Positions 1 through 64,000 of a stretch of 64,000 nucleotides of DNA are shown here, piece after piece; within the stretch, counting starts at the first letter, position 1; every line of letters starts with the position of its first letter. Origin of the DNA: Achatina immaculata (taxonomy: Eukaryota > Mollusca > Gastropoda > Stylommatophora > Achatinidae); NCBI GenBank assembly GCA_009760885.1, contig CM019693.1:50423853-50487852 (forward strand), written 5' to 3'. Below the pieces are notes generated by a model. The model ran no database searches. It saw nothing but the letters and a program-made list of their open reading frames with translations, and was not told the DNA's origin. A program made the translations under genes and the position numbers.

Positions 1-815
1 GGTCACGAGCACCCGAAACCAGGGCTTGTTTCTGGTCAACTGAGAGGACTTCAGGCATAAATTTGCCTGAGATAACGTCTCATGCCCAAATCGCCCGTAA
101 GAATTGACTGAACTGAATGGAAATTAATGTGTAAGTCTTCAGCCGGTCTCGAAGTCATGCCCTCATTTCAGATGTTTTTCGAAGACTCCACAAGATATAC
201 AAATATTGTTCCAGGATTTTGCCAGCACTTGTTGGCTCTATGATCATTCTCACCCCTTGCTTTGCTCTTTCTTGCTCACTTACTGACAAGTACACAAGTA
301 CATCATTTTGACGCGTTTGTTCACGACCTTTTACTTTTGTGTCAGCCAACTCTAATTATTTTTGCTTCTATTTTTGTTTACTAGCTCTAGTGTTCTCTCT
401 CTCTTTTTTTTTTAGTGATGTCACACGTGTTGATAGTATATAGTTTTGAAATCGGTTTTCTGTTTCTTTCTAGCTTAACATTTCCGAGTCGTTTTCTGTT
501 TATATCAGTCCGTCTATCCTTTCTGGTTTTTTTTTCTATGAGCGGTCAAGATATCCACCGCCGGTTTGCTGGGCCAGTCGCGGTTTAAGGGTGGAATTTA
601 ACCCAGGAGAGCCCGTCCCACGCAGAGAAACAGAGCCACATTAGCCAGTGGCCTCTCAGCTTGTACAAAGAAGTAGGTTGGGTTGACCTGTGGGTACGCA
701 GGACATCAGCAGATAAGCAGTTTTCACTTGTATGGAGAGAAGTTATCCCACCTCAGTATACACTCTGCATTCTCAGTCAAACTATTTGCTTCATGTTTGT
801 ATTTTTATGTTTGTA
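1..815. other. Non-repetitive flank without a supported gene
   Basis: No tandem repeat or recognisable gene is seen. A 64-codon minus-strand frame at 155-349 begins with Met-Ala-Asp and is moderately charged, but matches nothing I recognise and shows no splice context that would decide whether it is coding. A T-rich tract lies near 400-412 and 523-535. Confidence 0.4.
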
Positions 816-816
816 G

Positions 817-847
<31 letters not shown>
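816..847 (+). repeat. (GAT)n microsatellite
   Basis: About ten GAT triplets. The poly-Asp or poly-Met runs read through it in different frames are products of the microsatellite and not evidence of a protein. Confidence 0.95.
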
Positions 848-861
848 AGCGGTCATGCTGG

Positions 862-1016
862 TCATCCACTACAACCACAACATCCAGAAACATCACATAG
901 AGAAACAAGTATAACACTAGGACTTACATTTTATGGTCGCTGCACGTTCTCTATCTCGTGTATGAAATAGCAACCAAGAGAGGTAACTGCGTCAAGCAAG
1001 GGAGACTAATAATTTA
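862..1016 (+). repeat. Dispersed repeat, copy 1 (mate at 41158-41304)
   Basis: About 150 bp, from a segment with repeated ACAACATCCAG-like words through a stretch ending GGGAGACTA, is nearly identical and in the same orientation at 41158-41304. It has no recognisable coding content or terminal inverted repeats. A short interspersed or non-autonomous element is the likeliest explanation. Confidence 0.75.
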
Positions 1017-1362
1017 TAATCAAGAAACTCAAGAAACAAAATATTTATTTGTAATTTGCAATTTTTAAAAAAAAAACTACTAATAATTTTAAAATACGTG
1101 CAGCTGAGCTTCTGCTCTGTAAGTTATATAAATTATGATATATTATCTTCCGCACGTGTAATTTACCCCACAAATAATTACAGATTTAGATTCATTGCTT
1201 AACTTGCTAGTACAGAATAATGAATTTATAATTAATAAACGTATTTCACATAAGAACAACTTCCACTGGTCAGGCTAAGATCAAAGAGGCCGAGGTCAAA
1301 GTGTACTCTGCTCAAAGAGCCCCTTGCTTAAGATTAAAGGGTCGTTATTTTTTAACTATTTA
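1017..1362. other. AT-rich unique sequence
   Basis: No gene, repeat array or transposon is recognised. Confidence 0.4.
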
Positions 1363-1568
1363 AATAACAGCAACCACAATAGCATTAATTTGTCCAACTT
1401 AAAGATTCAAATAACAGCAGCCACAATAGCATTAATTTGTCCAACTTAAAGATTCAAACAACAGCAACCACAATAGCATTAATTTGTCCAACTTAAAGAT
1501 TCAAATAACAGCAGCCACAATAGCATTAATTTGTCCAACTTAAAGATTCAAATAACAGCAGCCACAAT
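1363..1568. repeat. 47-bp minisatellite, about 4.4 copies
   Basis: The unit begins AATAACAGCAGCCACAATAG and ends AAAGATTCA. Copies are almost identical. Confidence 0.93.
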
Positions 1569-2520
1569 GACAAGAATAAGATATAATGAAGGTACTTTAG
1601 TAGTCCACTTTTGTTGACCTTCAGCTTTTAAAAGAACTCTTGGTCTTGGATCATATGTCACTATGCGTCATTGCTGGTTTAGAGGCACTCAAATGAAAAG
1701 GTTGAGAACCACTGTGACAGATGATTATAACACTACTTCATGTCCCAGTACGGCACATCATCAAGAAACAATCTTTGTGCTGCAAGGTTAAGTATCCTTG
1801 CGCTTGCCTCCTTCGTCTCCGAGCTTCATCTATCCTTGTCGCAAGATGCAGGTGGCTTGGTCTTTCGCCATATCTTCCCAGTGGATGTGGCTAATGGAGG
1901 AATCTCAGAATGATGACTTATAAATATTCTTGTATATCAGTTCTGGTCTGTCTCTCCACAAGTTGGGAGACATGGTTGTCACCTTTTCTTGTTACGTCCT
2001 GAAGTCACCTCCAGACTCTGCCGACTATGTCTGTACCGGGGAACTTAACTCTCCCAGCACGAGACAGGGTTGTTGTCATGTGGATTATACGAATCAGGCG
2101 TTATACGCCAACATGTATGAAGGTGTGTAGAGAGTGCACAAACCCTTACCTCCAGACCAGACAAGTTTACTTCACAAACAATGAACAACACATTCTTGGT
2201 CGGGTTGGTTTGCCAAACCTCTCACCAGCATGTCAGCCTTGAGGAGTCGCTTACTGTCAAAATGGTCAGTCTCTTCTGCCATACTGGCTAAAACATCATA
2301 CATTCTTCACCACAAAATATACCTTCTGCAACACAAAGTAAACTACACATATTCTCTTGTAATAACCAAGCGTCCATGGATCCAGAAGAGCGTAAGATAA
2401 TCAAAGCCAGAATCTCTATTTCTCATTTTAAAAATTAGACTAAAATACTAACAACAACAAAATTTAGACTCTTTAAAATGCAGGCAGGAATAGCTTAATT
2501 CATTGACAGACCGTACGCGC
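1569..2520. other. Unique sequence with a hAT-like terminal motif
   Basis: No gene is supported; frames of 66 and 71 codons near 1930-2242 are unrecognised. At 1695-1714 the minus strand reads CAGTGGTTCTCAACCTTTTC, which resembles the terminus of many hAT-family elements. No matching opposite end was found. Confidence 0.3.
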
Positions 2521-2525
2521 GCCCG

Positions 2526-2529
2526 CCCC

Positions 2530-2560
<31 letters not shown>

Positions 2561-2576
2561 GCACGCACACACACAC
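2526..2576. repeat. Poly-C followed by (CA)n microsatellite
   Basis: About 20 C residues followed by alternating CA with two GCAC interruptions. Confidence 0.95.
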
Positions 2577-2661
2577 CTGTAACTTACTCGTTATTCATAT
2601 AAAAATGTACAAGGCGAGGAAATATGGGAAAAAGAAAATAAATTCACTTCATATAAATATA

Positions 2662-2742
2662 TATGGGCAGCTGAGGGGATCTATGTATGAAGTGTGGGCA
2701 GTTGGGGGGATCTATGTATGAAGTGTGGGCAGCTGGGGGGAT
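2662..2742. repeat. 31-bp repeat, about 2.5 copies
   Basis: The unit contains GGGCAGCTG and ATCTATGTATGAAGTGT. It forms the 3' end of the candidate small-peptide exon on the minus strand. Confidence 0.85.
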
Positions 2743-3106
2743 AATGTGACGATGTAATGATGTGACGGTGGTAATGATGTATGTGTCTACTGGTATTTGA
2801 CATTGATTTGCTGTGTGGTTCACGTTTAAGACAGCCTTCTCCGCTGTCCACAAGAAAAAGTAGACAACAATGAAGGATAACAATGAAGGATAACAAGTAA
2901 GGATAACAAGTAAGGATAACAATGAAGGATAACAATGAAGGATAACAATGAAAGATAACAAAGATCAGTTTTTTGTCCAGGGAAAACAAGTGTCTTGACT
3001 TCTTGACCCTGCTATCAGCTGGATCTATGGCCTACTTATCAGCACAAGAACTGGCACAAACCAATGTGAAAAATGCTACAAACAGGACGCCCAGAGCAAG
3101 ATTCAT
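2681..3106 (-). CDS. Candidate two-exon small secreted peptide (3036-3106 joined to 2681-2843)
   Basis: Exon 1 on the minus strand starts at ATG 3106 and encodes a textbook signal-peptide shape: MNLALG, then a hydrophobic core VLFVAFFTLV, then small residues CASSCA. A GTAGGC donor follows at 3035. An acceptor preceded by a pyrimidine-rich stretch (CTTTTTCTTGTGGACAG) ends at 2844, and the phases match. The joined frame gives about 77 residues continuing GEGCLKREPH with a basic pair, then a His-rich tail running into a 31-bp repeat before a stop at 2681. The 192-nt intron contains the 13-bp array. The 5' side abuts the TAGTATG array. The splice is inferred by eye and the tail is repeat-derived, so this may be a chance signal-like frame. 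I recognise no family. Confidence 0.25.
2866..2961. repeat. 13-bp tandem repeat, 7 copies
   Basis: Units are AACAATGAAGGAT or AACAAGTAAGGAT. Confidence 0.92.
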
Positions 3107-3470
3107 GTAGTCTGTAGTATGTACTATGTAGTATGCACTATGTAGTATGCAGCATGTAGTACGTAGTATGAAGTATGTAGTATGTAGTCTGTAGTATGCA
3201 GTATGTAGTACGCAGTATGAAGTATGTAGTATGTAGTCTGTAGTATGCAGTATGTAGTACGTAGTATGTAATATGCAGTATGTAGTATGTATTATGTAGT
3301 ATGCAGGGTGTAGTAGGTAGTATGTAGTATGTAGCATGCAGTATGTAGTATGCAGTATACAGAATGCAATATGTAGTATGCAGGATGTAGTATGTAGTAA
3401 ATATTATATAGTATGCAGTATGTACTATGTAGTATACAGTATGTAGTACGTATGTAGTATGTAGTACAAA
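3107..3470. repeat. TAGTATG-type short minisatellite, segment 1
   Basis: A 7-8-bp repeat (TAGTATGT, TAGTATGCA and variants). The same array resumes at 3641 and 4119 after two LINE fragments. Frames through it give meaningless Tyr/Leu/His repeats. Confidence 0.95.
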
Positions 3471-3471
3471 T

Positions 3472-3640
3472 AGAAGGAAGAAGATCAAGAGGAAGACCAA
3501 GAGAAATGATACTGGACAGTCTGACGGGATGGTGTGAGAGGAGATCACCAATTGAAATGATGGCCTGCATGAAGGTTCGTGTACTCTGGAGAAGCATAAT
3601 AGCCAACGCCAGTCGGCACGGCACATGATGATGATGATGA
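3472..3640 (+). mobile_element. RTE-A LINE 3' fragment with (ATG)n tail, inside the TAGTATG array
   Basis: It encodes the C-terminal end of an RTE-type polyprotein (RGRPREMILDSLTGWC, then VLWRSIIANASRHGT and stop) and ends in ATGATGATGATGA. Homologous ends lie at 6775-6990 and 61513-61740 on the minus strand. It is heavily 5'-truncated. Confidence 0.85.
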
Positions 3641-3752
3641 GTACGTGGCAAGTAGTATGTAGTTTGTAGTATTTACTAATCTAGTATGCAGTATGTAGTA
3701 TGCAGTGTGCAGTGTGTAGTATGTAATATGTAGTATGTAGTATGTAATATCT
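3641..3752. repeat. TAGTATG-type minisatellite, segment 2
   Basis: Continuation of the 3107-3470 array between two LINE insertions. Confidence 0.9.
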
Positions 3753-4118
3753 TTGAATGTAAATGCTACAGAAGAGTTCTCCAAATATCGTGGACACAAA
3801 AAAGAACAAATATATCTATACTACAAGAGCTTAATATTGAAGAAGGCTGGCTAGTGAAGAGGATTAAAGAGAGAAAACTGAAATATTTTGGACACATTAA
3901 ACGTCATGATAATTTAGAGAAGACCGTATTGGAAGGATACATAATGGGAAAAAGAAAAAGAGGAAGACCAAGACGAAGATGGCTGCAAGACATCGTTGAC
4001 GATCTGGAAATGGGTGCAACAGCAGCAGGCCATCTTGCTCACAACCGAGAGGCCTACAGGAGTGCTGTTAGGGAGGCAAAGTTCCGCAAGGGACATGCAA
4101 ATGAATGAATGAATGAGT
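3753..4118 (+). mobile_element. RTE-B LINE 3' fragment with (AATG)n tail
   Basis: It reads the last ~110 residues of the RTE-B ORF: FECKCYRRVLQIS-like start, KERKLKYFGHIKRHDNLEK, RGRPRRRWLQDIVDDL, ending RKGHANE, then AATGAATGAATGA. The frame is open from 3854 to 4108; the ATG there is internal and not a real start. Near-identical ends occur at 42685-43158, 48900-49058 and 51757-52160. Confidence 0.88.
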
Positions 4119-4180
4119 ATAGTATGCCGTCTGTAGTATGTAATATGTAGTATGCAGTTTACACCATGAAGTATGCAGTA
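4119..4180. repeat. TAGTATG-type minisatellite, segment 3
   Basis: Short continuation of the array before it grades into the 25-bp repeat. Confidence 0.8.
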
Positions 4181-4668
4181 TAAACATATAAGACTAGCTG
4201 TAACAACGTAATATATAAGACGAGCTGTAACAACGTTACACATCAGACAAGCTGCAACAACGTAACATATAAGACGAGCTGTAACAATGTAACTTATAAG
4301 ACAAGCTTTAATAACGTAACATATCAGATGAGATTTAAGAGCGTAACATAAGACGAGGTGTAACAACGTAACATAAGACGAGGTGTAACAACGTAACATA
4401 AGACGAGGTGTAACAACGTAACATAAGACGAGGTGTAACAACGTAACATAAGACGAGGTGTAACAACGTAACATAAGACGAGGTGTAACAACGTAACATA
4501 AGACGAGGTGTAACAACGTAACATATAAGACGAGCTGTAACAACGTAACATAAGACGAGGTGTAACAACGTAACATATCAGATGAGATGTAAGAGCGTAA
4601 CATAAGACGAGGTGTAACAACGTAACATAAGACGAGGTGTAACAACGTAACATAAGACGAGGTGTAAC
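4181..4668. repeat. 25-bp minisatellite, about 20 copies
   Basis: The unit contains AACAACGTAACATAAGACGA and GGTGT. Earlier copies are more diverged (AGACGAGCTG variants); the central copies are nearly identical. Confidence 0.95.
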
Positions 4669-4998
4669 ACCAAAGCCTGACCACGACTGGATGTGCTCAT
4701 TCTGCCAGTTTCTGCAATCTCTTCGGGATAGGTCGTTGAGGTTTCCAAGTTGTATGTCTGAGACATTTTATATTCAGCTTTGTATCTTTGTCAGGTTTTG
4801 TATTTATTGTTACCTTTTCATATGTGTTCCTATCAGTGGTAATGTATGCTATGCTGAAGTTATCTCCTCTTCTTCTGTACGTCTCTTATTATGTTTTGAC
4901 AACATTGCCTCATAGGGCTGAAATCATATCTTTCCATGTCTGACCACTCGCCGCCGCCCGCTGTAGGTCTTGGATGAAGTTGAATCCCACAATTGTAC

Positions 4999-5715
4999 TC
5001 TCTCTAGTGATGGTTCTACGTAGAGTCTCCCTTGACCTGCTCTCTCTAGTGATGGTTCTACGTAGAGTCTCCCTTGACCTGCTCTCTCTATTGATGGTTC
5101 TACGTAGAGTCTCCCTTGACCTGCTCTCTCTATTGATGGCTCTACGTAGAGTCTCCCTTGACCTGCTCTCTCTAGTGATGGCTCTACGTAGAGTCTCCCT
5201 TGACCTGCTCTCTCTAGTGATGGCTCTACGTAGGGTCTCCCTTGACCTGCTCTCTCTAGTGATGGTTCTACGTAGAGTCTCCCTTGACCTGCTCTCTCTA
5301 TTGATGGCTCTACGTAGAGTCTCCCTTGACCTGCTCTCTCTAGTGATGGCTCTACATAGAGTCTCCCTTGACCTGCTCTCTCTATTGATGGCTCTACGTA
5401 GAGTCTCCCTTGACCTGCTCTCTCTATTGATGGCTCTACATAGAGTCTCCCTTGACCTGCTCTCTCTATTGATGGCTCTACGTAGAGTCTCCCTTGACCT
5501 GCTCTCTCTATTGATGGCTCTACATAGAGTCTCCCTTGACCTGCTCTCTCTATTGATGGCTCTACGTAGAGTCTCCCTTGGCCTGCTCTCTCTATTGATG
5601 GTTCTACGTAGAGTCTCCCTTGACCTGCTCTCTCTATTGATGGTTCTACGTAGAGTCTCCCTTGACCTGCTCTCTCTATTGATGGCTCTACGTAGAGTCT
5701 CCCTTGGCCTGCCTT
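4999..5715 (-). repeat. 42-bp minisatellite, about 17 copies, from the RTE-C C-terminal motif
   Basis: On the minus strand, in the LINE frame, each 14-codon unit reads SRSRETLRRTINRE; the first unit still reads GRPRETLRRAINRE, the LINE consensus-like motif. The array is flanked in the same frame by LINE sequence on both sides. Because the period is divisible by three, other frames on both strands are also open for about 280 codons; those are not genes. Confidence 0.9.
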
Positions 5716-6427
5716 GCTTTCTTTTCCCCTTCTCTGACCATGTGAGGGCTTGGCGAGGGAAATTCGTCTATTCTGAGAACGTGGCCGAGATAGGCCCATC
5801 GACGTCTTTTGGTGTGTCTTGATACGTAGACTTGGTTCAATTCCTGTCTTATTGACCCGATTGATTTAAAGTCGGACCATCTGATGTTCAATAGTCTAGG
5901 GAGACATTTGTTCTCAAATACATCAAGTCTTTGATTGAGTAGACTGGTTGATTTCCAACTCTCACAACCGTATGTTAACACTGGGACCACACAGAAGTTA
6001 AACATTTTAAGTTTCGTGGTTTTACTGACAGTCGGCAGTTTATTGAAAGTATTGGAAGCCATTGCAATGCGGGACTTGATTTCTGGTGTTGTCTCACCCG
6101 AGGTTGACATTTTGCTTCTCAAAAAGGTGAAATTGTGGACTTTTTCAAAAGCAAAACCGTTTAGCAAGATCTCATCAGGTATGTTTGTGAGATCAATATT
6201 TTTTGTTTTTTCCTTATTAATTTTTAGGCCAAGTTGTTTTGAATAGGAGAGGAGGGACATGTTTTCTCTTGGGCGTCTACATGCCACGGGCTCAGCAGCG
6301 CTATTTCGTCAGCAAAATCTAGGTCTTCGAGGGTTTTGCCCTCGGTCCACGAGATACCCAGATGTCTATCCTTTGTACTATTGCACATGACCTAGTCGAT
6401 CGCGACACCGAATAACATTGGTGAGAG

Positions 6428-6487
6428 GACACACCCCTGTCTCACACCTGTCTCACCCCTGTCTCACACCTGTCTCACACCTGTCTC
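6428..6487 (-). repeat. 11-bp repeat from the RT GVRQG codons of RTE-C
   Basis: About five copies of CTGTCTCACAC/CTGTCTCACCC. On the minus strand the edge unit encodes GVRQG immediately before CVLS-type RT sequence, so the repeat grew from the RT motif itself. Confidence 0.75.
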
Positions 6488-6774
6488 AGCTGGAAACCAA
6501 TTAGAGTTCCCAGAATTTGTCTGTACCCAGCAGCGTGAACTCGAGTAAAAGGCTTTTATGATGTTGATTTTTTAGGCTGGAAGCCACAGAAACCCAGCAG
6601 CTTCCAGAGCGAGGGGCGGTGTAGGCTGTCAAACACTTTCTGAAAGTTAACGAAGTTGATAAGGAGGGATTGGAATTCCACCGACTCTTCAGTAATACAT
6701 CTCAGAGTTATTATGTACGTACGTTTAAATTACTCATACGTTTTCTATATGTAAGCTATTATGTATATTTAAGC

Positions 6775-7686
6775 TCATCATCATCATCAGGTGCCGTGCA
6801 GGCTGGTGTTGGCTATTATGCTTCTCCAGAGTACACGATCCTTCATGCAGGCCATCAGCTCAGTTGGTGATGTCTCACACCATCCCGTCAGACTGTCCAG
6901 TATCATTTCTCTTGGTCTTCCCCTGGCTCTTCTTCCTTCTGTTTTTCCTGTTGTTATATTTTCAATGCTCCCTCTTCTCATTGCATGTCCTATGAAAGTA
7001 CATTGTCTCTCTCTTTTTTTTTTTTTTTTGACAAGATTTTTTGACTCTCCAGCTCTTCACATACATTCTTCATTAGTCATTTTTGCTGTCCAGGGAATTC
7101 GCAACATTCTTCTAATAAACCACATTTCTGCTGCTTCGAATGATTTTTGTGCAGACTTGCCTATTGTCCATGATTCACTTCCATATAACAAGATAGGTTC
7201 AATATAGCATTTTAGGACTCGTTTTCTAACATTCATTGGTAAGGAAGTGTTGCATAACATGTCTCTCATTCTCTGAAATGCAGTCTTTGCTTGGTCTATT
7301 CTGCTTTTAATTTCTGTCCTGCACTTCCAATCTGAAATTATTACTGCTCCAAGGTATTTGAATTTCTGTACCTGCTTTAGAATAGTTCCGTTTAATTTTA
7401 TATTGCATTTTGGTGGATTCTGTTTCTTAGATATAACTATAGTCTCTAACTTTTTGTTTGACATTTAAAGTGAGGCCTTTCTGTTCACTTTCTTTAGCGA
7501 CTTATCCAAGAGATTTTGCAGGTCTTGTTGGTTCTCAACTATCAGTACTGTGTCGTCAGCATACCGAAGATTGTTAATATTGTATCCTCCAATTTTTATG
7601 CCTGGTTCTGTGATGATCGTTCTTAGAATATTCTCGCTATACAGAGAAAAAAAGGTCTGGAGATAGTACACATCCTTGTCGCACAT
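6775..7686 (-). mobile_element. RTE-A LINE, 5'-truncated, RT C-terminal half
   Basis: The minus strand reads SLYSENILRTIITEPGIKIG, RYADDTVLI (intact YADD box), a frameshift near 7465, then VISKKQNPPKC, FKYLGAVIISD, CYIEPILLYGSESW, WFIRRMLRIPW and the RGRPREMILD C-terminus. The tail is an ATG/TGA repeat at 6775-6791. Flanks contain ATTTAAG at 6768-6774 and 7685-7691, and a longer imperfect match outside it, compatible with an old target-site duplication. The poly-T near 7016-7030 on the plus strand caused at least one frame break. Confidence 0.88.
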
Positions 7687-7691
7687 TTAAG

Positions 7692-7892
7692 TTATTCATA
7701 CTTTTTCTAACTTGCAGCTATAAGTTATAAAACATCACTCTCTTGACCTTGTATATACTGACATTCTGTACTTTGTTAAACACACACACATACATTCTTT
7801 ATGTGAGTGTATACCATCATAGTTTGATATCCATTTTCGTTTCAGTGTGTCTCTTTATAGTCTCTGTTTCTCTTATACTCCCTGTGTGTCAG
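7692..7892. other. Unique spacer
   Basis: No gene or repeat recognised. Confidence 0.3.
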
Positions 7893-7908
7893 TCAGTCTG
7901 TCTGTCTG

Positions 7909-7939
<31 letters not shown>

Positions 7940-8065
7940 GTCTGTCTCTGTCTGTCTGTCTGTCTGTCTGTGTCTGTCTGTCTGTCTCTGTCTGTCTGTC
8001 TGTCTGTCTCTGTCTGTCTGTCTCTGTCTGTCTGTCTGTCTGTCTATCTGTCTGTCTGTCTGTCT
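7893..8065. repeat. (CTGT)n microsatellite with CTCTGT variants
   Basis: About 170 bp of TGTC tetranucleotides interrupted by CTCTG units. Frames through it are Cys/Leu/Ser/Val or Thr/Asp/Arg/Gln artefacts. Confidence 0.97.
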
Positions 8066-8300
8066 GAGAACGTGTATGAGGCCTTGTCAAAATGTATCTG
8101 ATTTGATTGAACAAGATATTTACAGTGTCCTGACTAGAAGTAATCTAATAGCAACCAGTATTTGAATCCAGTATATAGATACACAGGCATACACGCTGAA
8201 GTGAGCACAGTGAGATAGACAGAACAAACAAATAACAGAACAGTCAGACAGAGAAAAATATAAACAAATATTAGAGACAAAGTGATATAAAAGAAACACA

Positions 8301-8510
8301 TCTGAGACAGATCTGTACATAGAACAAATTTCACTGAAACATCTGAGACAGATCTGTACATAGAACAAATTTCACTGAAACATCTGAGACAGATCTGTAC
8401 ATAGAACAAATTTCACTGAAACATCTGAGACAGACCTGTATATAGAACAAATTTCACTGAAACATCTGAGACAGATCTGTACATAGAACAAATTTCACTG
8501 AAACACAGAA
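8301..8510. repeat. 41-bp minisatellite, 5 copies
   Basis: Units begin TCTGAGACAGATCTGTACAT and end TTTCACTGAAACA. Confidence 0.95.
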
Positions 8511-9300
8511 AAACAGAACAAATATCAGAGAAGGCAGATAGAACAAACTGATAACAGAGATGAATTTATGGAGCAAACTAATAATGTGCAAACATATATA
8601 ACAAATAACAGAGACAGCTAATGATAGAGAAAGACATAGAACAATGTAATAAATAGATAAACATGTAGGACCTAAAGAGAAACCACTAGAACAAAATAGT
8701 TAAAGAGAGACATATAGAACACAGAAAACATATACCGACTGATAAAACATATTATTAACACACAAACATAAAGAATAAATAACAGAGATGCCACCAGAAC
8801 AATCTAATGATATACAAGCAGAACAAGTAACAGATGCAGACTGATAGAACAAACTAATCAAAGAGACAAACCAGTACAAGAAATACCAGAGACAGAAAAT
8901 AAAGAGAAAAAAAAAATGTCAGAGACAGACTTTTAGAGCAAAGAAATATTAGAGAGTACAAGTAATAACACAAATATTACAGAGCCCAGTTAACAACACA
9001 AACAAACATTAAGAGTTTCCAGGTAATTCATGAAAACAAATATTAGAGGTCTCGTTAATAAAACAACCAAATATTAGAGTGTGCAGGGAATACAAGAAAT
9101 ACAATTTTTAATGTCCAGGTAAGAAAAAAAAACAAATATTAATGAGTCCTGCAAATAAAATAAATATTAAAGTGTCCAGGTAATAGAATACAAATATTAG
9201 ATTGTCCAGGTAATTTTTAAAAAAAAACAAATATTAGAGAGTCCTATAAATAAAATAAACAAATATTAAAGTATCTAAGTAATAAAACAAACGAAGAAGG
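8511..9300. repeat. Degenerate A-rich tandem repeats
   Basis: Loose repeats of AGAACAAACTAATA/CAGAGA words, passing into a roughly 31-bp degenerate unit with AACAAATATTAGAG and GTCCAGGTAAT. No coding content is seen. Confidence 0.7.
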
Positions 9301-9451
9301 TACTCATAACACGTCTCAGATTACACATAATTTCTTTAATCCTCTTGACATTAATCCTTTTTCTTGACAGAATAAAGAATATGATTAATAGGAAGAGAGA
9401 CATGGACGCAGAAATTATTGTTAGCATCTACTACATATTTTGTTGATGAGG

Positions 9452-9700
9452 TAGCTGTCTCTCACAAGAAGTGGTTGGTCTGAATGTGGTTGTCTCTCAC
9501 AAGAAGTGGTTGGTCTGAATGCGGTTGTCTCTCACAGGAAATGGTTGGTTTGAATGCGGTTGTCTCTCACAAGAAGTGGTTGGTTTGAATGTGGTTGTCT
9601 CTCACAGGAAATGGTTGGTTTGAATGCGGTTGTCTCTCACAAGAAGTGGTTGGTTTGAATGTGGTTGTCTCTCACAGGAAGTGGTTGGTTTTAATGTTGT
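9452..9700. repeat. 35-bp minisatellite, about 7 copies
   Basis: The unit contains GGTTGTCTCTCACAAGAAGT and GGTTGGTTTGAATGC. On the minus strand it lies immediately downstream of the cysteine-rich exon stop, in its presumed 3'UTR. The duplicate array is at 11217-11464. Confidence 0.93.
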
Positions 9701-9711
9701 CCTGGCCAGTT

Positions 9712-10157
9712 TTATCCGAACAACCCTAGTAGAAGTGGTGGGTTGGAGGCTGTACCCTGCGATGAAGATGCAGGCTGTAACAAGTTCCCTAGAAGAAGTT
9801 GTGAAGGTGCTTGTGATGAAGATGCAGGCTGTAACAAGTTCCCTAGAAGAAGTTGTGAAGGTGCTTGTGATGAAGATGCAGGCTGTAACAAGTTCCCTAG
9901 AAGAAGTTGTGAAGGTGATAATATGCTGGCCTGTGTCTTGGCTCCAGGGTAAACTTCTCCAGGTGTATAAGGCAGGAACTGACTGATTATACACCGGCCT
10001 TGACAGAAGATGTACTTGCACAGAGCTGACTTGCCTGTACACACGATATTCAGAGGCGGGAAGATAGCTGCAGCACATTGCTGGCTGCTCTGATCACATT
10101 CGTTCTGGCACTGACTCTTGCAATCACACTCTTTCTGGCACTTTGGAGTGCAGATTC
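9712..10157 (-). CDS. Terminal exon of cysteine-rich protein, copy A
   Basis: Minus strand: acceptor TTTGTTCCAG ends at 10158, then a 2-nt split codon and 147 residues to the stop at 9712. The N-terminal part reads ICTPKCQKECDCKSQC, QNECDQSSQQC, IVCTGKSALCKYIFC, QGRCIISQFLP: eleven cysteines with spacing 3-3-1-3-3-6-11-6-4-3. The tail holds three 18-residue repeats (SQLLLGNLLQPASSSQAP) and ends LLLGLFG. There is no ATG near the start because this is an internal or terminal exon; an alternative GTG-initiated reading from 10044 would miss the cysteine block. The exon at 60838-61286 has the same cysteine spacing and acceptor phase. I recognise no named family; a disulfide-rich extracellular protein is an inference. 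Copy A may be an orphan exon, since no upstream exon fits inside the duplicated unit. Confidence 0.72.
9760..9921 (-). repeat. 54-bp coding repeat, 3 copies
   Basis: The unit encodes 18 residues (SQLLLGNLLQPASSSQAP) inside the cysteine-rich exon. The distant paralogue at 60838-61286 has a single related segment (FFLGILQLPATASTSQ), so the repeat probably expanded in this lineage. The identical array is at 11524-11685. Confidence 0.9.
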
Positions 10158-10356
10158 CTGGAACAAATTATATGTTGATCTACATTCAGTGCTTGTGTAC
10201 ATTTCCCCTGTCAGTTATGTTACTTCTAAACTAGAAATGAATATTTTAAAGTTACTCGTACAAGAAACAAGCAGCAAGTGAGTACAGGTATATCATACAG
10301 GAGGGGTGCATTCTGTCTTCTACAATGAAAAGAGTAAAGTAAAGCTTGCAATATTG

Positions 10357-10497
10357 TGTCATGAAGGCATGTAGGGGATTATGTCTATATTTATGTGTCA
10401 TGAAGACATGTAAGGGATTTTTTGTCTATATTTTGTGTGTCATGAAGACATGTAGGGGGTTTTTTGTCTATATTTTTGTGTCATGAAGGCATGTATG
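10357..10497. repeat. 40-bp minisatellite, truncated at the duplication junction
   Basis: About 3.5 units of the ATGAAGGCATGTAGGGGATT repeat. This is the left stub of the array at 12121-14197, cut by the tandem duplication. Confidence 0.92.
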
Positions 10498-11216
10498 TAC
10501 CGACTGATAAAACATATTATTAACACACAAACATAAAGAATAAATAACAGAGATGCCACCAGAACAATCTAATGATATACAAGCAGAACAAGTAACAGAT
10601 GCAGACTGATAGAACAAACTAATCAAAGAGACAAACCAGTACAAGAAATACCAGAGACAGAAAATAAAGAGAAAAAAAAAATGTCAGAGACAGACTTTTA
10701 GAGCAAAGAAATATTAGAGAGTACAAGTAATAACACAAATATTACAGAGCCCAGTTAACAACACAAACAAACATTAAGAGTTTCCAGGTAATTCATGAAA
10801 ACAAATATTAGAGGTCTCGTTAATAAAACAACCAAATATTAGAGTGTGCAGGGAATACAAGAAATACAATTTTTAATGTCCAGGTAAGAAAAAAAAACAA
10901 ATATTAATGAGTCCTGCAAATAAAATAAATATTAAAGTGTCCAGGTAATAGAATACAAATATTAGATTGTCCAGGTAATTTTTAAAAAAAAACAAATATT
11001 AGAGAGTCCTATAAATAAAATAAACAAATATTAAAGTATCTAAGTAATAAAACAAACGAAGAAGGTACTCATAACACGTCTCAGATTACACATAATTTCT
11101 TTAATCCTCTTGACATTAATCCTTTTTCTTGACAGAATAAAGAATATGATTAATAGGAAGAGAGACATGGACGCAGAAATTATTGTTAGCATCTACTACA
11201 TATTTTGTTGATGAGG

Positions 11217-11464
11217 TAGCTGTCTCTCACAAGAAGTGGTTGGTCTGAATGTGGTTGTCTCTCACAAGAAGTGGTTGGTCTGAATGCGGTTGTCTCTCAC
11301 AGGAATGGTTGGTTTGAATGCGGTTGTCTCTCACAAGAAGTGGTTGGTTTGAATGTGGTTGTCTCTCACAGGAAATGGTTGGTTTGAATGCGGTTGTCTC
11401 TCACAAGAAGTGGTTGGTTTGAATGTGGTTGTCTCTCACAGGAAGTGGTTGGTTTTAATGTTGT
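11217..11464. repeat. 35-bp minisatellite, duplicate copy
   Basis: Second copy of the 9452-9700 array, with a one-base deletion near 11302. Confidence 0.93.
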
Positions 11465-11475
11465 CCTGGCCAGTT

Positions 11476-11921
11476 TTATCCGAACAACCCTAGTAGAAGT
11501 GGTGGGTTGGAGGCTGTACCCTGCGATGAAGATGCAGGCTGTAACAAGTTCCCTAGAAGAAGTTGTGAAGGTGCTTGTGATGAAGATGCAGGCTGTAACA
11601 AGTTCCCTAGAAGAAGTTGTGAAGGTGCTTGTGATGAAGATGCAGGCTGTAACAAGTTCCCTAGAAGAAGTTGTGAAGGTGATAATATGCTGGCCTGTGT
11701 CTTGGCTCCAGGGTAAACTTCTCCAGGTGTATAAGGCAGGAACTGACTGATTATACACCGGCCTTGACAGAAGATGTACTTGCACAGAGCTGTCTTGCCT
11801 GTACACACGATATTCAGAGGCGGGAAGATAGCTGCAGCACATTGCTGGCTGCTCTGATCACATTCGTTCTGGCACTGACTCTTGCAATCACACTCTTTCT
11901 GGCACTTTGGAGTGCAGATTC
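11476..11921 (-). CDS. Terminal exon of cysteine-rich protein, copy B
   Basis: Near-identical to 9712-10157, with the same acceptor (ends at 11922), phase, eleven cysteines, three 18-residue repeats and LLLGLFG end. One visible substitution changes CTGKSALC to CTGKTALC. On the minus strand copy B is the first to be met from upstream, so it is the likelier functional terminal exon; copy A would be a second, alternative terminal exon. The upstream intron holds the 2-kb 40-bp minisatellite. Upstream exons were not located. Confidence 0.72.
11524..11685 (-). repeat. 54-bp coding repeat, duplicate copy
   Basis: Three copies, matching the array at 9760-9921. Confidence 0.9.
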
Positions 11922-12120
11922 CTGGAACAAATTATATGTTGATCTACATTCAGTGCTTGTGTACATTTTCCCTGTCAGTTATGTTACTTCTAAACTAGAA
12001 ATGAATATTTTAAAGTTACTCGTACAAGAAACAAGCAGCAAGTGAGTACAGGTATATCATACAGGAGGGGTGCATTCTGTCTTCTACAATGAAAAGAGTA
12101 AAGTAAAGCTTGCAATATTG

Positions 12121-14197
12121 TGTCATGAAGGCATGTAGGGGATTATGTCTATATTTATGTGTCATGAAGACATGTAAGGGATTTTTTGTCTATATTTTGT
12201 GTGTCATGAAGACATGTAGGGGGTTTTTTGTCTATATTTTTTGTGTCATGAAGGCATGTATGTGATTTTTGTCTATTTTTCTTTTCTCATGAAGACATGT
12301 AGGGGATTTTTTGTCTATATTTTTTGTATCATGAAAGCATGTAGGGGATTATGTCTATATTTTGTGTGTCAGGAAGGCATGTAGGGGATTTTGTCTATAT
12401 TTTTTTGTGTCATGAAGGCATGTAGGGGATTATGTCTATATTTTTTGTATCATGAAGGCATGTAGGGGATTATGTCTATATTTTGTGTGTCAGGAAGGCA
12501 TGTAGGGGATTTTGTCTATATTTTTTGTGTCATGAAGACATGTAGAGGATTTTGTGTATATTTTTTGTGTCATGAAGACATGTAAGGGATTTTTTGTCTA
12601 TAAATTTGTGTGTCATGAAGGCATGTAGGGGATTTTGTCTATATTTTGTCATGATGGCATGTAGGGGATTTTGTCTATATCTTTTGTGTCATGAAGGCAT
12701 GTACTGGATTTTGTCTATATTTTATGTGTCATGAAGGCATGTACTGGATTTTGTCTATATTTTATGTGTCATGAAGGCATGTAGGGGATTTTGTCTATAT
12801 TTTTTGTGTCATGAAGGCATGTAGGGGATTTTGTCTATATTTTATGTGTCATGAAGGCATGTAGGGGATTTTGTCTATATTTTTTGTGTCAGGAAGGCAT
12901 GTAGGGGATTTTGTCTATATTTTTTTTGTCAAAAAGGCATGTAGGGGATTTTGTCTATATTTTTTGTGTCATGAAGGCATGTAGGGGATTTTGTCTATAT
13001 TTTATGTGTCAAGAAGGCATGTAGGGGATTTTGTCTATATTTTTTGTGTCATGAAGGCATGTAGGAGATTTTGTCTATATTTTTTGTGTCAGGAAGGCAT
13101 GTAGGGGATTTTGTCTATATTTTTTTGTCAAAAAGGCATGTAGGGGATTTTGTCTATATTTTTTGTGTCATGAAGGCATGTACTAGATTTTGTCTATATT
13201 TTATGTGTCAGGAAGGCATGTACTAGATTTTCTCTATATTTTATGTATCATGAAGGCATATAGGGGATTTTGTCTATATTTTTGTGTCATGAATGCATGT
13301 ACTGGATTTTGTCTATATTTTATGTATCATGAAGGCATGTAGGGGATTTTGTCTATATTTTTTGTGTCATGAATGCATGTACTGGATTTTGTTATTTTTT
13401 TGTGTCAGGAAGGCATGTAGGGGATTTTGTCTATTTTTTGTGTCATGAAGGCATGTAGGGGATTTTGTCTATATTTTTGTGTCATGAATGCATGTACTGG
13501 ATTTTGTCTATATTTTATGTATCATGAAGGCATGTAGGGGATTTTGTCTATATTTTTTGTGTCATGAATGCATGTACTGGATTTTGTTTATTTTTTTGTG
13601 TCAGGAAGGCATGTAGGGGATTTTGTCTATATTTTTTGTGTCATGAAGGCATGTAGGGGATTTTGTCTATATTTTATGTGTCAGGAAGGCATGTACTAGA
13701 TTTTCTCTATATTTTATGTATCATGAAGGCATATAGGGGATTTTGTCTATATTTTTGTGTCATGAATGCATGTACTGGATTTTGTCTATATTTTATGTAT
13801 CATGAAGGCATGTAGGGGATTTTGTCTATATTTTTTATGTCATGAATGCATGTACTGGATTTTGTTTATTTTTTTGTGTCAGGAAGGCATGTAGGGGATT
13901 TTGTCTATATTTTTTGTGTCATGAAGGCATGTAGGGGATTTTGTCTATATTTTTTGTGTCATGAAGGCATGTAGGGGATTTTGTCTATTTTTTTGTGTGT
14001 CATGAATGCATGTACTGGATTTTGTCTGTATTTTTTGTGTCATGAAGGCATGTATGGGATTTTGTCTATATTTTATGTGTCAGGAAATCATGTAGGGGAT
14101 TATGTCTATATTTTTTGTGTCATGAAGGCATGTTGGGGATTATGTCTATATTTTTTGTGTCATGAAGGCATGTAGGGGATTTTGTCTATATTTTTCT
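12121..14197. repeat. 40-bp minisatellite, about 52 copies
   Basis: The unit contains ATGAAGGCATGTAGGGGATT, TTGTCTATAT and a T-run then GTGTC. Variant blocks (ATGAATGCATGTACTGG alternating with ATGAAGGCATGTAGGGG) recur with a multi-unit spacing near 13260-13900, suggesting higher-order amplification. It lies in the presumed intron 5' of cysteine-rich exon B. Confidence 0.96.
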
Positions 14198-14385
14198 TGA
14201 CCTTGTGACACACCAGAGTATGACGTGATCGGCATCACCCCTGACCACTGACCCTCAGAAGAGCCAGGTACTTATTTCTAGACCCGGGTGAATGGGGCGA
14301 CACCTGCCGGATTCGAACAACAATTCTTTGCACGATGCTAGTGGACTAACCACTTCACCACTCTTAAGCCGACTCTACAGTAAAG
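14198..14385 (-). mobile_element. tRNA-derived SINE-like element, copy 1
   Basis: On the minus strand, a polymerase III A-box-like TGGTGAAGTGG (14350-14360) is followed about 31 nt later by a B-box GTTCGAATCC (14309-14318), then a GC-rich body through 14264 and probably to about 14205. The spacing fits a tRNA head; no complete tRNA cloverleaf is evident. Copy 2 at 16057-16178 retains only the head. Confidence 0.65.
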
Positions 14386-15048
14386 TACACAAAATGGTGT
14401 AAATTTTGATAAATACGTCTACTCAAAACCTTGTCATGATGTGTCAGGAAACCGAGGAGACAATGGCTTAATCAACAGCAACAAAAATTTCTAACCTTTG
14501 ACTGAAAACTTTACTGAAAAAAAAATGTAATAGTTGGATGTTGGTTTTTGGATGTTGATCTTTGGATGTTGGATGTCAGTCTTCTCAGAAAAGTAACAAT
14601 CAAGGCGTGTTATGTTTTCTCATGTCTGGATATCAGACCAGCAACATCATCAGCAGCCAGCTCACTGAGAATACATGAGCTGTCACGTGGTCTGAAGCAT
14701 GTGATGTCATAATATCAAAGGGAAACAAGAAAATACTAGAGACACGTGGAGTATTTATATTTGTGTATTCGGCGCAATAACAGTTAAATGAGAATATTCG
14801 TTTTGGATAAAAAAAAATCGAATATTAAGATTTCGAATATTAATACATAAAGTCGGGATTGCAGGTGACGTATATATTTTATATATTCAAAAATATATAC
14901 ATTCGCTCAAAACAGCGATAAAGCCATTCATGGAATAACATAGGCCTGAAATTTGTGACGTCTCTATGAGACTCCCACTACTCTTTGAGATGTTGGTTTT
15001 AACCGCACGGCAAGATTGAATGTGTTGTAACAATAGGATGCCCTAATA

Positions 15049-16040
15049 CAGGGTGTTCGGGAAGTTCCTTGGCAATAGCGTAGTATCGATTCAGGTATCG
15101 CAGTGTTTACGATATCTAAGTTAAGCACCTGTATACACTGACCATGTGTGCTGATGAGAAAAAATAATATGTAATATGGGTTAATGAGGCATTTACCTGA
15201 TCTAATATTTTCAAAGCGGTCTCATTGAACGTCCAAATATGCTTGTACATGTTTAGCGATGTTTTTGTACGTAAGCATTTATTACAGTTTGTAATTCATT
15301 AAGCGTGCGTGGATGATCACAATACACTGTAGATTTTGCTCCCCCAACAGATAAAAGTCTGTTGGATCTGGCGACCGAGGAGGCGAGAAGTTCCTGGAGA
15401 TGATATGCTCTCCGAAAAATTCGCCCAGAAGTTTCATAGCTCTAGCAGCTGTGTACACAGTAGCGCCATTTTGCTGGAACCAAGCAGTTCAACAAAATCG
15501 TGGAGTACTGAACAACTGCGTTTACTATCAACGGTTTCTTCAAAGAATATAGGACCAAGAATGCGTCGTCTGGATATTGCAACACACACTCCAACTTTCT
15601 GATTGTGCAAGGGCATTTCATGCACAGTGTGAGGATTGTTGGATGACTACAAGCGTGAGTTTTGTGAATTAAAGCCATGGAGGTGGGACCAGACCCCATC
15701 TGTAAAAAACCTGACATCCAGAATATCGACTGCTTTCGTTTAAATAAAAGGTTTAAACCGTTCACGTTAGCTGATTCGTTGCTGATTTTATCCGCCGGCT
15801 GCAGCTGTTGCACTGCTGTTAACTTATGTAGGAAGAATTTCAAAGTTTCCCAGACCGCATTATGTGCAGCTGCAAGCTCGATACCTTCCTCTTGTGCCAG
15901 CTTGCGCAATTATTTTGATGAACTCCGAAGAAACGAGGCAGAAATATTCGATACTTTCTCATCACTAACTAGCGGTAGTCTCCCACTACGCTGAGCATCT
16001 AACACCGGTTCTGTTTCACGAAATTATTCTCGTTAAGACC
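15049..16040 (-). pseudogene. Tc1/mariner-superfamily DDE transposase remnant, copy 1
   Basis: A terminal sequence CAGGGTGTTCGGGAAGTTCC follows a TA at 15047-15048. On the minus strand the decayed ORF runs from about 15990 to the stop at 15116. It reads RSGRLPLVSDEKVSNISASF, RKLAQEEGIELAAAHNAVWE (helix-turn-helix region), LTAVQQLQPADK, a degraded F-S-D-E-A-type first catalytic block, VCVAISRRRILGP, FFEETVDSKRSCSVLHDFVE, then a deletion, and C-terminal TFNETALKILDQ. The family is recognisable from VQQLQPADK, FFEETV and the C-terminal SPDLNPTDF block kept in copy 2. Frameshifts and deletions make it non-functional; the opposite terminus is missing. Confidence 0.78.
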
Positions 16041-16056
16041 ATGTGCTGCAGTGCGA

Positions 16057-16178
16057 CCAGGTACTTATTTCTAGACCCGGGTGAATGGGGCGACACCTGC
16101 CGGATTCGAACAACAATTCTTTGCACGATGCTAGTGGACTAACCACTTCACCACTCTTAAGCCGACTCTACAGTAAAG
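16057..16178 (-). mobile_element. tRNA-derived SINE-like element, copy 2 (head only)
   Basis: Same A-box and B-box as 14264-14385, carried by the tandem duplication and truncated at the duplication junction. Confidence 0.62.
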
Positions 16179-16841
16179 TACACAAAATGGTGTAAATTTT
16201 GATAAATACGTCTACTCAAAACCTTGTCATGATGTGTCAGGAAACCGAGGAGACAATGGCTTAATCAACAGCAACAAAAATTTCTAACCTTTGACTGAAA
16301 ACTCTACTGAAAAAAAAATGTAATAGTTGGATGTTGGTTTTTGGATGTTGATCTTTGGATGTTGGATGTCAGTCTTCTCAGAAAAGTAACAATCAAGGCG
16401 TGTTATGTTTTCTCATGTCTGGATATCAGACCAGCAACATCATCAGCAGCCAGCTCACTGAGAATACATGAGCTGTCACGTGGTCTGAAGCATGTGATGT
16501 CATAATATCAAAGGGAAACAAGAAAATACTAGAGACACGTGGAGTATTTATATTTGTGTATTCGGCGCAATAACAGTTAAATGAGAATATTCGTTTTGGA
16601 TAAAAAAAAATCGAATATTAAGATTTCGAATATTAATACATAAAGTCGGGATTGCAGGTGACGTATATATTTTATATATTCAAAAATATATACATTCGCT
16701 CAAAACAGCGATAAAGCCATTCATGGAATAACATAGGCCTGAAATTTGTGACGTCTCTATGAGACTCCCACTACTCTTTGAGATGTTGGTTTTAACCGCA
16801 CGGCAAGATTGAATGTGTTGTAACAATAGGATGCCCTAATA

Positions 16842-17876
16842 CAGGGTGTTCGGGAAGTTCCTTGGCAATAGCGTAGTATCGATTCAGGTATCGCAGTGTT
16901 TACGATATCTAAGTTAAGCACCTGTATACACTGACCATGTGTGCTGATGAGAAAAAATAATATGTAATATGGGTTAATGAGGCATTTACCTGATCTAATA
17001 TTTTCAAAGCGGTCTCATTGAACGTCCAAATATGCTTGTACATGTTTAGCGATGTTTTTGTACGTAAGCATTTATTACAGTTTGTAATTCATTAAGCGTG
17101 CGTGGATGATCACAATACACTGTAGATTTTGCTCCCCCAACAGATAAAAGTCTGTTGGATTTAGATCTGGCGACCGAGGAGGCGAGAAGTTCCTGGAGAT
17201 GATATGCTCTCCGAAAAATTCGCCCAGAAGTTTCATAGCTCTAGCAGCTGTGTACACAGTAGCGCCATTTTGCTGGAACCATGAGTAATTGATCTCGTCA
17301 TCTTCAAGCAGTTCAACAAAATCGTGGAGTACTGAACAACTGCGTTTACTATCAACGGTTTCTTCAAAGAATATAGGACAAGAATGCGTCGTCTGGATAT
17401 TGCAACACACACTCCAACTTTCTGATTGTGCAAGGGCATTTCATGCACAGTGTGAGGATTGTTGGATGACTACAAGCGTGAGTTTTGTGAATTAAAGCCA
17501 TGGAGGTGGGACCAGACCCCATCTGTAAAAAACCTGACATCCAGAATATCGACTGCTTTCGTTTAAATAAAAGGTTTAAACCGTTCACGTTAGCTGATTC
17601 GTTGCTGATTTTATCCGCCGGCTGCAGCTGTTGCACTGCTGTTAACTTATGTAGGAAGAATTTCAAAGTTTCCCAGACCGCATTATGTGCAGCTGCAAGC
17701 TCGATACCTTCCTCTTGTGCCAGCTTGCGCAATTATTTTGATGAACTCCGAAGAAACGAGGCAGAAATATTCGATACTTTCTCATCACTAACTAGCGGTA
17801 GCCTCCCACTACGCTGAGCATCTAACACCGGCTGTTTCAAGAAATTTCTCGTTAAGACCATGTGCTGCAGTGCGAC
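16842..17876 (-). pseudogene. Tc1/mariner-superfamily DDE transposase remnant, copy 2
   Basis: The same element as copy 1, with 25 bp more. It preserves LLEDDEINYSWFQQNGAT, MKLLGEFFGEHIISRNFSPP and SPDLNPTDFYLLG. The family normally has WFQQDGA; here the second catalytic Asp is replaced by Asn, and frameshifts remain, so it is inactive. The terminal CAGGGTGTTC is at 16842. Confidence 0.8.
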
Positions 17877-17911
17877 CAGGTACGGGTATTCTTGTGAATT
17901 ATTTTAGTCAA

Positions 17912-18000
17912 AAGCTCCGGCACTAAATCGGTGCATCTACTGCCTTCTCTAGAAGCTCCGGCACTAAATCGGTGCATCTACCGCCTTCTCTAGAGACAAA
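17912..18000. repeat. 43-bp direct repeat, 2 copies
   Basis: Two copies of AAGCTCCGGCACTAAATCGG and GTGCATCTAC, next to the 1.8-kb duplication junction. Confidence 0.9.
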
Positions 18001-18046
18001 CTCAACACTTAATAAACTGAAATAAGCAAATCGCTGCTGTAACATT

Positions 18047-21000
18047 TCAAATGCACTGTGTTGTTGTTATGTTGGTGGCACTGTGTTGTTATTATGTTGG
18101 TGGCACTGTGTTGTTATGTTGGTGGTACTGTGTTATTATTATATTGGTGGTACTGTGTTGTTATGTTGGTGGCACAGTGTTATTATTATGTTGGTGGCAC
18201 TGTGTGGTTGTTACTTTAATGACAATATGTTGGTGATACTGTGCTGTTATGTTGATCGCACTGTGTTATTGTTATGTTCATGACACGGTGTTATTGATAT
18301 GTTAGTCGCACTGTGTTTATGTTGATGGCACTGTGTAATTCTTATTTTGATAGCACTGTGTTATTGTTATATTATAGCACTGTGGTATTGTTATGTTGGT
18401 GGCAGTATGTTATTGTTATGTTGATGGCATTGTGTCACTTTTGTATTGGTGGCACTGTGTTATTGTTATGCTAGTAACACTGAGTTGTTATGTTGCTGTT
18501 ACTGTGTTATTATTATGTTGATGGCACTGTATTACTATGTTGGTGGCACTGTGTTACTGTTATGTTGATAGCAATGTGTTATTATGTTGGTTGCACTGTA
18601 TTACTATGTTGATGACACTGTGTTGTTATGTTGATGGCACTGTGTTGTTATGTTTGTGGCATTGTGTTGCTATGTTGGTGACACCGTGTTGTTATGTTGG
18701 TGGCACTGTGTTGTTATGTTAGGGGCATTGTGTGGTTATGTTGAAGGCACTGTGTTATTGTTATGTTGATCGCATTTTGTTATTATGTTGATGGAACTGT
18801 GTTGTTATGTTGATATCATTGTGTTATTATGTTGATGTCACTGTGCTGTTATGTTGATAACATTGTGTATTTATGTTGGTGGCACTGTGTTGTTATGTTG
18901 GTAGCATTGTGTTGTTATTATATTGCTGGCACTGTGTTGTTATACTGGAAACACTGTGTTGCTATTTTATTGATGGCACTGTGTTGTTGTTATGTTGGAG
19001 GCAGTGTGTTATTATACTGATGATACTGTGTTGTTGTTATGTTGGTGGCACTGTGTTATTGGTATGGTGGTAGCACTGTGTTTTTGTTATGTTGGTGGCG
19101 TTGTGTTATTGTTATGTTGGATTAAATGTGTTCTTATTATTCTGATGGCACGGTGCTGTTGCTATATTGGAGGCACTTTGTTGTTATTACGTTGATGGCA
19201 CTGTGTTGTTGTTGTTATATTGGTAACACTGTGTTGTTGTTATTTTTGTCCCATTGTATTGCTATGTTGGAGGTACTGTGTAATTGTTATGTTGTAGGCA
19301 CTGTAATGGTATGTTGATAGCACTGTGTTACTATGTTGGTGCCACTGTTTTGTTATATTGGTGCCACTGTGTTGTTGTTATGTTAGAGTCACTTTGTTGT
19401 TGATGCGTTGTATTCACTTTGTTGTTGTTATATTGGAGGCACTGTTTGTTTTGTTTTTTTTGTTATATTGGTGGAACTATGTTTTTATTATTTTTGTGGC
19501 ACTGTTTTGTCATTATATTTGTGGCACTGTGTTACCGTTATATTGATGGAAATGTGTTTTTATGTTGGTGCACTGTGTTGTTATGCTGGTGGCACTGTTA
19601 TTGTTAAATTGGTGGCACTGTATTGATGTTATGTTGGCGGCACAGTTTTGTTATGTTGTACGCACTGTTATTATTATATTGGTGGCACTGTGTTGTTGTT
19701 ATATTGGTAGCACTGTATTGTTTTTGTGTTGGTGGCACTGTATTGTTATTATATTGGTGGCATTGTATCGTTATGTTGGATATACTGTGTTTTCCTTGTG
19801 TTGGTGGCACTGGGTTATTGTTATGTTGATTGCACTGTGTTGTTAGATTGGTGGCATTCTGTATTTATGTCGGTTGCACTGTATTATTGTTTTGTTGGAG
19901 GCACTGTGCTGTTATTATGTTGATGGCACCCTGTTATTGTATTGCTGGTCTTACTGTGTTGTTGTGTTATTGGCTCTGTGTTGTGATGTTGTTGGCAGTG
20001 TGTTATTATTTTGGTGGCATTCTGTTTTTGTTATTGTGGTAGAACTGTGTTATTATGTTTTGGCACTGTGATATTATATTGGTACCACCGTACTATTGTT
20101 ATGTTGATAGCACTGTGTTATTAAGTTGATGGCACTATTTTGTTCTGTTGGTGACACTGTACTATTGTTATGTTGATGGCACTGTGTTGTTATGTTGGTA
20201 GCACTATGTTGTTGTTGTGTTGGTGGCACTGTGTTGTTATTATGTTGATGGCACTGTGGTGTTATGTTGGTGGCAATGTGTTGTTGTTGTGTTGATGGCA
20301 CTGTGTTGTTGTTAAGTTGATGGCACTGTGTCATTGTTATTTTGATATCAGTTGTTGTTGTTATGTTGGTGGCACTGTGTTGTTGTTATGTTGGAGACAC
20401 TGTGTTGTTCTTAAGTTGGTTGCACTGTGTTGTTGTTATGTTGGTGGTATTATGTTGTTGTTATGGTGGTTGCACTGTGTTGTTCTTATGTTGATGACAC
20501 TGTGTTGTTCTTATGTTGGTGGCACTGTGTTGTTGTTGTTGTTATGTTGGTTGCACTATTTTGTTCTTATGTTGATGGCACTGTGTTATTATGTTGGTAG
20601 CACTATGTTGTTGTTATGTTGATGGCACTGTGTTGTTATGTTGGTTGCACTGTGTTGTTGTTATGTTGTTTGCATTGCGTTGTTGTTACGTTGATGGTAT
20701 TGTGTTGTTCTTATGTTGGTGGCATTGTTTTCTTATGTTGATGGCACTGTGTTGTGTTATGTTGGTGGTATTATGTTGTTGTTATGGTGGTTGCACTGTG
20801 TTGTTCTTATGTTGATGACACTGTGTTGTTCTTATGTTGGTGGCACTGTGTTGTTGTTGTTGTTATGTTGGTTGCACTATTTTGTTCTTATGTTGATGGC
20901 ACTGTGTTATTATGTTGGTAGCACTATGTTGTTGTTATGTTGATGGCACTGTGTTGTTATGTTGGTTGCACTGTGTTGTTGTTATGTTGTTTGCATTGCG

Positions 21001-21575
21001 TTGTTGTTACGTTGATGGTATTGTGTTGTTCTTATGTTGGTGGCATTGTTTTCTTATGTTGATGGCACTGTGTTGTTCTTATGTTGGTGGCATTGTGTTG
21101 TTGTTATGTTGATGGCACTGTGTTGTTCTTATGTTGTTGGCACTGTGTTGTTGTTATGTTGATGGCACTGTGTTGTTCTTATGTTGGTGGCACTGTGTTA
21201 TTATTATGTTGGTGGCACTGTGTTATTCTTATGTTGGTGGCACTGTGTTGTTATGTTGATGGCACTGTGTTATTCTTATGTTGATAGCATTGTGTTGTTC
21301 TTATATTGGTGGCATTGTGTTGTTATGTTGATGGCATTGTGTTGTTCTTATGTTGGTGACATTGTGTTGTTGTTATGTTGATGGCACTGTGTTGTTCTTA
21401 TGTTAGTGGCACTGTGTTGTTATGCTGACGGCACTGTGTTGTTCTTATGTTTGTTACACTATTTTGTTCTTATGTTGATGGCATTGTGTTGTTGATATGT
21501 TGACGGCACTATTATTTTTATGTTGGTTGCACTGTGTGGTTGTTATGTTGGAATCACTTGTTGTCGTTATGTTTA
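18047..21575. repeat. 22-bp minisatellite, about 3.5 kb
   Basis: The unit is TTATGTTGGTGGCACTGTGT plus a variable TG/TTG count, giving 19-25-bp spacing. Early copies are diverged, late copies more uniform. A 321-bp higher-order duplication is visible at 20437-20757 and 20758-21078. Both-strand frames through it (Cys/Leu/Val/Tyr-rich) are not proteins. Confidence 0.96.
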
Positions 21576-21825
21576 CTGAGCAACTCTGTTTTCATCAATG
21601 TACTATTCCTATTTTGATCCAGTTCGGCCATCTCAGAATTTGAATTATCCCATTTACAGGATATTCAGATGTTGTATTCAATAAATTCATCTAAAATATT
21701 AACAAAGAAGTTAACAAAGGAGAAACTGAATTTTAATTTATTCCAGGATGCCGACAATTTAATATTGGTTCTAATTGAAAAGTTGAAATATTACATTCTA
21801 GTTTTACCTTTCAGGTTTATAAGTT
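21576..21825. other. AT-rich spacer
   Basis: No gene recognised. Confidence 0.3.
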
Positions 21826-22858
21826 GATATATCCCTGACTGGGAGAACACACTGTCCTCTAATTAACCCGTTATAAATCTCTGACTGGGAGAACACACTG
21901 TCCTCTAATTAACCCGTTATAAATCTCTGACTGGGAGAACACACTGTCCTCTAATTAGCCCGTTATAAATCTCTGACTGGGAGAACACACTGTCCTCTAA
22001 TTAGCCCGTTATAAATCTCTGACTGGGAGAACACACTGTCCTCTAATTAGCCCGTTATAAATCTCTGACTGGGAGAACACACTGTAATCTAATTAACCCG
22101 TTATAAATCTCTGACTGGGAGATCACACTGTCCTCTAATTAGCCCGTTATAAATCTCTGACTGGGAGAACACACTGTCCTCTAATTAGCGTGTTATAAAT
22201 TCCTGACTGGGAGAACACACTATCCTTCAAATAGCCTGTGATAAATCCCAGACTGGATAACACATTGTCCTCTTATTAGCCTCTGAAATATCCATTTTTG
22301 GGAGAATACACTTTCCTATTATTAGTCTGTGATAAATCGCTGGCATCAAGAACACACTGTCCTCTAAATAGCCTCTAATAAACCCCTACTGGGAGAACAA
22401 ATTGTCCTTTTATTAGCCTGTGATAAATCCCAGATTGAGAGAACACACCGTCCTCTATTTAGCCTTTGATAAATACCTGACATGGAGAACACACTGTCTT
22501 CTTATTAGCCTGTGATAAATCCCTGACCGGCATAACACATTTTCCTCATATTAGCCTGAATGGGAGAATACACTGTCCTTTACTTAACCTGTGATAAATC
22601 ACTATCTGAGAGAACACACTCTCTTCTTATTACCCTGTGATAAATCCCTGACATGTAGAACATACTGTCCTATTCTTAGCCTGTGATAAATCCCTGACTG
22701 GGAGAACACAATGTCCTTTAATTAGCCTGTGATAAATCCCTGACTGGGAGAACACAATGTCCTTTAATTAGCCTGTGATAAATCCCTGACTGGGAGAACA
22801 CAATGTCCTTTAATTAGCCTGTGATAAATCCCTGACTGGGAGAACACACTTTCCTCTT
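21826..22858. repeat. 46-bp minisatellite, segment 1
   Basis: The unit contains ATAAATCTCTGACTGGGAGA, ACACACTGTCCTCTAATTA and a variable CCCGTT/CCTGTG end. First and last copies are nearly identical blocks, middle copies diverged. It resumes at 23131-23185 after a LINE insertion. Confidence 0.96.
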
Positions 22859-23130
22859 ATTCTCTCTCTCTCTCTCTCTCTGAACCTTAAGTGCCCAGGG
22901 CACATGGGGCTTCCGCAAGAATTTTCCACAAATGCCTGTCCTTCACCTTTTTTTCTGCTCTTGCCCAGGTGAGCCCTCTATTGCTCAACATCCTTTCTGT
23001 TGTTCTTCTCCATGTCTCTTTTGGTCTGCCCTTACTTCTGCTCCCCTGTGGTGTCCATCTTAGTGCTATTTTTGGTAGTTAGTTGTCAGTCATTCGGACC
23101 ACATGTCCCAACCATCGTACTCTAAGTAGC
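22859..23130 (-). mobile_element. RTE-D LINE 3' fragment with (GA)n tail
   Basis: The minus strand reads WLGHVVRMTDN-like sequence down to KKAKDRHLWKILAEAPCALG, then a (GA)n tail (plus strand CT at 22860-22881). It shares its end with copies at 40081-40234 and 42331-43450. It is inserted into the 46-bp array, which continues on both sides. Confidence 0.82.
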
Positions 23131-23185
23131 CTGTGATAAATCTCAGACTGGGGGAACATACTGTCCTCTAATTAGTCTGTGGTTT
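23131..23185. repeat. 46-bp minisatellite, segment 2
   Basis: One further unit after the RTE-D insertion. Confidence 0.85.
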
Positions 23186-23371
23186 TTTTTCCTCATCAAT
23201 GCCACATTTGTGTATAAATATTTATAGAATTTTTTAATATGATTAAATCTATTTAAATTCACTGATTATTTGAATAATTTTACAACATTCTCTAATAAAT
23301 ATCACAGACAAGTTGGATAGTTTTAGAGATGGAGAGCCTTTGTCTGAATTAGTGCGCACAGAATCACTTGA

Positions 23372-23585
23372 CATTATCTAGTAAATGAGAACATTCACAT
23401 TATCACGTGATGTGGTATTATCTAGTAAATGAGAACATTCACGGTATCAGGTGATGTGGTATTATCTAGTAAATGAGAACATTCACGGTATCACGTGATG
23501 TGGTATTATCTAGTAAATGAGAACATTCACGGTATCACGTGATGTGGTATTATCTAGTAAATGAGAACATTCACGGTATCAGGTT
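23372..23585. repeat. 44-bp minisatellite, about 4.8 copies
   Basis: The unit contains AAATGAGAACATTCACGGTA and TCACGTGATGTGGTATTATC. The preceding 23186-23371 is AT-rich and featureless. Confidence 0.95.
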
Positions 23586-23700
23586 TGATAACACACTGCC
23601 TGCCGTGCCTATTTATTTCAAGAGCTACGTCTTTTCCTGTGACACGTTACATGAAATATTTCATAAAGTTGTCAATTAAAGACAAAATTTATTAAAATCA

Positions 23701-24489
23701 TTGCCTGCACTTTGTTATCACCAGCAGAAATTATCTACACTTTGTTATCAACAGCAGAACGTGTCTACACTTTTTTTATCACCAGCAGAACTTGTCTACA
23801 CTTTGTTATCACCAGCAGAACTTGTCTACACTTTGTTATCACCAGCAGAACTTGTCTACACTTTGTTATCATCAGCAGAACTTATCTACACTTTGCTATC
23901 ACCAGCAGAACTTGTCTACACTTTGTTATCACCAGCAGAACTTATCTACACTTTGTTATCACCAGGAGAACTTATCTACACTTTGTTATCACCAGCAGAA
24001 CTTATCTAACCTTTGTTATCACTAGCAGAACTTGTCTACACTTTGTTATCACTAGCAGAACTTGTCTACACTTTGTTATCACCAGCACAACTTATCTACA
24101 CTTTGTTATCACCAGCAGAACTTATCTACACTTTGTTATCACCAGCAGAACTTATCTACACTTTGTTATCACCAGCAGAACTTATCTACACTTTGTTATC
24201 ACCAGCAGAACTTATCTACACTTTGTTATCACCAGCAGAACTTATCTACACTTTTTTATCACCAGCAGAACTTATCTACACTTTGTTATCACCAGCAGAA
24301 CTTATCTACACTTTGTTATCACTAGCAGAACTTATCTACACTTTGTTATCACTAGCAGAACTTATCTACACTTTGTTATCACCAGCAGAACTTATCTACA
24401 CCTTGTTATCACTAGCAGAACTTATCTACACTTCGTTATCACCAGCAGAACTTATCTACACTTTGTTATCACCATTAGAACTTGTCTAA
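23701..24489. repeat. 30-bp minisatellite, 26 copies
   Basis: The unit is TTTGTTATCACCAGCAGAAC then TTATCTACAC. Copies are very homogeneous. The 30-bp period leaves three plus-strand frames open, up to 270 codons; none is a credible protein. Confidence 0.97.
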
Positions 24490-24559
24490 ACGACAGTTTC
24501 TTCGTATCCGTAGTCCATGAATGAACAAATGAAATTCCAAGCAAACACTGACTGAGCTT

Positions 24560-24872
24560 CCAACTCAGATACTTACTATGAACTGAACCTCTTAGCGTGT
24601 TTACATACTCAGAACTGAATCTCTCAGCGTGTTTACATAACCAGAACTGAACCTCTCAGCCTGTCTACTTACTCTGAACTGTACTTCTCAGCATTTCTGC
24701 ATACCCTGAACTGAACCTCTCAGCGTGTCTACATACCCTGAACTGAACCTCTCAGCGTGTCTACATACCCTGAACTGAACCTCTCATCGTGTCTACATAC
24801 CCTGAACTGAACCTCTCAGCGTGTCTACATACACTGAACTGAACCTATCAGCGTGTCTACTTACCCTGTACT
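24560..24872. repeat. 32-bp minisatellite, about 9 copies
   Basis: The unit contains CTGAACCTCTCAGCGTGTCT and ACATACCCTGAA. Confidence 0.94.
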
Positions 24873-25045
24873 AAGTTTTGCAAAAGAGGAACTGGTAAAA
24901 GCTTGGTAGCTCCAGCGCAGTCATTGTTGCAGGTTTCTAAACAATCAGCAGCAAGGCTGATGCTGGGGGTGAAGGTCAGCAGAAAAACCCACAAAACTGC
25001 AAGAAAATTTTTACTGAAGTTTGTCAAATATTCTCAAGAGATTTG

Positions 25046-26326
25046 TTGCATTTCACCATGTTGTATCTGCTGACTCTCATCACGTCACATGTGTCTTACT
25101 GGCTCTCATCATGTCACATGTTGTATCTACTAGCTCTTAGTACGTTTTATATTGTATCTACTAGCTCTCAGTACGTCACATGTTGTATCTACTAGCTCTC
25201 AGTACGTCACATGTTGTATCTACTAGCTCTCAGTATGTCACATATTGTATCTACTAGCTCTCAGTACGTCACATGTTGTATCTACTGGCTATCAGTACGT
25301 CACATGTTTTGTCTACTGGCTTTCAGTACGTCACATGTTGTATCTACTGGCTCTCAGCACGTCACATGTTGTATCTACTGGCACTCATTACGTCACATGT
25401 TGTATCTACTAGCACTCATTACATCACATGTTGTATCTACTGGCACTCATTACGTCACATGTTGTATCTACTTGCACTCGTTAGGTCACATGTTGTATCT
25501 ACTTGCACTCATTAGGTCACATGTTGTATCTACTGGCACTCATTACGTCACATGTATCTAATAGCACTCATTACGTCAAATGCTGTATCTACTAGCACTC
25601 ATTACGTCACATGTTGTATCTACTAGCACTCATTACGTCACATGTTGTATCTACTAGCACTCATTATGTCACATGTTGTATCTACTAGCACTCATTACGT
25701 CACATGTAGTATCTATTGGCACTCATTATGTCACATTTTGTAACTACTAGCTTTCATTACGTCACATGTTGTATCTACTAGCTCTCAGTACGCCACATGT
25801 TCTATCTACTGGCTCTCATTACGTCACATGTTGTATTTACCAGCTGTCATTACGTCACATGTTGTATCTACTGGCTCTCAGTACTTCACATGTTGTATCT
25901 ACTGGCTCTCAGTACTTCACATGTTGTATCTACTAGCTCTCAGTACGTCACATGTTGTATCTACTAGCTCTCAGTACTTCACATGTTGTATCTACTTGCT
26001 CTCACTACTTCACATGTTGTATCTACTGGCTCTCACTACTTCACATGTTGTATCTACTAGCTCTCAGTACTTCACATGTTTTATCTACTGGCTCTCAGTA
26101 CTTCACATGTTGTATCTACTAGCTCTCAGTACTTCACATGTTTTATCTACTGGCTCTCATTACTTCACATGTTGTATCTACTGGCTCTCAGTACTTCACA
26201 TGTTTTATCTACTGGCTCTCAGTACTTCACATGTTGTATTTACTGGCTCTCAGTACTTCACATGTTGTATCTACTGGCTCTCAGTACTTCACATGTTGTA
26301 TCTACTGGCTCTCAGTACTTCACATA
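25046..26326. repeat. 31-bp minisatellite, about 41 copies
   Basis: The unit is TACGTCACATGTTGTATCTA then CTAGCTCTCAG. Sub-blocks differ: CACTCATTACG variants in the centre, CTCAGTACTTC variants at the right end, showing regional homogenisation. Confidence 0.97.
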
Positions 26327-26371
26327 TACACAAAAGAGAGTCACCGGTTTAAGTGTCAGACGTGATACACT

Positions 26372-27030
26372 GCACTGTTAGATTTTAACATCAGAAGTAC
26401 GTACACTACAATGGTAGGTTTTAACATCAGATATACATACACTACATTGTTAGATTTTAACTTGAGATATATATACAACGTTAGATTTTAACGTCTGAAG
26501 TACGTACACTACAATGGTAGGTTTTAACCTCAGACATACATACACTACAGTGTTAGATTTGAACATCAGAAGGACGTAAACTACACTATTGAGTTTTAAC
26601 GTCAGACGTAATGCATTGCAGTATTAGATTTTAACGTCAGATATACATACACTGTTAGATTTTAACATCAGATATACATACACTACAGTGTTAGATTTTA
26701 ACATCAAATATAAATACACTACAGTGTTAGATTTTAACATCAGATATACATACACTACAGTGTTAGATTTTAACATCAAATATAAATACACTACAGTGTT
26801 AGATTTTAACATCAGATATACATACAATACAGTGTTAGATTTTAACATCAGATATAAATACACTACAGTGTTAGATTTTAACATCAGTTATAAATACACT
26901 ACAGTATTAGATTTTAACATCATATACACATACGCGGCAGTGTTAGATTTTAACGTCAGACGCACATACATACACTACAGTGTAGTTTTAATGTCATTAG
27001 TACATATATATAGACCACACTGCGAGGTTG
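26372..27030. repeat. 36-bp minisatellite, segment 1
   Basis: The unit contains TTAGATTTTAACATCAGATA and TACATACACTACAGTG. A mariner element is inserted at its right edge, and the array resumes at 28930 (duplicated part) and 31581. Confidence 0.95.
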
Positions 27031-27035
27031 TAACG

Positions 27036-27660
27036 AGGGCCGGTCAGAAAGTAATGCACTACATCGTTTTTATTTTTCAGCTAATACTGAAGAAAGGAGC
27101 GTGAAATTTTACACACTATAAATATGGCATGTGCCGATTGTGTGAACCGGCAGAAGAATGTGGCTGACATACCGTTGAAATGGAGCGTGTTAGCAAGTTG
27201 CGGTATAAGCAGCGAATTGTGATAGAATTTCTCATTGCAGAGAATGAAACCGTTGTGAACATTCACAAGCGTCTATGTGATGTGTATCGAAATTTTGCAG
27301 TCGACAGTAGTACAGTCAGTCGCTGGGTTCAAAGAATCAAAGAATCAATAAGTGGAGATAAGGAGTTGCGTGATCGGCCGCGCTGTGGACGTCCTGCCAC
27401 AGCCACCATGGCAAGAAATGTTGAAATGCGCTGAGGGCGTATCATTACTCAACACCTGCTTTTAAAGTTGTCAGTCAGCGATGCTAGTACAACTGCAGTT
27501 ATAAAAGCTCTCAGATTTTCTAAGGTTTGAGCAAGGTGGGTTCCGCGAAGCTCACAAATGAACATCGATTACAAAGGAAAGCAATGTCTTCTGAACTGTT
27601 GGAGCGTTTCAGTGCTGAGGGAGAGAACTTTTTGCCTATGATCGTAACAAGTGGCGATTC
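27036..27660 (+). pseudogene. Mariner transposase 5' part, copy 1
   Basis: A terminal sequence with GGTCAGAAAGTAATGCACTA (from 27042) is followed by an ATG at 27180 and an N-terminal mariner reading: ERVSKLRYKQRIVIEFLIAE, VNIHKRLCDVY, SSTVSRWVQRIK, DRPRCGRPATAT (paired helix-turn-helix region with GRP linker). Stops and a deletion follow; MSSELLERFSAEGENFL is still legible near 27570-27640. The frame breaks at 27661 where a foreign GC-rich block begins. It has no 3' terminus of its own. Confidence 0.85.
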
Positions 27661-28929
27661 TAAGGACTGTTATAGCCGGAGGTGATGTGGGGGGATACGC
27701 TTTCCACTCCAATTAAATGTCTCCAAGGCATGCGTCTCAAGTAGCCTCTGAAAATCCAGGTCCAGCTCCTGGCCTTCTCGTGTCGGAACTGTTTAAACTG
27801 ACAGGAGAAGGGGCGGAAGGCGAATATCTAGCGCCTGAAAACCAGACGCCTTGGGTAGATGAGATTCATGTTTGGTAGCTCATCTAGGAGAAGGAAAAAA
27901 CCCACTGTTGGCGAGATTCTTCAGCTGTCGTGCGTGGGGGGAAACTCCTCCCTGCCAATGAAGAAAAATGCAACTAGGGTTGCTCCCGGCCCCGCCGTAG
28001 AAAAGGTGAAGGAAAGGATTAAGTGAAGTAATCAGTAGTCTCGAGGTCAGGACTACTCAAATCACGGCACCTCTGCTCTAGAGGCTGGCCACGTCTTATA
28101 TACACCCATACTGGGGCAGATTGCCTAAACCAGCTTAACCCAGGGGTTAAACTAAGACATTGCTGACGAGATTCTTCGGCTGCCGCGCGTGTGGTGAAGC
28201 TCCTCGTGGCCAATGAACAAAATGTGAAAATGCGATTAGGGTTTTCCGGCGCTGCCGCTGTGGAAAAGGTGATGGAAAGGATAAAGCTTAATCGATATGT
28301 CCAGTAATCTCGCGGAGAAAGCTACTCATACCAAGGCAGCTCTGCTCTAGAGGCCGGCCACGTCCTATATACACCCATACTGGTGAAATATGCCTAAACC
28401 GGCTGAACCCAGGGATGAAACTTTATGACTTCTCATGTCACGGTACCTCCGCTCTAGAGGTCGGTCACATCCTAAATACGCGCATGCTGAGATAATTCAC
28501 CTAAACCGGCTCTACCCAGGGGTGGAAGTCACTAGTGGCGAGGATTCGTCCTCCTGGGCAAAAGCTCCGTCCTGGTCACAACTAGAAAGAGTAGCGGCCA
28601 CGACCACAAAATGCAGAAGTCGGAGACACTGGACCAGGGAGTCTAAATAGGCAGCCACCTCTCACCCGGCGGGGATGTATGCCTATCCTAACCATGCTGA
28701 AGTTTTCCAATGAGAAAGTCCAACGCTGGACTGGATGGACAACCACCTCTCACCTAGCGGGGATATACTGATATCCAAAACTCGTCGAGGTTTTCCGGTG
28801 AGAAAGTCCAACTCTAGATTAAACTGGTGCAAAGAAAACCACAGTGCCACGCAATCCCGCTTCTGAGACCCACTAGAATACAGGCCCAAGCCCCGCGATA
28901 CTCTGAACCTCTTGTGGTCCTCTCAGGGA
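27661..28929. mobile_element. 1.27-kb GC-rich insertion inside mariner, copy 1
   Basis: Base composition is clearly richer in G+C than the surroundings. It contains internal direct repeats: about 255 bp twice (from 27907 and 28158; each with CTCTGCTCTAGAGG and ATATACACCCATACTGG), a third partial copy near 28430, and an 85-bp repeat near 28650-28815. There is no convincing ORF. It resembles the repetitive untranslated leader of a retrotransposon, but I cannot assign it to a family. Confidence 0.6.
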
Positions 28930-29175
28930 TACACTACAGTGTTAGATTTTAACATCAGATATACATACAATACAGTGTTAGATTTTAACATCAGATATAA
29001 ATACACTACAGTGTTAGATTTTAACATCAGTTATAAATACACTACAGTATTAGATTTTAACATCATATACACATACGCGGCAGTGTTAGATTTTAACGTC
29101 AGACGCACATACATACACTACAGTGTAGTTTTAATGTCGTTAGTACATATATATAGACTACACTGCGAGGTTGTA
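28930..29175. repeat. 36-bp minisatellite, duplicated segment
   Basis: Copy of the 26787-27030 part of the array, created by the 2.15-kb duplication. Confidence 0.93.
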
Positions 29176-31580
29176 ACGAGGGGCCGGTCAGAAAGTAATG
29201 CACTACATCGTTTTTATTTTTCAGCTGATACTGAAGAAAGAAGCGTGAAATTTTACACACTATAAATATGGCATGTGCCGATTGTGTGAACCGGCAGAAG
29301 AATGTGGCTGACATACCGTTGAAATGGAGCGTGTTAGCAAGTTGCGGTATAAGCAGCGAATTGTGATAGAATTTCTCGTTGCAGAGAATGAAACCGTTGT
29401 GAACATTCACAAGCGTCATGTGATGTGTATCGAAATTTTGCAGTCGACAGTAGTACAGTCAGTCGCTGGGTTCAGAGAATCAAAGAATCAATGTGGAGAT
29501 AAGGAGTTGCATGATCGGCCGCGCTGTGGACGTCCTGCCACAGCCACCATGGCAAGAAATGTTGAAATGCGCTGAGGGCGTTATTCTTACTGATAGGCGT
29601 ATCATTACTCAACACCTGCTTTTAAAGTTGTCAGTCAGCGATGCTAGTACAACTGCAGTTATAAAAGCTCTCAGATTTTCTAAGGTTTGAGCAAGGTGGG
29701 TTCCGCGAAGCTCACAAATGAACATCGATTACAAAGGAAAGCAATGTCTTCTGAACTGTTGGAGCGTTTCAGTGCTGAGGGAGAGAACTTTTTGCCTATG
29801 ATCGTAACAAGTGGCGATTCTAAGGACTGTTATAGCCGGAGGTGATGTGGGGGGATACGCTTTCCACTCCAATTAAATGTCTCCAAGGCATGCGTCTCAA
29901 GTAGCCTCTGAAAATCCAGGTCCAGCTCCTGGCCTTCTCGTGTCGGAACTGTTTAAACTGACAGGAGAAGGGGCGGAAGGCGAATATCTAGCGCCTGAAA
30001 ACCAGACGCCTTGGGTAGATGAGATTCATGTTTGGTAGCTCATCTAGGAGAAGGAAAAAACCCACTGTTGGCGAGATTCTTCAGCTGTCGTGCGTGGCGG
30101 AAACTCCTCCCTGCCAATGAAGAAAAATGCAACTAGGGTTGCTCCCGGCCCCGCCGTAGAAAAGGTGAAGGAAAGGATTAAGTGAAGTAATCAGTAGTCT
30201 CGAGATCAGGACTACTCAAATCACGGCACCTCTGCTCTAGAGGCCGGCCACGTCTTATATACACCCATACTGGGGCAGATTGCCTAAACCGGCTTAACCC
30301 AGGGGTTAAATTAAGACATTGCTGACGAGATTCTTCGGCTGCCGCGCGTGTGGTGAAGCTCCTCCTGGCCAATGAACAAAATGTGAAAATGCGATTAGGG
30401 TTTTCCGGCGCTGCCGCTGTGGAAAAGGTGATGGAAAGGATAAAGCTTAATCGATATGTCCAGTAATCTCGTGGAGAAAGCTACTCATACCAAGGCAGCT
30501 CTGCTCTAGAGGCCGGCCACGTCCTATATACACCCATACTGGTGAAATATGCCTAAACCGGCTGAACCCAGGGATGAAACTTTATGACTTCTCATGTCAC
30601 GGTACCTCCGCTCTAGAGGTCGGTCACATCCTAAATACGCGCATGCTGAGATAATACACCTAAACCGGCTCTACCCAGGGGTGGAAGTCACTAGTGGCGA
30701 GGATTCGTCCTCCTGGGCAAAAGCTCCGTCCTGGTCACAACTAGAAAGAGTAGCGGCCACGACCACAAAATGCTGAAGTCGGAGACACTGGACCAGGGAG
30801 TCTAGATAGGCAGCCACCTCTCACCCGGCGGGGATGTATGCCTATCCTAACCATGCTGAGGTTTTCCAATGAGAAAGTCCAACGCTGGACTGGATGGACA
30901 ACCACCTCTCACCTAGCGGGGATATACTGATATCCAAAACTCGTCGAGGTTTTCCGGTGAGAAAGTACAAATCTAGATTAAACTGGTGCAAAGAAAACCA
31001 CAGTGCCACGCAATCCCGCTTCTGAGACCCACTAGAATACAGGCCCAAGCCCCGCGATACTCTGAACCTCTTGTGGTCCTCTCAGGGATCGCGTGTGGTT
31101 CTCTCTCTTCAGCGTTGAAGGTGTGATTCTTGTATATGTTATGCCAAGAGGAGAGACAATCAATTCGCAAGCTTACATTAAGACACTGAAAAAACTCAAT
31201 GTGAGCCCTCACACAAGTCTGGCAGCACGGGAAGCAATCACCAAATTGGGTTGGACTGTAGTACCCCATCCACCTTGTAGTCCCGATTTGACACCCTCTG
31301 ATTTCCATCGGTCCACTTAAAGTTGCACTCCAAGGGGTAAGATTTAAAGATGACGAAGGAGTGTTTCATGCAGCGAAGAAATGGCTACATAATCAAGAGA
31401 AAATCTGGTACGGGCTATGAATACATGCACTTTGTTTCGCGCTGGCGTAAAGCCGTACAGGTTTATGGGGATTATGTTGAATAATATCGATGTTTACATG
31501 AAATATTCAAGTATTTTGTGTATACATTTCAGGCTCCTGGGAAAAACGTTGTAGTGCATTACTTTCTGAACGTCCCTCGT
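29176..31580 (+). mobile_element. Mariner element with both terminal inverted repeats, interrupted
   Basis: The left terminus 29176-29206 (ACGAGGGGCCGGTCAGAAAG then TAATGCACTAC) matches in reverse complement the right terminus 31551-31580 (GTAGTGCATTACTTTCTGAA then CGTCCCTCGT). TA dinucleotides lie near both ends. The transposase starts at ATG 29324 and is frameshifted from about 29417. The 3' part, after the insertion, encodes GVILVYVMPRGETINSQAY, SLAAREAITKLGWTVVPHPP and CSPDLTPSDFH, the C-terminal mariner block. The middle of the catalytic domain, including the expected HDNARPH-type block, is missing. Confidence 0.88.
29821..31089. mobile_element. 1.27-kb GC-rich insertion inside mariner, copy 2
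   Basis: Near-identical to 27661-28929. Here its right edge runs into the mariner 3' part, showing the ancestral arrangement before the tandem duplication. Confidence 0.6.
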
Positions 31581-31740
31581 TCATACACTACCGTGTAATT
31601 TTAACAACAATAGTACATATATAGACTACAGTGTCAGATTTTAAGGTTAGACCCACATATGAGTACATGCACTACAGTGAAATTTTAACAACAATAATAC
31701 ATATATAGAATACAGTGTGGGATTTTAACTCACAAAAGAC
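31581..31740. repeat. 36-bp minisatellite, segment after mariner
   Basis: Diverged units (ACTACAGTGTCAGATTTTAA and relatives) continue directly after the mariner right terminus. Confidence 0.8.
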
Positions 31741-31984
31741 AACTTTGCAAGCTACGGAACAAAAGCCAGTTTAAGAGTGAAGTAAAATGATAGTGAAATT
31801 TCTGGATGATGGATAAAGTACTAACAAATACATCTCAAACTGCTGGCGGAAGTACATGCACATAAATAACACTGGCGACACTAACACCAACCAGAGACTT
31901 CCACCATAACGTAAAGAAATCATTTCACACATTCTAGTCTCCTACATGTGAACTTCCATAGCAGGACTTGAACGAAGACAGGAC

Positions 31985-32420
31985 TGCTCTCTTACAATGT
32001 TAGACATGAACTGAATCTCTTACAATGTTAGACATAGACTGAATCTCTTATAATGTTGGACATAGACTGAATCCCTTACAATCTTAGACATAGACTGAAT
32101 CTCTATCAATGTTAGATATAGACTGAATCTCTTACAATGTTAGACATAGACTGAATCTCTTATAATGTTAGACATTGACTGAATCTCTTCCAATATTAGA
32201 CATAGACTGAATCTCTTACAATGTTAGACATTGACTGAATCTCTTACAATGTTAGACATAGACTGACTCTCTTACAATGTTAGACATTGACTGAATTTCT
32301 TGCAATGTTAGATATAGACTGAATCTCTTACAATGTTAGACATAGACTGAATCTCTTACAATGTTAGATATAGACTGAATTTCTTGCAATGTTAGACATA
32401 GACTGAATCTGTCACACACT
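31985..32420. repeat. 28-bp minisatellite, about 15 copies
   Basis: The unit contains GACATAGACTGAATCTCTTA and CAATGTTA. The sequence at 31741-31984 has no recognised feature. Confidence 0.95.
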
Positions 32421-32849
32421 CAATACCAACCTCACAAAGTTTTCCACAAATTCCCGTGCTGTGTTAAACACTCACAACACGTGAACTGTTTGTAACTCAG
32501 GACACTGCACGGTCGACCCAAGACAAGATCACCCTAAAACTTTTGACTATTCCAGAAAACACCGTGGAGGATAACCTCAAGTAATGAAGCAGAACACACT
32601 CTGAAAACTTCAATCTTCTCTTACAAGACAAAGTAGGAGGGAAAGAGAGAAAGTGATAAAGCTATCTTCATGTGTGTGGTTATCAGAAGTGGAATTAATA
32701 TCTAAAGTTAAAGCAAGAAAGAATAAGAATATATGAGACTTGCTGATTGTCTGCACTTTATGTACCCATGCAGCATCTTTCATCCGTATAGCAGCATCAG
32801 TATATTGCAGTTTACTGCGATAACAACAAATAATATATGACCAGCATCT
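32421..32849. other. Unique sequence
   Basis: No gene or repeat recognised between the 28-bp array and the RTE-A element. Confidence 0.3.
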
Positions 32850-35800
32850 GAAGTGACTCGGGTAAAACTGGAGCGACCAACTCCAAATCAGAGCGTAAAA
32901 GGTAGCAGATGGTGAAAGTCCTCCAGATATGGAGGATCCCTGTGAATAAGGATTTACTCAAATAAGCAGGCGCGGACCAACTGGCGGTAGACTCAGAGAG
33001 CGAGGTGGGGTAGTAGGTGCCTCTACTAAAGTGCCTCAGGTGCTCAGTGTGAAGGGAATACCAGGCGGGTAAGAGGCACCTTAAAACCTCTCGCTCCCGC
33101 TGCCTTGCGGGTAGAACAGGGAGTCCAAAGACTAGCGGAGAGTCCGTACACAAACCGACATAAGGTAACACGAAACCACTGTTGTAGCTCCCAAGAACAA
33201 TTATGCTTATTCAGAGTCATAGATTTATCATGAACGAAGTTAATGGATGTTCCTCTGGAACAGCCTCGTCCGGTAGGGCAGCTCACGAGCCACAGGTGAG
33301 GCCAGATCGTCATCAAGCTACTGCTGGCAAAACTAACAAGTTCAAAATAGCAACATGGAATGTTAGAACTTTATTCCAGGCTGGAAAATTAGAAAATATA
33401 AAGAGGGAAATGGAAAGGATGAAGATCAGCATATTAGGAATGAGTGAAGTTAGATGGACAGGTGCAGGGAAGATAAACTCTGATAAATATACAATAATAT
33501 ATTCAGGAAGTGAGAAACATGAACGAGGAGTAGGAATAATATTTGACGAACAAACGGCAAGGACGATTGTAGGATATTTGAACATCTCGGAAGGAGTCCC
33601 GCTAGCCCAACTGAAAAGACGACCAATGAACATAAATATTATACAAGTGTACGCTCCAACATCTGAAAGTTCTGAAGAAGATTACAGCTATTTTATAATG
33701 ACATAGAGACAGCCCTGAAACACACAAAATCACATGAAGTTACTACAGTCATGGGAGATTTTAATGCCAAAGTTGGTAAAGGAAGAACTTCGGACATCGT
33801 TGGTGACTATGGACTGGGGGAGAGGAATGACAGAGGTTATAAATTAATTGAATGGGCAAGAATACACAGCATGGTTGTAGGAAACACCTGGTTTAAACAA
33901 CATCCCCAAAGACTGGCAACGTGGTGTAGCCCAGACAAAAAGACTTGTAATCAGACAGACTATGTATTAATCAACAAACGATTCCGGAATGCATTAATGA
34001 CAACAAAAACCATGCCAGGAGCCGACTGCAATAGTGACCATGACCCACTCTGTGGAAAAATTAGAATAAAACTAAAGAAAGCATGCAGAAAAGATAGAAA
34101 CATCAAACTGAATATAGAACTCCTTAAAAATGACTAAGAACTGAGAGAACAATACAAAGTTATCATAACAAATAGATACAATGCAATAGCAAAGATAAAT
34201 AGTATAGATGAACAATGGGAAATGTTAAGAGATTCTATCCACCAAACTGTTAAGGAGATAATACCACCGAAAAAAGAAGTCCCTAAAAATAAATGGATGA
34301 CAGACGACATCTTAGGGCTGATGGACAAGAGGAGGTGGAGTAAAAATAACGAGGAAAAATATAGCAAGATAAATAAAGAAATAAGACGCAAATGCAGAGA
34401 AGCAAAAGAAATGTGGTTAAAAGAACAGTGCAGACAGATAGAGGACTCTCATAATAAAGACAGCAAAAACATGCACAAACGAATTAATGAACTCACAGGC
34501 AGGAACACAAAATATACCACAGGATGCCTGAAATCAAAAGAAGGTAAAATGTTAATGGGAAAAGAAGACATTGTGGACAGGTGGACAGAGTATATCGGTG
34601 AGCTATATGGAGGAGAAAGACCAGAATTAACACCAGATACTGAAAACTGTGAGGGACCACCAATACTTGAAGATGAAATCATAGATGCCATCAATCACAT
34701 GAAGAAAGGAAAAGCGACTGGGCCTGATAATATAACAAAAGAAGAAATAGAGGCACTAGAGGAGACAGGAATAAAAATAATAACCAAGTTACTGAATGAC
34801 ATTTACAACAGTGGTTATATTCCCAGTGACCTGATTAAATCCACGTTTATAGCACTACCAAAGAAACCAGGTGCAAAGGAATGTGACGACCACAGGACTA
34901 TCAGCCTCTCATGTCACATAACGAAGCTACTTCTGAGAATAATTATGAGAAGAACAAGGAAAAAGATCAAAATGGAAATAGCAGATGAACAGTTTGGATT
35001 TGTTGAAGGAAAGGGAACACACAATGCCATTTATGCTTTACGAACACTAACAGAAAGAGCTTTAGAAGTACAGAAAGATCTCTACTTATGCTTCATTCAT
35101 TACACCAAGGCATTTGACAAGGTGAAACATAATGAAATTATTAAAATGTTTGAAGACATCAATATAGACGGCAAAGACCTGAAGATTGTAAAACATCTAT
35201 ACTGGCAGCAAGAAGCAGCAGTTCGAGTTGAAAATAGGATTGGAAAATATCAACCTATAAAACAAGGGGTGCGACAAGGATGTGTACTATCTCCAGACCT
35301 TTTTTCTCTGTACAGCGTGAATATTATAAGAACGATCATTACAGAACCAGGCATAAAAATTGGAGGATACAATATTAACAACCTTTGATATGCTGACGAC
35401 ACAGTACTGATAGCTGAGAACCAACAAGACTTGCAAAGTCTCTTGGATAAAGTGGCCAAAGAAAGTGAACAGAAAGGCTTTACTTTGAACATCAAAAAGA
35501 CAGAGACTATGGTAATATCTAAGAAACAGAATCCACCAGCATGCAGTATTAAATTAAACGGAACTATTCTAAAGCAGGTGCAGAAATTCAAATACCTTGG
35601 AGCAGTAATAACTTCAGATGGGAAATGCAGAACAGAAATTAGGAACAGAATAGGCCAAGCAAAGACTGCATTTCAGAGAATGAGAAACATATTAGCTAAC
35701 ACATCTTTATCAATGAATGTTAGAAAACGAGTCCTAAAATGCTATATTGAACCTATCTTGTTATATGGAAGTGAATCATGGACAATAGGCAAGTCTGCAC

Positions 35801-35945
35801 AAAAATCATTGGAAGCAGCAGAAATGTGGTTTATTAGAAGAATGTTGCGAATCCACTGGACAGCAAAAATAACTAACGAAGAAGGTATGAGAAGATCTGG
35901 AAAGACAAAACATCTTGTAAAAAAAAATAAGAGAGAGACAATGTA
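32850..35945 (+). mobile_element. RTE-A LINE, nearly full length, 3'-truncated
   Basis: It comprises a GC-richer leader (about 32850-33202), an endonuclease-RT ORF (33203-35945, broken), and an abrupt end at AGAGACAATGTACT, where other RTE-A copies continue with the GRPREMILD C-terminal segment and ATG tail. The leader start is approximate. The right end abuts the 38-bp array at a shared TGTACT(GATG). Confidence 0.88.
33203..35945 (+). pseudogene. RTE-clade endonuclease/reverse transcriptase, inactivated
   Basis: The apurinic-type endonuclease has KFKIATWNVRTLF, ILGMSEVRWTGAG and IIQVYAPTSESSEED, a frameshift near 33690, then VMGDFNAKVGKG, QTDYVLINKRF and DCNSDHDPLCGK. A TAA follows at 34135. 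The RT then gives KKGKATGPDNITKEEIEAL, EQFGFVEGKGTHNAIYALR, FIHYTKAFDKVKH, QGVRQGCVLSP, YADD and ILLYGSESWTIG. In RT motif A the usual first Asp (FIDY in RTE-B here) is His. A TGA at 35386-35388 replaces the Arg of RYADD, consistent with a CGA-to-TGA transition. The product would act in target-primed reverse transcription, but with these lesions it cannot be autonomous. Confidence 0.92.
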
Positions 35946-36780
35946 CTGATGATACAAACTAATAACTGATTGAAAGGAGTGTATGATGATATAAACTAAT
36001 AACTGATAAATGGCGGTGTACCGATAGTATAAACTAATAACTGATAAAAGAGGATGTACTGATGATATAAACTAATAACTGATAAAAGAGAATGTACTGA
36101 TGATATAAAATAATAACTGATAAAAGGGAGTGTACTGATGACATAAACTAAGAACTGATAAAAGGGAGTGTACTGATGACATAAACTAATAACTGATAAA
36201 AGGGAGTGTACTGATGACATAAACTAAGAACTGATAAAAGGGAGTGTACTGATGACATAAACTAATAACTGATAAAAGGGAGTGTACTGATGACATAAAC
36301 TAATAACTGATAAAAGGGAGCGTGGTAATGTCATAAACTAATAACAAATAAAAGACGTGTAATGATGATATAAACTAATAACAAATAAAAGACGTGTACT
36401 GATGATATAAACTAATAACAAATAAAAGACGTGTACTGATGATATAAACTAATAACAAATAAAAGACGTGTACTGATGATATAAACTAATAACTGATAAA
36501 GGGCGTGTACTGATGATATAAACTAATAACCGATAAAAGGCGTGTACTGATGATATAAACTAATAACTGATAAAACAGGGTGTACTGATGATATAAACTA
36601 ATAACTGATAAAAGGGGGTGTACTGATGATATAAGCTAATAACTGATAAAAAGGGGTGTACTGATGATATAAACTAATAACTGATAAAAGGGGGTGTACT
36701 GATGATATAAGCTAAACTGATAAAACAGGGTGTACTGATGATATAATTTAGTGACCGGTGATAGTGTGTGTACTGTTCCT
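35946..36780. repeat. 38-bp minisatellite, segment 1
   Basis: About 21 units with TGTACTGATGATATAAACTA and ATAACTGATAAAAGGGAG. The array resumes at 38430 and 39707 after inserted material. Confidence 0.95.
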
Positions 36781-37165
36781 CTTCACAGCCTCTTCAGCTG
36801 TTTAATTGTTGAAGAGCGATAGATGTCCTCCTTTTAATTTCCCTCATTGTATCTCCATTATTAGTTAGAAGAGATCCAAGATATTCAAAACTCTCCACTT
36901 CTTCCAATTTTTCCTTATTGATATATATTTCAGCTGCTTTGTTTGTTTTGTCAGTTGTCATCAATTTAGTTTTCTTTGCATTAAGATAGAGGTTCTGCTC
37001 TTCGCTGTTCTTACGGACTGACATAATTAGTTTTTTCATACCTTTTTTTGTTATGGACAGTAATATTGTGTCATCAGCATATCTAATCTCTGTTATTTCA
37101 TAACCTCCAATTGTTATGGCATCGCAATATTCTTTGTCTACATCTTCTCTAACTTTCCTCTTTCC
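36781..37165 (-). mobile_element. RTE-B LINE internal RT fragment
   Basis: The minus strand reads EIRYADDTILLSITKKGMKK, SEEQNLYLNAKKTKLMTTDK, EEVESFEYLGSLLTNNGDT and REIKRRTSIAL. The YADD box is kept. It lacks the C-terminus and tail. A further short RTE-B piece (ACCCCTTGTTTTATGTCAAA) lies at 38387-38410, in the position expected if 37166-38386 had been inserted into this copy. Confidence 0.82.
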
Positions 37166-38386
37166 TTACGCACCAGTTGTAAAAGGATTTCCTTCGCGGA
37201 TGGTATATTACTAATTGTGCCAACATGGCATCAACTAAAGGCGTATACCTCTGTGCAGTACACAGAGAGGAGAGTCAGAGATACTGATGTTTGTGGACTT
37301 TGATTGTATTAGAAAGACTTACATGTTGTTGTTGCCTGTAAGAGTTGGTAACACTACTTTACTGAAAAGGCAAACTTGTCACTATGGTATACCCTAAGCA
37401 ACACAACAATGCCAGGTTCGCAACTGTCACAACAAAAACAACAGTGTCACATAATGAAAGCTTGCACAGGACTTCCCACTCATTCAACAGTACTAACAGA
37501 AAAGAACTCCATGTAGGTAATGAATAGACTAAGTTCCAAGATACACATCAAACATTTATTAAGTGAACAAATGAAATGGTGGAAGATGGAGATGAGGAAG
37601 GAAAACGAACTGCCAACATGGCAGGGTGATTTAACACACCATACAAGAGCTTCTCTGGCATGTAGTCGGCGCCATGGGGAAGAAAAGCCTGACAACAACA
37701 AGCAAGTAAAAACAATTACTTACAATATTGTGAACTTCCAACACATCTCCCAATCATACAAATCTGTCCTGACAAGGACAACACTCCTAACATCTACATA
37801 TCAGTACAAGGTAAAGGAACATTCCCCTAAAGGACAATATGCTGAGCTAAAACTATTCCATTACTAAAACTGATCTGCAACTACTCTACTGGGGAAAATG
37901 ACCACTCAGCAAAACATTCTACACAAAATCCCATCTCTAACAAAATTTACTCAAGCTGAAATATTCCCTACAAATTTACCATGAATTTTCTCAAAATTTA
38001 TTTCACTGACGTCTGTTTACTGACCTTGCGTAATGAAGTGTCAAAATTAACCTTGAATGGAAAAATTCCAAAGTTTAAATATTCTGTTACTAAATATAAC
38101 TAGTCTAGACAGCTCACAAGGTCTCGTGAAGCTAACATGTCATAACTCACCTTGAGTAAGAAAAAGAACATTCCAAGGCCTACATTTCTGCACTAAATTT
38201 AGAATTTCTAGACACAAGAATATTAATAATTCTCATTAAGTCAACATGACATAACTAAGCTTCCAATTTAAGGGCCTCAAAAGCTAAGTCTAGGAACTAA
38301 ATCTATCTTTTGATTACGTACCTTTGATAGTAAAAATCTCTGTACTAACAAATCATTATTTAAAAATACTGTCACACAATGATTGA
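37166..38386. other. Unrecognised 1.2-kb segment inside an RTE-B copy
   Basis: Bounded on both sides by RTE-B sequence that is contiguous in the intact copy at 52580-52700, so it looks like an insertion. It contains a 115-codon plus-strand frame at 37520-37867 (QMKWWKMEMRKENELPTW, HTRASLACSRRHGEEKPD) that I do not recognise. No clear terminal repeats were found. Confidence 0.4.
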
Positions 38387-38429
38387 CCCCTTGTTTTATG
38401 TCAAACAATGTTAACTAGATTATGATATA

Positions 38430-39262
38430 ATCTAGTAAATGATAATACTGGATGTACGGATGATATAAAATAGTGACTGATAATAATGAGTGTACTGATG
38501 ATATAAACCAGTGAGTGATAATAGCGGGAGTAGTGATGAAATAAACTAATGAATGATAATCACAGGTGTACTGACGTTATAAAATAATGAATGAAAATAT
38601 CCGATATACTGATGATATAAACTACTGATTGATAATAGCGGGTGTATTGATGATATAAACTGCTGAATAATAGTAATGGGAGTACTGATGATATAAACTA
38701 GCGAATGATAATAGCGCGTGTACTGATGATATAAACTAGTGAATGATAATAAAGGATGTATTGATAATATAAACTAATGACGGATAATGGGGTGTGTACT
38801 GATGATATAAACTAGTGACTGATAATAGCGGGGTACTGATGATATAACTTAGTGACTGATAATAATGAGTGTACTGATAATATAAATTAGTGATTGATAA
38901 TATCGGGAGTACTTATGATATTAAATAGTGACTGATAATAGCGCGTGAAGTGATATAAACTAACGAATGATATTGCTAAGTGTACTGATCATATATAAAC
39001 TAATAACTGACAATAACGGCTGTATTGATGATAACAACTAGTGACTGATAATAGCGGGTATACTGATGATATAAACTAATGACTGATAATACTAAGTGTG
39101 CTGATGATATAAACTAATGACTGATAATACTAAGTGTGCTGATGATATAAACTAATGACTGATAATACTAAGTGTGCTGATGATATAAACTAATAACTGA
39201 TAATACTAAGTTTACAGATGATATAAACTAGCGACTGATAATACCGCGTGCACTGTGTGGTG
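38430..39262. repeat. 38-bp minisatellite, segment 2 (diverged)
   Basis: Units with ACTGATGATATAAACTA and GACTGATAATAGCGGG variants, more diverged than segment 1. The last four units are nearly identical. Confidence 0.92.
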
Positions 39263-39269
39263 ATGATTT

Positions 39270-39580
39270 AAGCTCAGTCAGTCATTTGCATGTCCCTTGC
39301 AGAACTTTGCCTTCCAAACAGCTTTCCTGTAGGCCTCTCGGTTGTGAGCAAGATGGCCTGCTGCTGATGCATCCATTTGCAGATCATCATCTTCCTCTTT
39401 TTCTTTTTCCCATTATGTATCCTTCCAAGACGGTCTTCTCTAGATTATCATGACGTTTAATGTGTCCACAATATTTAAGTTTTCTCTCTTTAATCCTCTT
39501 TACTAGCCAGCCTTCTTAACATTAGGTTTTTGTAGTATGGATATATTTGTTCTTTTTTGTGTCTATGATATTTGAAGACG
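39270..39580 (-). mobile_element. RTE-B LINE 3' fragment in the 38-bp array
   Basis: The minus strand carries the KYCGHIKRHDNLEK to RKGHAND C-terminal region, with a deletion over part of the GRPRRRWLQ block. The tail is degenerate (AATGACTGACTGAGC). Confidence 0.78.
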
Positions 39581-39594
39581 TATTTTAAGAAGCA

Positions 39595-39596
<2 letters not shown>

Positions 39597-39654
<58 letters not shown>

Positions 39655-39673
39655 TAGATAGATAGATAGATAG

Positions 39674-39706
<33 letters not shown>
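39597..39706. repeat. Compound microsatellite (TA)n (GATA)n (GA)n
   Basis: About 27 TA units, then 6 TAGA/GATA units, then about 14 GA units, directly adjoining the RTE-B fragment. The 38-bp repeat unit resumes at 39707. Confidence 0.97.
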
Positions 39707-39712
<6 letters not shown>

Positions 39713-39894
39713 AAGCTAATAACTGATAATATCGTGTGTACTGATATCTTTGATGATGTTAAATTTGAAGGTTTTGTTGTTACATCGGATTTATATCAAA
39801 TGCAAGCTGTAATATGCATGATGGTACTTACTTAATGTTGATGGTGAAGGAAATGTTAAAGTAATAATGTGATAGTTTTGAAAGCTGTGATAAT

Positions 39895-40705
39895 GTTGAT
39901 CATGATAGCAATGCTAACAGTAGTAAAATATGTTAACGGTAAATATGTCTGATAATAATGTTACAGTTATAACATATCTTAACAGTAATTATGTCTGATA
40001 GCAGTGCTAAGACTGATGTTAACGGTAAATATGTCTGATAGTAGTGCTAACATTGATATTAAGGGTATATATGTCTGATATGAGACATGGAGAAGAACAA
40101 CAGAAAAGATGTTGAGCAATAGAGGGCTCACCTGGGCAAGAGCAGAAAAAAAGGCAAAGGACAGGCATTTGTGGAAAACCCTTGCGGAAGCCCCATGTGC
40201 CCTGGGCACTTAAGGTTCAGAGAGAGAGAGAGAGATGTCTGATAGTGGTGCTAACATTGATATTAAGGGTAAATATGTCTGATAGTAATGTTAACAGTGA
40301 TAACATATGTTAACGGTTAATATGTCTGATAGATGTGCTAACAGTGCTGTTAACTGTAAATATGTCTGATACTGGTGCAAACAGTGATGTTAACGGTAAA
40401 TATTTCTGATAGTAATGTTAAATGTGATAACATATGTTACCGGCTAATACTTCTGGTAGCAGTTCTAACAGTGATTTTAACGGTAAATATGTCTGATAGA
40501 AATGCTAACATTGATGTTAACGGTAAATATGTCTGATAATAGTGCTAACAGTGATGACAATGGTAAATATGTCTGACAGTAGTGATAACATATGTTGTAG
40601 ACAAATATGTCTGATATTAGTGCTAACATATTTTGACGGCAAATATGTCTGATAGTAATGCTAACAGTAATAACATATGTTAACAATAAATACGTCTGAT
40701 AGTTT
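39895..40705. repeat. 41-bp minisatellite, about 16 copies
   Basis: The unit contains TAAATATGTCTGATAGTAGT and GCTAACAGTGATGTTAACGG. It is interrupted at 40081-40234 by an RTE-D fragment. Confidence 0.94.
40081..40234 (+). mobile_element. RTE-D LINE 3' end with (GA)n tail and 10-bp target duplication
   Basis: It encodes ETWRRTTEKMLSNRGLTWAR, KKAKDRHLWKTLAEAPCALG and stop, then a (GA)n tail. ATGTCTGATA is present at 40071-40080 and 40235-40244 as target-site duplication. Confidence 0.87.
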
Positions 40706-40789
40706 GTGTTCCTACCGACGTAAAGGAGATTGTGGTTCTGTGCTGTTCCAGTAGCTGAGATAAGTCATTTGCCATTTTTCATTAATTTT

Positions 40790-40965
40790 TAAAATTGTTA
40801 ATGTTTTATCATCATTAAATTAATATGAATCTGTACTGTGTCTCCTCTCTCTGATTCTTCGTCCTGTTTGTTTTTATTTGACAAAGGCTCACGCGGAAAC
40901 GACACAAGTGTGTTATCGTTAGATAACAAAGCTGTTTCAACATTTTTCCTACTTTATACATTTTG
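40790..40965 (+). repeat. Dispersed repeat with hammerhead-like core, copy 1
   Basis: Homologous to 59045-59190. Both contain TCTCCTCTCTCT, then GGCTCACGCSGAAACG, then a CACAA-GTGTG inverted word and a poly-T-rich end. GGC-TCAC-GCG/GAAA at 40886-40899 resembles stem II and the GAAA of a hammerhead ribozyme, but the expected CTGATGA is TTTGACAAA here. Confidence 0.55.
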
Positions 40966-41157
40966 GTAACACAGCTTTACTGCAGTGCTATGTGTGTAGT
41001 TGTACACCTGTACACTAATTATTGTGCGTACATCACTTTATACCGTAGGCCTGCAACAAACATTTATTAACGTCGATTATACAATCAACTTTTGTTTCAT
41101 GCAAACATAAACAGAATTTATGAAAATGTTAACATTAGAAATTGTTAGTTATCATAG

Positions 41158-41304
41158 CATCCACAACATCCAGAACTAGCACATCCAGAAAGAGATGTAA
41201 CACTAGGACTTACATTTCATGGTCGCTGCACGTTCTCTAGCTCGTGTATGAAATAACAACCAAGAGAGGTAACTGCGTCAAGCAAGGGAGACTACTACTT
41301 TATA
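41158..41304 (+). repeat. Dispersed repeat, copy 2 (mate at 862-1016)
   Basis: About 150 bp, same orientation and high identity to 862-1016. Confidence 0.75.
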
Positions 41305-41588
41305 GCAATGATGTGTGGATGATATTTCAAATGAAGACAAAAAAATTATTACAAGATAATTTATTTAATTTAATCTCGTATCTATTACTCGTAAATTAGA
41401 AACAGCGATAACAGTAAGTAATAAGACTGGCAGCGATAGGGACCCTAATAGGATATGTCAATTTAAGTGCATAAATTTATTGTTATAATTAAAATAATGA
41501 AATAATATAAAGATGTCATTTTGGAAATGTGTAACTTACTGGCAGGTGTTCAGTATTTGGGGAGTCAGGCAACGTCGCATTCGAGAAA

Positions 41589-41893
41589 ATGGCTGACACG
41601 ATACTTCTGGTGGAGCCAAACCAGCATCCCGAGACTATGCTTTATTCTGAGTGTGAATCTCTGAATGATTGTCTTGAAGGAACTTGTAAAATCTTTGAAG
41701 AAGATTTGAAACGCCTGCATCCACGCGATCCATCCATTAGTTAGGATATTTCACAGCTGTTTGAGCTGATAGACCAGCTAACTGATCTCAGCTGCTCATG
41801 CTCTAGACGACGTTCGGCACATACACACATCATAGCAAGGACTGGCTGAAGGAGAAGCTGTATCACGTGGTACGCAAACAAGCTGGAAAATGA
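41589..41893 (+). pseudogene. ERH: Processed pseudogene of Enhancer of rudimentary homolog
   Basis: From ATG 41589 the frame reads ADTILLVEPNQHPETMLYSE, CESLNDCLEGTCKIFEEDLK, RLHPRDPSIS, stop (TAG), DISQLFELIDQLTDLSCS. A +1 frameshift then gives YTHHSKDWLKEKLYHVVRKQ, AGK and a stop at 41891-41893. This follows the whole ~100-residue ERH protein, a small conserved nuclear factor of eukaryotes: TILLVxP, ESxNxCxEGxCK, DISQLFxxID, KDWxKEKxY. The TAG falls on the conserved Tyr before DISQLF. The coding sequence is uninterrupted by introns, indicating a retrocopy; a poly-A tract is not clear downstream. The active parental gene must lie elsewhere. Confidence 0.9.
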
Positions 41894-42330
41894 TTGCTTT
41901 TTTTCATTCACTTTTTTTCCATTTTTCAAAGTTCAGATTCTCGTTTTCATGTTAATTGTTGCACGCAGTCTCTTTGATCATACTTTAGTGTAATAATCAT
42001 CAGAATCTTACACACTTATCAGATCATTCACTTACTTGAAAGCAAAACTTTAGAGAAGCCATGTTTGGAAATGAGTTATTGTAAGTTTGGGAAAGAGGAA
42101 GCAGTCGGCACATTATCAAGAGAGCATTATGGGTACTTCTCCGTAGTAACAGTAGAAATATAAAGCATACATTAGTAAATTTGTTGTGTTGTAGAAGATT
42201 TTGTGTAAGTTTCTTACGAAGAAAGATACTGTCCTAGATTGTAGAGAAACTGGAATCTATATAGTTTTTTGGAGAAACTTGAAATTTGTAATACATAATT
42301 TGCAATCTTATTTTGGAGAAATTGAAATCT
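41894..42330. other. Unique AT-rich spacer
   Basis: No gene recognised. Confidence 0.3.
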
Positions 42331-43450
42331 CTCTCTCCTAACGTTAAGTGCCCAAGGCACATGGGGCTTCCGCAAGGGTTTTCCACAAATGCCTGTCCTT
42401 TGCCTTTTTTTCTGCTCTTGCCCTGGTGAGCCCTCTATTGTTCAACATCCTCTCTGTTGTTCTTCTCTGTGTCTCTTTTGGTCTACCCTTACTTCTGTTC
42501 CCCTGTGGTGTCCATCTTAGTGCTATTTTTTGGTAGTGAGTTGTCAGTCATTCGGAGCACATGTCCCAACCATCGCCAGCGTCTTTCCTCAATAATTGTT
42601 GTCAGTGGCTTCATCTGCATTTCTGCCAACAAGATGTTATTTCTTATGGTTTTTGGCCAAATTATTTTTCTAATTCTTCGTAAAAAGAATCTGTGGAGAG
42701 GAGCAGACAGAACCACAAAAATAAGATTTTTAAGGGCATGCATCTTTCCCATAGCAACATATGCCTGTGAGACCTGGACACTTAACAAAACAGCTGAGAA
42801 ACACATAAATGCCTTTGAATGTAAATGCTACAGAAGAGTTCTCCAAATATCGTGGACACAAAAAAGAACAAATATATCTATACTACAAGAGCTTAATATT
42901 GAAGAAGGCTGGCTAGTGAAGAGGATTAAAGAGAGAAAACTGAAATATTTTGGCCACATTAAACGTCATGATAATTTAGAGAAGACCGTATTGGAAGGAT
43001 ACATAATGGGAAAAAGAAAAAGAGGAAGACCAAGACGAAGATGGCTGCAAGACATCGTTGACGATCTGCAGGCCATCTTGCTCACAACCGAGAGGCCTAC
43101 AGGAGTGCTGTTTGGGAGGCAAAGTTCCGCAAGGGACATGCAAATGAATAAATGAATGAATTCTTCGTAAACATTCAGTCTGGAAAGAATTCAACTTGTT
43201 TTCTATGGTTTTGGTGATTTTCCATTTTTCACTTCCATAGAGTAGTGCACTTAGAACTCTTAAATATCCTGATTTTCGTATTCATGCTTAGTTTGTTAGA
43301 TTTCCATATAGTCTGTAGCAATGAGCCTGGTTTGCTCTAGTAAGTCTGCTGTTGATGTCCTCTGTGCTGTCTCCATTTTCTACTACTCTACTGCCAAAAT
43401 GAAATGGTTTAAGCGTAATTGGAATCTGTAATAGGTTTTTGGAGAAAATG
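42331..43450 (-). mobile_element. RTE-D LINE, C-terminal RT region, split by an RTE-B insertion
   Basis: The minus strand reads FHFGSRVVENGDSTEDINSR, VLSALLYGSEKWKITKTIEN, KLNSFQTECLRRI, then after the insertion RKIIWPKTIRNNILLAEMQM, KPLTTIIEERRWRWLGHVLR, and finally KGQAFVENPCGSPMCLGH in a shifted frame with a short GA tail. It is inactive through frameshifts. Confidence 0.82.
42685..43158 (+). mobile_element. RTE-B LINE 3' fragment with 13-bp target duplication, nested in RTE-D
   Basis: It encodes NLWRGADRTTKIRFLRACIF, PIATYACETWTLNKTAEKHI, then the KYFGHIKRH to RKGHANE-like C-terminus with a short deletion near 43068, and an AATG-type tail. AATTCTTCGTAAA occurs at 42672-42684 and 43159-43171. 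Removing the insert restores contiguous RTE-D sequence. Confidence 0.92.
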
Positions 43451-43679
43451 GAATGAATAGAACAGTACCTGGTAGAAACTGGTTATGTTACAGTGGTAAT
43501 GTTTTATATATATTTTTTAAAATTAAATTTATGCTTATTTTGCAACAACAACAACAAATAAATAAATGCACGTAAACAAAATGCTGCACACAGCAAAATC
43601 ATCAGAGAAAATTAAAACATGGTGGAGCAGTACAACAGAGAAAATTACAAACACAAAACAACAACAGTCTTGTTAGGAA

Positions 43680-43862
43680 CGTAACAGTCAACAGCTTTGT
43701 CAGGTTAACAGTCAACAGCTTTGTCAGGTTAACAGTCAACAGCTTTGTCAGGTAAGCGTCAACAGCTTTGTCAGGTAAGCGTCAACAGCTTTGTCAGGTA
43801 AGCGTCAACAGCTTTGTCAGGTAAGCGTCAACAGCTTTGTCAGGTAAGCGTCAACAGCTTTG
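43680..43862. repeat. 23-bp minisatellite, about 8 copies
   Basis: Units GCGTCAACAGCTTTGTCAGG then TAA; the first copies use AACAGTCAACAGC. Confidence 0.94.
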
Positions 43863-44065
43863 TGTGACAATTGTAAGGCTATATTTATGAATGTAACAGT
43901 TACAGATCTGTGGCGTCAGGTCACGTCGCCCCATGTTCTCTTTAATTTTGCGGAGCATTTCCGGCGTCACTTTTGTGAAGACAAGATGGCGGATACGAGA
44001 GTTGCCACAATGAAGGAAAGACACGTGACTGCCGCCTGGGCCCTCCAGCGGCACTGGAAAGAAAC

Positions 44066-44965
44066 ATGCCTAAAGTTCTGCAGGATTTCAGAGCTCGCTG
44101 TGGTAAGGTGCCACAAGCAGAGGCAACTTGTTGATGTGGGAGAAAGAAAGATTTCAGCACGGAGTGTGTTAAATGTGGGAGAAAGAAAGCTTTCAACATT
44201 TGATGTGTTAAATGTGGGAGAAAGAAAGCTTTCAGCACGGAGTGTGTTAAATGTGGGAGAAAGACAGTTTTCAACATTTGATGTGTTAAATGTGGGAGAA
44301 AGAAAGCTTTCAGCACGGAGTGTGTTAAATGTGGGAGAAAGAAAGCTTTCAACATTTGATGTGTTAAATGTGGGAGAAAGAAAGCTTTCAACATTTGATG
44401 TGTTAAATGTGGGAGAAAGAAAGCTTTCAGCACGGAGTGTGTTAAATGTGGGAGAAAGAAAGCTTTCAACATTTGATGTGTTAAATGTGGGAGAAAGAAA
44501 GCTTTCAGCACGGAGTGTGTTAAATGTGGGAGAAAGAAAGCTTTCAGCACGGAGTGTGTTAAATGTGGGAGAAAGAAAGCTTTCAGCACGGAGTGTGTTA
44601 AAGACGCTCAGCACAGCGGAAGAGCCAGAAACGTGTGCAGCCGCTGTCGAGTCAGAGTTTCGGTGGTCAGAAACGTGCAGGCGTGTAGCAAGTGCCAGGA
44701 TAAATGTTGCGTGACCAGGTGAGAAAAGACCCTTCTAGTCTGTGACCACCAGCAAATGAGCGACATAGATGTAGACAGGTGCCAGATCTGTGTTATTTTT
44801 TCCTATAAACATTTCCATCACGTGCTAGGTAAAAGGAAGTGCTCTATGCTGACTTGTGCACCACTCTCAGAAGCTCATGAAATCAGAATCTTCTGGGCTG
44901 AGGAGAATCTGCACTTTTATCAAGAAAACGAACACAATCGATCTTCTGTGAAGATATGGGCTTAG
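44066..44965 (+). CDS. Doubtful cysteine-rich frame with TGA-only interruptions
   Basis: From ATG 44066 to TAG 44963 one frame holds 300 codons whose only stops are seven TGA: at 44132, five inside the 39-bp array, and at 44720. It reads MPKVLQDFRARCGKVPQAEA, then repeats CVKCGRKKAFSTE / CVKCGRKKAFNI(TGA), then RNVCSRCRVRVSVVRNVQAC, SKCQDKCC, and after 44722 DVDRCQICVIFSYKHFHHVL and KRKCSMLTCAPLSEAHEI. The CxxC patterning is noteworthy. A GTGAGA donor-like site coincides with the last TGA. A different frame, 43860-44714, is fully open for 284 codons but less cysteine-patterned. Neither matches a family I know; upstream GC-rich sequence with AAGATGGCGG near 43982 could mark a transcription start. 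Confidence 0.2.
44134..44601. repeat. 39-bp minisatellite, 12 copies, two variant types
   Basis: The unit is ATGTGGGAGAAAGAAAGCTT then TCAGCACGGAGTGTGTTAA, alternating irregularly with a TCAACATTTGATGTG variant. The period divisible by three opens several frames on both strands. Confidence 0.97.
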
Positions 44966-45202
44966 GTTCATATTTCTTTAAAGAGTCCGTAAATCAATTG
45001 TCATATCTTTACATGTTGAATTCTTGGTTATGTCCGAAAGCTGCAGTCGGCCGTCATCATGATTGTGGGCCGCACGCCTTGCAGTTCTCCTGGTGACTGG
45101 CTGGACCAGACATTTTCACGTCGTTGGACTGAACGCGAAACTGAACAGTCACCTGCCTTGACCACCACGTAGCTCAGACCTCACCTTACCATGCTTCATT
45201 AA

Positions 45203-45480
45203 GGAGATTGATTGATTGATTGATCGATCTTTATTTTCAAAGGGTTTAGAATTGGGCACGCAGGCTCATATCACATTCTATTCCTTATCATACAGCTATC
45301 ACTCTATTCCAGATATTCTACAAATATGCTGTTGCAGACATTCTACAAATATGCTGTTCCAGATATTCTACAAATATACTGTTCCAGAAATTCTACAAAT
45401 ATGCTGTTCCAGAAATTCTACAAATATGCTGTTCCAGATATTCTACAAATATACTGTTCTAGACATTCTGTAGCACAGTC
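45203..45480 (-). mobile_element. L2/CR1-like LINE 3' end with (AATC)n tail
   Basis: On the minus strand the end reads TGCCCAATTCT, CCCTTTGAAAATAAAGATCG and ATCAATCAATCAATC, matching the 3' end at 58150-58271. The 24-bp array at 45305-45472 is an expansion of its 3'UTR. Confidence 0.85.
45305..45472 (-). repeat. 24-bp minisatellite from the L2-like 3'UTR, about 7 copies
   Basis: Units read ATTCTACAAATATGCTGTTC then CAGA on the plus strand. The single-copy source (GAACAGCATATTTGTAGAAT then GTCTGG) is present in the unexpanded LINE end near 58150-58170. Confidence 0.88.
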
Positions 45481-45487
45481 CCTCGTA

Positions 45488-45640
45488 ACTACGATTATGA
45501 GTATGATTATGAATATGATTTTGAATGTGATTATGAATCTGATTTTAATTTTGAATGTGATAATGAGTATGATTATGAATATGATTTTGAATGTGATTAT
45601 GACTATTATTGTAAATATGATTATGAATATTTTGTAGGAA
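45488..45640. repeat. 12-bp-type degenerate repeat
   Basis: Loose repeats of GATTATGAATAT / GATTTTGAATGT. Confidence 0.85.
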
Positions 45641-46044
45641 AAATATTAACATCGAATAGCAACATAAAAATAGGTAGGAAATGTAGAGAAAGGTACAAAA
45701 CAAACTTCCATAACACTAGCACGACATGACGCTGAAAAAGGTAAACAGAGGAAACAGACAGGCTGAAAAGGCAGACACAATGACGCTGAGATAAAATAAA
45801 TACTAAGGAAGGACGCCGCCTGAAAGTGGGATGGTCCAATGATAACAAGGCAATGCACCGCAAACAACTATCCCGAGGTGGAAAAACAGACATTGAAACC
45901 AGATGGATTTAGGAAGGGCCAAAAGTCTACGAAATGGCATACCAATTAAATAAACGGACTAACCATCAGTAAATACAGCACAGGATGCCCCAGGCAAAAA
46001 GGGGTGGATACTAGACAACGCTAACCTGATAGGTTATGAAGTGA

Positions 46045-46150
46045 GAACCAATCGGGACGCTCATAGGAACCAGTGGACATCTAGAGGCGGAGCCAAAATA
46101 CCTATTGGTCAACCTTCAGATCGGACTTCAGCATAAAAAGGTGGGTTAGA
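46045..46150 (+). promoter_or_regulatory. Promoter-like segment: two CCAAT boxes and a TATA-like box
   Basis: CCAAT at 46048-46052, ATTGG (inverted CCAAT) at 46104-46108, and ATAAAAAG at 46133-46140. The spacing is that of a polymerase II core promoter, as in the U3 part of an LTR. No coding retroelement was found beside it. The flanks 45641-46044 and 46151-46517 hold no recognised gene; the latter is purine-rich with poly-C (46170-46181) and poly-G (46217-46226) tracts and a 98-codon Arg/Lys-rich frame at 46226-46522. Confidence 0.35.
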
Positions 46151-46517
46151 CCAGTCGAAAGAGAAATGACCCCCCCCCCCCAAGAAGATGAAGTTCAAAG
46201 GCTAGAAGGCAAGTGAGGGGGGGGGGTGATCGTCAGAACAAGGACGGTCAAGAAAGCGGAGACCGGTCAGGACCGCAAGAAGGATGGTCAACGCGACGTA
46301 GACAGTCAAGAGAGAAAGAGAAGGTCCGACCAAAACAGTCGAGAAACCATCAGTCAAGAAAAGGAAGTTCAGAGAAGTGGCAAGAGGACCCCATCTGGAC
46401 AGTACTCAATGAGTGAAGACATCAGAGGCTATACGACGAAGACAGTCAATACTACGATCTTTAGACACTCAGACTTAGACACAGATAATCGGAGACCAAG
46501 AGAATCGGGCGCCGGGA

Positions 46518-47345
46518 CGTAGGTGGATGTGTAGAAGTGATGAACTTACAAGCTAGGGGGACCAGTAGGTAGATGTGTAGAAGTGATGAACTTACAGGCT
46601 AGGGGGACCAGTAGGTAGATGTGTAGAAGTGATGAACTTACAAGCTAGGGGGACCAGTAGGTGGATGTGTAGAAGTGATGAACTTACAAGCTAGGGGGAC
46701 CAGTAGGTAGATGTGTAGAAGTGATATAACTTGCAGGCCAGGGGGACCAGTAGGTAGATGTGTAGAAGTGATATAACTTACAGGCTAGGGGGACCAGTAG
46801 GTAGATGTGTAGAAGTGATATAACTTACAAGCTAGGGGGACCAGTAGGTAGATGTGTAGAAGTGATGAACTTACAAGCTAGGGGGACCAGTAGGTGGATG
46901 TGTAGAAGTGATGAACTTGCAGGCCAGGGGGACCAGTAGGTAGATGTGTAGAAGTGATGAACTTACAAGCTAGGGAGACCAGTAGGTAGATGTGTAGAAG
47001 TGATGAACTTACAAGCTAGGGGGACCAGTAGGTAGATGTGTAGAAGTGATGAACTTACAAGCTAGGGGGACCAGTAGGTAGATGTGTAGAAGTGATGAAC
47101 TTACAAGCTAGGGAGACCAGTAGGTAGATGTGTAGAAGTGATGAACTTACAAGCTAGGGGGACCAGTAGGTAGATGTGTAGAAGTGATGAACTTACAAGC
47201 TAGGGAGACCAGTAGGTAGATGTGTAGAAGTGATGAACTTACAAGCTAGGGAGACCAGTAGGTAGATGTGTAGAAGTGATGAACTTACAAGCTAGGGGGA
47301 CCAGTAGGTAGATGTGTAGAAGTGATGAACTTACAAGCTGGGGGG
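46518..47345. repeat. 46-bp minisatellite, 18 copies
   Basis: The unit contains GTAGATGTGTAGAAGTGATG, AACTTACAAGCTAGGGGGAC and CAGTAG. Copies are very homogeneous. The sequence at 47346-47690 beyond it is unrecognised. Confidence 0.97.
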
Positions 47346-48414
47346 GAACCAGTGAATAGACGTCAAATGCTTGTCAATCGTGCTTCAGATACTTATTAAA
47401 GACGATATTCTGTTGTTAATGGCTTTTCTTGTGAAGTGTCTGATGAAATCTTCTACCTCATGCTACAAGAGTTATTGATCTAGGAGTGTAAATAAATTAT
47501 TCATTTATCATGTCGGACGAAGAGACTTCCTCATATCAGAGCATTTGTGTAAGACGTCCTGTCTTCGTGGCAAAATGTTTTCTTCATCCTGGACAGTGAA
47601 GTGCCCAGTATGTGCATTATGTTTATTGTGTGAGCACGTTTAAAGAGTGACAGGATTAATAATAGGGCAACACTAAATATTTCGCAATATAACAATATTA
47701 TAATTCTACAAATATGCTGCGCATATCACAAACACAACTAACATTGAAAGACAGGGAAACATACAATAAAATAAAACACAACATTTATGTTTCCTTCTTA
47801 TCCATCCACTCAGTACTTCTGTCTTGTTGCTATGAGAATTGAGTTTGTTTTATCGGTATTTATGACCATGCCATTGTTGTTGCTCTTTTTAATTACATTG
47901 TTTTACTCGACCTGAAGAGTTGATTCTAAGTTAGTACAGCCGTCGTCACTGATGTAGACTGTGCAATCATCAGCAAAAAGGTCACAAGAAAAGCAGATGA
48001 TCATTGATATAGACATCAAAGAGCAACGGACCTAGAACAGAATCTTGTGGAAGGCCATTGTCAACCTCATATGAGTTTGATGGAAAGCTGTTGAAGAATT
48101 CTACCTGTTGTATATCTGAAAGAAATTATGCAATTAATTTTACTAGGTCAGGACTTTATTTTTTTACAAGAATATCATGGTCAATCGTATCAAATGCCTT
48201 TTTAAAGTCGACAAGATAGCACCACATACTCTGTCCTCATTTATGTTTACTAACCAGTTTTCTGTCATTTTGGTGAGAGCTGTGTGGCAGGAATGATTGG
48301 GTCTAAAGCCTGACTGACTTCTGTGAGTAAATTGTTCTCTTGCATGTGTCATAGAGTTATTTTGTGTATGTGTTTTTCACGTTGTTTTGAAAATGAAGAT
48401 AGTATCGATAATGG

Positions 48415-48760
48415 TCTCTAGTTGGTAAGATTGCTGGACTAGCCACATATTGATCTATAGTTGATAAGATTGCTGGGTGACCCACATATTGGTATATAGT
48501 TGGTAAGATTGCTGAGTGACCCACATATTGGTCTATAGTTGATAAGATTGCTGGGTGAGCCACATATTGGTCTATAGTTGATAAGATTGCTGGACGAGCC
48601 ACATATTGGTCTATAGTTGGTAAGATTACTGGACGAGCCATATATTGGTCTATGGTTGGTAAGATTGCTGAGTGAGCCACATTGGTCTATAGTTGGTAAG
48701 ATTGCTGAGTGAGCCAGATAATGGTCTGTAGTTGGTAAGATTGCTGAAAGAGCCAGATTT
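48415..48760 (-). repeat. 39-bp minisatellite from the RT SNLTNYRP motif, 8-9 copies
   Basis: On the minus strand each 13-codon unit reads SNLTNYRPICGSP or a close variant, copied from the LINE RT segment that normally reads SNLTNYRPIS once. Flanking LINE sequence is present on both sides. Confidence 0.9.
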
Positions 48761-48899
48761 AAAGAGAGGATGCACTTGAGCAGTTTTGAAAGCCTCTGTG
48801 AAATAACATTTTTTTCTGTGCACATGTTGTAAACATATGCTAGTGTATGTGAAATGACAGTTGGTGCACAACTTAAAAATGTATTGCTAATTTCATCAA

Positions 48900-49058
48900 A
48901 GATAGGAAGACCAAAAAGAAGATGGCTGCAAGACATCGTTGACGATCTGCAGATGGATGCAGCAGCGGCAGGCCATCTTGCTCACAACCGAGAGGCCTAC
49001 AGGAGTGCTGTTTGGAAGGCAAAGTTCCGCAAGGGACATGCAAAGGAATGAATGAATG
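48900..49058 (+). mobile_element. RTE-B LINE 3' end nested in the L2-like LINE
   Basis: It encodes RRWLQDIVDDLQMDAAAAGH, LAHNREAYRSAVWKAKFRKG and HAKE, then AATGAATGAATG. TCATCAA at 48893-48899 and 49059-49065 is the target duplication. Excising the insert plus one copy restores STAGLDEISNTFLS in the host LINE. Confidence 0.9.
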
Positions 49059-49726
49059 TCATCAAGCCCAGCTGTACTGTTTTTCTTCAAGGATAGAATA
49101 TAATAGTAAACTTCACTGAATGTTAAGAATGGAATGTGTAAATGTTTAAGTTTAGTGCATCTACTAACAAGGAATGTTTGTAGTTCATGTAAGTCACTTT
49201 CAGCAGCTGGTATTGAAGATTTTAGAACATTGATTTCTTCCCTGAAATTACTACAAAAATCTGTGCTAATCTATGCAGGATTATTGGCTTGAAAATCAGT
49301 CTTTTCTTTTATTTGATAGGGTACTTATGGCTTTCCACATTGACTTACTTTCTGATTTATTCTGTACTAGATTCCTAAAATAATGTTTTCTCTTGTCTTA
49401 TGAAATCTTGAACTTTGTTCTTGAGTGAACGATAAAAATGAAGTCATTTCGTGCGTCGGTCACGCTCTCTCATGACATGCAATATTTCAGCTGTTTTCTA
49501 AGGTGACTTCGTCTAGTGTTTTACTCTCACTCTTTCATGGGGGCATGTTTGTCTAATATATCTCTGAAGATCTTTAGCCAATATTCTATTGCCTCATCAG
49601 GGTCAGTTATTTGGTACACGTATGTAAGAAAAGATGCTTGCAAATATTTAAGAATAGTTCTAGGTGTAACTTTTTTTCAAACTTCTAAATTTCATACTGT
49701 GCGTTTGTGTTTTGGAACTTTGTACC

Positions 49727-49981
49727 CCTTTCCTGTCCACGTACAGCAGACTGGGCAATGATCACTTAACTTTCCTGTCCACGTACAGCAGACTGGGTAA
49801 TGATCACTTAACTTTCCTGTCCACGTACAGCAGACTGGGTAATGATCACTTAACTTTCCTGTCCACGTACAGCAGACTAGGTAATGATCACTTAACTTTC
49901 CTGTCCACGTACAGCAGACTGGGTAATGATCACTTAACTTTCCTGTCCACGTACAGCAGACTAGGTAATGATCACTTAACG
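49727..49981 (-). repeat. 42-bp minisatellite from the endonuclease SDHYPV motif, 6 copies
   Basis: On the minus strand each unit encodes SDHYPVCCTWTGKL, the end of the LINE endonuclease domain with its catalytic Ser-Asp-His. Single-copy LINE sequence continues on both sides. Confidence 0.92.
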
Positions 49982-50640
49982 AAGTATGAGGGATGTTACA
50001 TTCAATGATGTATTCTGAGTGGGCAACATATGTATCAGTGTGGATGATACTTCTGTTACTCTGGTAGGTTTAGTGACAATTTGGGAAAAAATTATAGGAT
50101 AATAATTGGATTTGATTGTGTTAGATCTATGTTGAAATCTCCAAAAATGATAATATCTCTGAACTTAAAGGTTGAAACCTCATCCATTATAGTCGTGAAG
50201 TGATCATACCACAGGGATGATGCGATTGGATTACGGTACAAAACTCCAATAATTAATGGACTCTGGTTTGTCACTTTAACTTTCACCCAAACAAACTCTA
50301 ACCTCTGATAATTCGAGGTCTTCTCTACGACTAAACTGGATAGTTGTGGAGACATACATTACTAGACCTGTTTCTAATCTCCTGGTTGGGTCACGACGGA
50401 TCAGGTTAAAACCGTTAATTCTAATATCTTCATCGGTTATGTTCCTATTTAAACGGCTTTCAGAGAAGCCAAAAATATGGACATTTTGATGTAATATGTG
50501 TGTTACTTCAGGAATTTTACAGAATAGGTGATATACATTCAGATGGCCTACTCGAAGTCCTTGGTTATGTAACCACGAGTCGGTATTGGGGGTAGGGGTC
50601 ATTTTATATTCTTTCTGCTATTATTGGTTTGAAAATATTG

Positions 50641-51025
50641 CCTATAAATACACTTGCTGCTGAAGTAAATAAACTTTTAAAATTGTACCTATAATTACAT
50701 TCACTATTGAAGTAAATAAACGTTTAGATATTATATACAGACACGCTTTAAACAGAAAGTGTGACAGTAGGTTGCCATCTGAGCTGTTTTCTTCCAACAA
50801 TAATTTAAAAGTTGCTGATTGCGCTATTTTCTTTAAGCATTGATTTAAAGGTTGCTGTCTGAGCAAATACTCTGCGAAACTAAAGAGAAAACATGGCGGT
50901 GTATTCGCCTCTGTAGAGGGCAGGACCTGTTATGTGGCATGTAACAGTTATATTCATAAATGTAACATTACAATAATCACATTACACACAACACATAACA
51001 CCACGTGTAGTGGAATTTTACTCCA
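50641..51025. other. Unique spacer
   Basis: No gene recognised. A GC-richer patch with AAACATGGCGG lies near 50888. Confidence 0.3.
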
Positions 51026-51345
51026 ACCCTATATGCAGCAAACATTTCCCCCCTACCCTCTGCCCTGTACAACCCTATATGCAGCAAACATTTCCCCCTT
51101 ACCCCCTGCCCTGTACAACCCTATATGCAGCAAACATTTCCCCCCTACCCTCTGCCCTGTACAACCCTATATGCAGCAAACATTTCCCCCCTACCCTCTG
51201 CCCTGTACAACCCTATATGCAGCAAACATTTCCCCCCTACCCTCTGCCCTGTACAACCCTATATGCAGCAAACATTTCCCCCCTACCCTCTGCCCTGTAC
51301 AACCCTATATGCAGCAAACATTTCATCCGTACCCTCTGCCCTGTA
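51026..51345. repeat. 46-bp minisatellite, 7 copies
   Basis: The unit contains CCCTATATGCAGCAAACATT, TCCCCCCTACCCTCTGCCCT and GTACAA. Confidence 0.96.
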
Positions 51346-51379
51346 GTACTCTATGAACAAACTAGTCAGGAAATTTATT

Positions 51380-51756
51380 TTCAAGAAATTAAAACATAAA
51401 ATATAAAACACTAAAACAAGACCAGAAATCATGTGGCATCTCATTACAAGACATTCTACATAAAATACTAATACAAGACAATAAATGAGACAACATCTCA
51501 CTACAAGACATTCTGTATAAAACACTACTACAAGACAAGAAATGAGGCAGAAAATCACTACAAGAAATTCTATAAAAATCACTGATACAAGACAAGAAAT
51601 GATGTGGCATCTCACTACAAGACAGTCGAAATAAAACACTAATAAAAGACAAGAAATAAAGCGGAATATCACTATACGACATTCTGCATAAAACACTAAT
51701 ACAAGAAAGGAAGGGGGCAGCATCTCACTACAAGACATTCTACATAAAATACTACT
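51380..51756. repeat. 57-60-bp minisatellite, segment 1
   Basis: Units with ACTAATACAAGACAAGAAAT and CATCTCACTACAAGACATTC. It continues at 53074 after an RTE-B insertion. Confidence 0.93.
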
Positions 51757-53073
51757 CATTCATTGATTCATTTGCATGTCCCTTGCGGAACTTTGCCTCC
51801 CAAACAGCACTCCTGTAGGCCTCTCGGTTGTGAGCAAGATGGCCTGCTGCTGTTGCATCCATTTCCAGATCGTCAACGATGTCTTGCAGCCATCTTCGTC
51901 TTGGTCTTCCTCTTTTTCTTTTTCCCATTATGTATCCTTCCAATACGGTCTTCTCTAAATTATCATGACGTTTAATGTGTCCAAAATATTTCAGTTTTCT
52001 CTCTTTAATCCTCCTCACTAGCCAGCCTTCTTCAATATTAAGCTCTTGTAGTATAGATATATTTGTTCTTTTTTGTGACCACGATATTTGGAGAACTCTT
52101 CTGTAGCATTTACATTCAAAGGCATTTATGTGTTTCTCAGCTGTTTTGTTAAGTGTCCAGGTCTCACAGGCATATGTTGCTATGGGAAAGATGCATGCCC
52201 TTAAAAATCTTATTTTTGTGGTTCTGTCTGCTCCTCTCCACAGATTCTTTATTTGTTTTACTTTCTGAAGAGCGATAGATGTCCTCCTTTTAATTTCCCT
52301 CATTGTATCTCCATTATTAGTTAGTAGTGATCCAAGATATTCAAAACTCTCCACTTCTTCCAGTTTTTCCTCATTGATACATATTTCAGTTGCCTTGGTT
52401 GTTTTGTCAGTTGTCATCAATTTAGTTTTCTTTGCATTAAGATAGAGGTTCTGCTCTTCGCTGGTCTTGCGGACTGACATAATTAGTTTTTCCATTCCTT
52501 TTTGTGTTGTGGACAGCAATACTGTGTCATCAGCATATCTAATCTCTGGTATTTCATAACCTCCAACTGTTATGGCATCGTAATATTCTTTGTCTACATC
52601 TTCTCTAACATTCCTCATTATATTTTCAGTATACACGTTAAATAAGTAGGGTGACAATATGCACCCCTGACGGACCCCTTGTTTTATGTCAAACCAAGTT
52701 GTTGTTTCACCATTTATTCTTACTGCTGCTTGTTGGTCTAGATACAGCAGTGATGTTAATTGTATCAAATGTGTTGGAAATCCCATTTTTTCCATTATTT
52801 CCCAAAGTTTCTGGTGTTGTACACAATCAAATGCCTTTGAGTAGTCTATAAAGGATAAATATAGATTCACATTAAACTCTCTGCATTTCTCTATTATTAA
52901 TCTTAGATTGAATATATGATCTCTTGATCCTCTTCCTTGCCTGAAACCAGCTTGGACCATACTGACTTCTTCTGTTTTCTTTCGAAGTCTACCCATTATG
53001 ATTTTTAACAGAATTTTACTGGCATGACTAATCAGGGCAACAGTTCTGTAGTTGGTGCATAATTTCAGGTTAC
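51757..53073 (-). mobile_element. RTE-B LINE, young 5'-truncated copy with intact RT reading frame
   Basis: On the minus strand one frame is open from the truncation point at 53073 to the stop at 51752-51754, about 440 codons. RT: NYRTVALISHASKILLKIIM, FIDYSKAFDCVQHQKLWEIM (motif A Asp intact), DIKQGVRQGCILSPYLFNVY, EIRYADDTVLLS (YADD intact), NAKKTKLMTTDKT. C-terminus: YACETWTLNKTAEKHI, LKYFGHIKRHDNLEK, RGRPRRRWLQDIVDDLEMDA, EAKFRKGHANESMNE. The endonuclease half is missing, so it cannot move alone. TAAAATACTACT flanks it at 51745-51756 and 53074-53085. It is the reference copy for RTE-B in this window. Confidence 0.94.
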
Positions 53074-54490
53074 TAAAATACTACTACAAGTCAAGAAATT
53101 AGGCGTCATCTCACTACAAGACATTCTATAAAAAATACTACTACAAGTCAAGAAATTAGGCGTCATCTCACTACAAGACATTCTATAAAAAATACTACTA
53201 CAAGTCAAGAAATTAGGCGTCATCTCACTACAAGACATTCTATAAAAAATACTACTACAAGACAAGAAATTAGGCGTCATCTCACTACAGGACATTCTCC
53301 ATAAAACACTACTACAAGACAAGAAATTAGGCGTCATCTCACTACAGGACATTCTATATAAAATACTACTACAAGACAAGAAATTAGGCGTCATTTCACT
53401 ACAGGACATTCTATATAAAATACTACTACAAGTCAAGAAATTAGGCGTCATTTCACTACAGGACATTCTATATAAAACACTACTACAAGACAAGAAATTA
53501 GGCGTCATCTCACTACAGGACATTCTATATAAAATACTACTACAAGACAAGAAATTAAGGCGTCATCTCACTATATGACATTCTCCATAAAACACTACTA
53601 CAAGACAAGAAATAAGGCGTCATCTCACTATAGGACATTCTCCATAAAACACTACTATAGGACAAGAAATAAGGCGTCATCTCACTACAGGACATTCTGC
53701 ATAAGACACTACTACAAGACAAAAATTGGGACAGCATCTCACTACATGACATTTTACATTAAACAATACTACAAGACAAGACATAAGGCGTCATCTCACT
53801 ACAAGACATTCTAGATAAATCACTAATACAAGACAAGAAATAAGGCAGCAAATAAGACATTCTACATAAAACAGTAATACACGTGAAGAAATCAAGAGGC
53901 ATCTAACTTCAAGACATACTACATAAAACACTAATTCAAGACAAGAAATAAAGAGGCATCTAACTTCAAGATTTTCTACAGAAAACTCTAATGAAAACAA
54001 CAAATGAGGCAGAATCTCACTATAAGACATTCTACATAAATCACTAATACAAATCAAGTAATGAGGCGGTTTCTCCGTACAAGACGTTAAACATAAAACA
54101 TTAATACAAGACAAGAAATGGGGCAGTGTCTCACTACAGGACATTCTGCATCAAATACTAATACAAGACAAGAAAAGAGGCAGCATCTCCTACAAGGCAT
54201 TCAATATAAAACACTAATAAAAGACAAGAAATCACGCGGCTTCTCACTTAAAGACATTCAACATAAAACATTAATAGAAGACAAAAAGACAGAATCTCCG
54301 AACAAATCTTTCCACATACAACACTATGATAAGATGAGACATCAGCCCGCATCTCACTACAGGACATTCTACATAAATCACTAACACAAGACAAGAAATC
54401 AGGAGTCAACTCATTACTAGACATTGTATGTAAAACACTAACACAAGACGAGACACCAGCACGTATCTCACTACCAAACATTCTATATAC
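53074..54490. repeat. 57-60-bp minisatellite, segment 2
   Basis: The left part has homogeneous 57-60-bp units (AAATACTACTACAAGACAAG, AAATTAGGCGTCATCTCACT); the right part from about 53700 is diverged, with indels. Confidence 0.95.
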
Positions 54491-54494
54491 AACT

Positions 54495-55770
54495 ACAATA
54501 CACTACAAGACATCTCTCACCTCACAAACATAAACATAGTAAACTCTCACCTTACAGATATACATATAGTAAACTTTCACATAACAAGCATACACATAGT
54601 AAACTCTCACCTTACAAACATACACATAGTAAACTCTCACCTTACACACATATATATAGTAAACTCTCACCAAACAAACATATATATAGTAAACTTTCAC
54701 CTTACAAACATACACACAGTAAACTGTCACCTAATAAACATACACATAGTAAACTCTAGCTTAAAAATTATACACATAGTAAACTCTAGCTTAAAAATTA
54801 TACACATAGTAAATTCTAACTTAAAAATTATACACATAGTAAACTCTAGCTTAAAAATTATACACATAGTAAACTCTAACTTAAAAATTATACACATAGT
54901 AAACTCTAGCTTAAAAATTATACACATATAGTAAACTCTAATTTAAAAATTATACACATAGTAAACTCTAATTTAAAAAGTATACACATAGTAAACTCTA
55001 GCTTAAAAATTATACACATAGTAAACTCTAGCTTAAAAATTATACACATAGTAAACTCTAACTTAAAAATTATACACATAGTAAACTCTAGCTTAAAAAT
55101 TATACACATAGTAAACTCTAGCTTAAAAATTATACACATAGTAAACTCTAGCTTAAAAATTATACACATAGTAAACTCTAACTTAAAAATTATACACATA
55201 GTAAACTCTAGCTTAAAAATTATACACATAGTAAACTCTAACTTAAAAATTATACACATAGTAAACGCTAACTTAAAAATTATACACATAGTAAACTCTA
55301 GCTTAAAAATTATACACATAGTAAACTCTAACTTAAAAATTATACACATAGTAAACTCTAGCTTAAAAATTATACACATAGTAAAACTTAAAAATTATAC
55401 ACATAGTAAACTCTAACTTAAAAATTATACACATAGTAAACTCTAACTTAAAAATTATTCACATAGTAAACTCTAACCTAAAAGTTATACACATAGTAAA
55501 CTCTAACCTAAAAATATACACATAGTAAACTCTAACCTAAAAGTTATACACATAGTAAACTCTAACCTAAAAGTTATACACATAGTAAACTCTAACCTAA
55601 AAGTTATACACATAGTAAACTCTAACCTAAAAGTTATACACATAGTAAACTCTAACCTAAAAATTATACACATAGTAAACTCTAACCTAAAAATGTACAC
55701 ATAGTAAACTCTAACCTAAAAGTTATACACATAGTAAACTCTAACCTAAAAATGTACACATATTAAATTC
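54495..55770. repeat. 30-bp minisatellite, about 42 copies, graded variants
   Basis: The core ACACATAGTAAACTCT is constant. The variable half changes in blocks: CACCTTACAAACAT (54500-54740), AGCTTAAAAATTAT (to 55380), then AACCTAAAAGTTAT (to 55760). The multiple-of-three period produces long false frames. Confidence 0.97.
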
Positions 55771-55835
55771 ACACATAATAAATGTACACACATAATCAGA
55801 AATGTATTGAGTGTGAGGATTTTATTTTGCTCTCT

Positions 55836-56490
55836 GTGAGCATTATGTCTAGGTGTTTCCTGCTGTTCTACTTATGTCCAGAAGTTTTGTGCTGTTCTAA
55901 TTATCTTTAGAAGTTTTGTACTGCTCTAAATATGTCTAGAAGTTTTGTATTATTCTAATTATGTCTAGAAGTTTTGTGCTATTCTATTTATGTCTAGAAG
56001 TTTTGTGCTGTTTTAATAATGTCTAGAAGTTTCATGCTCTTCTAATTATGTCTAGATGTGAAGTTTTCTGCTGTTCTAATTATGTCTAAAGGTTTTGTGC
56101 TATTCTAATTATATCTAGAAGTTTTCTGCTTTTTCTAATTATGTTTAGAAGTTTTGTGCTGTTCTAATTTTGTCTAGAGGTTTTGTACTGTTCTAATTAA
56201 ATCTAGAAGTTTTGTGCTGTTCTACTTATGTCTAGAAGTTTTGTGCTGTTCTAGTTATGTCTAAAATTGTGTGCTGGTCTAGTTGTGTCTAGAATTTTTT
56301 ACTCTTCTAATTATGTTTCAAAGTTTTATCCTGTTCTATTTATGTCTAGACATTTTGTGCTGTTCTAATTATGTGTAGAAGTTTTGTGCTATTATAATTA
56401 TGTCTAGAAGTTAGTTTTGTGCTGTTCTAATTATGTCGAGAATTTTGTATTCTAATTGTGTCTGGAAGCTTTGTATTTATCTAACTGAAA
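55836..56490. repeat. 29-bp minisatellite, about 22 copies
   Basis: The unit contains TTCTAATTATGTCTAGAAGT and TTTGTGCTG. Confidence 0.95.
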
Positions 56491-56524
56491 GTTTTCTCAG
56501 ACAACTGTAGCAACAAGTGCCTAT

Positions 56525-56860
56525 GTTTTTGTATTGGCTTTTAAATGTTACCCATGTTTCTGTACTGGCTTTTAAATGTTATTTCTGTATTGAATTTTAA
56601 ATGTTATCCATTTTTCTGTATTGGCTTTTAAATGTTACCCATTTTTCTGTATTGACTTTTAAATGTTATCCATTTTTCTCTGTTGGCTTTTAAATGTTAT
56701 TTCTGTATTAGCTTTTAAATGTTGTCCATTTTTCTGTATTTGCTTTTAGATGTTACCCTTTTTTCTGTATTGGCTTTTAAATGTTTCCCATTTTTCTGTA
56801 TTGGTTTTTAAATATTACCTATGTTTCTGTATTGGCTTTTAAATGCCTTTTATGTCTGTA
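56525..56860. repeat. 31-bp minisatellite, about 10 copies
   Basis: The unit contains TGTATTGGCTTTTAAATGTT and ACCCATTTTTC, with some shorter copies lacking the last part. Confidence 0.93.
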
Positions 56861-57119
56861 TTATTGTTTATAATGTTTATGTTTGTTTCTGATCTGCTCG
56901 CAGCTGGATAAAAATCTTTTTCATATTTGACATAATTTTACTGAAATATACATTTTCATGCAACATTTTTGTAGCTGTGACACAAAATTACGAGGGGATA
57001 TAAAATATGACACAGACAGACAGACAAACAAGGGACAACTTTGTGCATAAAAACATAACAAAGACACAAGCGGGTGGAACACATATTACAGAAACCAACT
57101 GAAGCGTAGAAATAACAGT

Positions 57120-57337
57120 CCTCTCTCTCTTTCTCCTTCTTCTTTCTATCTCTCCCTCTCTCTCCCTCTCTCTCTATTTCTTTCTCTCTCCCTCTCTGTC
57201 TATTTCTTTCTCTCTTCCTCTTTCTCTCCCTCTCTCTCGATATCTTTCTCTCTCCCTCTTTCTCTCTCTTTTTTCTTTCTCCCTCTTTCTCTCTCCCTCT
57301 TTCTATCCCTCTCTCTTCCTATCTCTTTCTCTCTCTA
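57120..57337. repeat. Polypyrimidine (CT/CTTT) tract
   Basis: About 218 bp of almost pure C/T on the plus strand, directly upstream of the L2-like LINE 3' half. The sequence at 56861-57119 is unique and unrecognised. Confidence 0.95.
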
Positions 57338-57338
57338 G

Positions 57339-58271
57339 AAAACGTTAGCGAGCACAAAACACTAGGTCTTATTATTGACCAATATCTGACCTGGAACTCT
57401 CATGTGCAATGTCTAACAAAACTCATCGCACAAAAAGTATACCAATTAGCTAAAATTAAGCACTTCATCGATCAAGGCACTAGGAAGACATACTACATAG
57501 CTCATATACAAAAACATTTAGACTATTGCTCAACAGTTTGGGATGGTTGCTCAGTGTCAAATACAAAGAGGCTTTGCTCTCTCCAAAAGCGAGCAGTAAA
57601 GCTTATTAGTGACAAAGATCAAGCACAAACAACTAATCATCACAAACGTATCAAAATACTACCTCTTAAGAACAGGTTCCTCTTCAACAAAGCCAAGTTA
57701 GTACATCAAATTCTTTCACGGCACGCCCCGCCTTATCTATGGAACCTGTTTAAATTTAGCCCAAAGTGCAGCCAACGCTTGAACAACATATGTCTTCCAA
57801 AACCTAGACTTGATCTTTACAAGAAAAGCTTTAGTTATTCTGCAGCTCATCTTTGGAATACCCTCCCATCCTATATAAAAAATATAAATTATACTCCTTC
57901 CTACATCTACAAGCTTTCCTAATATCTATTTGATATCGACTACATGCCTCCATGAATTATAAAACTTAAAAGTTATCTTAAGCTGCTCTTACAGACACCG
58001 AATACAATTAATTGTTTTCTGAATAGTCCCGAAAATTTTGTTTAGTAGATAGTCATTTATAATGTATGTAGTTACTTCTGTACTGAGTGAATGTTTAAGA
58101 GCGAAACGTAAATGTCTCTCAGCTTCAGTGTTAGTTATGTTTGTTATATGAACAGCATATTTGTAGAATGTCTGGAATAGAGTGAAAGATGTATGATAAA
58201 GGGCAGAATGTCAGACGGGCATGAGTGCCCAATTCTTAACCCTTTTGAAATAAAGATCAATCAATCAATCT
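57339..58271 (+). mobile_element. L2/CR1-like LINE, 5'-truncated 3' half with (AATC)n tail
   Basis: An open frame from 57339 to 57922 reads EHKTLGLIIDQYLTWNSHVQ, HIQKHLDYCSTVWDGCSVSN, KRLCSLQKRAVKLISD, NKAKLVHQILSRHAPPYLWN and PRLDLYKKSFSYSAAHLWNT, the usual C-terminal thumb region of L2/CR1-like RTs. A 340-bp 3'UTR ends TTTGAAATAAAGATC and AATCAATCAATC. It complements the C-terminal part missing from 47695-50640. Confidence 0.9.
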
Positions 58272-58444
58272 CTCTATCACCTCAGCTCTCTGAGCACTAT
58301 AACCTCATTGTTAAAAAAAAACAGGCTGTATTATATCTGTTCCTGGATTTTTGTGAGACTTTCTTGTTAATCTTCTGGTGTCTCTTCATCAAATCATTTC
58401 AGCGTGTAAAGATCTACTTAGTGTGTAGCGGTTCTCAAGCACTA

Positions 58445-58655
58445 GGCGGCTTCTGTCAGGAATATGGGACTACTCTGTAACCACGTGGCTTCTGTCAGGA
58501 ATATGGGACTCTGTAACCACATGGCTTCTGTCAGGAATATGGGACTCTGTAACCACATGGCTTCTGTCAGGAATATGCGACTACTCTGTAACCACATGGC
58601 TTCTGTCAGGAATATGCGACTACTCTGTAACCACATGGCTTCTGTCAGGAATATG
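58445..58655. repeat. 33-39-bp minisatellite, 6 copies
   Basis: The unit contains GGCTTCTGTCAGGAATATGG and GACT(ACT)CTGTAACCACAT. Two length variants differ by six to seven bases. Confidence 0.94.
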
Positions 58656-59044
58656 GGACTCGTTATTCATCTACACTTAAAATTCTCCTCTTCCACACTC
58701 ATAATCTCTCTCCACTAAGTTCGACTCTCTTCTCACTTGTTACACATAGTTCAGAGACTCCTTACAGCATCACATTACAAACCCTCTACCCCAGTATATT
58801 TCATCTTCTCCTGGCTAGATTACCATTGTATCACTCTCTCTCTCTGTCTCTCTCTCTCTCTCCCCTTCACAGTTTCCCCACCCACCACCTTCAGTTACGA
58901 TCCACTTATCACACACCCCAAGTTTCCATTTAATGCACTCTACACTCCACCATGCACATTTCTGACACACAGCATCAGACAAGCCACAGCTTCTTACAAG
59001 CTACAGCTAAGCGCTCTATTCATTTTATTTCTTTTTTTTTAAAC
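58656..59044. other. Pyrimidine-rich unique sequence
   Basis: Contains a short (CT)n at 58833-58862. A 101-codon plus-strand frame at 58737-59042 is unrecognised and compositionally driven. Confidence 0.35.
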
Positions 59045-59190
59045 ATAACATTCACGTGAATTTATATTTTATCTCCTCTCTCTATTTCTTTGTCCCGTGC
59101 GTTTTTGTATGATTAAGGCTCACGCCGAAACGTCACAACTGTGTACTCGTTAATTAATAAAACTGTTCCTACTTTTTTTCCTGGTGTATA
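59045..59190 (+). repeat. Dispersed repeat with hammerhead-like core, copy 2
   Basis: Homologous to 40790-40965. GGC-TCAC-GCC (59117-59126) forms a perfect 3-bp stem with a 4-nt loop, followed by GAAAC-GTC. This is the stem II/GAAA geometry of the small hammerhead motifs known from Penelope-like and retrozyme elements. The CTGATGA box is altered to ATGATTAA. Confidence 0.55.
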
Positions 59191-59199
59191 CATATTCGG

Positions 59200-59920
59200 C
59201 TTGTTAGTTCCATTCAACTGTAAAGCTTTATTCTGCGTGAGAAGCTCTATTAAATCTGTAAAGCTCTATTTAGCCTGTAAACCTTTATTCAATCTGTAGA
59301 GTTCTATGTTTGAGAAGATCTAGTCATATACTAGCAACATGGTAAGCTTCTATAGTTCTCCCATGTTTTGTTTAACCTCCCTTCCTGAAGACTGTCTCTC
59401 TTCTTCCCAGAACTGCTCCATCACTTTCATATTTCATCATACGCTTTTCTAAACTTATCAGCAGCTTCATCAGAGTCGCTAGTCTCGTTTTCTTTAGATT
59501 TCTTTGTGTAAATGTTCTATATAGTTCTTATGTGAGGTCTGTTGTTTTCTGTTTATTCTGTTGTTGTGGGAAAATACTAGATATCACCTGACAGTTTGTA
59601 TCTTTGTGTGAGAATATTAGGTGTCTCTTCACAGTTTGCATCCAAGCTTGTGGGAAGATACTGTCTTCTCATAGTTTGTGTCTCTGCTTGTTGATAATAC
59701 TTACTGTCTTCTTTCGTTGCGTGTGATGATTGTGTCTTTACTTGTAAAGATTGTCTCTACTTGTGAATATTGTTTCTCTACTTGTAAAGAATGTCTCTAC
59801 TTGTGAAGATTGTGTCTCTATTTGTGAAGATTGTGTCTGGTTCTGTAACATTTTGTTCAGGTACCGCTTTCAACGTATTTTATCATCTTTTATGATTGTA
59901 AAGATAATCAGACAAATGGA
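59200..59920. repeat. Degenerate short repeats
   Basis: Loose repeats of CTGTAAAGCTCTATT (59220-59310) and of CTACTTGTGAAGATTGTGTCT (59560-59850). Confidence 0.6.
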
Positions 59921-60221
59921 GCGAACAAATAATAAATAGAAAGACAAATAAAACAAACAAAGAATAAATTAACAGATAAATGAAAGTAACAAATAATGAA
60001 CAGATAGGTAAAACAAGCAACTAATAAATAAACAGAAAGATGAAGCACACAAATAATACATAAACAAATGAAATAAGCATGAAGAGATAAACAAACAGGT
60101 GAATGAAACAAAGATAAGTAGATATATGAAAATAATAATAATCAAATAATAAATAAATTAAACAAAAAATAACAAATAGAGAAAACAAACAAGTAACAAA
60201 TGGACAGATGAAACAAAAACA
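59921..60221. repeat. A-rich degenerate repeat, segment 1
   Basis: Repeats of AAACAAACAAATAATAAATA and CAGATAAATGAA. It resumes at 60414-60625 after an RTE-B fragment. Confidence 0.8.
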
Positions 60222-60413
60222 AAGTAGTCAGTCAATCATTTGTATATCCCTTGCGTAACTTTGCCTCCATAACAACTCTCCTGTATGCCTTTCGGTTGTG
60301 AGCAAGATGGCATGCTGCTCATGTATCTATTTGCAGATCATCAACGATGTTTTGCAGCCATCTTTGTCTTTGTCTTACTCTCCTTCTTTTTTCCATTATG
60401 TATCCTTCCAAGA
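60222..60413 (-). mobile_element. RTE-B LINE 3' fragment (diverged)
   Basis: The minus strand encodes LEGYIMEKRRRVRQRQRWLQ and NIVDDLQIDT, then NREAYRRVVMEAKLRKGYTN-like sequence and an AATGATTGACTGAC tail. More diverged than the other RTE-B copies. Confidence 0.82.
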
Positions 60414-60625
60414 TGGACAAACACAAATAAATGAACAAATATATGAATAAAACACGGATGAACAGTATATGAAACGAACAAATAACAGATAAATAAACAG
60501 ATGAAACATATAAGAGATAAATAAACAGATGAAACAAACAAGTAATAAATAAACAGACATATGAAACAAATAAGAGATAAATAGACAGACGAAACAAACG
60601 TGTAACAGACAACAAACAAATTAAA
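60414..60625. repeat. A-rich degenerate repeat, segment 2
   Basis: Continuation of 59921-60221 (AAACAGATGAAACAAACAAG and relatives). The unique block 60626-60837 downstream of the cysteine-rich exon stop contains ATTAAA on the minus strand near 60668, a possible polyadenylation signal. Confidence 0.8.
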
Positions 60626-60837
60626 CAAATGAACTTTTGGAAAGATTTCCAAGACTTGGAAAATGTTTTTAATTGTTTAAAAAATTGTGGTCCTGCTGTG
60701 ATGACACAGAACTGAGTACACCAAATGTGCTGCAGCAAAATGATGTACCCGGTGAGATTCGTTGACTTGAGCAGGCGTGACATATGCTGTCAGTGACGGG
60801 CACGAGTTTGTTCGAGCTGAACACAAGCTGCCAACTT

Positions 60838-61286
60838 TTAACCAAACAGGTTAGGTATTAAGAATGGGGCGGGGGTGGAGGCCTGCGATGTGCTGGCTGT
60901 CGCTGGAAGCTGCAATATGCCGAGAAAAAATGGCGGCGGAGTGTTGCTGGATGGTTGGTTTATCTGTGGTTGTACTTCTTGCGGGGTGGTGTTTACTGTG
61001 GTAGATGGTCCCTGAAGTAAAGTTACTGTAGATTCCACTGGGGTAGGTGGAGCAGCTGTACTGATACTGATTCCAGGGATAACCGTTGGTGTAGCAGGAG
61101 GAAGTAACTGGTTGATAGCACACTTTACTGTGCAGAACATGGACTTGCAGACAACAGACTGAACAGAGCACACGATACTCAGAACTGGGATAATCTCTGA
61201 GACACACTCATCTCTGGTGTTGTCACAGTCAGTCTGGCACGGGGTCAGACAGGTGCACTCTCTCACGCACTTGGGGGTACACAAGC
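60838..61286 (-). CDS. Terminal exon of cysteine-rich protein, paralogue C
   Basis: Minus strand: acceptor GGTTTCTTCACCCAG ends at 61287, then a 2-nt split codon and 148 residues to the stop at 60838. It reads LCTPKCVRECTCLTPC, QTDCDNTRDEC, IVCSVQSVVCKSMFC, TVKCAINQLLP, with the same eleven-cysteine spacing (3-3-1-3-3-6-11-6-4-3) as 9712-10157. A Pro/Thr/Ser-rich tail follows (PPATPTVIPG, STAAPPTPVESTVTLLQG), then FFLGILQLPATASTSQ and the end LIPNLFG. The apparent TTG-initiated start at 61284 is inside the exon and not a start codon. The strand, exon phase and length (449 versus 446 nt) match copies A and B. Upstream exons were not found in 61287-64000. A secreted or extracellular-matrix role is only inferred from cysteine density. 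Confidence 0.8.
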
Positions 61287-61306
61287 CTGGGTGAAGAAAC
61301 CGATGT

Positions 61307-61512
61307 ATTTTACAGACATGGCTTGTTTTAGTGTGGACATAACTAACAGTATTTGTCTAAAATAACGAGACATGGCTTGTTTCAGTGTGGACATAACTAA
61401 CAGTACTTGTCTAAAATAACAAGACATGGCGTGTTTCAGTGTGGAAATAACAAACAGTATTTGTCTAAAATAACGAGACATGGTTTGTTTTAGTGTGGAC
61501 ATAACTAACAGT
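61307..61512. repeat. 54-bp minisatellite, segment 1
   Basis: The unit contains AACAAGACATGGCTTGTTTC, AGTGTGGACATAACTAACAG and TACTTGTCTAAAAT. It lies in the intron immediately 5' of cysteine-rich exon C. Confidence 0.95.
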
Positions 61513-61946
61513 CATCATCATCATCATGTGCCGTGCCGACTGGCGTTGGCTATTATGCTTCTCCAGAGTACCCGATCCTTCATGCAGGCCATCAGTTCAG
61601 TTGGTGATCTCCTCTCACACCATCCCGTCAGACTGTCCAGTATCATTTCTCTTGGTCTTCCTCTTGATCTTCTTCCTTCTATTTTTCCTGTTGTTATAAT
61701 ATTTTCAATGCCCCCTCTTCTCATTGCATGTCCTATGAAAGTACATTGTCTCTCTCTTATCTTTTTGACAAGGTTTTTTTTTGGTCTCTCCAGCTCTTCT
61801 CATACATTCTTCATTAGTTATTTTTGCTGTCCAGGGGATTCGCAACATTCTTCTAATAAACCACATTTCTGCTGCTTCCAATGATTTTTGTGCAGACTTG
61901 CCTATTGTCCATGATTCACTTCCATATAACAAGATAGGTTCAATAA
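61513..61946 (-). mobile_element. RTE-A LINE 3' fragment with (ATG)n tail and 10-bp target duplication
   Basis: The minus strand reads IEPILLYGSESWTIGKSAQK, MWFIRRMLRIPWTAKITNEE, then after a frameshift RGRPREMILDSLTGWC and SIIANASRHGT. AACTAACAGT occurs at 61503-61512 and 61947-61956, splitting one unit of the 54-bp repeat. Confidence 0.92.
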
Positions 61947-61956
61947 AACTAACAGT

Positions 61957-62085
61957 GCTTGTCTAAAATAACAAGACATGGCTTGTTTCAGTGTGGCATA
62001 ACAAACAGTATTTGTCTAAAATAACAAGACATGGCTTGTTTCAGTGTGGACATAACTAACAGTACTTGTCTAAAATAACATAGGA
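61957..62085. repeat. 54-bp minisatellite, segment 2
   Basis: Continuation of 61307-61512 after the RTE-A insertion. The sequence at 62086-62500 is unique and unrecognised. Confidence 0.93.
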
Positions 62086-62500
62086 TAAATCTTTCCATAA
62101 ACGCTGACAGGAAAAAAGTGGATACTAAATTATGTAACAGAATAAGACAGATAAATGTTTTGGATAAGGGAAAAAGACTAGTGTCCCCTGCAGAGAGCTA
62201 ATTTTGAAAACTTATAGGCTTGCCCAGCAAGCGAATCAGTGTTGTGAAGTTTGCACGTATTAATACACTCTGTGAACGAATTGGAAGATACGCACAGTAA
62301 AAGGACAGACGTGAAAAAATAACAGCTAAGACCGGCAAGGAAAGAAATACGGAATCAAGCAAGTTCCTCCTTCAGAGTTTGTATATTTTAGTTAGGTTAT
62401 CGAAAATGTAGAGTTTTGGTTGTAGTCTCTGTCTCTTTGTTGGGAAATGAATAGAGTTGGTTAATCTGTCCCTTTTAGTACAGTTTTTTTATAGTTTTTA

Positions 62501-62773
62501 TGACCTCAGACCTGTCTCTTGAGCTTAACATGCAATATCAAACCTGTCTCTTGAGCTTAACACAAGATATAAAACCTGTCTCTTCAGTTTAATCACAAGA
62601 TATTAGATCTGTCTCTTGATCTTAATCACGAGATATCAAACCTGTCTATTGATCTTAATCACAAGATATTAGACCTGTCTCTTGATTTTAATCACAAGAT
62701 ATTAGACATGTCTCTTGATTTTAATCACAAGATATCAAACCTGTTTCTTGAGCTTAATCACAAGATATTAGAC

Positions 62774-62831
<58 letters not shown>

Positions 62832-62930
62832 CTTGATCTTAATCACAAGATATTAGACATGTCTCTTAAGCGTAATCATAAGTTGTCAGACGTGTCTCTT
62901 GAGCATAGTCACAAGATGAATATTCTCTAT
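62501..62930. repeat. 33-bp minisatellite with an embedded (CT)n(CTAT)n microsatellite
   Basis: The unit contains GACCTGTCTCTTGATCTTAA and TCACAAGATATTA. At 62774-62832 one unit is expanded into CT repeats then CTAT repeats, growing from the internal CTCT/CTAT words. Confidence 0.93.
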
Positions 62931-63910
62931 TAATTTATGGTAACTGAGATAGTGTAGTAGTATATTAGAATAGGCACAGAGTGATCGGGAAAATCCTATC
63001 CTCTGGTTGTCGCTGGGTTAAAAAAAAAAGCACCGTGCGGCCCTTAACTAACAGACGACTTGATTACCAGACGACTTTAGGAGAGAGGAGAATTATGGAA
63101 AGAAACGGTTAGGACAGAGATGATAGAAGTTTTGATCAGAGTAGAAGTTTTTATGATAGGACTGTGATCAGTGTGAAACTATGTAGAACAGCTTGAATGA
63201 TTTAGTCTGGTCAGCTTGACCAAGATGTTTGTGCTAGCTGTCATGGTACTACTGTCGAGATTTATTAGGACCAGTGGTTCTAAAAGTATGTCTGTGACTT
63301 TTGTGGAAATTCAGTGGCATGTTCATGACATTCAGTAAGTTTTACTTTTGTTATCATGTTGTTAGATTGCTGTTTGTCTGGGCGTGAATGTAGATCACTC
63401 ACTTCCCATATGGCAAACTTCTGTCTTGCTGGGTATGGAGCCTAACTGTACTTACTGTTTAACATTCTTCACCTCATGTCACTTATCATTAATACTCATT
63501 AATAAAACTTTTTTGTACTTCACATCTTGTCAAATCATTACACGATGTTATCTGTATTTTTGTCTCAGAAATGTCAGAGGTTCTCATACTGTGCTGCTGT
63601 GATCTAAGATGGAGCTGTGTGCCTGGGTGTGATCGTTTCTCTGTGTATATCAAAGAAACAGTTGCTTATACTATCAGATTCAACAGTCAGATGGACTATA
63701 ACTTACTCCACTTAAACTTATAAAGCAGTAGCACACACAATCTCGCTAACTTGTCACCACTTAAAAATAGTGATACTACTTCAATGTAGAATTTCAGTCT
63801 TCGATTTCACCTTTATAAGCAGAATATTCCCATTTCACTTTACATTTTTTTTGTATGCTTGTACTCAATCAAACAATGCGGGGTGCTGGGGAGGGGGGTG
63901 TTAGAAAATC
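62931..63910. other. Unique sequence without a supported gene
   Basis: Two hAT-terminus-like words lie on the plus strand, at 63272-63290 (CAGTGGTTCTAAAAGTATG) and 63575-63593 (CAGAGGTTCTCATACTGTG). A short hydrophobic start (MFVLAVMVLL) follows an ATG at 63225, without further coding support. A 72-codon frame at 63384-63602 is unrecognised. Confidence 0.3.
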
Positions 63911-64000
63911 AGCTTTTGTAGGCGCTACTTCGTGGAGTTTTATATTGTCTCTTCTATGATGGAAGACACTTTTGTAAGCGCTACTTCATGGAGTGTTATA
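63911..64000. repeat. Start of a 56-bp tandem repeat cut by the window end
   Basis: CTTTTGTAGGCGCTACTTCG at 63913 and its near copy at 63969 are 56 bp apart. Confidence 0.7.

Follow-up and report, generated by a model that had tools for sequence, protein, structure and literature searches.

A clustered family of cysteine-rich coding exons in the genome of Achatina immaculata

Exons A, B and C and their surroundings

The window analyzed here is a stretch of 64,000 nucleotides (positions 50423853-50487852 of contig C11) that carries three terminal coding exons on its minus strand. Exon C occupies 60838-61286 and measures 449 nt with its stop codon, while exon B (11476-11921) and its almost identical tandem duplicate, exon A (9712-10157), each measure 446 nt. 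All three are stop-free on translation and contain a domain with eleven cysteines, which in exon C takes up about 58 codons (61114-61286, minus strand) and precedes a tail rich in proline, serine and threonine that ends in NLFG. The domain of exon B is likewise followed by a tail, which includes 2.9 copies of a 54-bp (18-residue) unit and ends in GLFG. An AG acceptor lies immediately 5' of each exon and leaves a 2-nt split codon (phase 1), at 61287-61288 for exon C (CACCCAG/GC TTG TGT, with the slash at the splice site), at 11922-11923 for exon B (TGTTCCAG/GA ATC TGC) and at 10158-10159 for exon A, all on the minus strand. The gaps between successive cysteines (3, 3, 1, 3, 3, 6, 11, 6, 4 and 3 residues) are identical in the three exons. 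A reading of the window made from its sequence alone had reported the places of the exons, the eleven identically spaced cysteines, the shared acceptor phase and the nearly equal lengths, all of which were recovered on translation. The Leu-Phe-Gly C-terminus that it also reported stands for A, B and C, each of which ends in LFG and a stop, and fails for the other copies described below, which end in LLG, VNV, PCT or a hydrophobic stretch.

Exons A and B belong to adjoining units of a 1.77-kb tandem duplication, the unit with exon A at 8730-10498 and the unit with exon B at 10495-12263, which are 99.7% identical. Because both lie in this one recent duplication, they are not independent and count as a single witness; the idea that the three exons give three separate lines of evidence was rejected. 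Exon C matches exon A by tblastn at E 8.9e-25 with 38% identity across the exon, in agreement with the earlier statement that most other residues differ between A/B and C. A match of this strength excludes chance similarity, which was rejected as the origin of the likeness on this E-value together with the conservation of the cysteines in 14 copies. When nucleotides 59501-64000 of the window are compared with 8701-10500, the top match (158 bp, 66% identity, E 1e-6) starts at the acceptor and lies inside the exon, and the next-best match has an E-value of 0.007.

Other features of the window include retrotransposon open frames at 51752-53080 (minus strand), 34138-35388 (plus strand) and 33676-34137 (plus strand), with matches to the RVT_1 reverse transcriptase at E 1.6e-37 and 4e-20 and an endonuclease match below the cut-off. 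Minisatellites are very dense throughout, with 71 tandem-repeat rows scoring at least 150 (overlapping rows counted) and arrays of up to 3.5 kb. Two further head-to-tail duplications, each about 98% identical, are located at 14264-16064 / 16057-17883 (about 1.8 kb) and 26786-28930 / 28929-31089 (about 2.1 kb). Like the A/B unit, they reflect either frequent recent tandem duplication in this region or a repetition of stretches by the assembly.

The family in the genome and its cysteine domain

The genome (1.65 Gb in 145 contigs) was searched with exons C and B and with two further copies, S3 and L32a, as queries, using an E-value limit of 0.001 for C and of 1 for the others, and all counts are lower bounds. 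The four queries combined identify at least 15 family sites (at least 14 with C, 15 with B, 12 with S3 and 13 with L32a), all located within 0.82 Mb at 49.71-50.53 Mb of contig C11. Beyond A, B and C, the same contig thus holds at least 12 further exon copies, one of which lacks its 5' part. Every match with an E-value below 0.001 falls inside this one cluster. Matches elsewhere have E-values of at least 0.07 and mainly cover the tail, and the sole match covering the domain (E 0.88) contains internal stops. A repeat locus at C3:64897399-64901949 shows 51-54% identity to the exon B tail over about 60-75 residues (E 0.07-0.6), which is probably a low-complexity resemblance.

Along contig C11 the copies follow in the order S1+, S2+, S3+, S4+, L6-, L31+, L7-, L8+, L4-, L5-, A-, B-, C-, L32b- and L32a-, where the signs give the strand, L4 to L8 denote the copies in loci L004 to L008 (L8 also lies in L030), L31 is the copy in L031, and L32a and L32b are both in L032. 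A whole, open eleven-cysteine domain stands behind an acceptor at 14 of the 15 sites, and 13 of these 14 copies run on in their own frame to a stop; the remaining site, L7, is without the acceptor and the first four cysteines. In all 14 whole-domain copies, a phase-1 acceptor [CT]AG directly precedes the same codon. A candidate poly(A) signal (AATAAA or ATTAAA) is present less than 1 kb from the stop in each of the 11 copies examined (all but L5, L8 and L32b of the 14), which is weak evidence in DNA this rich in A and T.

In three tandem duplications the repeated unit is the terminal exon with little flanking DNA: the 1.77-kb A/B unit, L4/L5 (about 1.1 kb) and L32a/b, for which 829 bp align at an offset of 1.74 kb in the stretch fetched. 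Within the flanks fetched, copy L6 has no more than 529 bp in common with L4 and with L5, about 517 kb away, and this common stretch covers the exon. Between loci L006 and L004 it consists of the exon with about 80 bp upstream and about 50 bp downstream at 96-98% identity, a pattern as if only the exon had moved or undergone conversion. In a phylogenetic tree, A and B group with C (85/85), L4 to L6 form a set (91/88), and stars mark the L32a/b and S3/S4 groups; the deeper branching is weak, and the program issued a long-branch warning.

The domain comprises about 56-58 residues at the N-terminal end of the exon, and its eleven cysteines span about 54 of them. Across the 14 whole-domain copies, 153 of 154 cysteine positions are kept, the single loss being the ninth cysteine of S1, and both TGT and TGC are in use at all eleven cysteine columns. 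At the other columns the mean pairwise identity is 29.8% (601 of 2016 comparisons among 10 of the 14 copies, with B, L5, L6 and L32b left out). Two alignments were used, A4 with 13 rows (without L5) and A3 with 12 rows (without B and L5); L7 is in neither, its 5' part being missing. Two CxxxCxxxC triplets (C3-C7-C11 and C13-C17-C21) open the domain in all 14 copies, and the exact spacing of the window exons recurs in 8 of the 14. The 11-residue gap is shorter by one residue in S3, while L4, L5, L6 and L31 each carry one additional cysteine with the remaining spacing undisturbed. Since these four copies have twelve cysteines and one copy has ten, not every member has an odd cysteine to spare. 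A structure model of the domain, predicted from exons A to C, was unusable (pLDDT 45.5, pTM 0.27).

Between A and C, the NG86 estimate of dN/dS is 0.28, at a dS of 1.33 that is near saturation, and the differences by codon position number 16, 20 and 32 at first, second and third positions, of 62 each (Fisher p 0.004). Point estimates for close pairs are 1.32 for S1/S2, 1.01 for S3/S4, 0.84 for S2/L8, 0.78 for S1/L31, 0.77 for S1/L8, 0.43 for L8/L31 and 0.39 for S2/L31; the values within S1/S2/L8/L31 and for S3/S4 may reflect diversifying or relaxed selection. Cysteines that are kept while their codons vary silently, in a domain otherwise about 30% identical, support selection on the cysteine framework, as far as can be judged from the letters of the copies. 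The purifying selection on a disulfide framework proposed earlier is thereby upheld, as is the proposal that these exons are real coding sequence, for which the open frames, the kept cysteines and the acceptor position and phase common to all 14 copies speak. The clustered family can be regarded as real and coding with good sequence support.

The tails differ widely in length, from 44 residues in S3 to more than 700 in L8, and share a bias in composition, with serine, threonine and proline making up 31-64% in all 14 copies and charged residues 2-8%, except for 16-17% in L32a/b. Eight tails were scanned for arrays; long in-frame ones occur in the tails of A, S2 and L8, and those of C, S1, L31, L4 and L32a have none or units shorter than 10 bp. 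The main in-frame arrays have periods of 54 bp (A and B), 39 bp (S2) and 93 bp (L8), all three divisible by three; across the window such periods occur in 44 of 121 repeat rows, a background in which overlapping rows and the A and B arrays are counted. The exons also contain short sub-repeats with periods of 6-12 bp, including two rows of 11. The 93-bp repeat tail of L8 (locus L030 from 5825) contains 39 copies in the open frame and continues in another frame after about residue 800, a change that may be real or an assembly error. In copies L4, L5 and L6 and in the fragment L7, the C-terminus consists of a hydrophobic stretch and, after it, a few polar residues; in L4 the hydrophobic stretch has a mean KD value of 2.75 over 15 residues, and the ends of L5, L6 and L7 are nearly identical to it. 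By its composition, this end may be anchor-like, resembling a lipid-anchor signal or a membrane span.

Searches for relatives and for a leader exon

Pfam gives no match for exons A to C, and for 13 domains of the family it gives only insignificant ones, to FAM101 (E 0.077, one member), C_tripleX (E 0.41, two members) and EGF_PEAR1L (E 7.4, one member). No relative was found in the PDB by sequence or profile search. In a collection of 5.8 billion genome and metagenome proteins, no significant relative occurs among the candidates scored, which numbered 31 for exon C (E 10) and 7991 for the family alignment (E 1) in a search that needs shared 5-residue words. None of 24 stretches with the cysteine pattern in viral contigs was confirmed by the family alignment, and none of 287 stretches in bacterial and archaeal contigs was confirmed with exon C. 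Of six stretches compared with the exon B domain by tblastn, one viral stretch (L033, E 2e-4) passed and was rejected, being without the cysteine spacing. The available parts of the open-licence literature yielded no family with this spacing. The statement in the sequence-only reading that no named family fits therefore holds at the level of significance for Pfam, the PDB and the scored candidates of the large protein collection, and the profile search it proposed, run with the alignment of the cysteine domain, gives no significant match in any of the three. Judged against Pfam, the PDB and genome and metagenome proteins, rather than against animal protein databases, the family is likely undescribed.

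A signal-peptide exon upstream had also been expected. We looked for exons that open with an ATG and a hydrophobic segment and close at a phase-1 donor, and compared upstream stretches in translation, covering 30-71 kb for each of S1 to S4, 49 kb for B, 12.7 kb for C, 15.8 kb for L5 and 0.5-10 kb for the others. In these stretches no such exon is common to the family, and only weak candidates are present, at L31 and L4/L5, where leader-like open frames in the right phase lie 87-88 bp 5' of the acceptor. In a control, 1.2% of 4000 random AG sites have such a frame less than 100 bp away, by criteria set post hoc. The L31 candidate corresponds to a block (L031:338-413, about 90-165 bp 5' of the acceptor) that in L31, where it begins with ATG, can be read in phase 1 as a hydrophobic leader. 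The same holds for L8, where the block begins with ATC and the frame stays open to a phase-1 donor, G/GTACAG, but S1 to S4 give no such leader in that frame. Among the blocks aligned to it in S1, S2, S3, S4 and L8, none has an ATG and four of the five have an in-frame stop, while the differences between the L8 and L31 blocks fall without bias on the three codon positions (8, 7 and 9). Copy L6 is without the L4/L5 candidate despite an almost identical exon. Both candidates are thus best treated as weak leads, which their relatives do not bear out, and not as exons. The A/B and L32 units were found to contain no leader exon of good quality. A candidate upstream of S1, S3 and S4 was rejected as a dispersed multi-copy element, which we take from its appearance to be hAT-like. 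The local DNA is rich in retrotransposons and minisatellites, and a short leader exon could be hidden or displaced as a result.

Possible nature of the products

The most likely explanation, which has about an even chance of being correct, is that A, B and C are the 3'-terminal coding exons of a clustered family whose products are secreted or surface-bound, disulfide-framed structural proteins. A 5' exon would provide the signal peptide, and the extracellular location of the products is accordingly a presumption. The domain would fold with up to five internal disulfides, and in copies with an odd number of cysteines the remaining one could link chains. The tail would act as an O-glycosylated, flexible and weakly sticky or weakly hydrophobic spacer, a low-complexity segment rich in serine, threonine and proline that has grown in some copies by in-frame repeat units. 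The products would then be extracellular building blocks of mucus, a capsule, a cuticle or an adhesive layer, with the subgroup bearing a hydrophobic end staying at the cell surface.

The dN/dS values of 0.39-1.32 in S1/S2/L8/L31 and of 1.01 in S3/S4 indicate rapid change for a structural protein and would fit decay. They also bear on a possible, if rather doubtful, alternative, a rapidly evolving family of recognition or effector proteins, of an immune, reproductive or toxin-like kind, with a fixed cysteine scaffold, a diversifying surface and variety generated by tandem copying. The presence of copies on both strands of the array, an identity of 30% at the non-cysteine columns, three recent tandem duplications, an anchor-like end in one subgroup and close-copy point estimates of dN/dS of up to 1.32 are in line with such a family, whereas other close pairs stand at 0.39 (S2/L31) and 0.43 (L8/L31) and A/C at 0.28, again as point estimates. 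A repeat tail as long as that of L8 is atypical of small effectors, and no significant Pfam match points to a defence or toxin family. If instead many copies were dying or dead exon fragments spread by duplication, with few live genes among them, then the fragment L7 without its acceptor and first four cysteines, the missing cysteine of S1, the departure of the L8 repeat tail from its first frame near residue 800, the relatives of the L31 leader-like block without ATG and mostly with a stop, and the values of dN/dS near 1 in some close pairs would be expected. This is very improbable for a family in which the domain is open behind an acceptor at 14 of 15 sites, 13 copies are closed by a stop in their own frame and 153 of 154 cysteines are kept through silent codon changes.

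The layout of the cluster raises another alternative, by which neighboring copies on the same strand are alternative terminal exons spliced to one common 5' exon, so that one gene would yield varied cysteine domains and tails. The three tandem duplications that repeat the terminal exon with short flanks would suit this arrangement, as would the mere 529 bp, covering the exon, that L6 shares with L4 and L5 at a distance of about 517 kb, the same phase in all copies and the lack of a good leader in the A/B and L32 units, although that lack counts for little as evidence when a short exon is sought among so many repeats. Because copies sit on both strands, one common 5' exon cannot serve them all, and the leader candidates that the L4/L5 unit and L31 hold for themselves make the arrangement less likely; overall it is unlikely. 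A distinctly unlikely variant is a lineage-restricted family whose terminal exons are exchangeable cassettes, each with a fixed eleven-cysteine head, a free repeat tail and sometimes an anchor, alternatively spliced to shared leader exons to give extracellular linkers that vary in length and anchoring.

The proposed structural role can be set beside known systems. Secreted gel-forming mucins carry S/T/P-rich stretches of variable length beside cysteine-rich parts and have VWD, C8, TIL and cystine-knot domains. The present exons are similar in placing a variable-length tail with 31-64% serine, threonine and proline beside a cysteine-rich domain, but those read (A to C and the 13 domains) have no significant Pfam match to a mucin-associated domain.

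Among the nematode APPG (abu/pqn) pharyngeal cuticle proteins, as described in the available passages of PMC4232772, a C_tripleX repeat (Pfam PF02363, CxxxCxxxC) is found, 27 of 29 proteins have predicted signal sequences, and comparable disulfide cross-linking is suggested by the authors. The snail family shares with that description the CxxxCxxxC triplets and the paralogous grouping, and departs from it in having a single eleven-cysteine block in fixed register with second-half gaps of 6, 11, 6, 4 and 3; C_tripleX is matched in two of 13 members, at E 0.41 at best. Cnidarian minicollagens, according to the part of PMC4863159 available, have cysteine-rich domains of the form CX3CX3CX3CX3CC through which chains are joined by intermolecular disulfides. 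Both have a short domain of CX3C steps at a chain end; unlike the minicollagen domain as given there, the present one has no CC pair, an x1 step in its middle and eleven cysteines instead of six. No collagen Gly-X-Y stretch was seen by eye in the tails. In outline, the proposed action of a cysteine head that can link chains and a tail that serves as spacer would resemble that of minicollagen domains and the one suggested for APPG proteins; the family belongs to neither.

For the sea urchin SpTransformer (Sp185/333) genes, the available text of PMC5940198 describes exon 1 as the leader and one exon as the whole variable mature protein. Compared by description only, and with that text in part, the two may be alike as multigene families with a one-exon variable part, here a large exon that in 14 copies follows the common phase-1 acceptor; here, unlike there, no family-wide leader exon was found and the cysteine framework is constant. 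The Achatina atrial protein CRASP is, in the passages available from PMC4596865, cysteine-rich, secreted, without known relatives and equipped with a low-complexity region, with ten cysteines over 158 residues and an ENTH/VHS fold in the authors' model. By that partial description it is set apart from the present family, which has eleven cysteines in about 54 residues.

A gene family that is invisible to curated domain libraries is thus revealed by one genome, through a pattern in which the cysteines are frozen, nearly all else drifts and some tails expand through minisatellites that stay in frame. Should the exons be alternative ones, their arrangement would be an unusual layout for generating diversity in extracellular proteins. 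If the secreted cross-linking role is true, nature would have provided, in these copies, one linking domain joined to tails of 44 to more than 700 residues, a series useful for learning how tail length sets the properties of mucus or adhesive.
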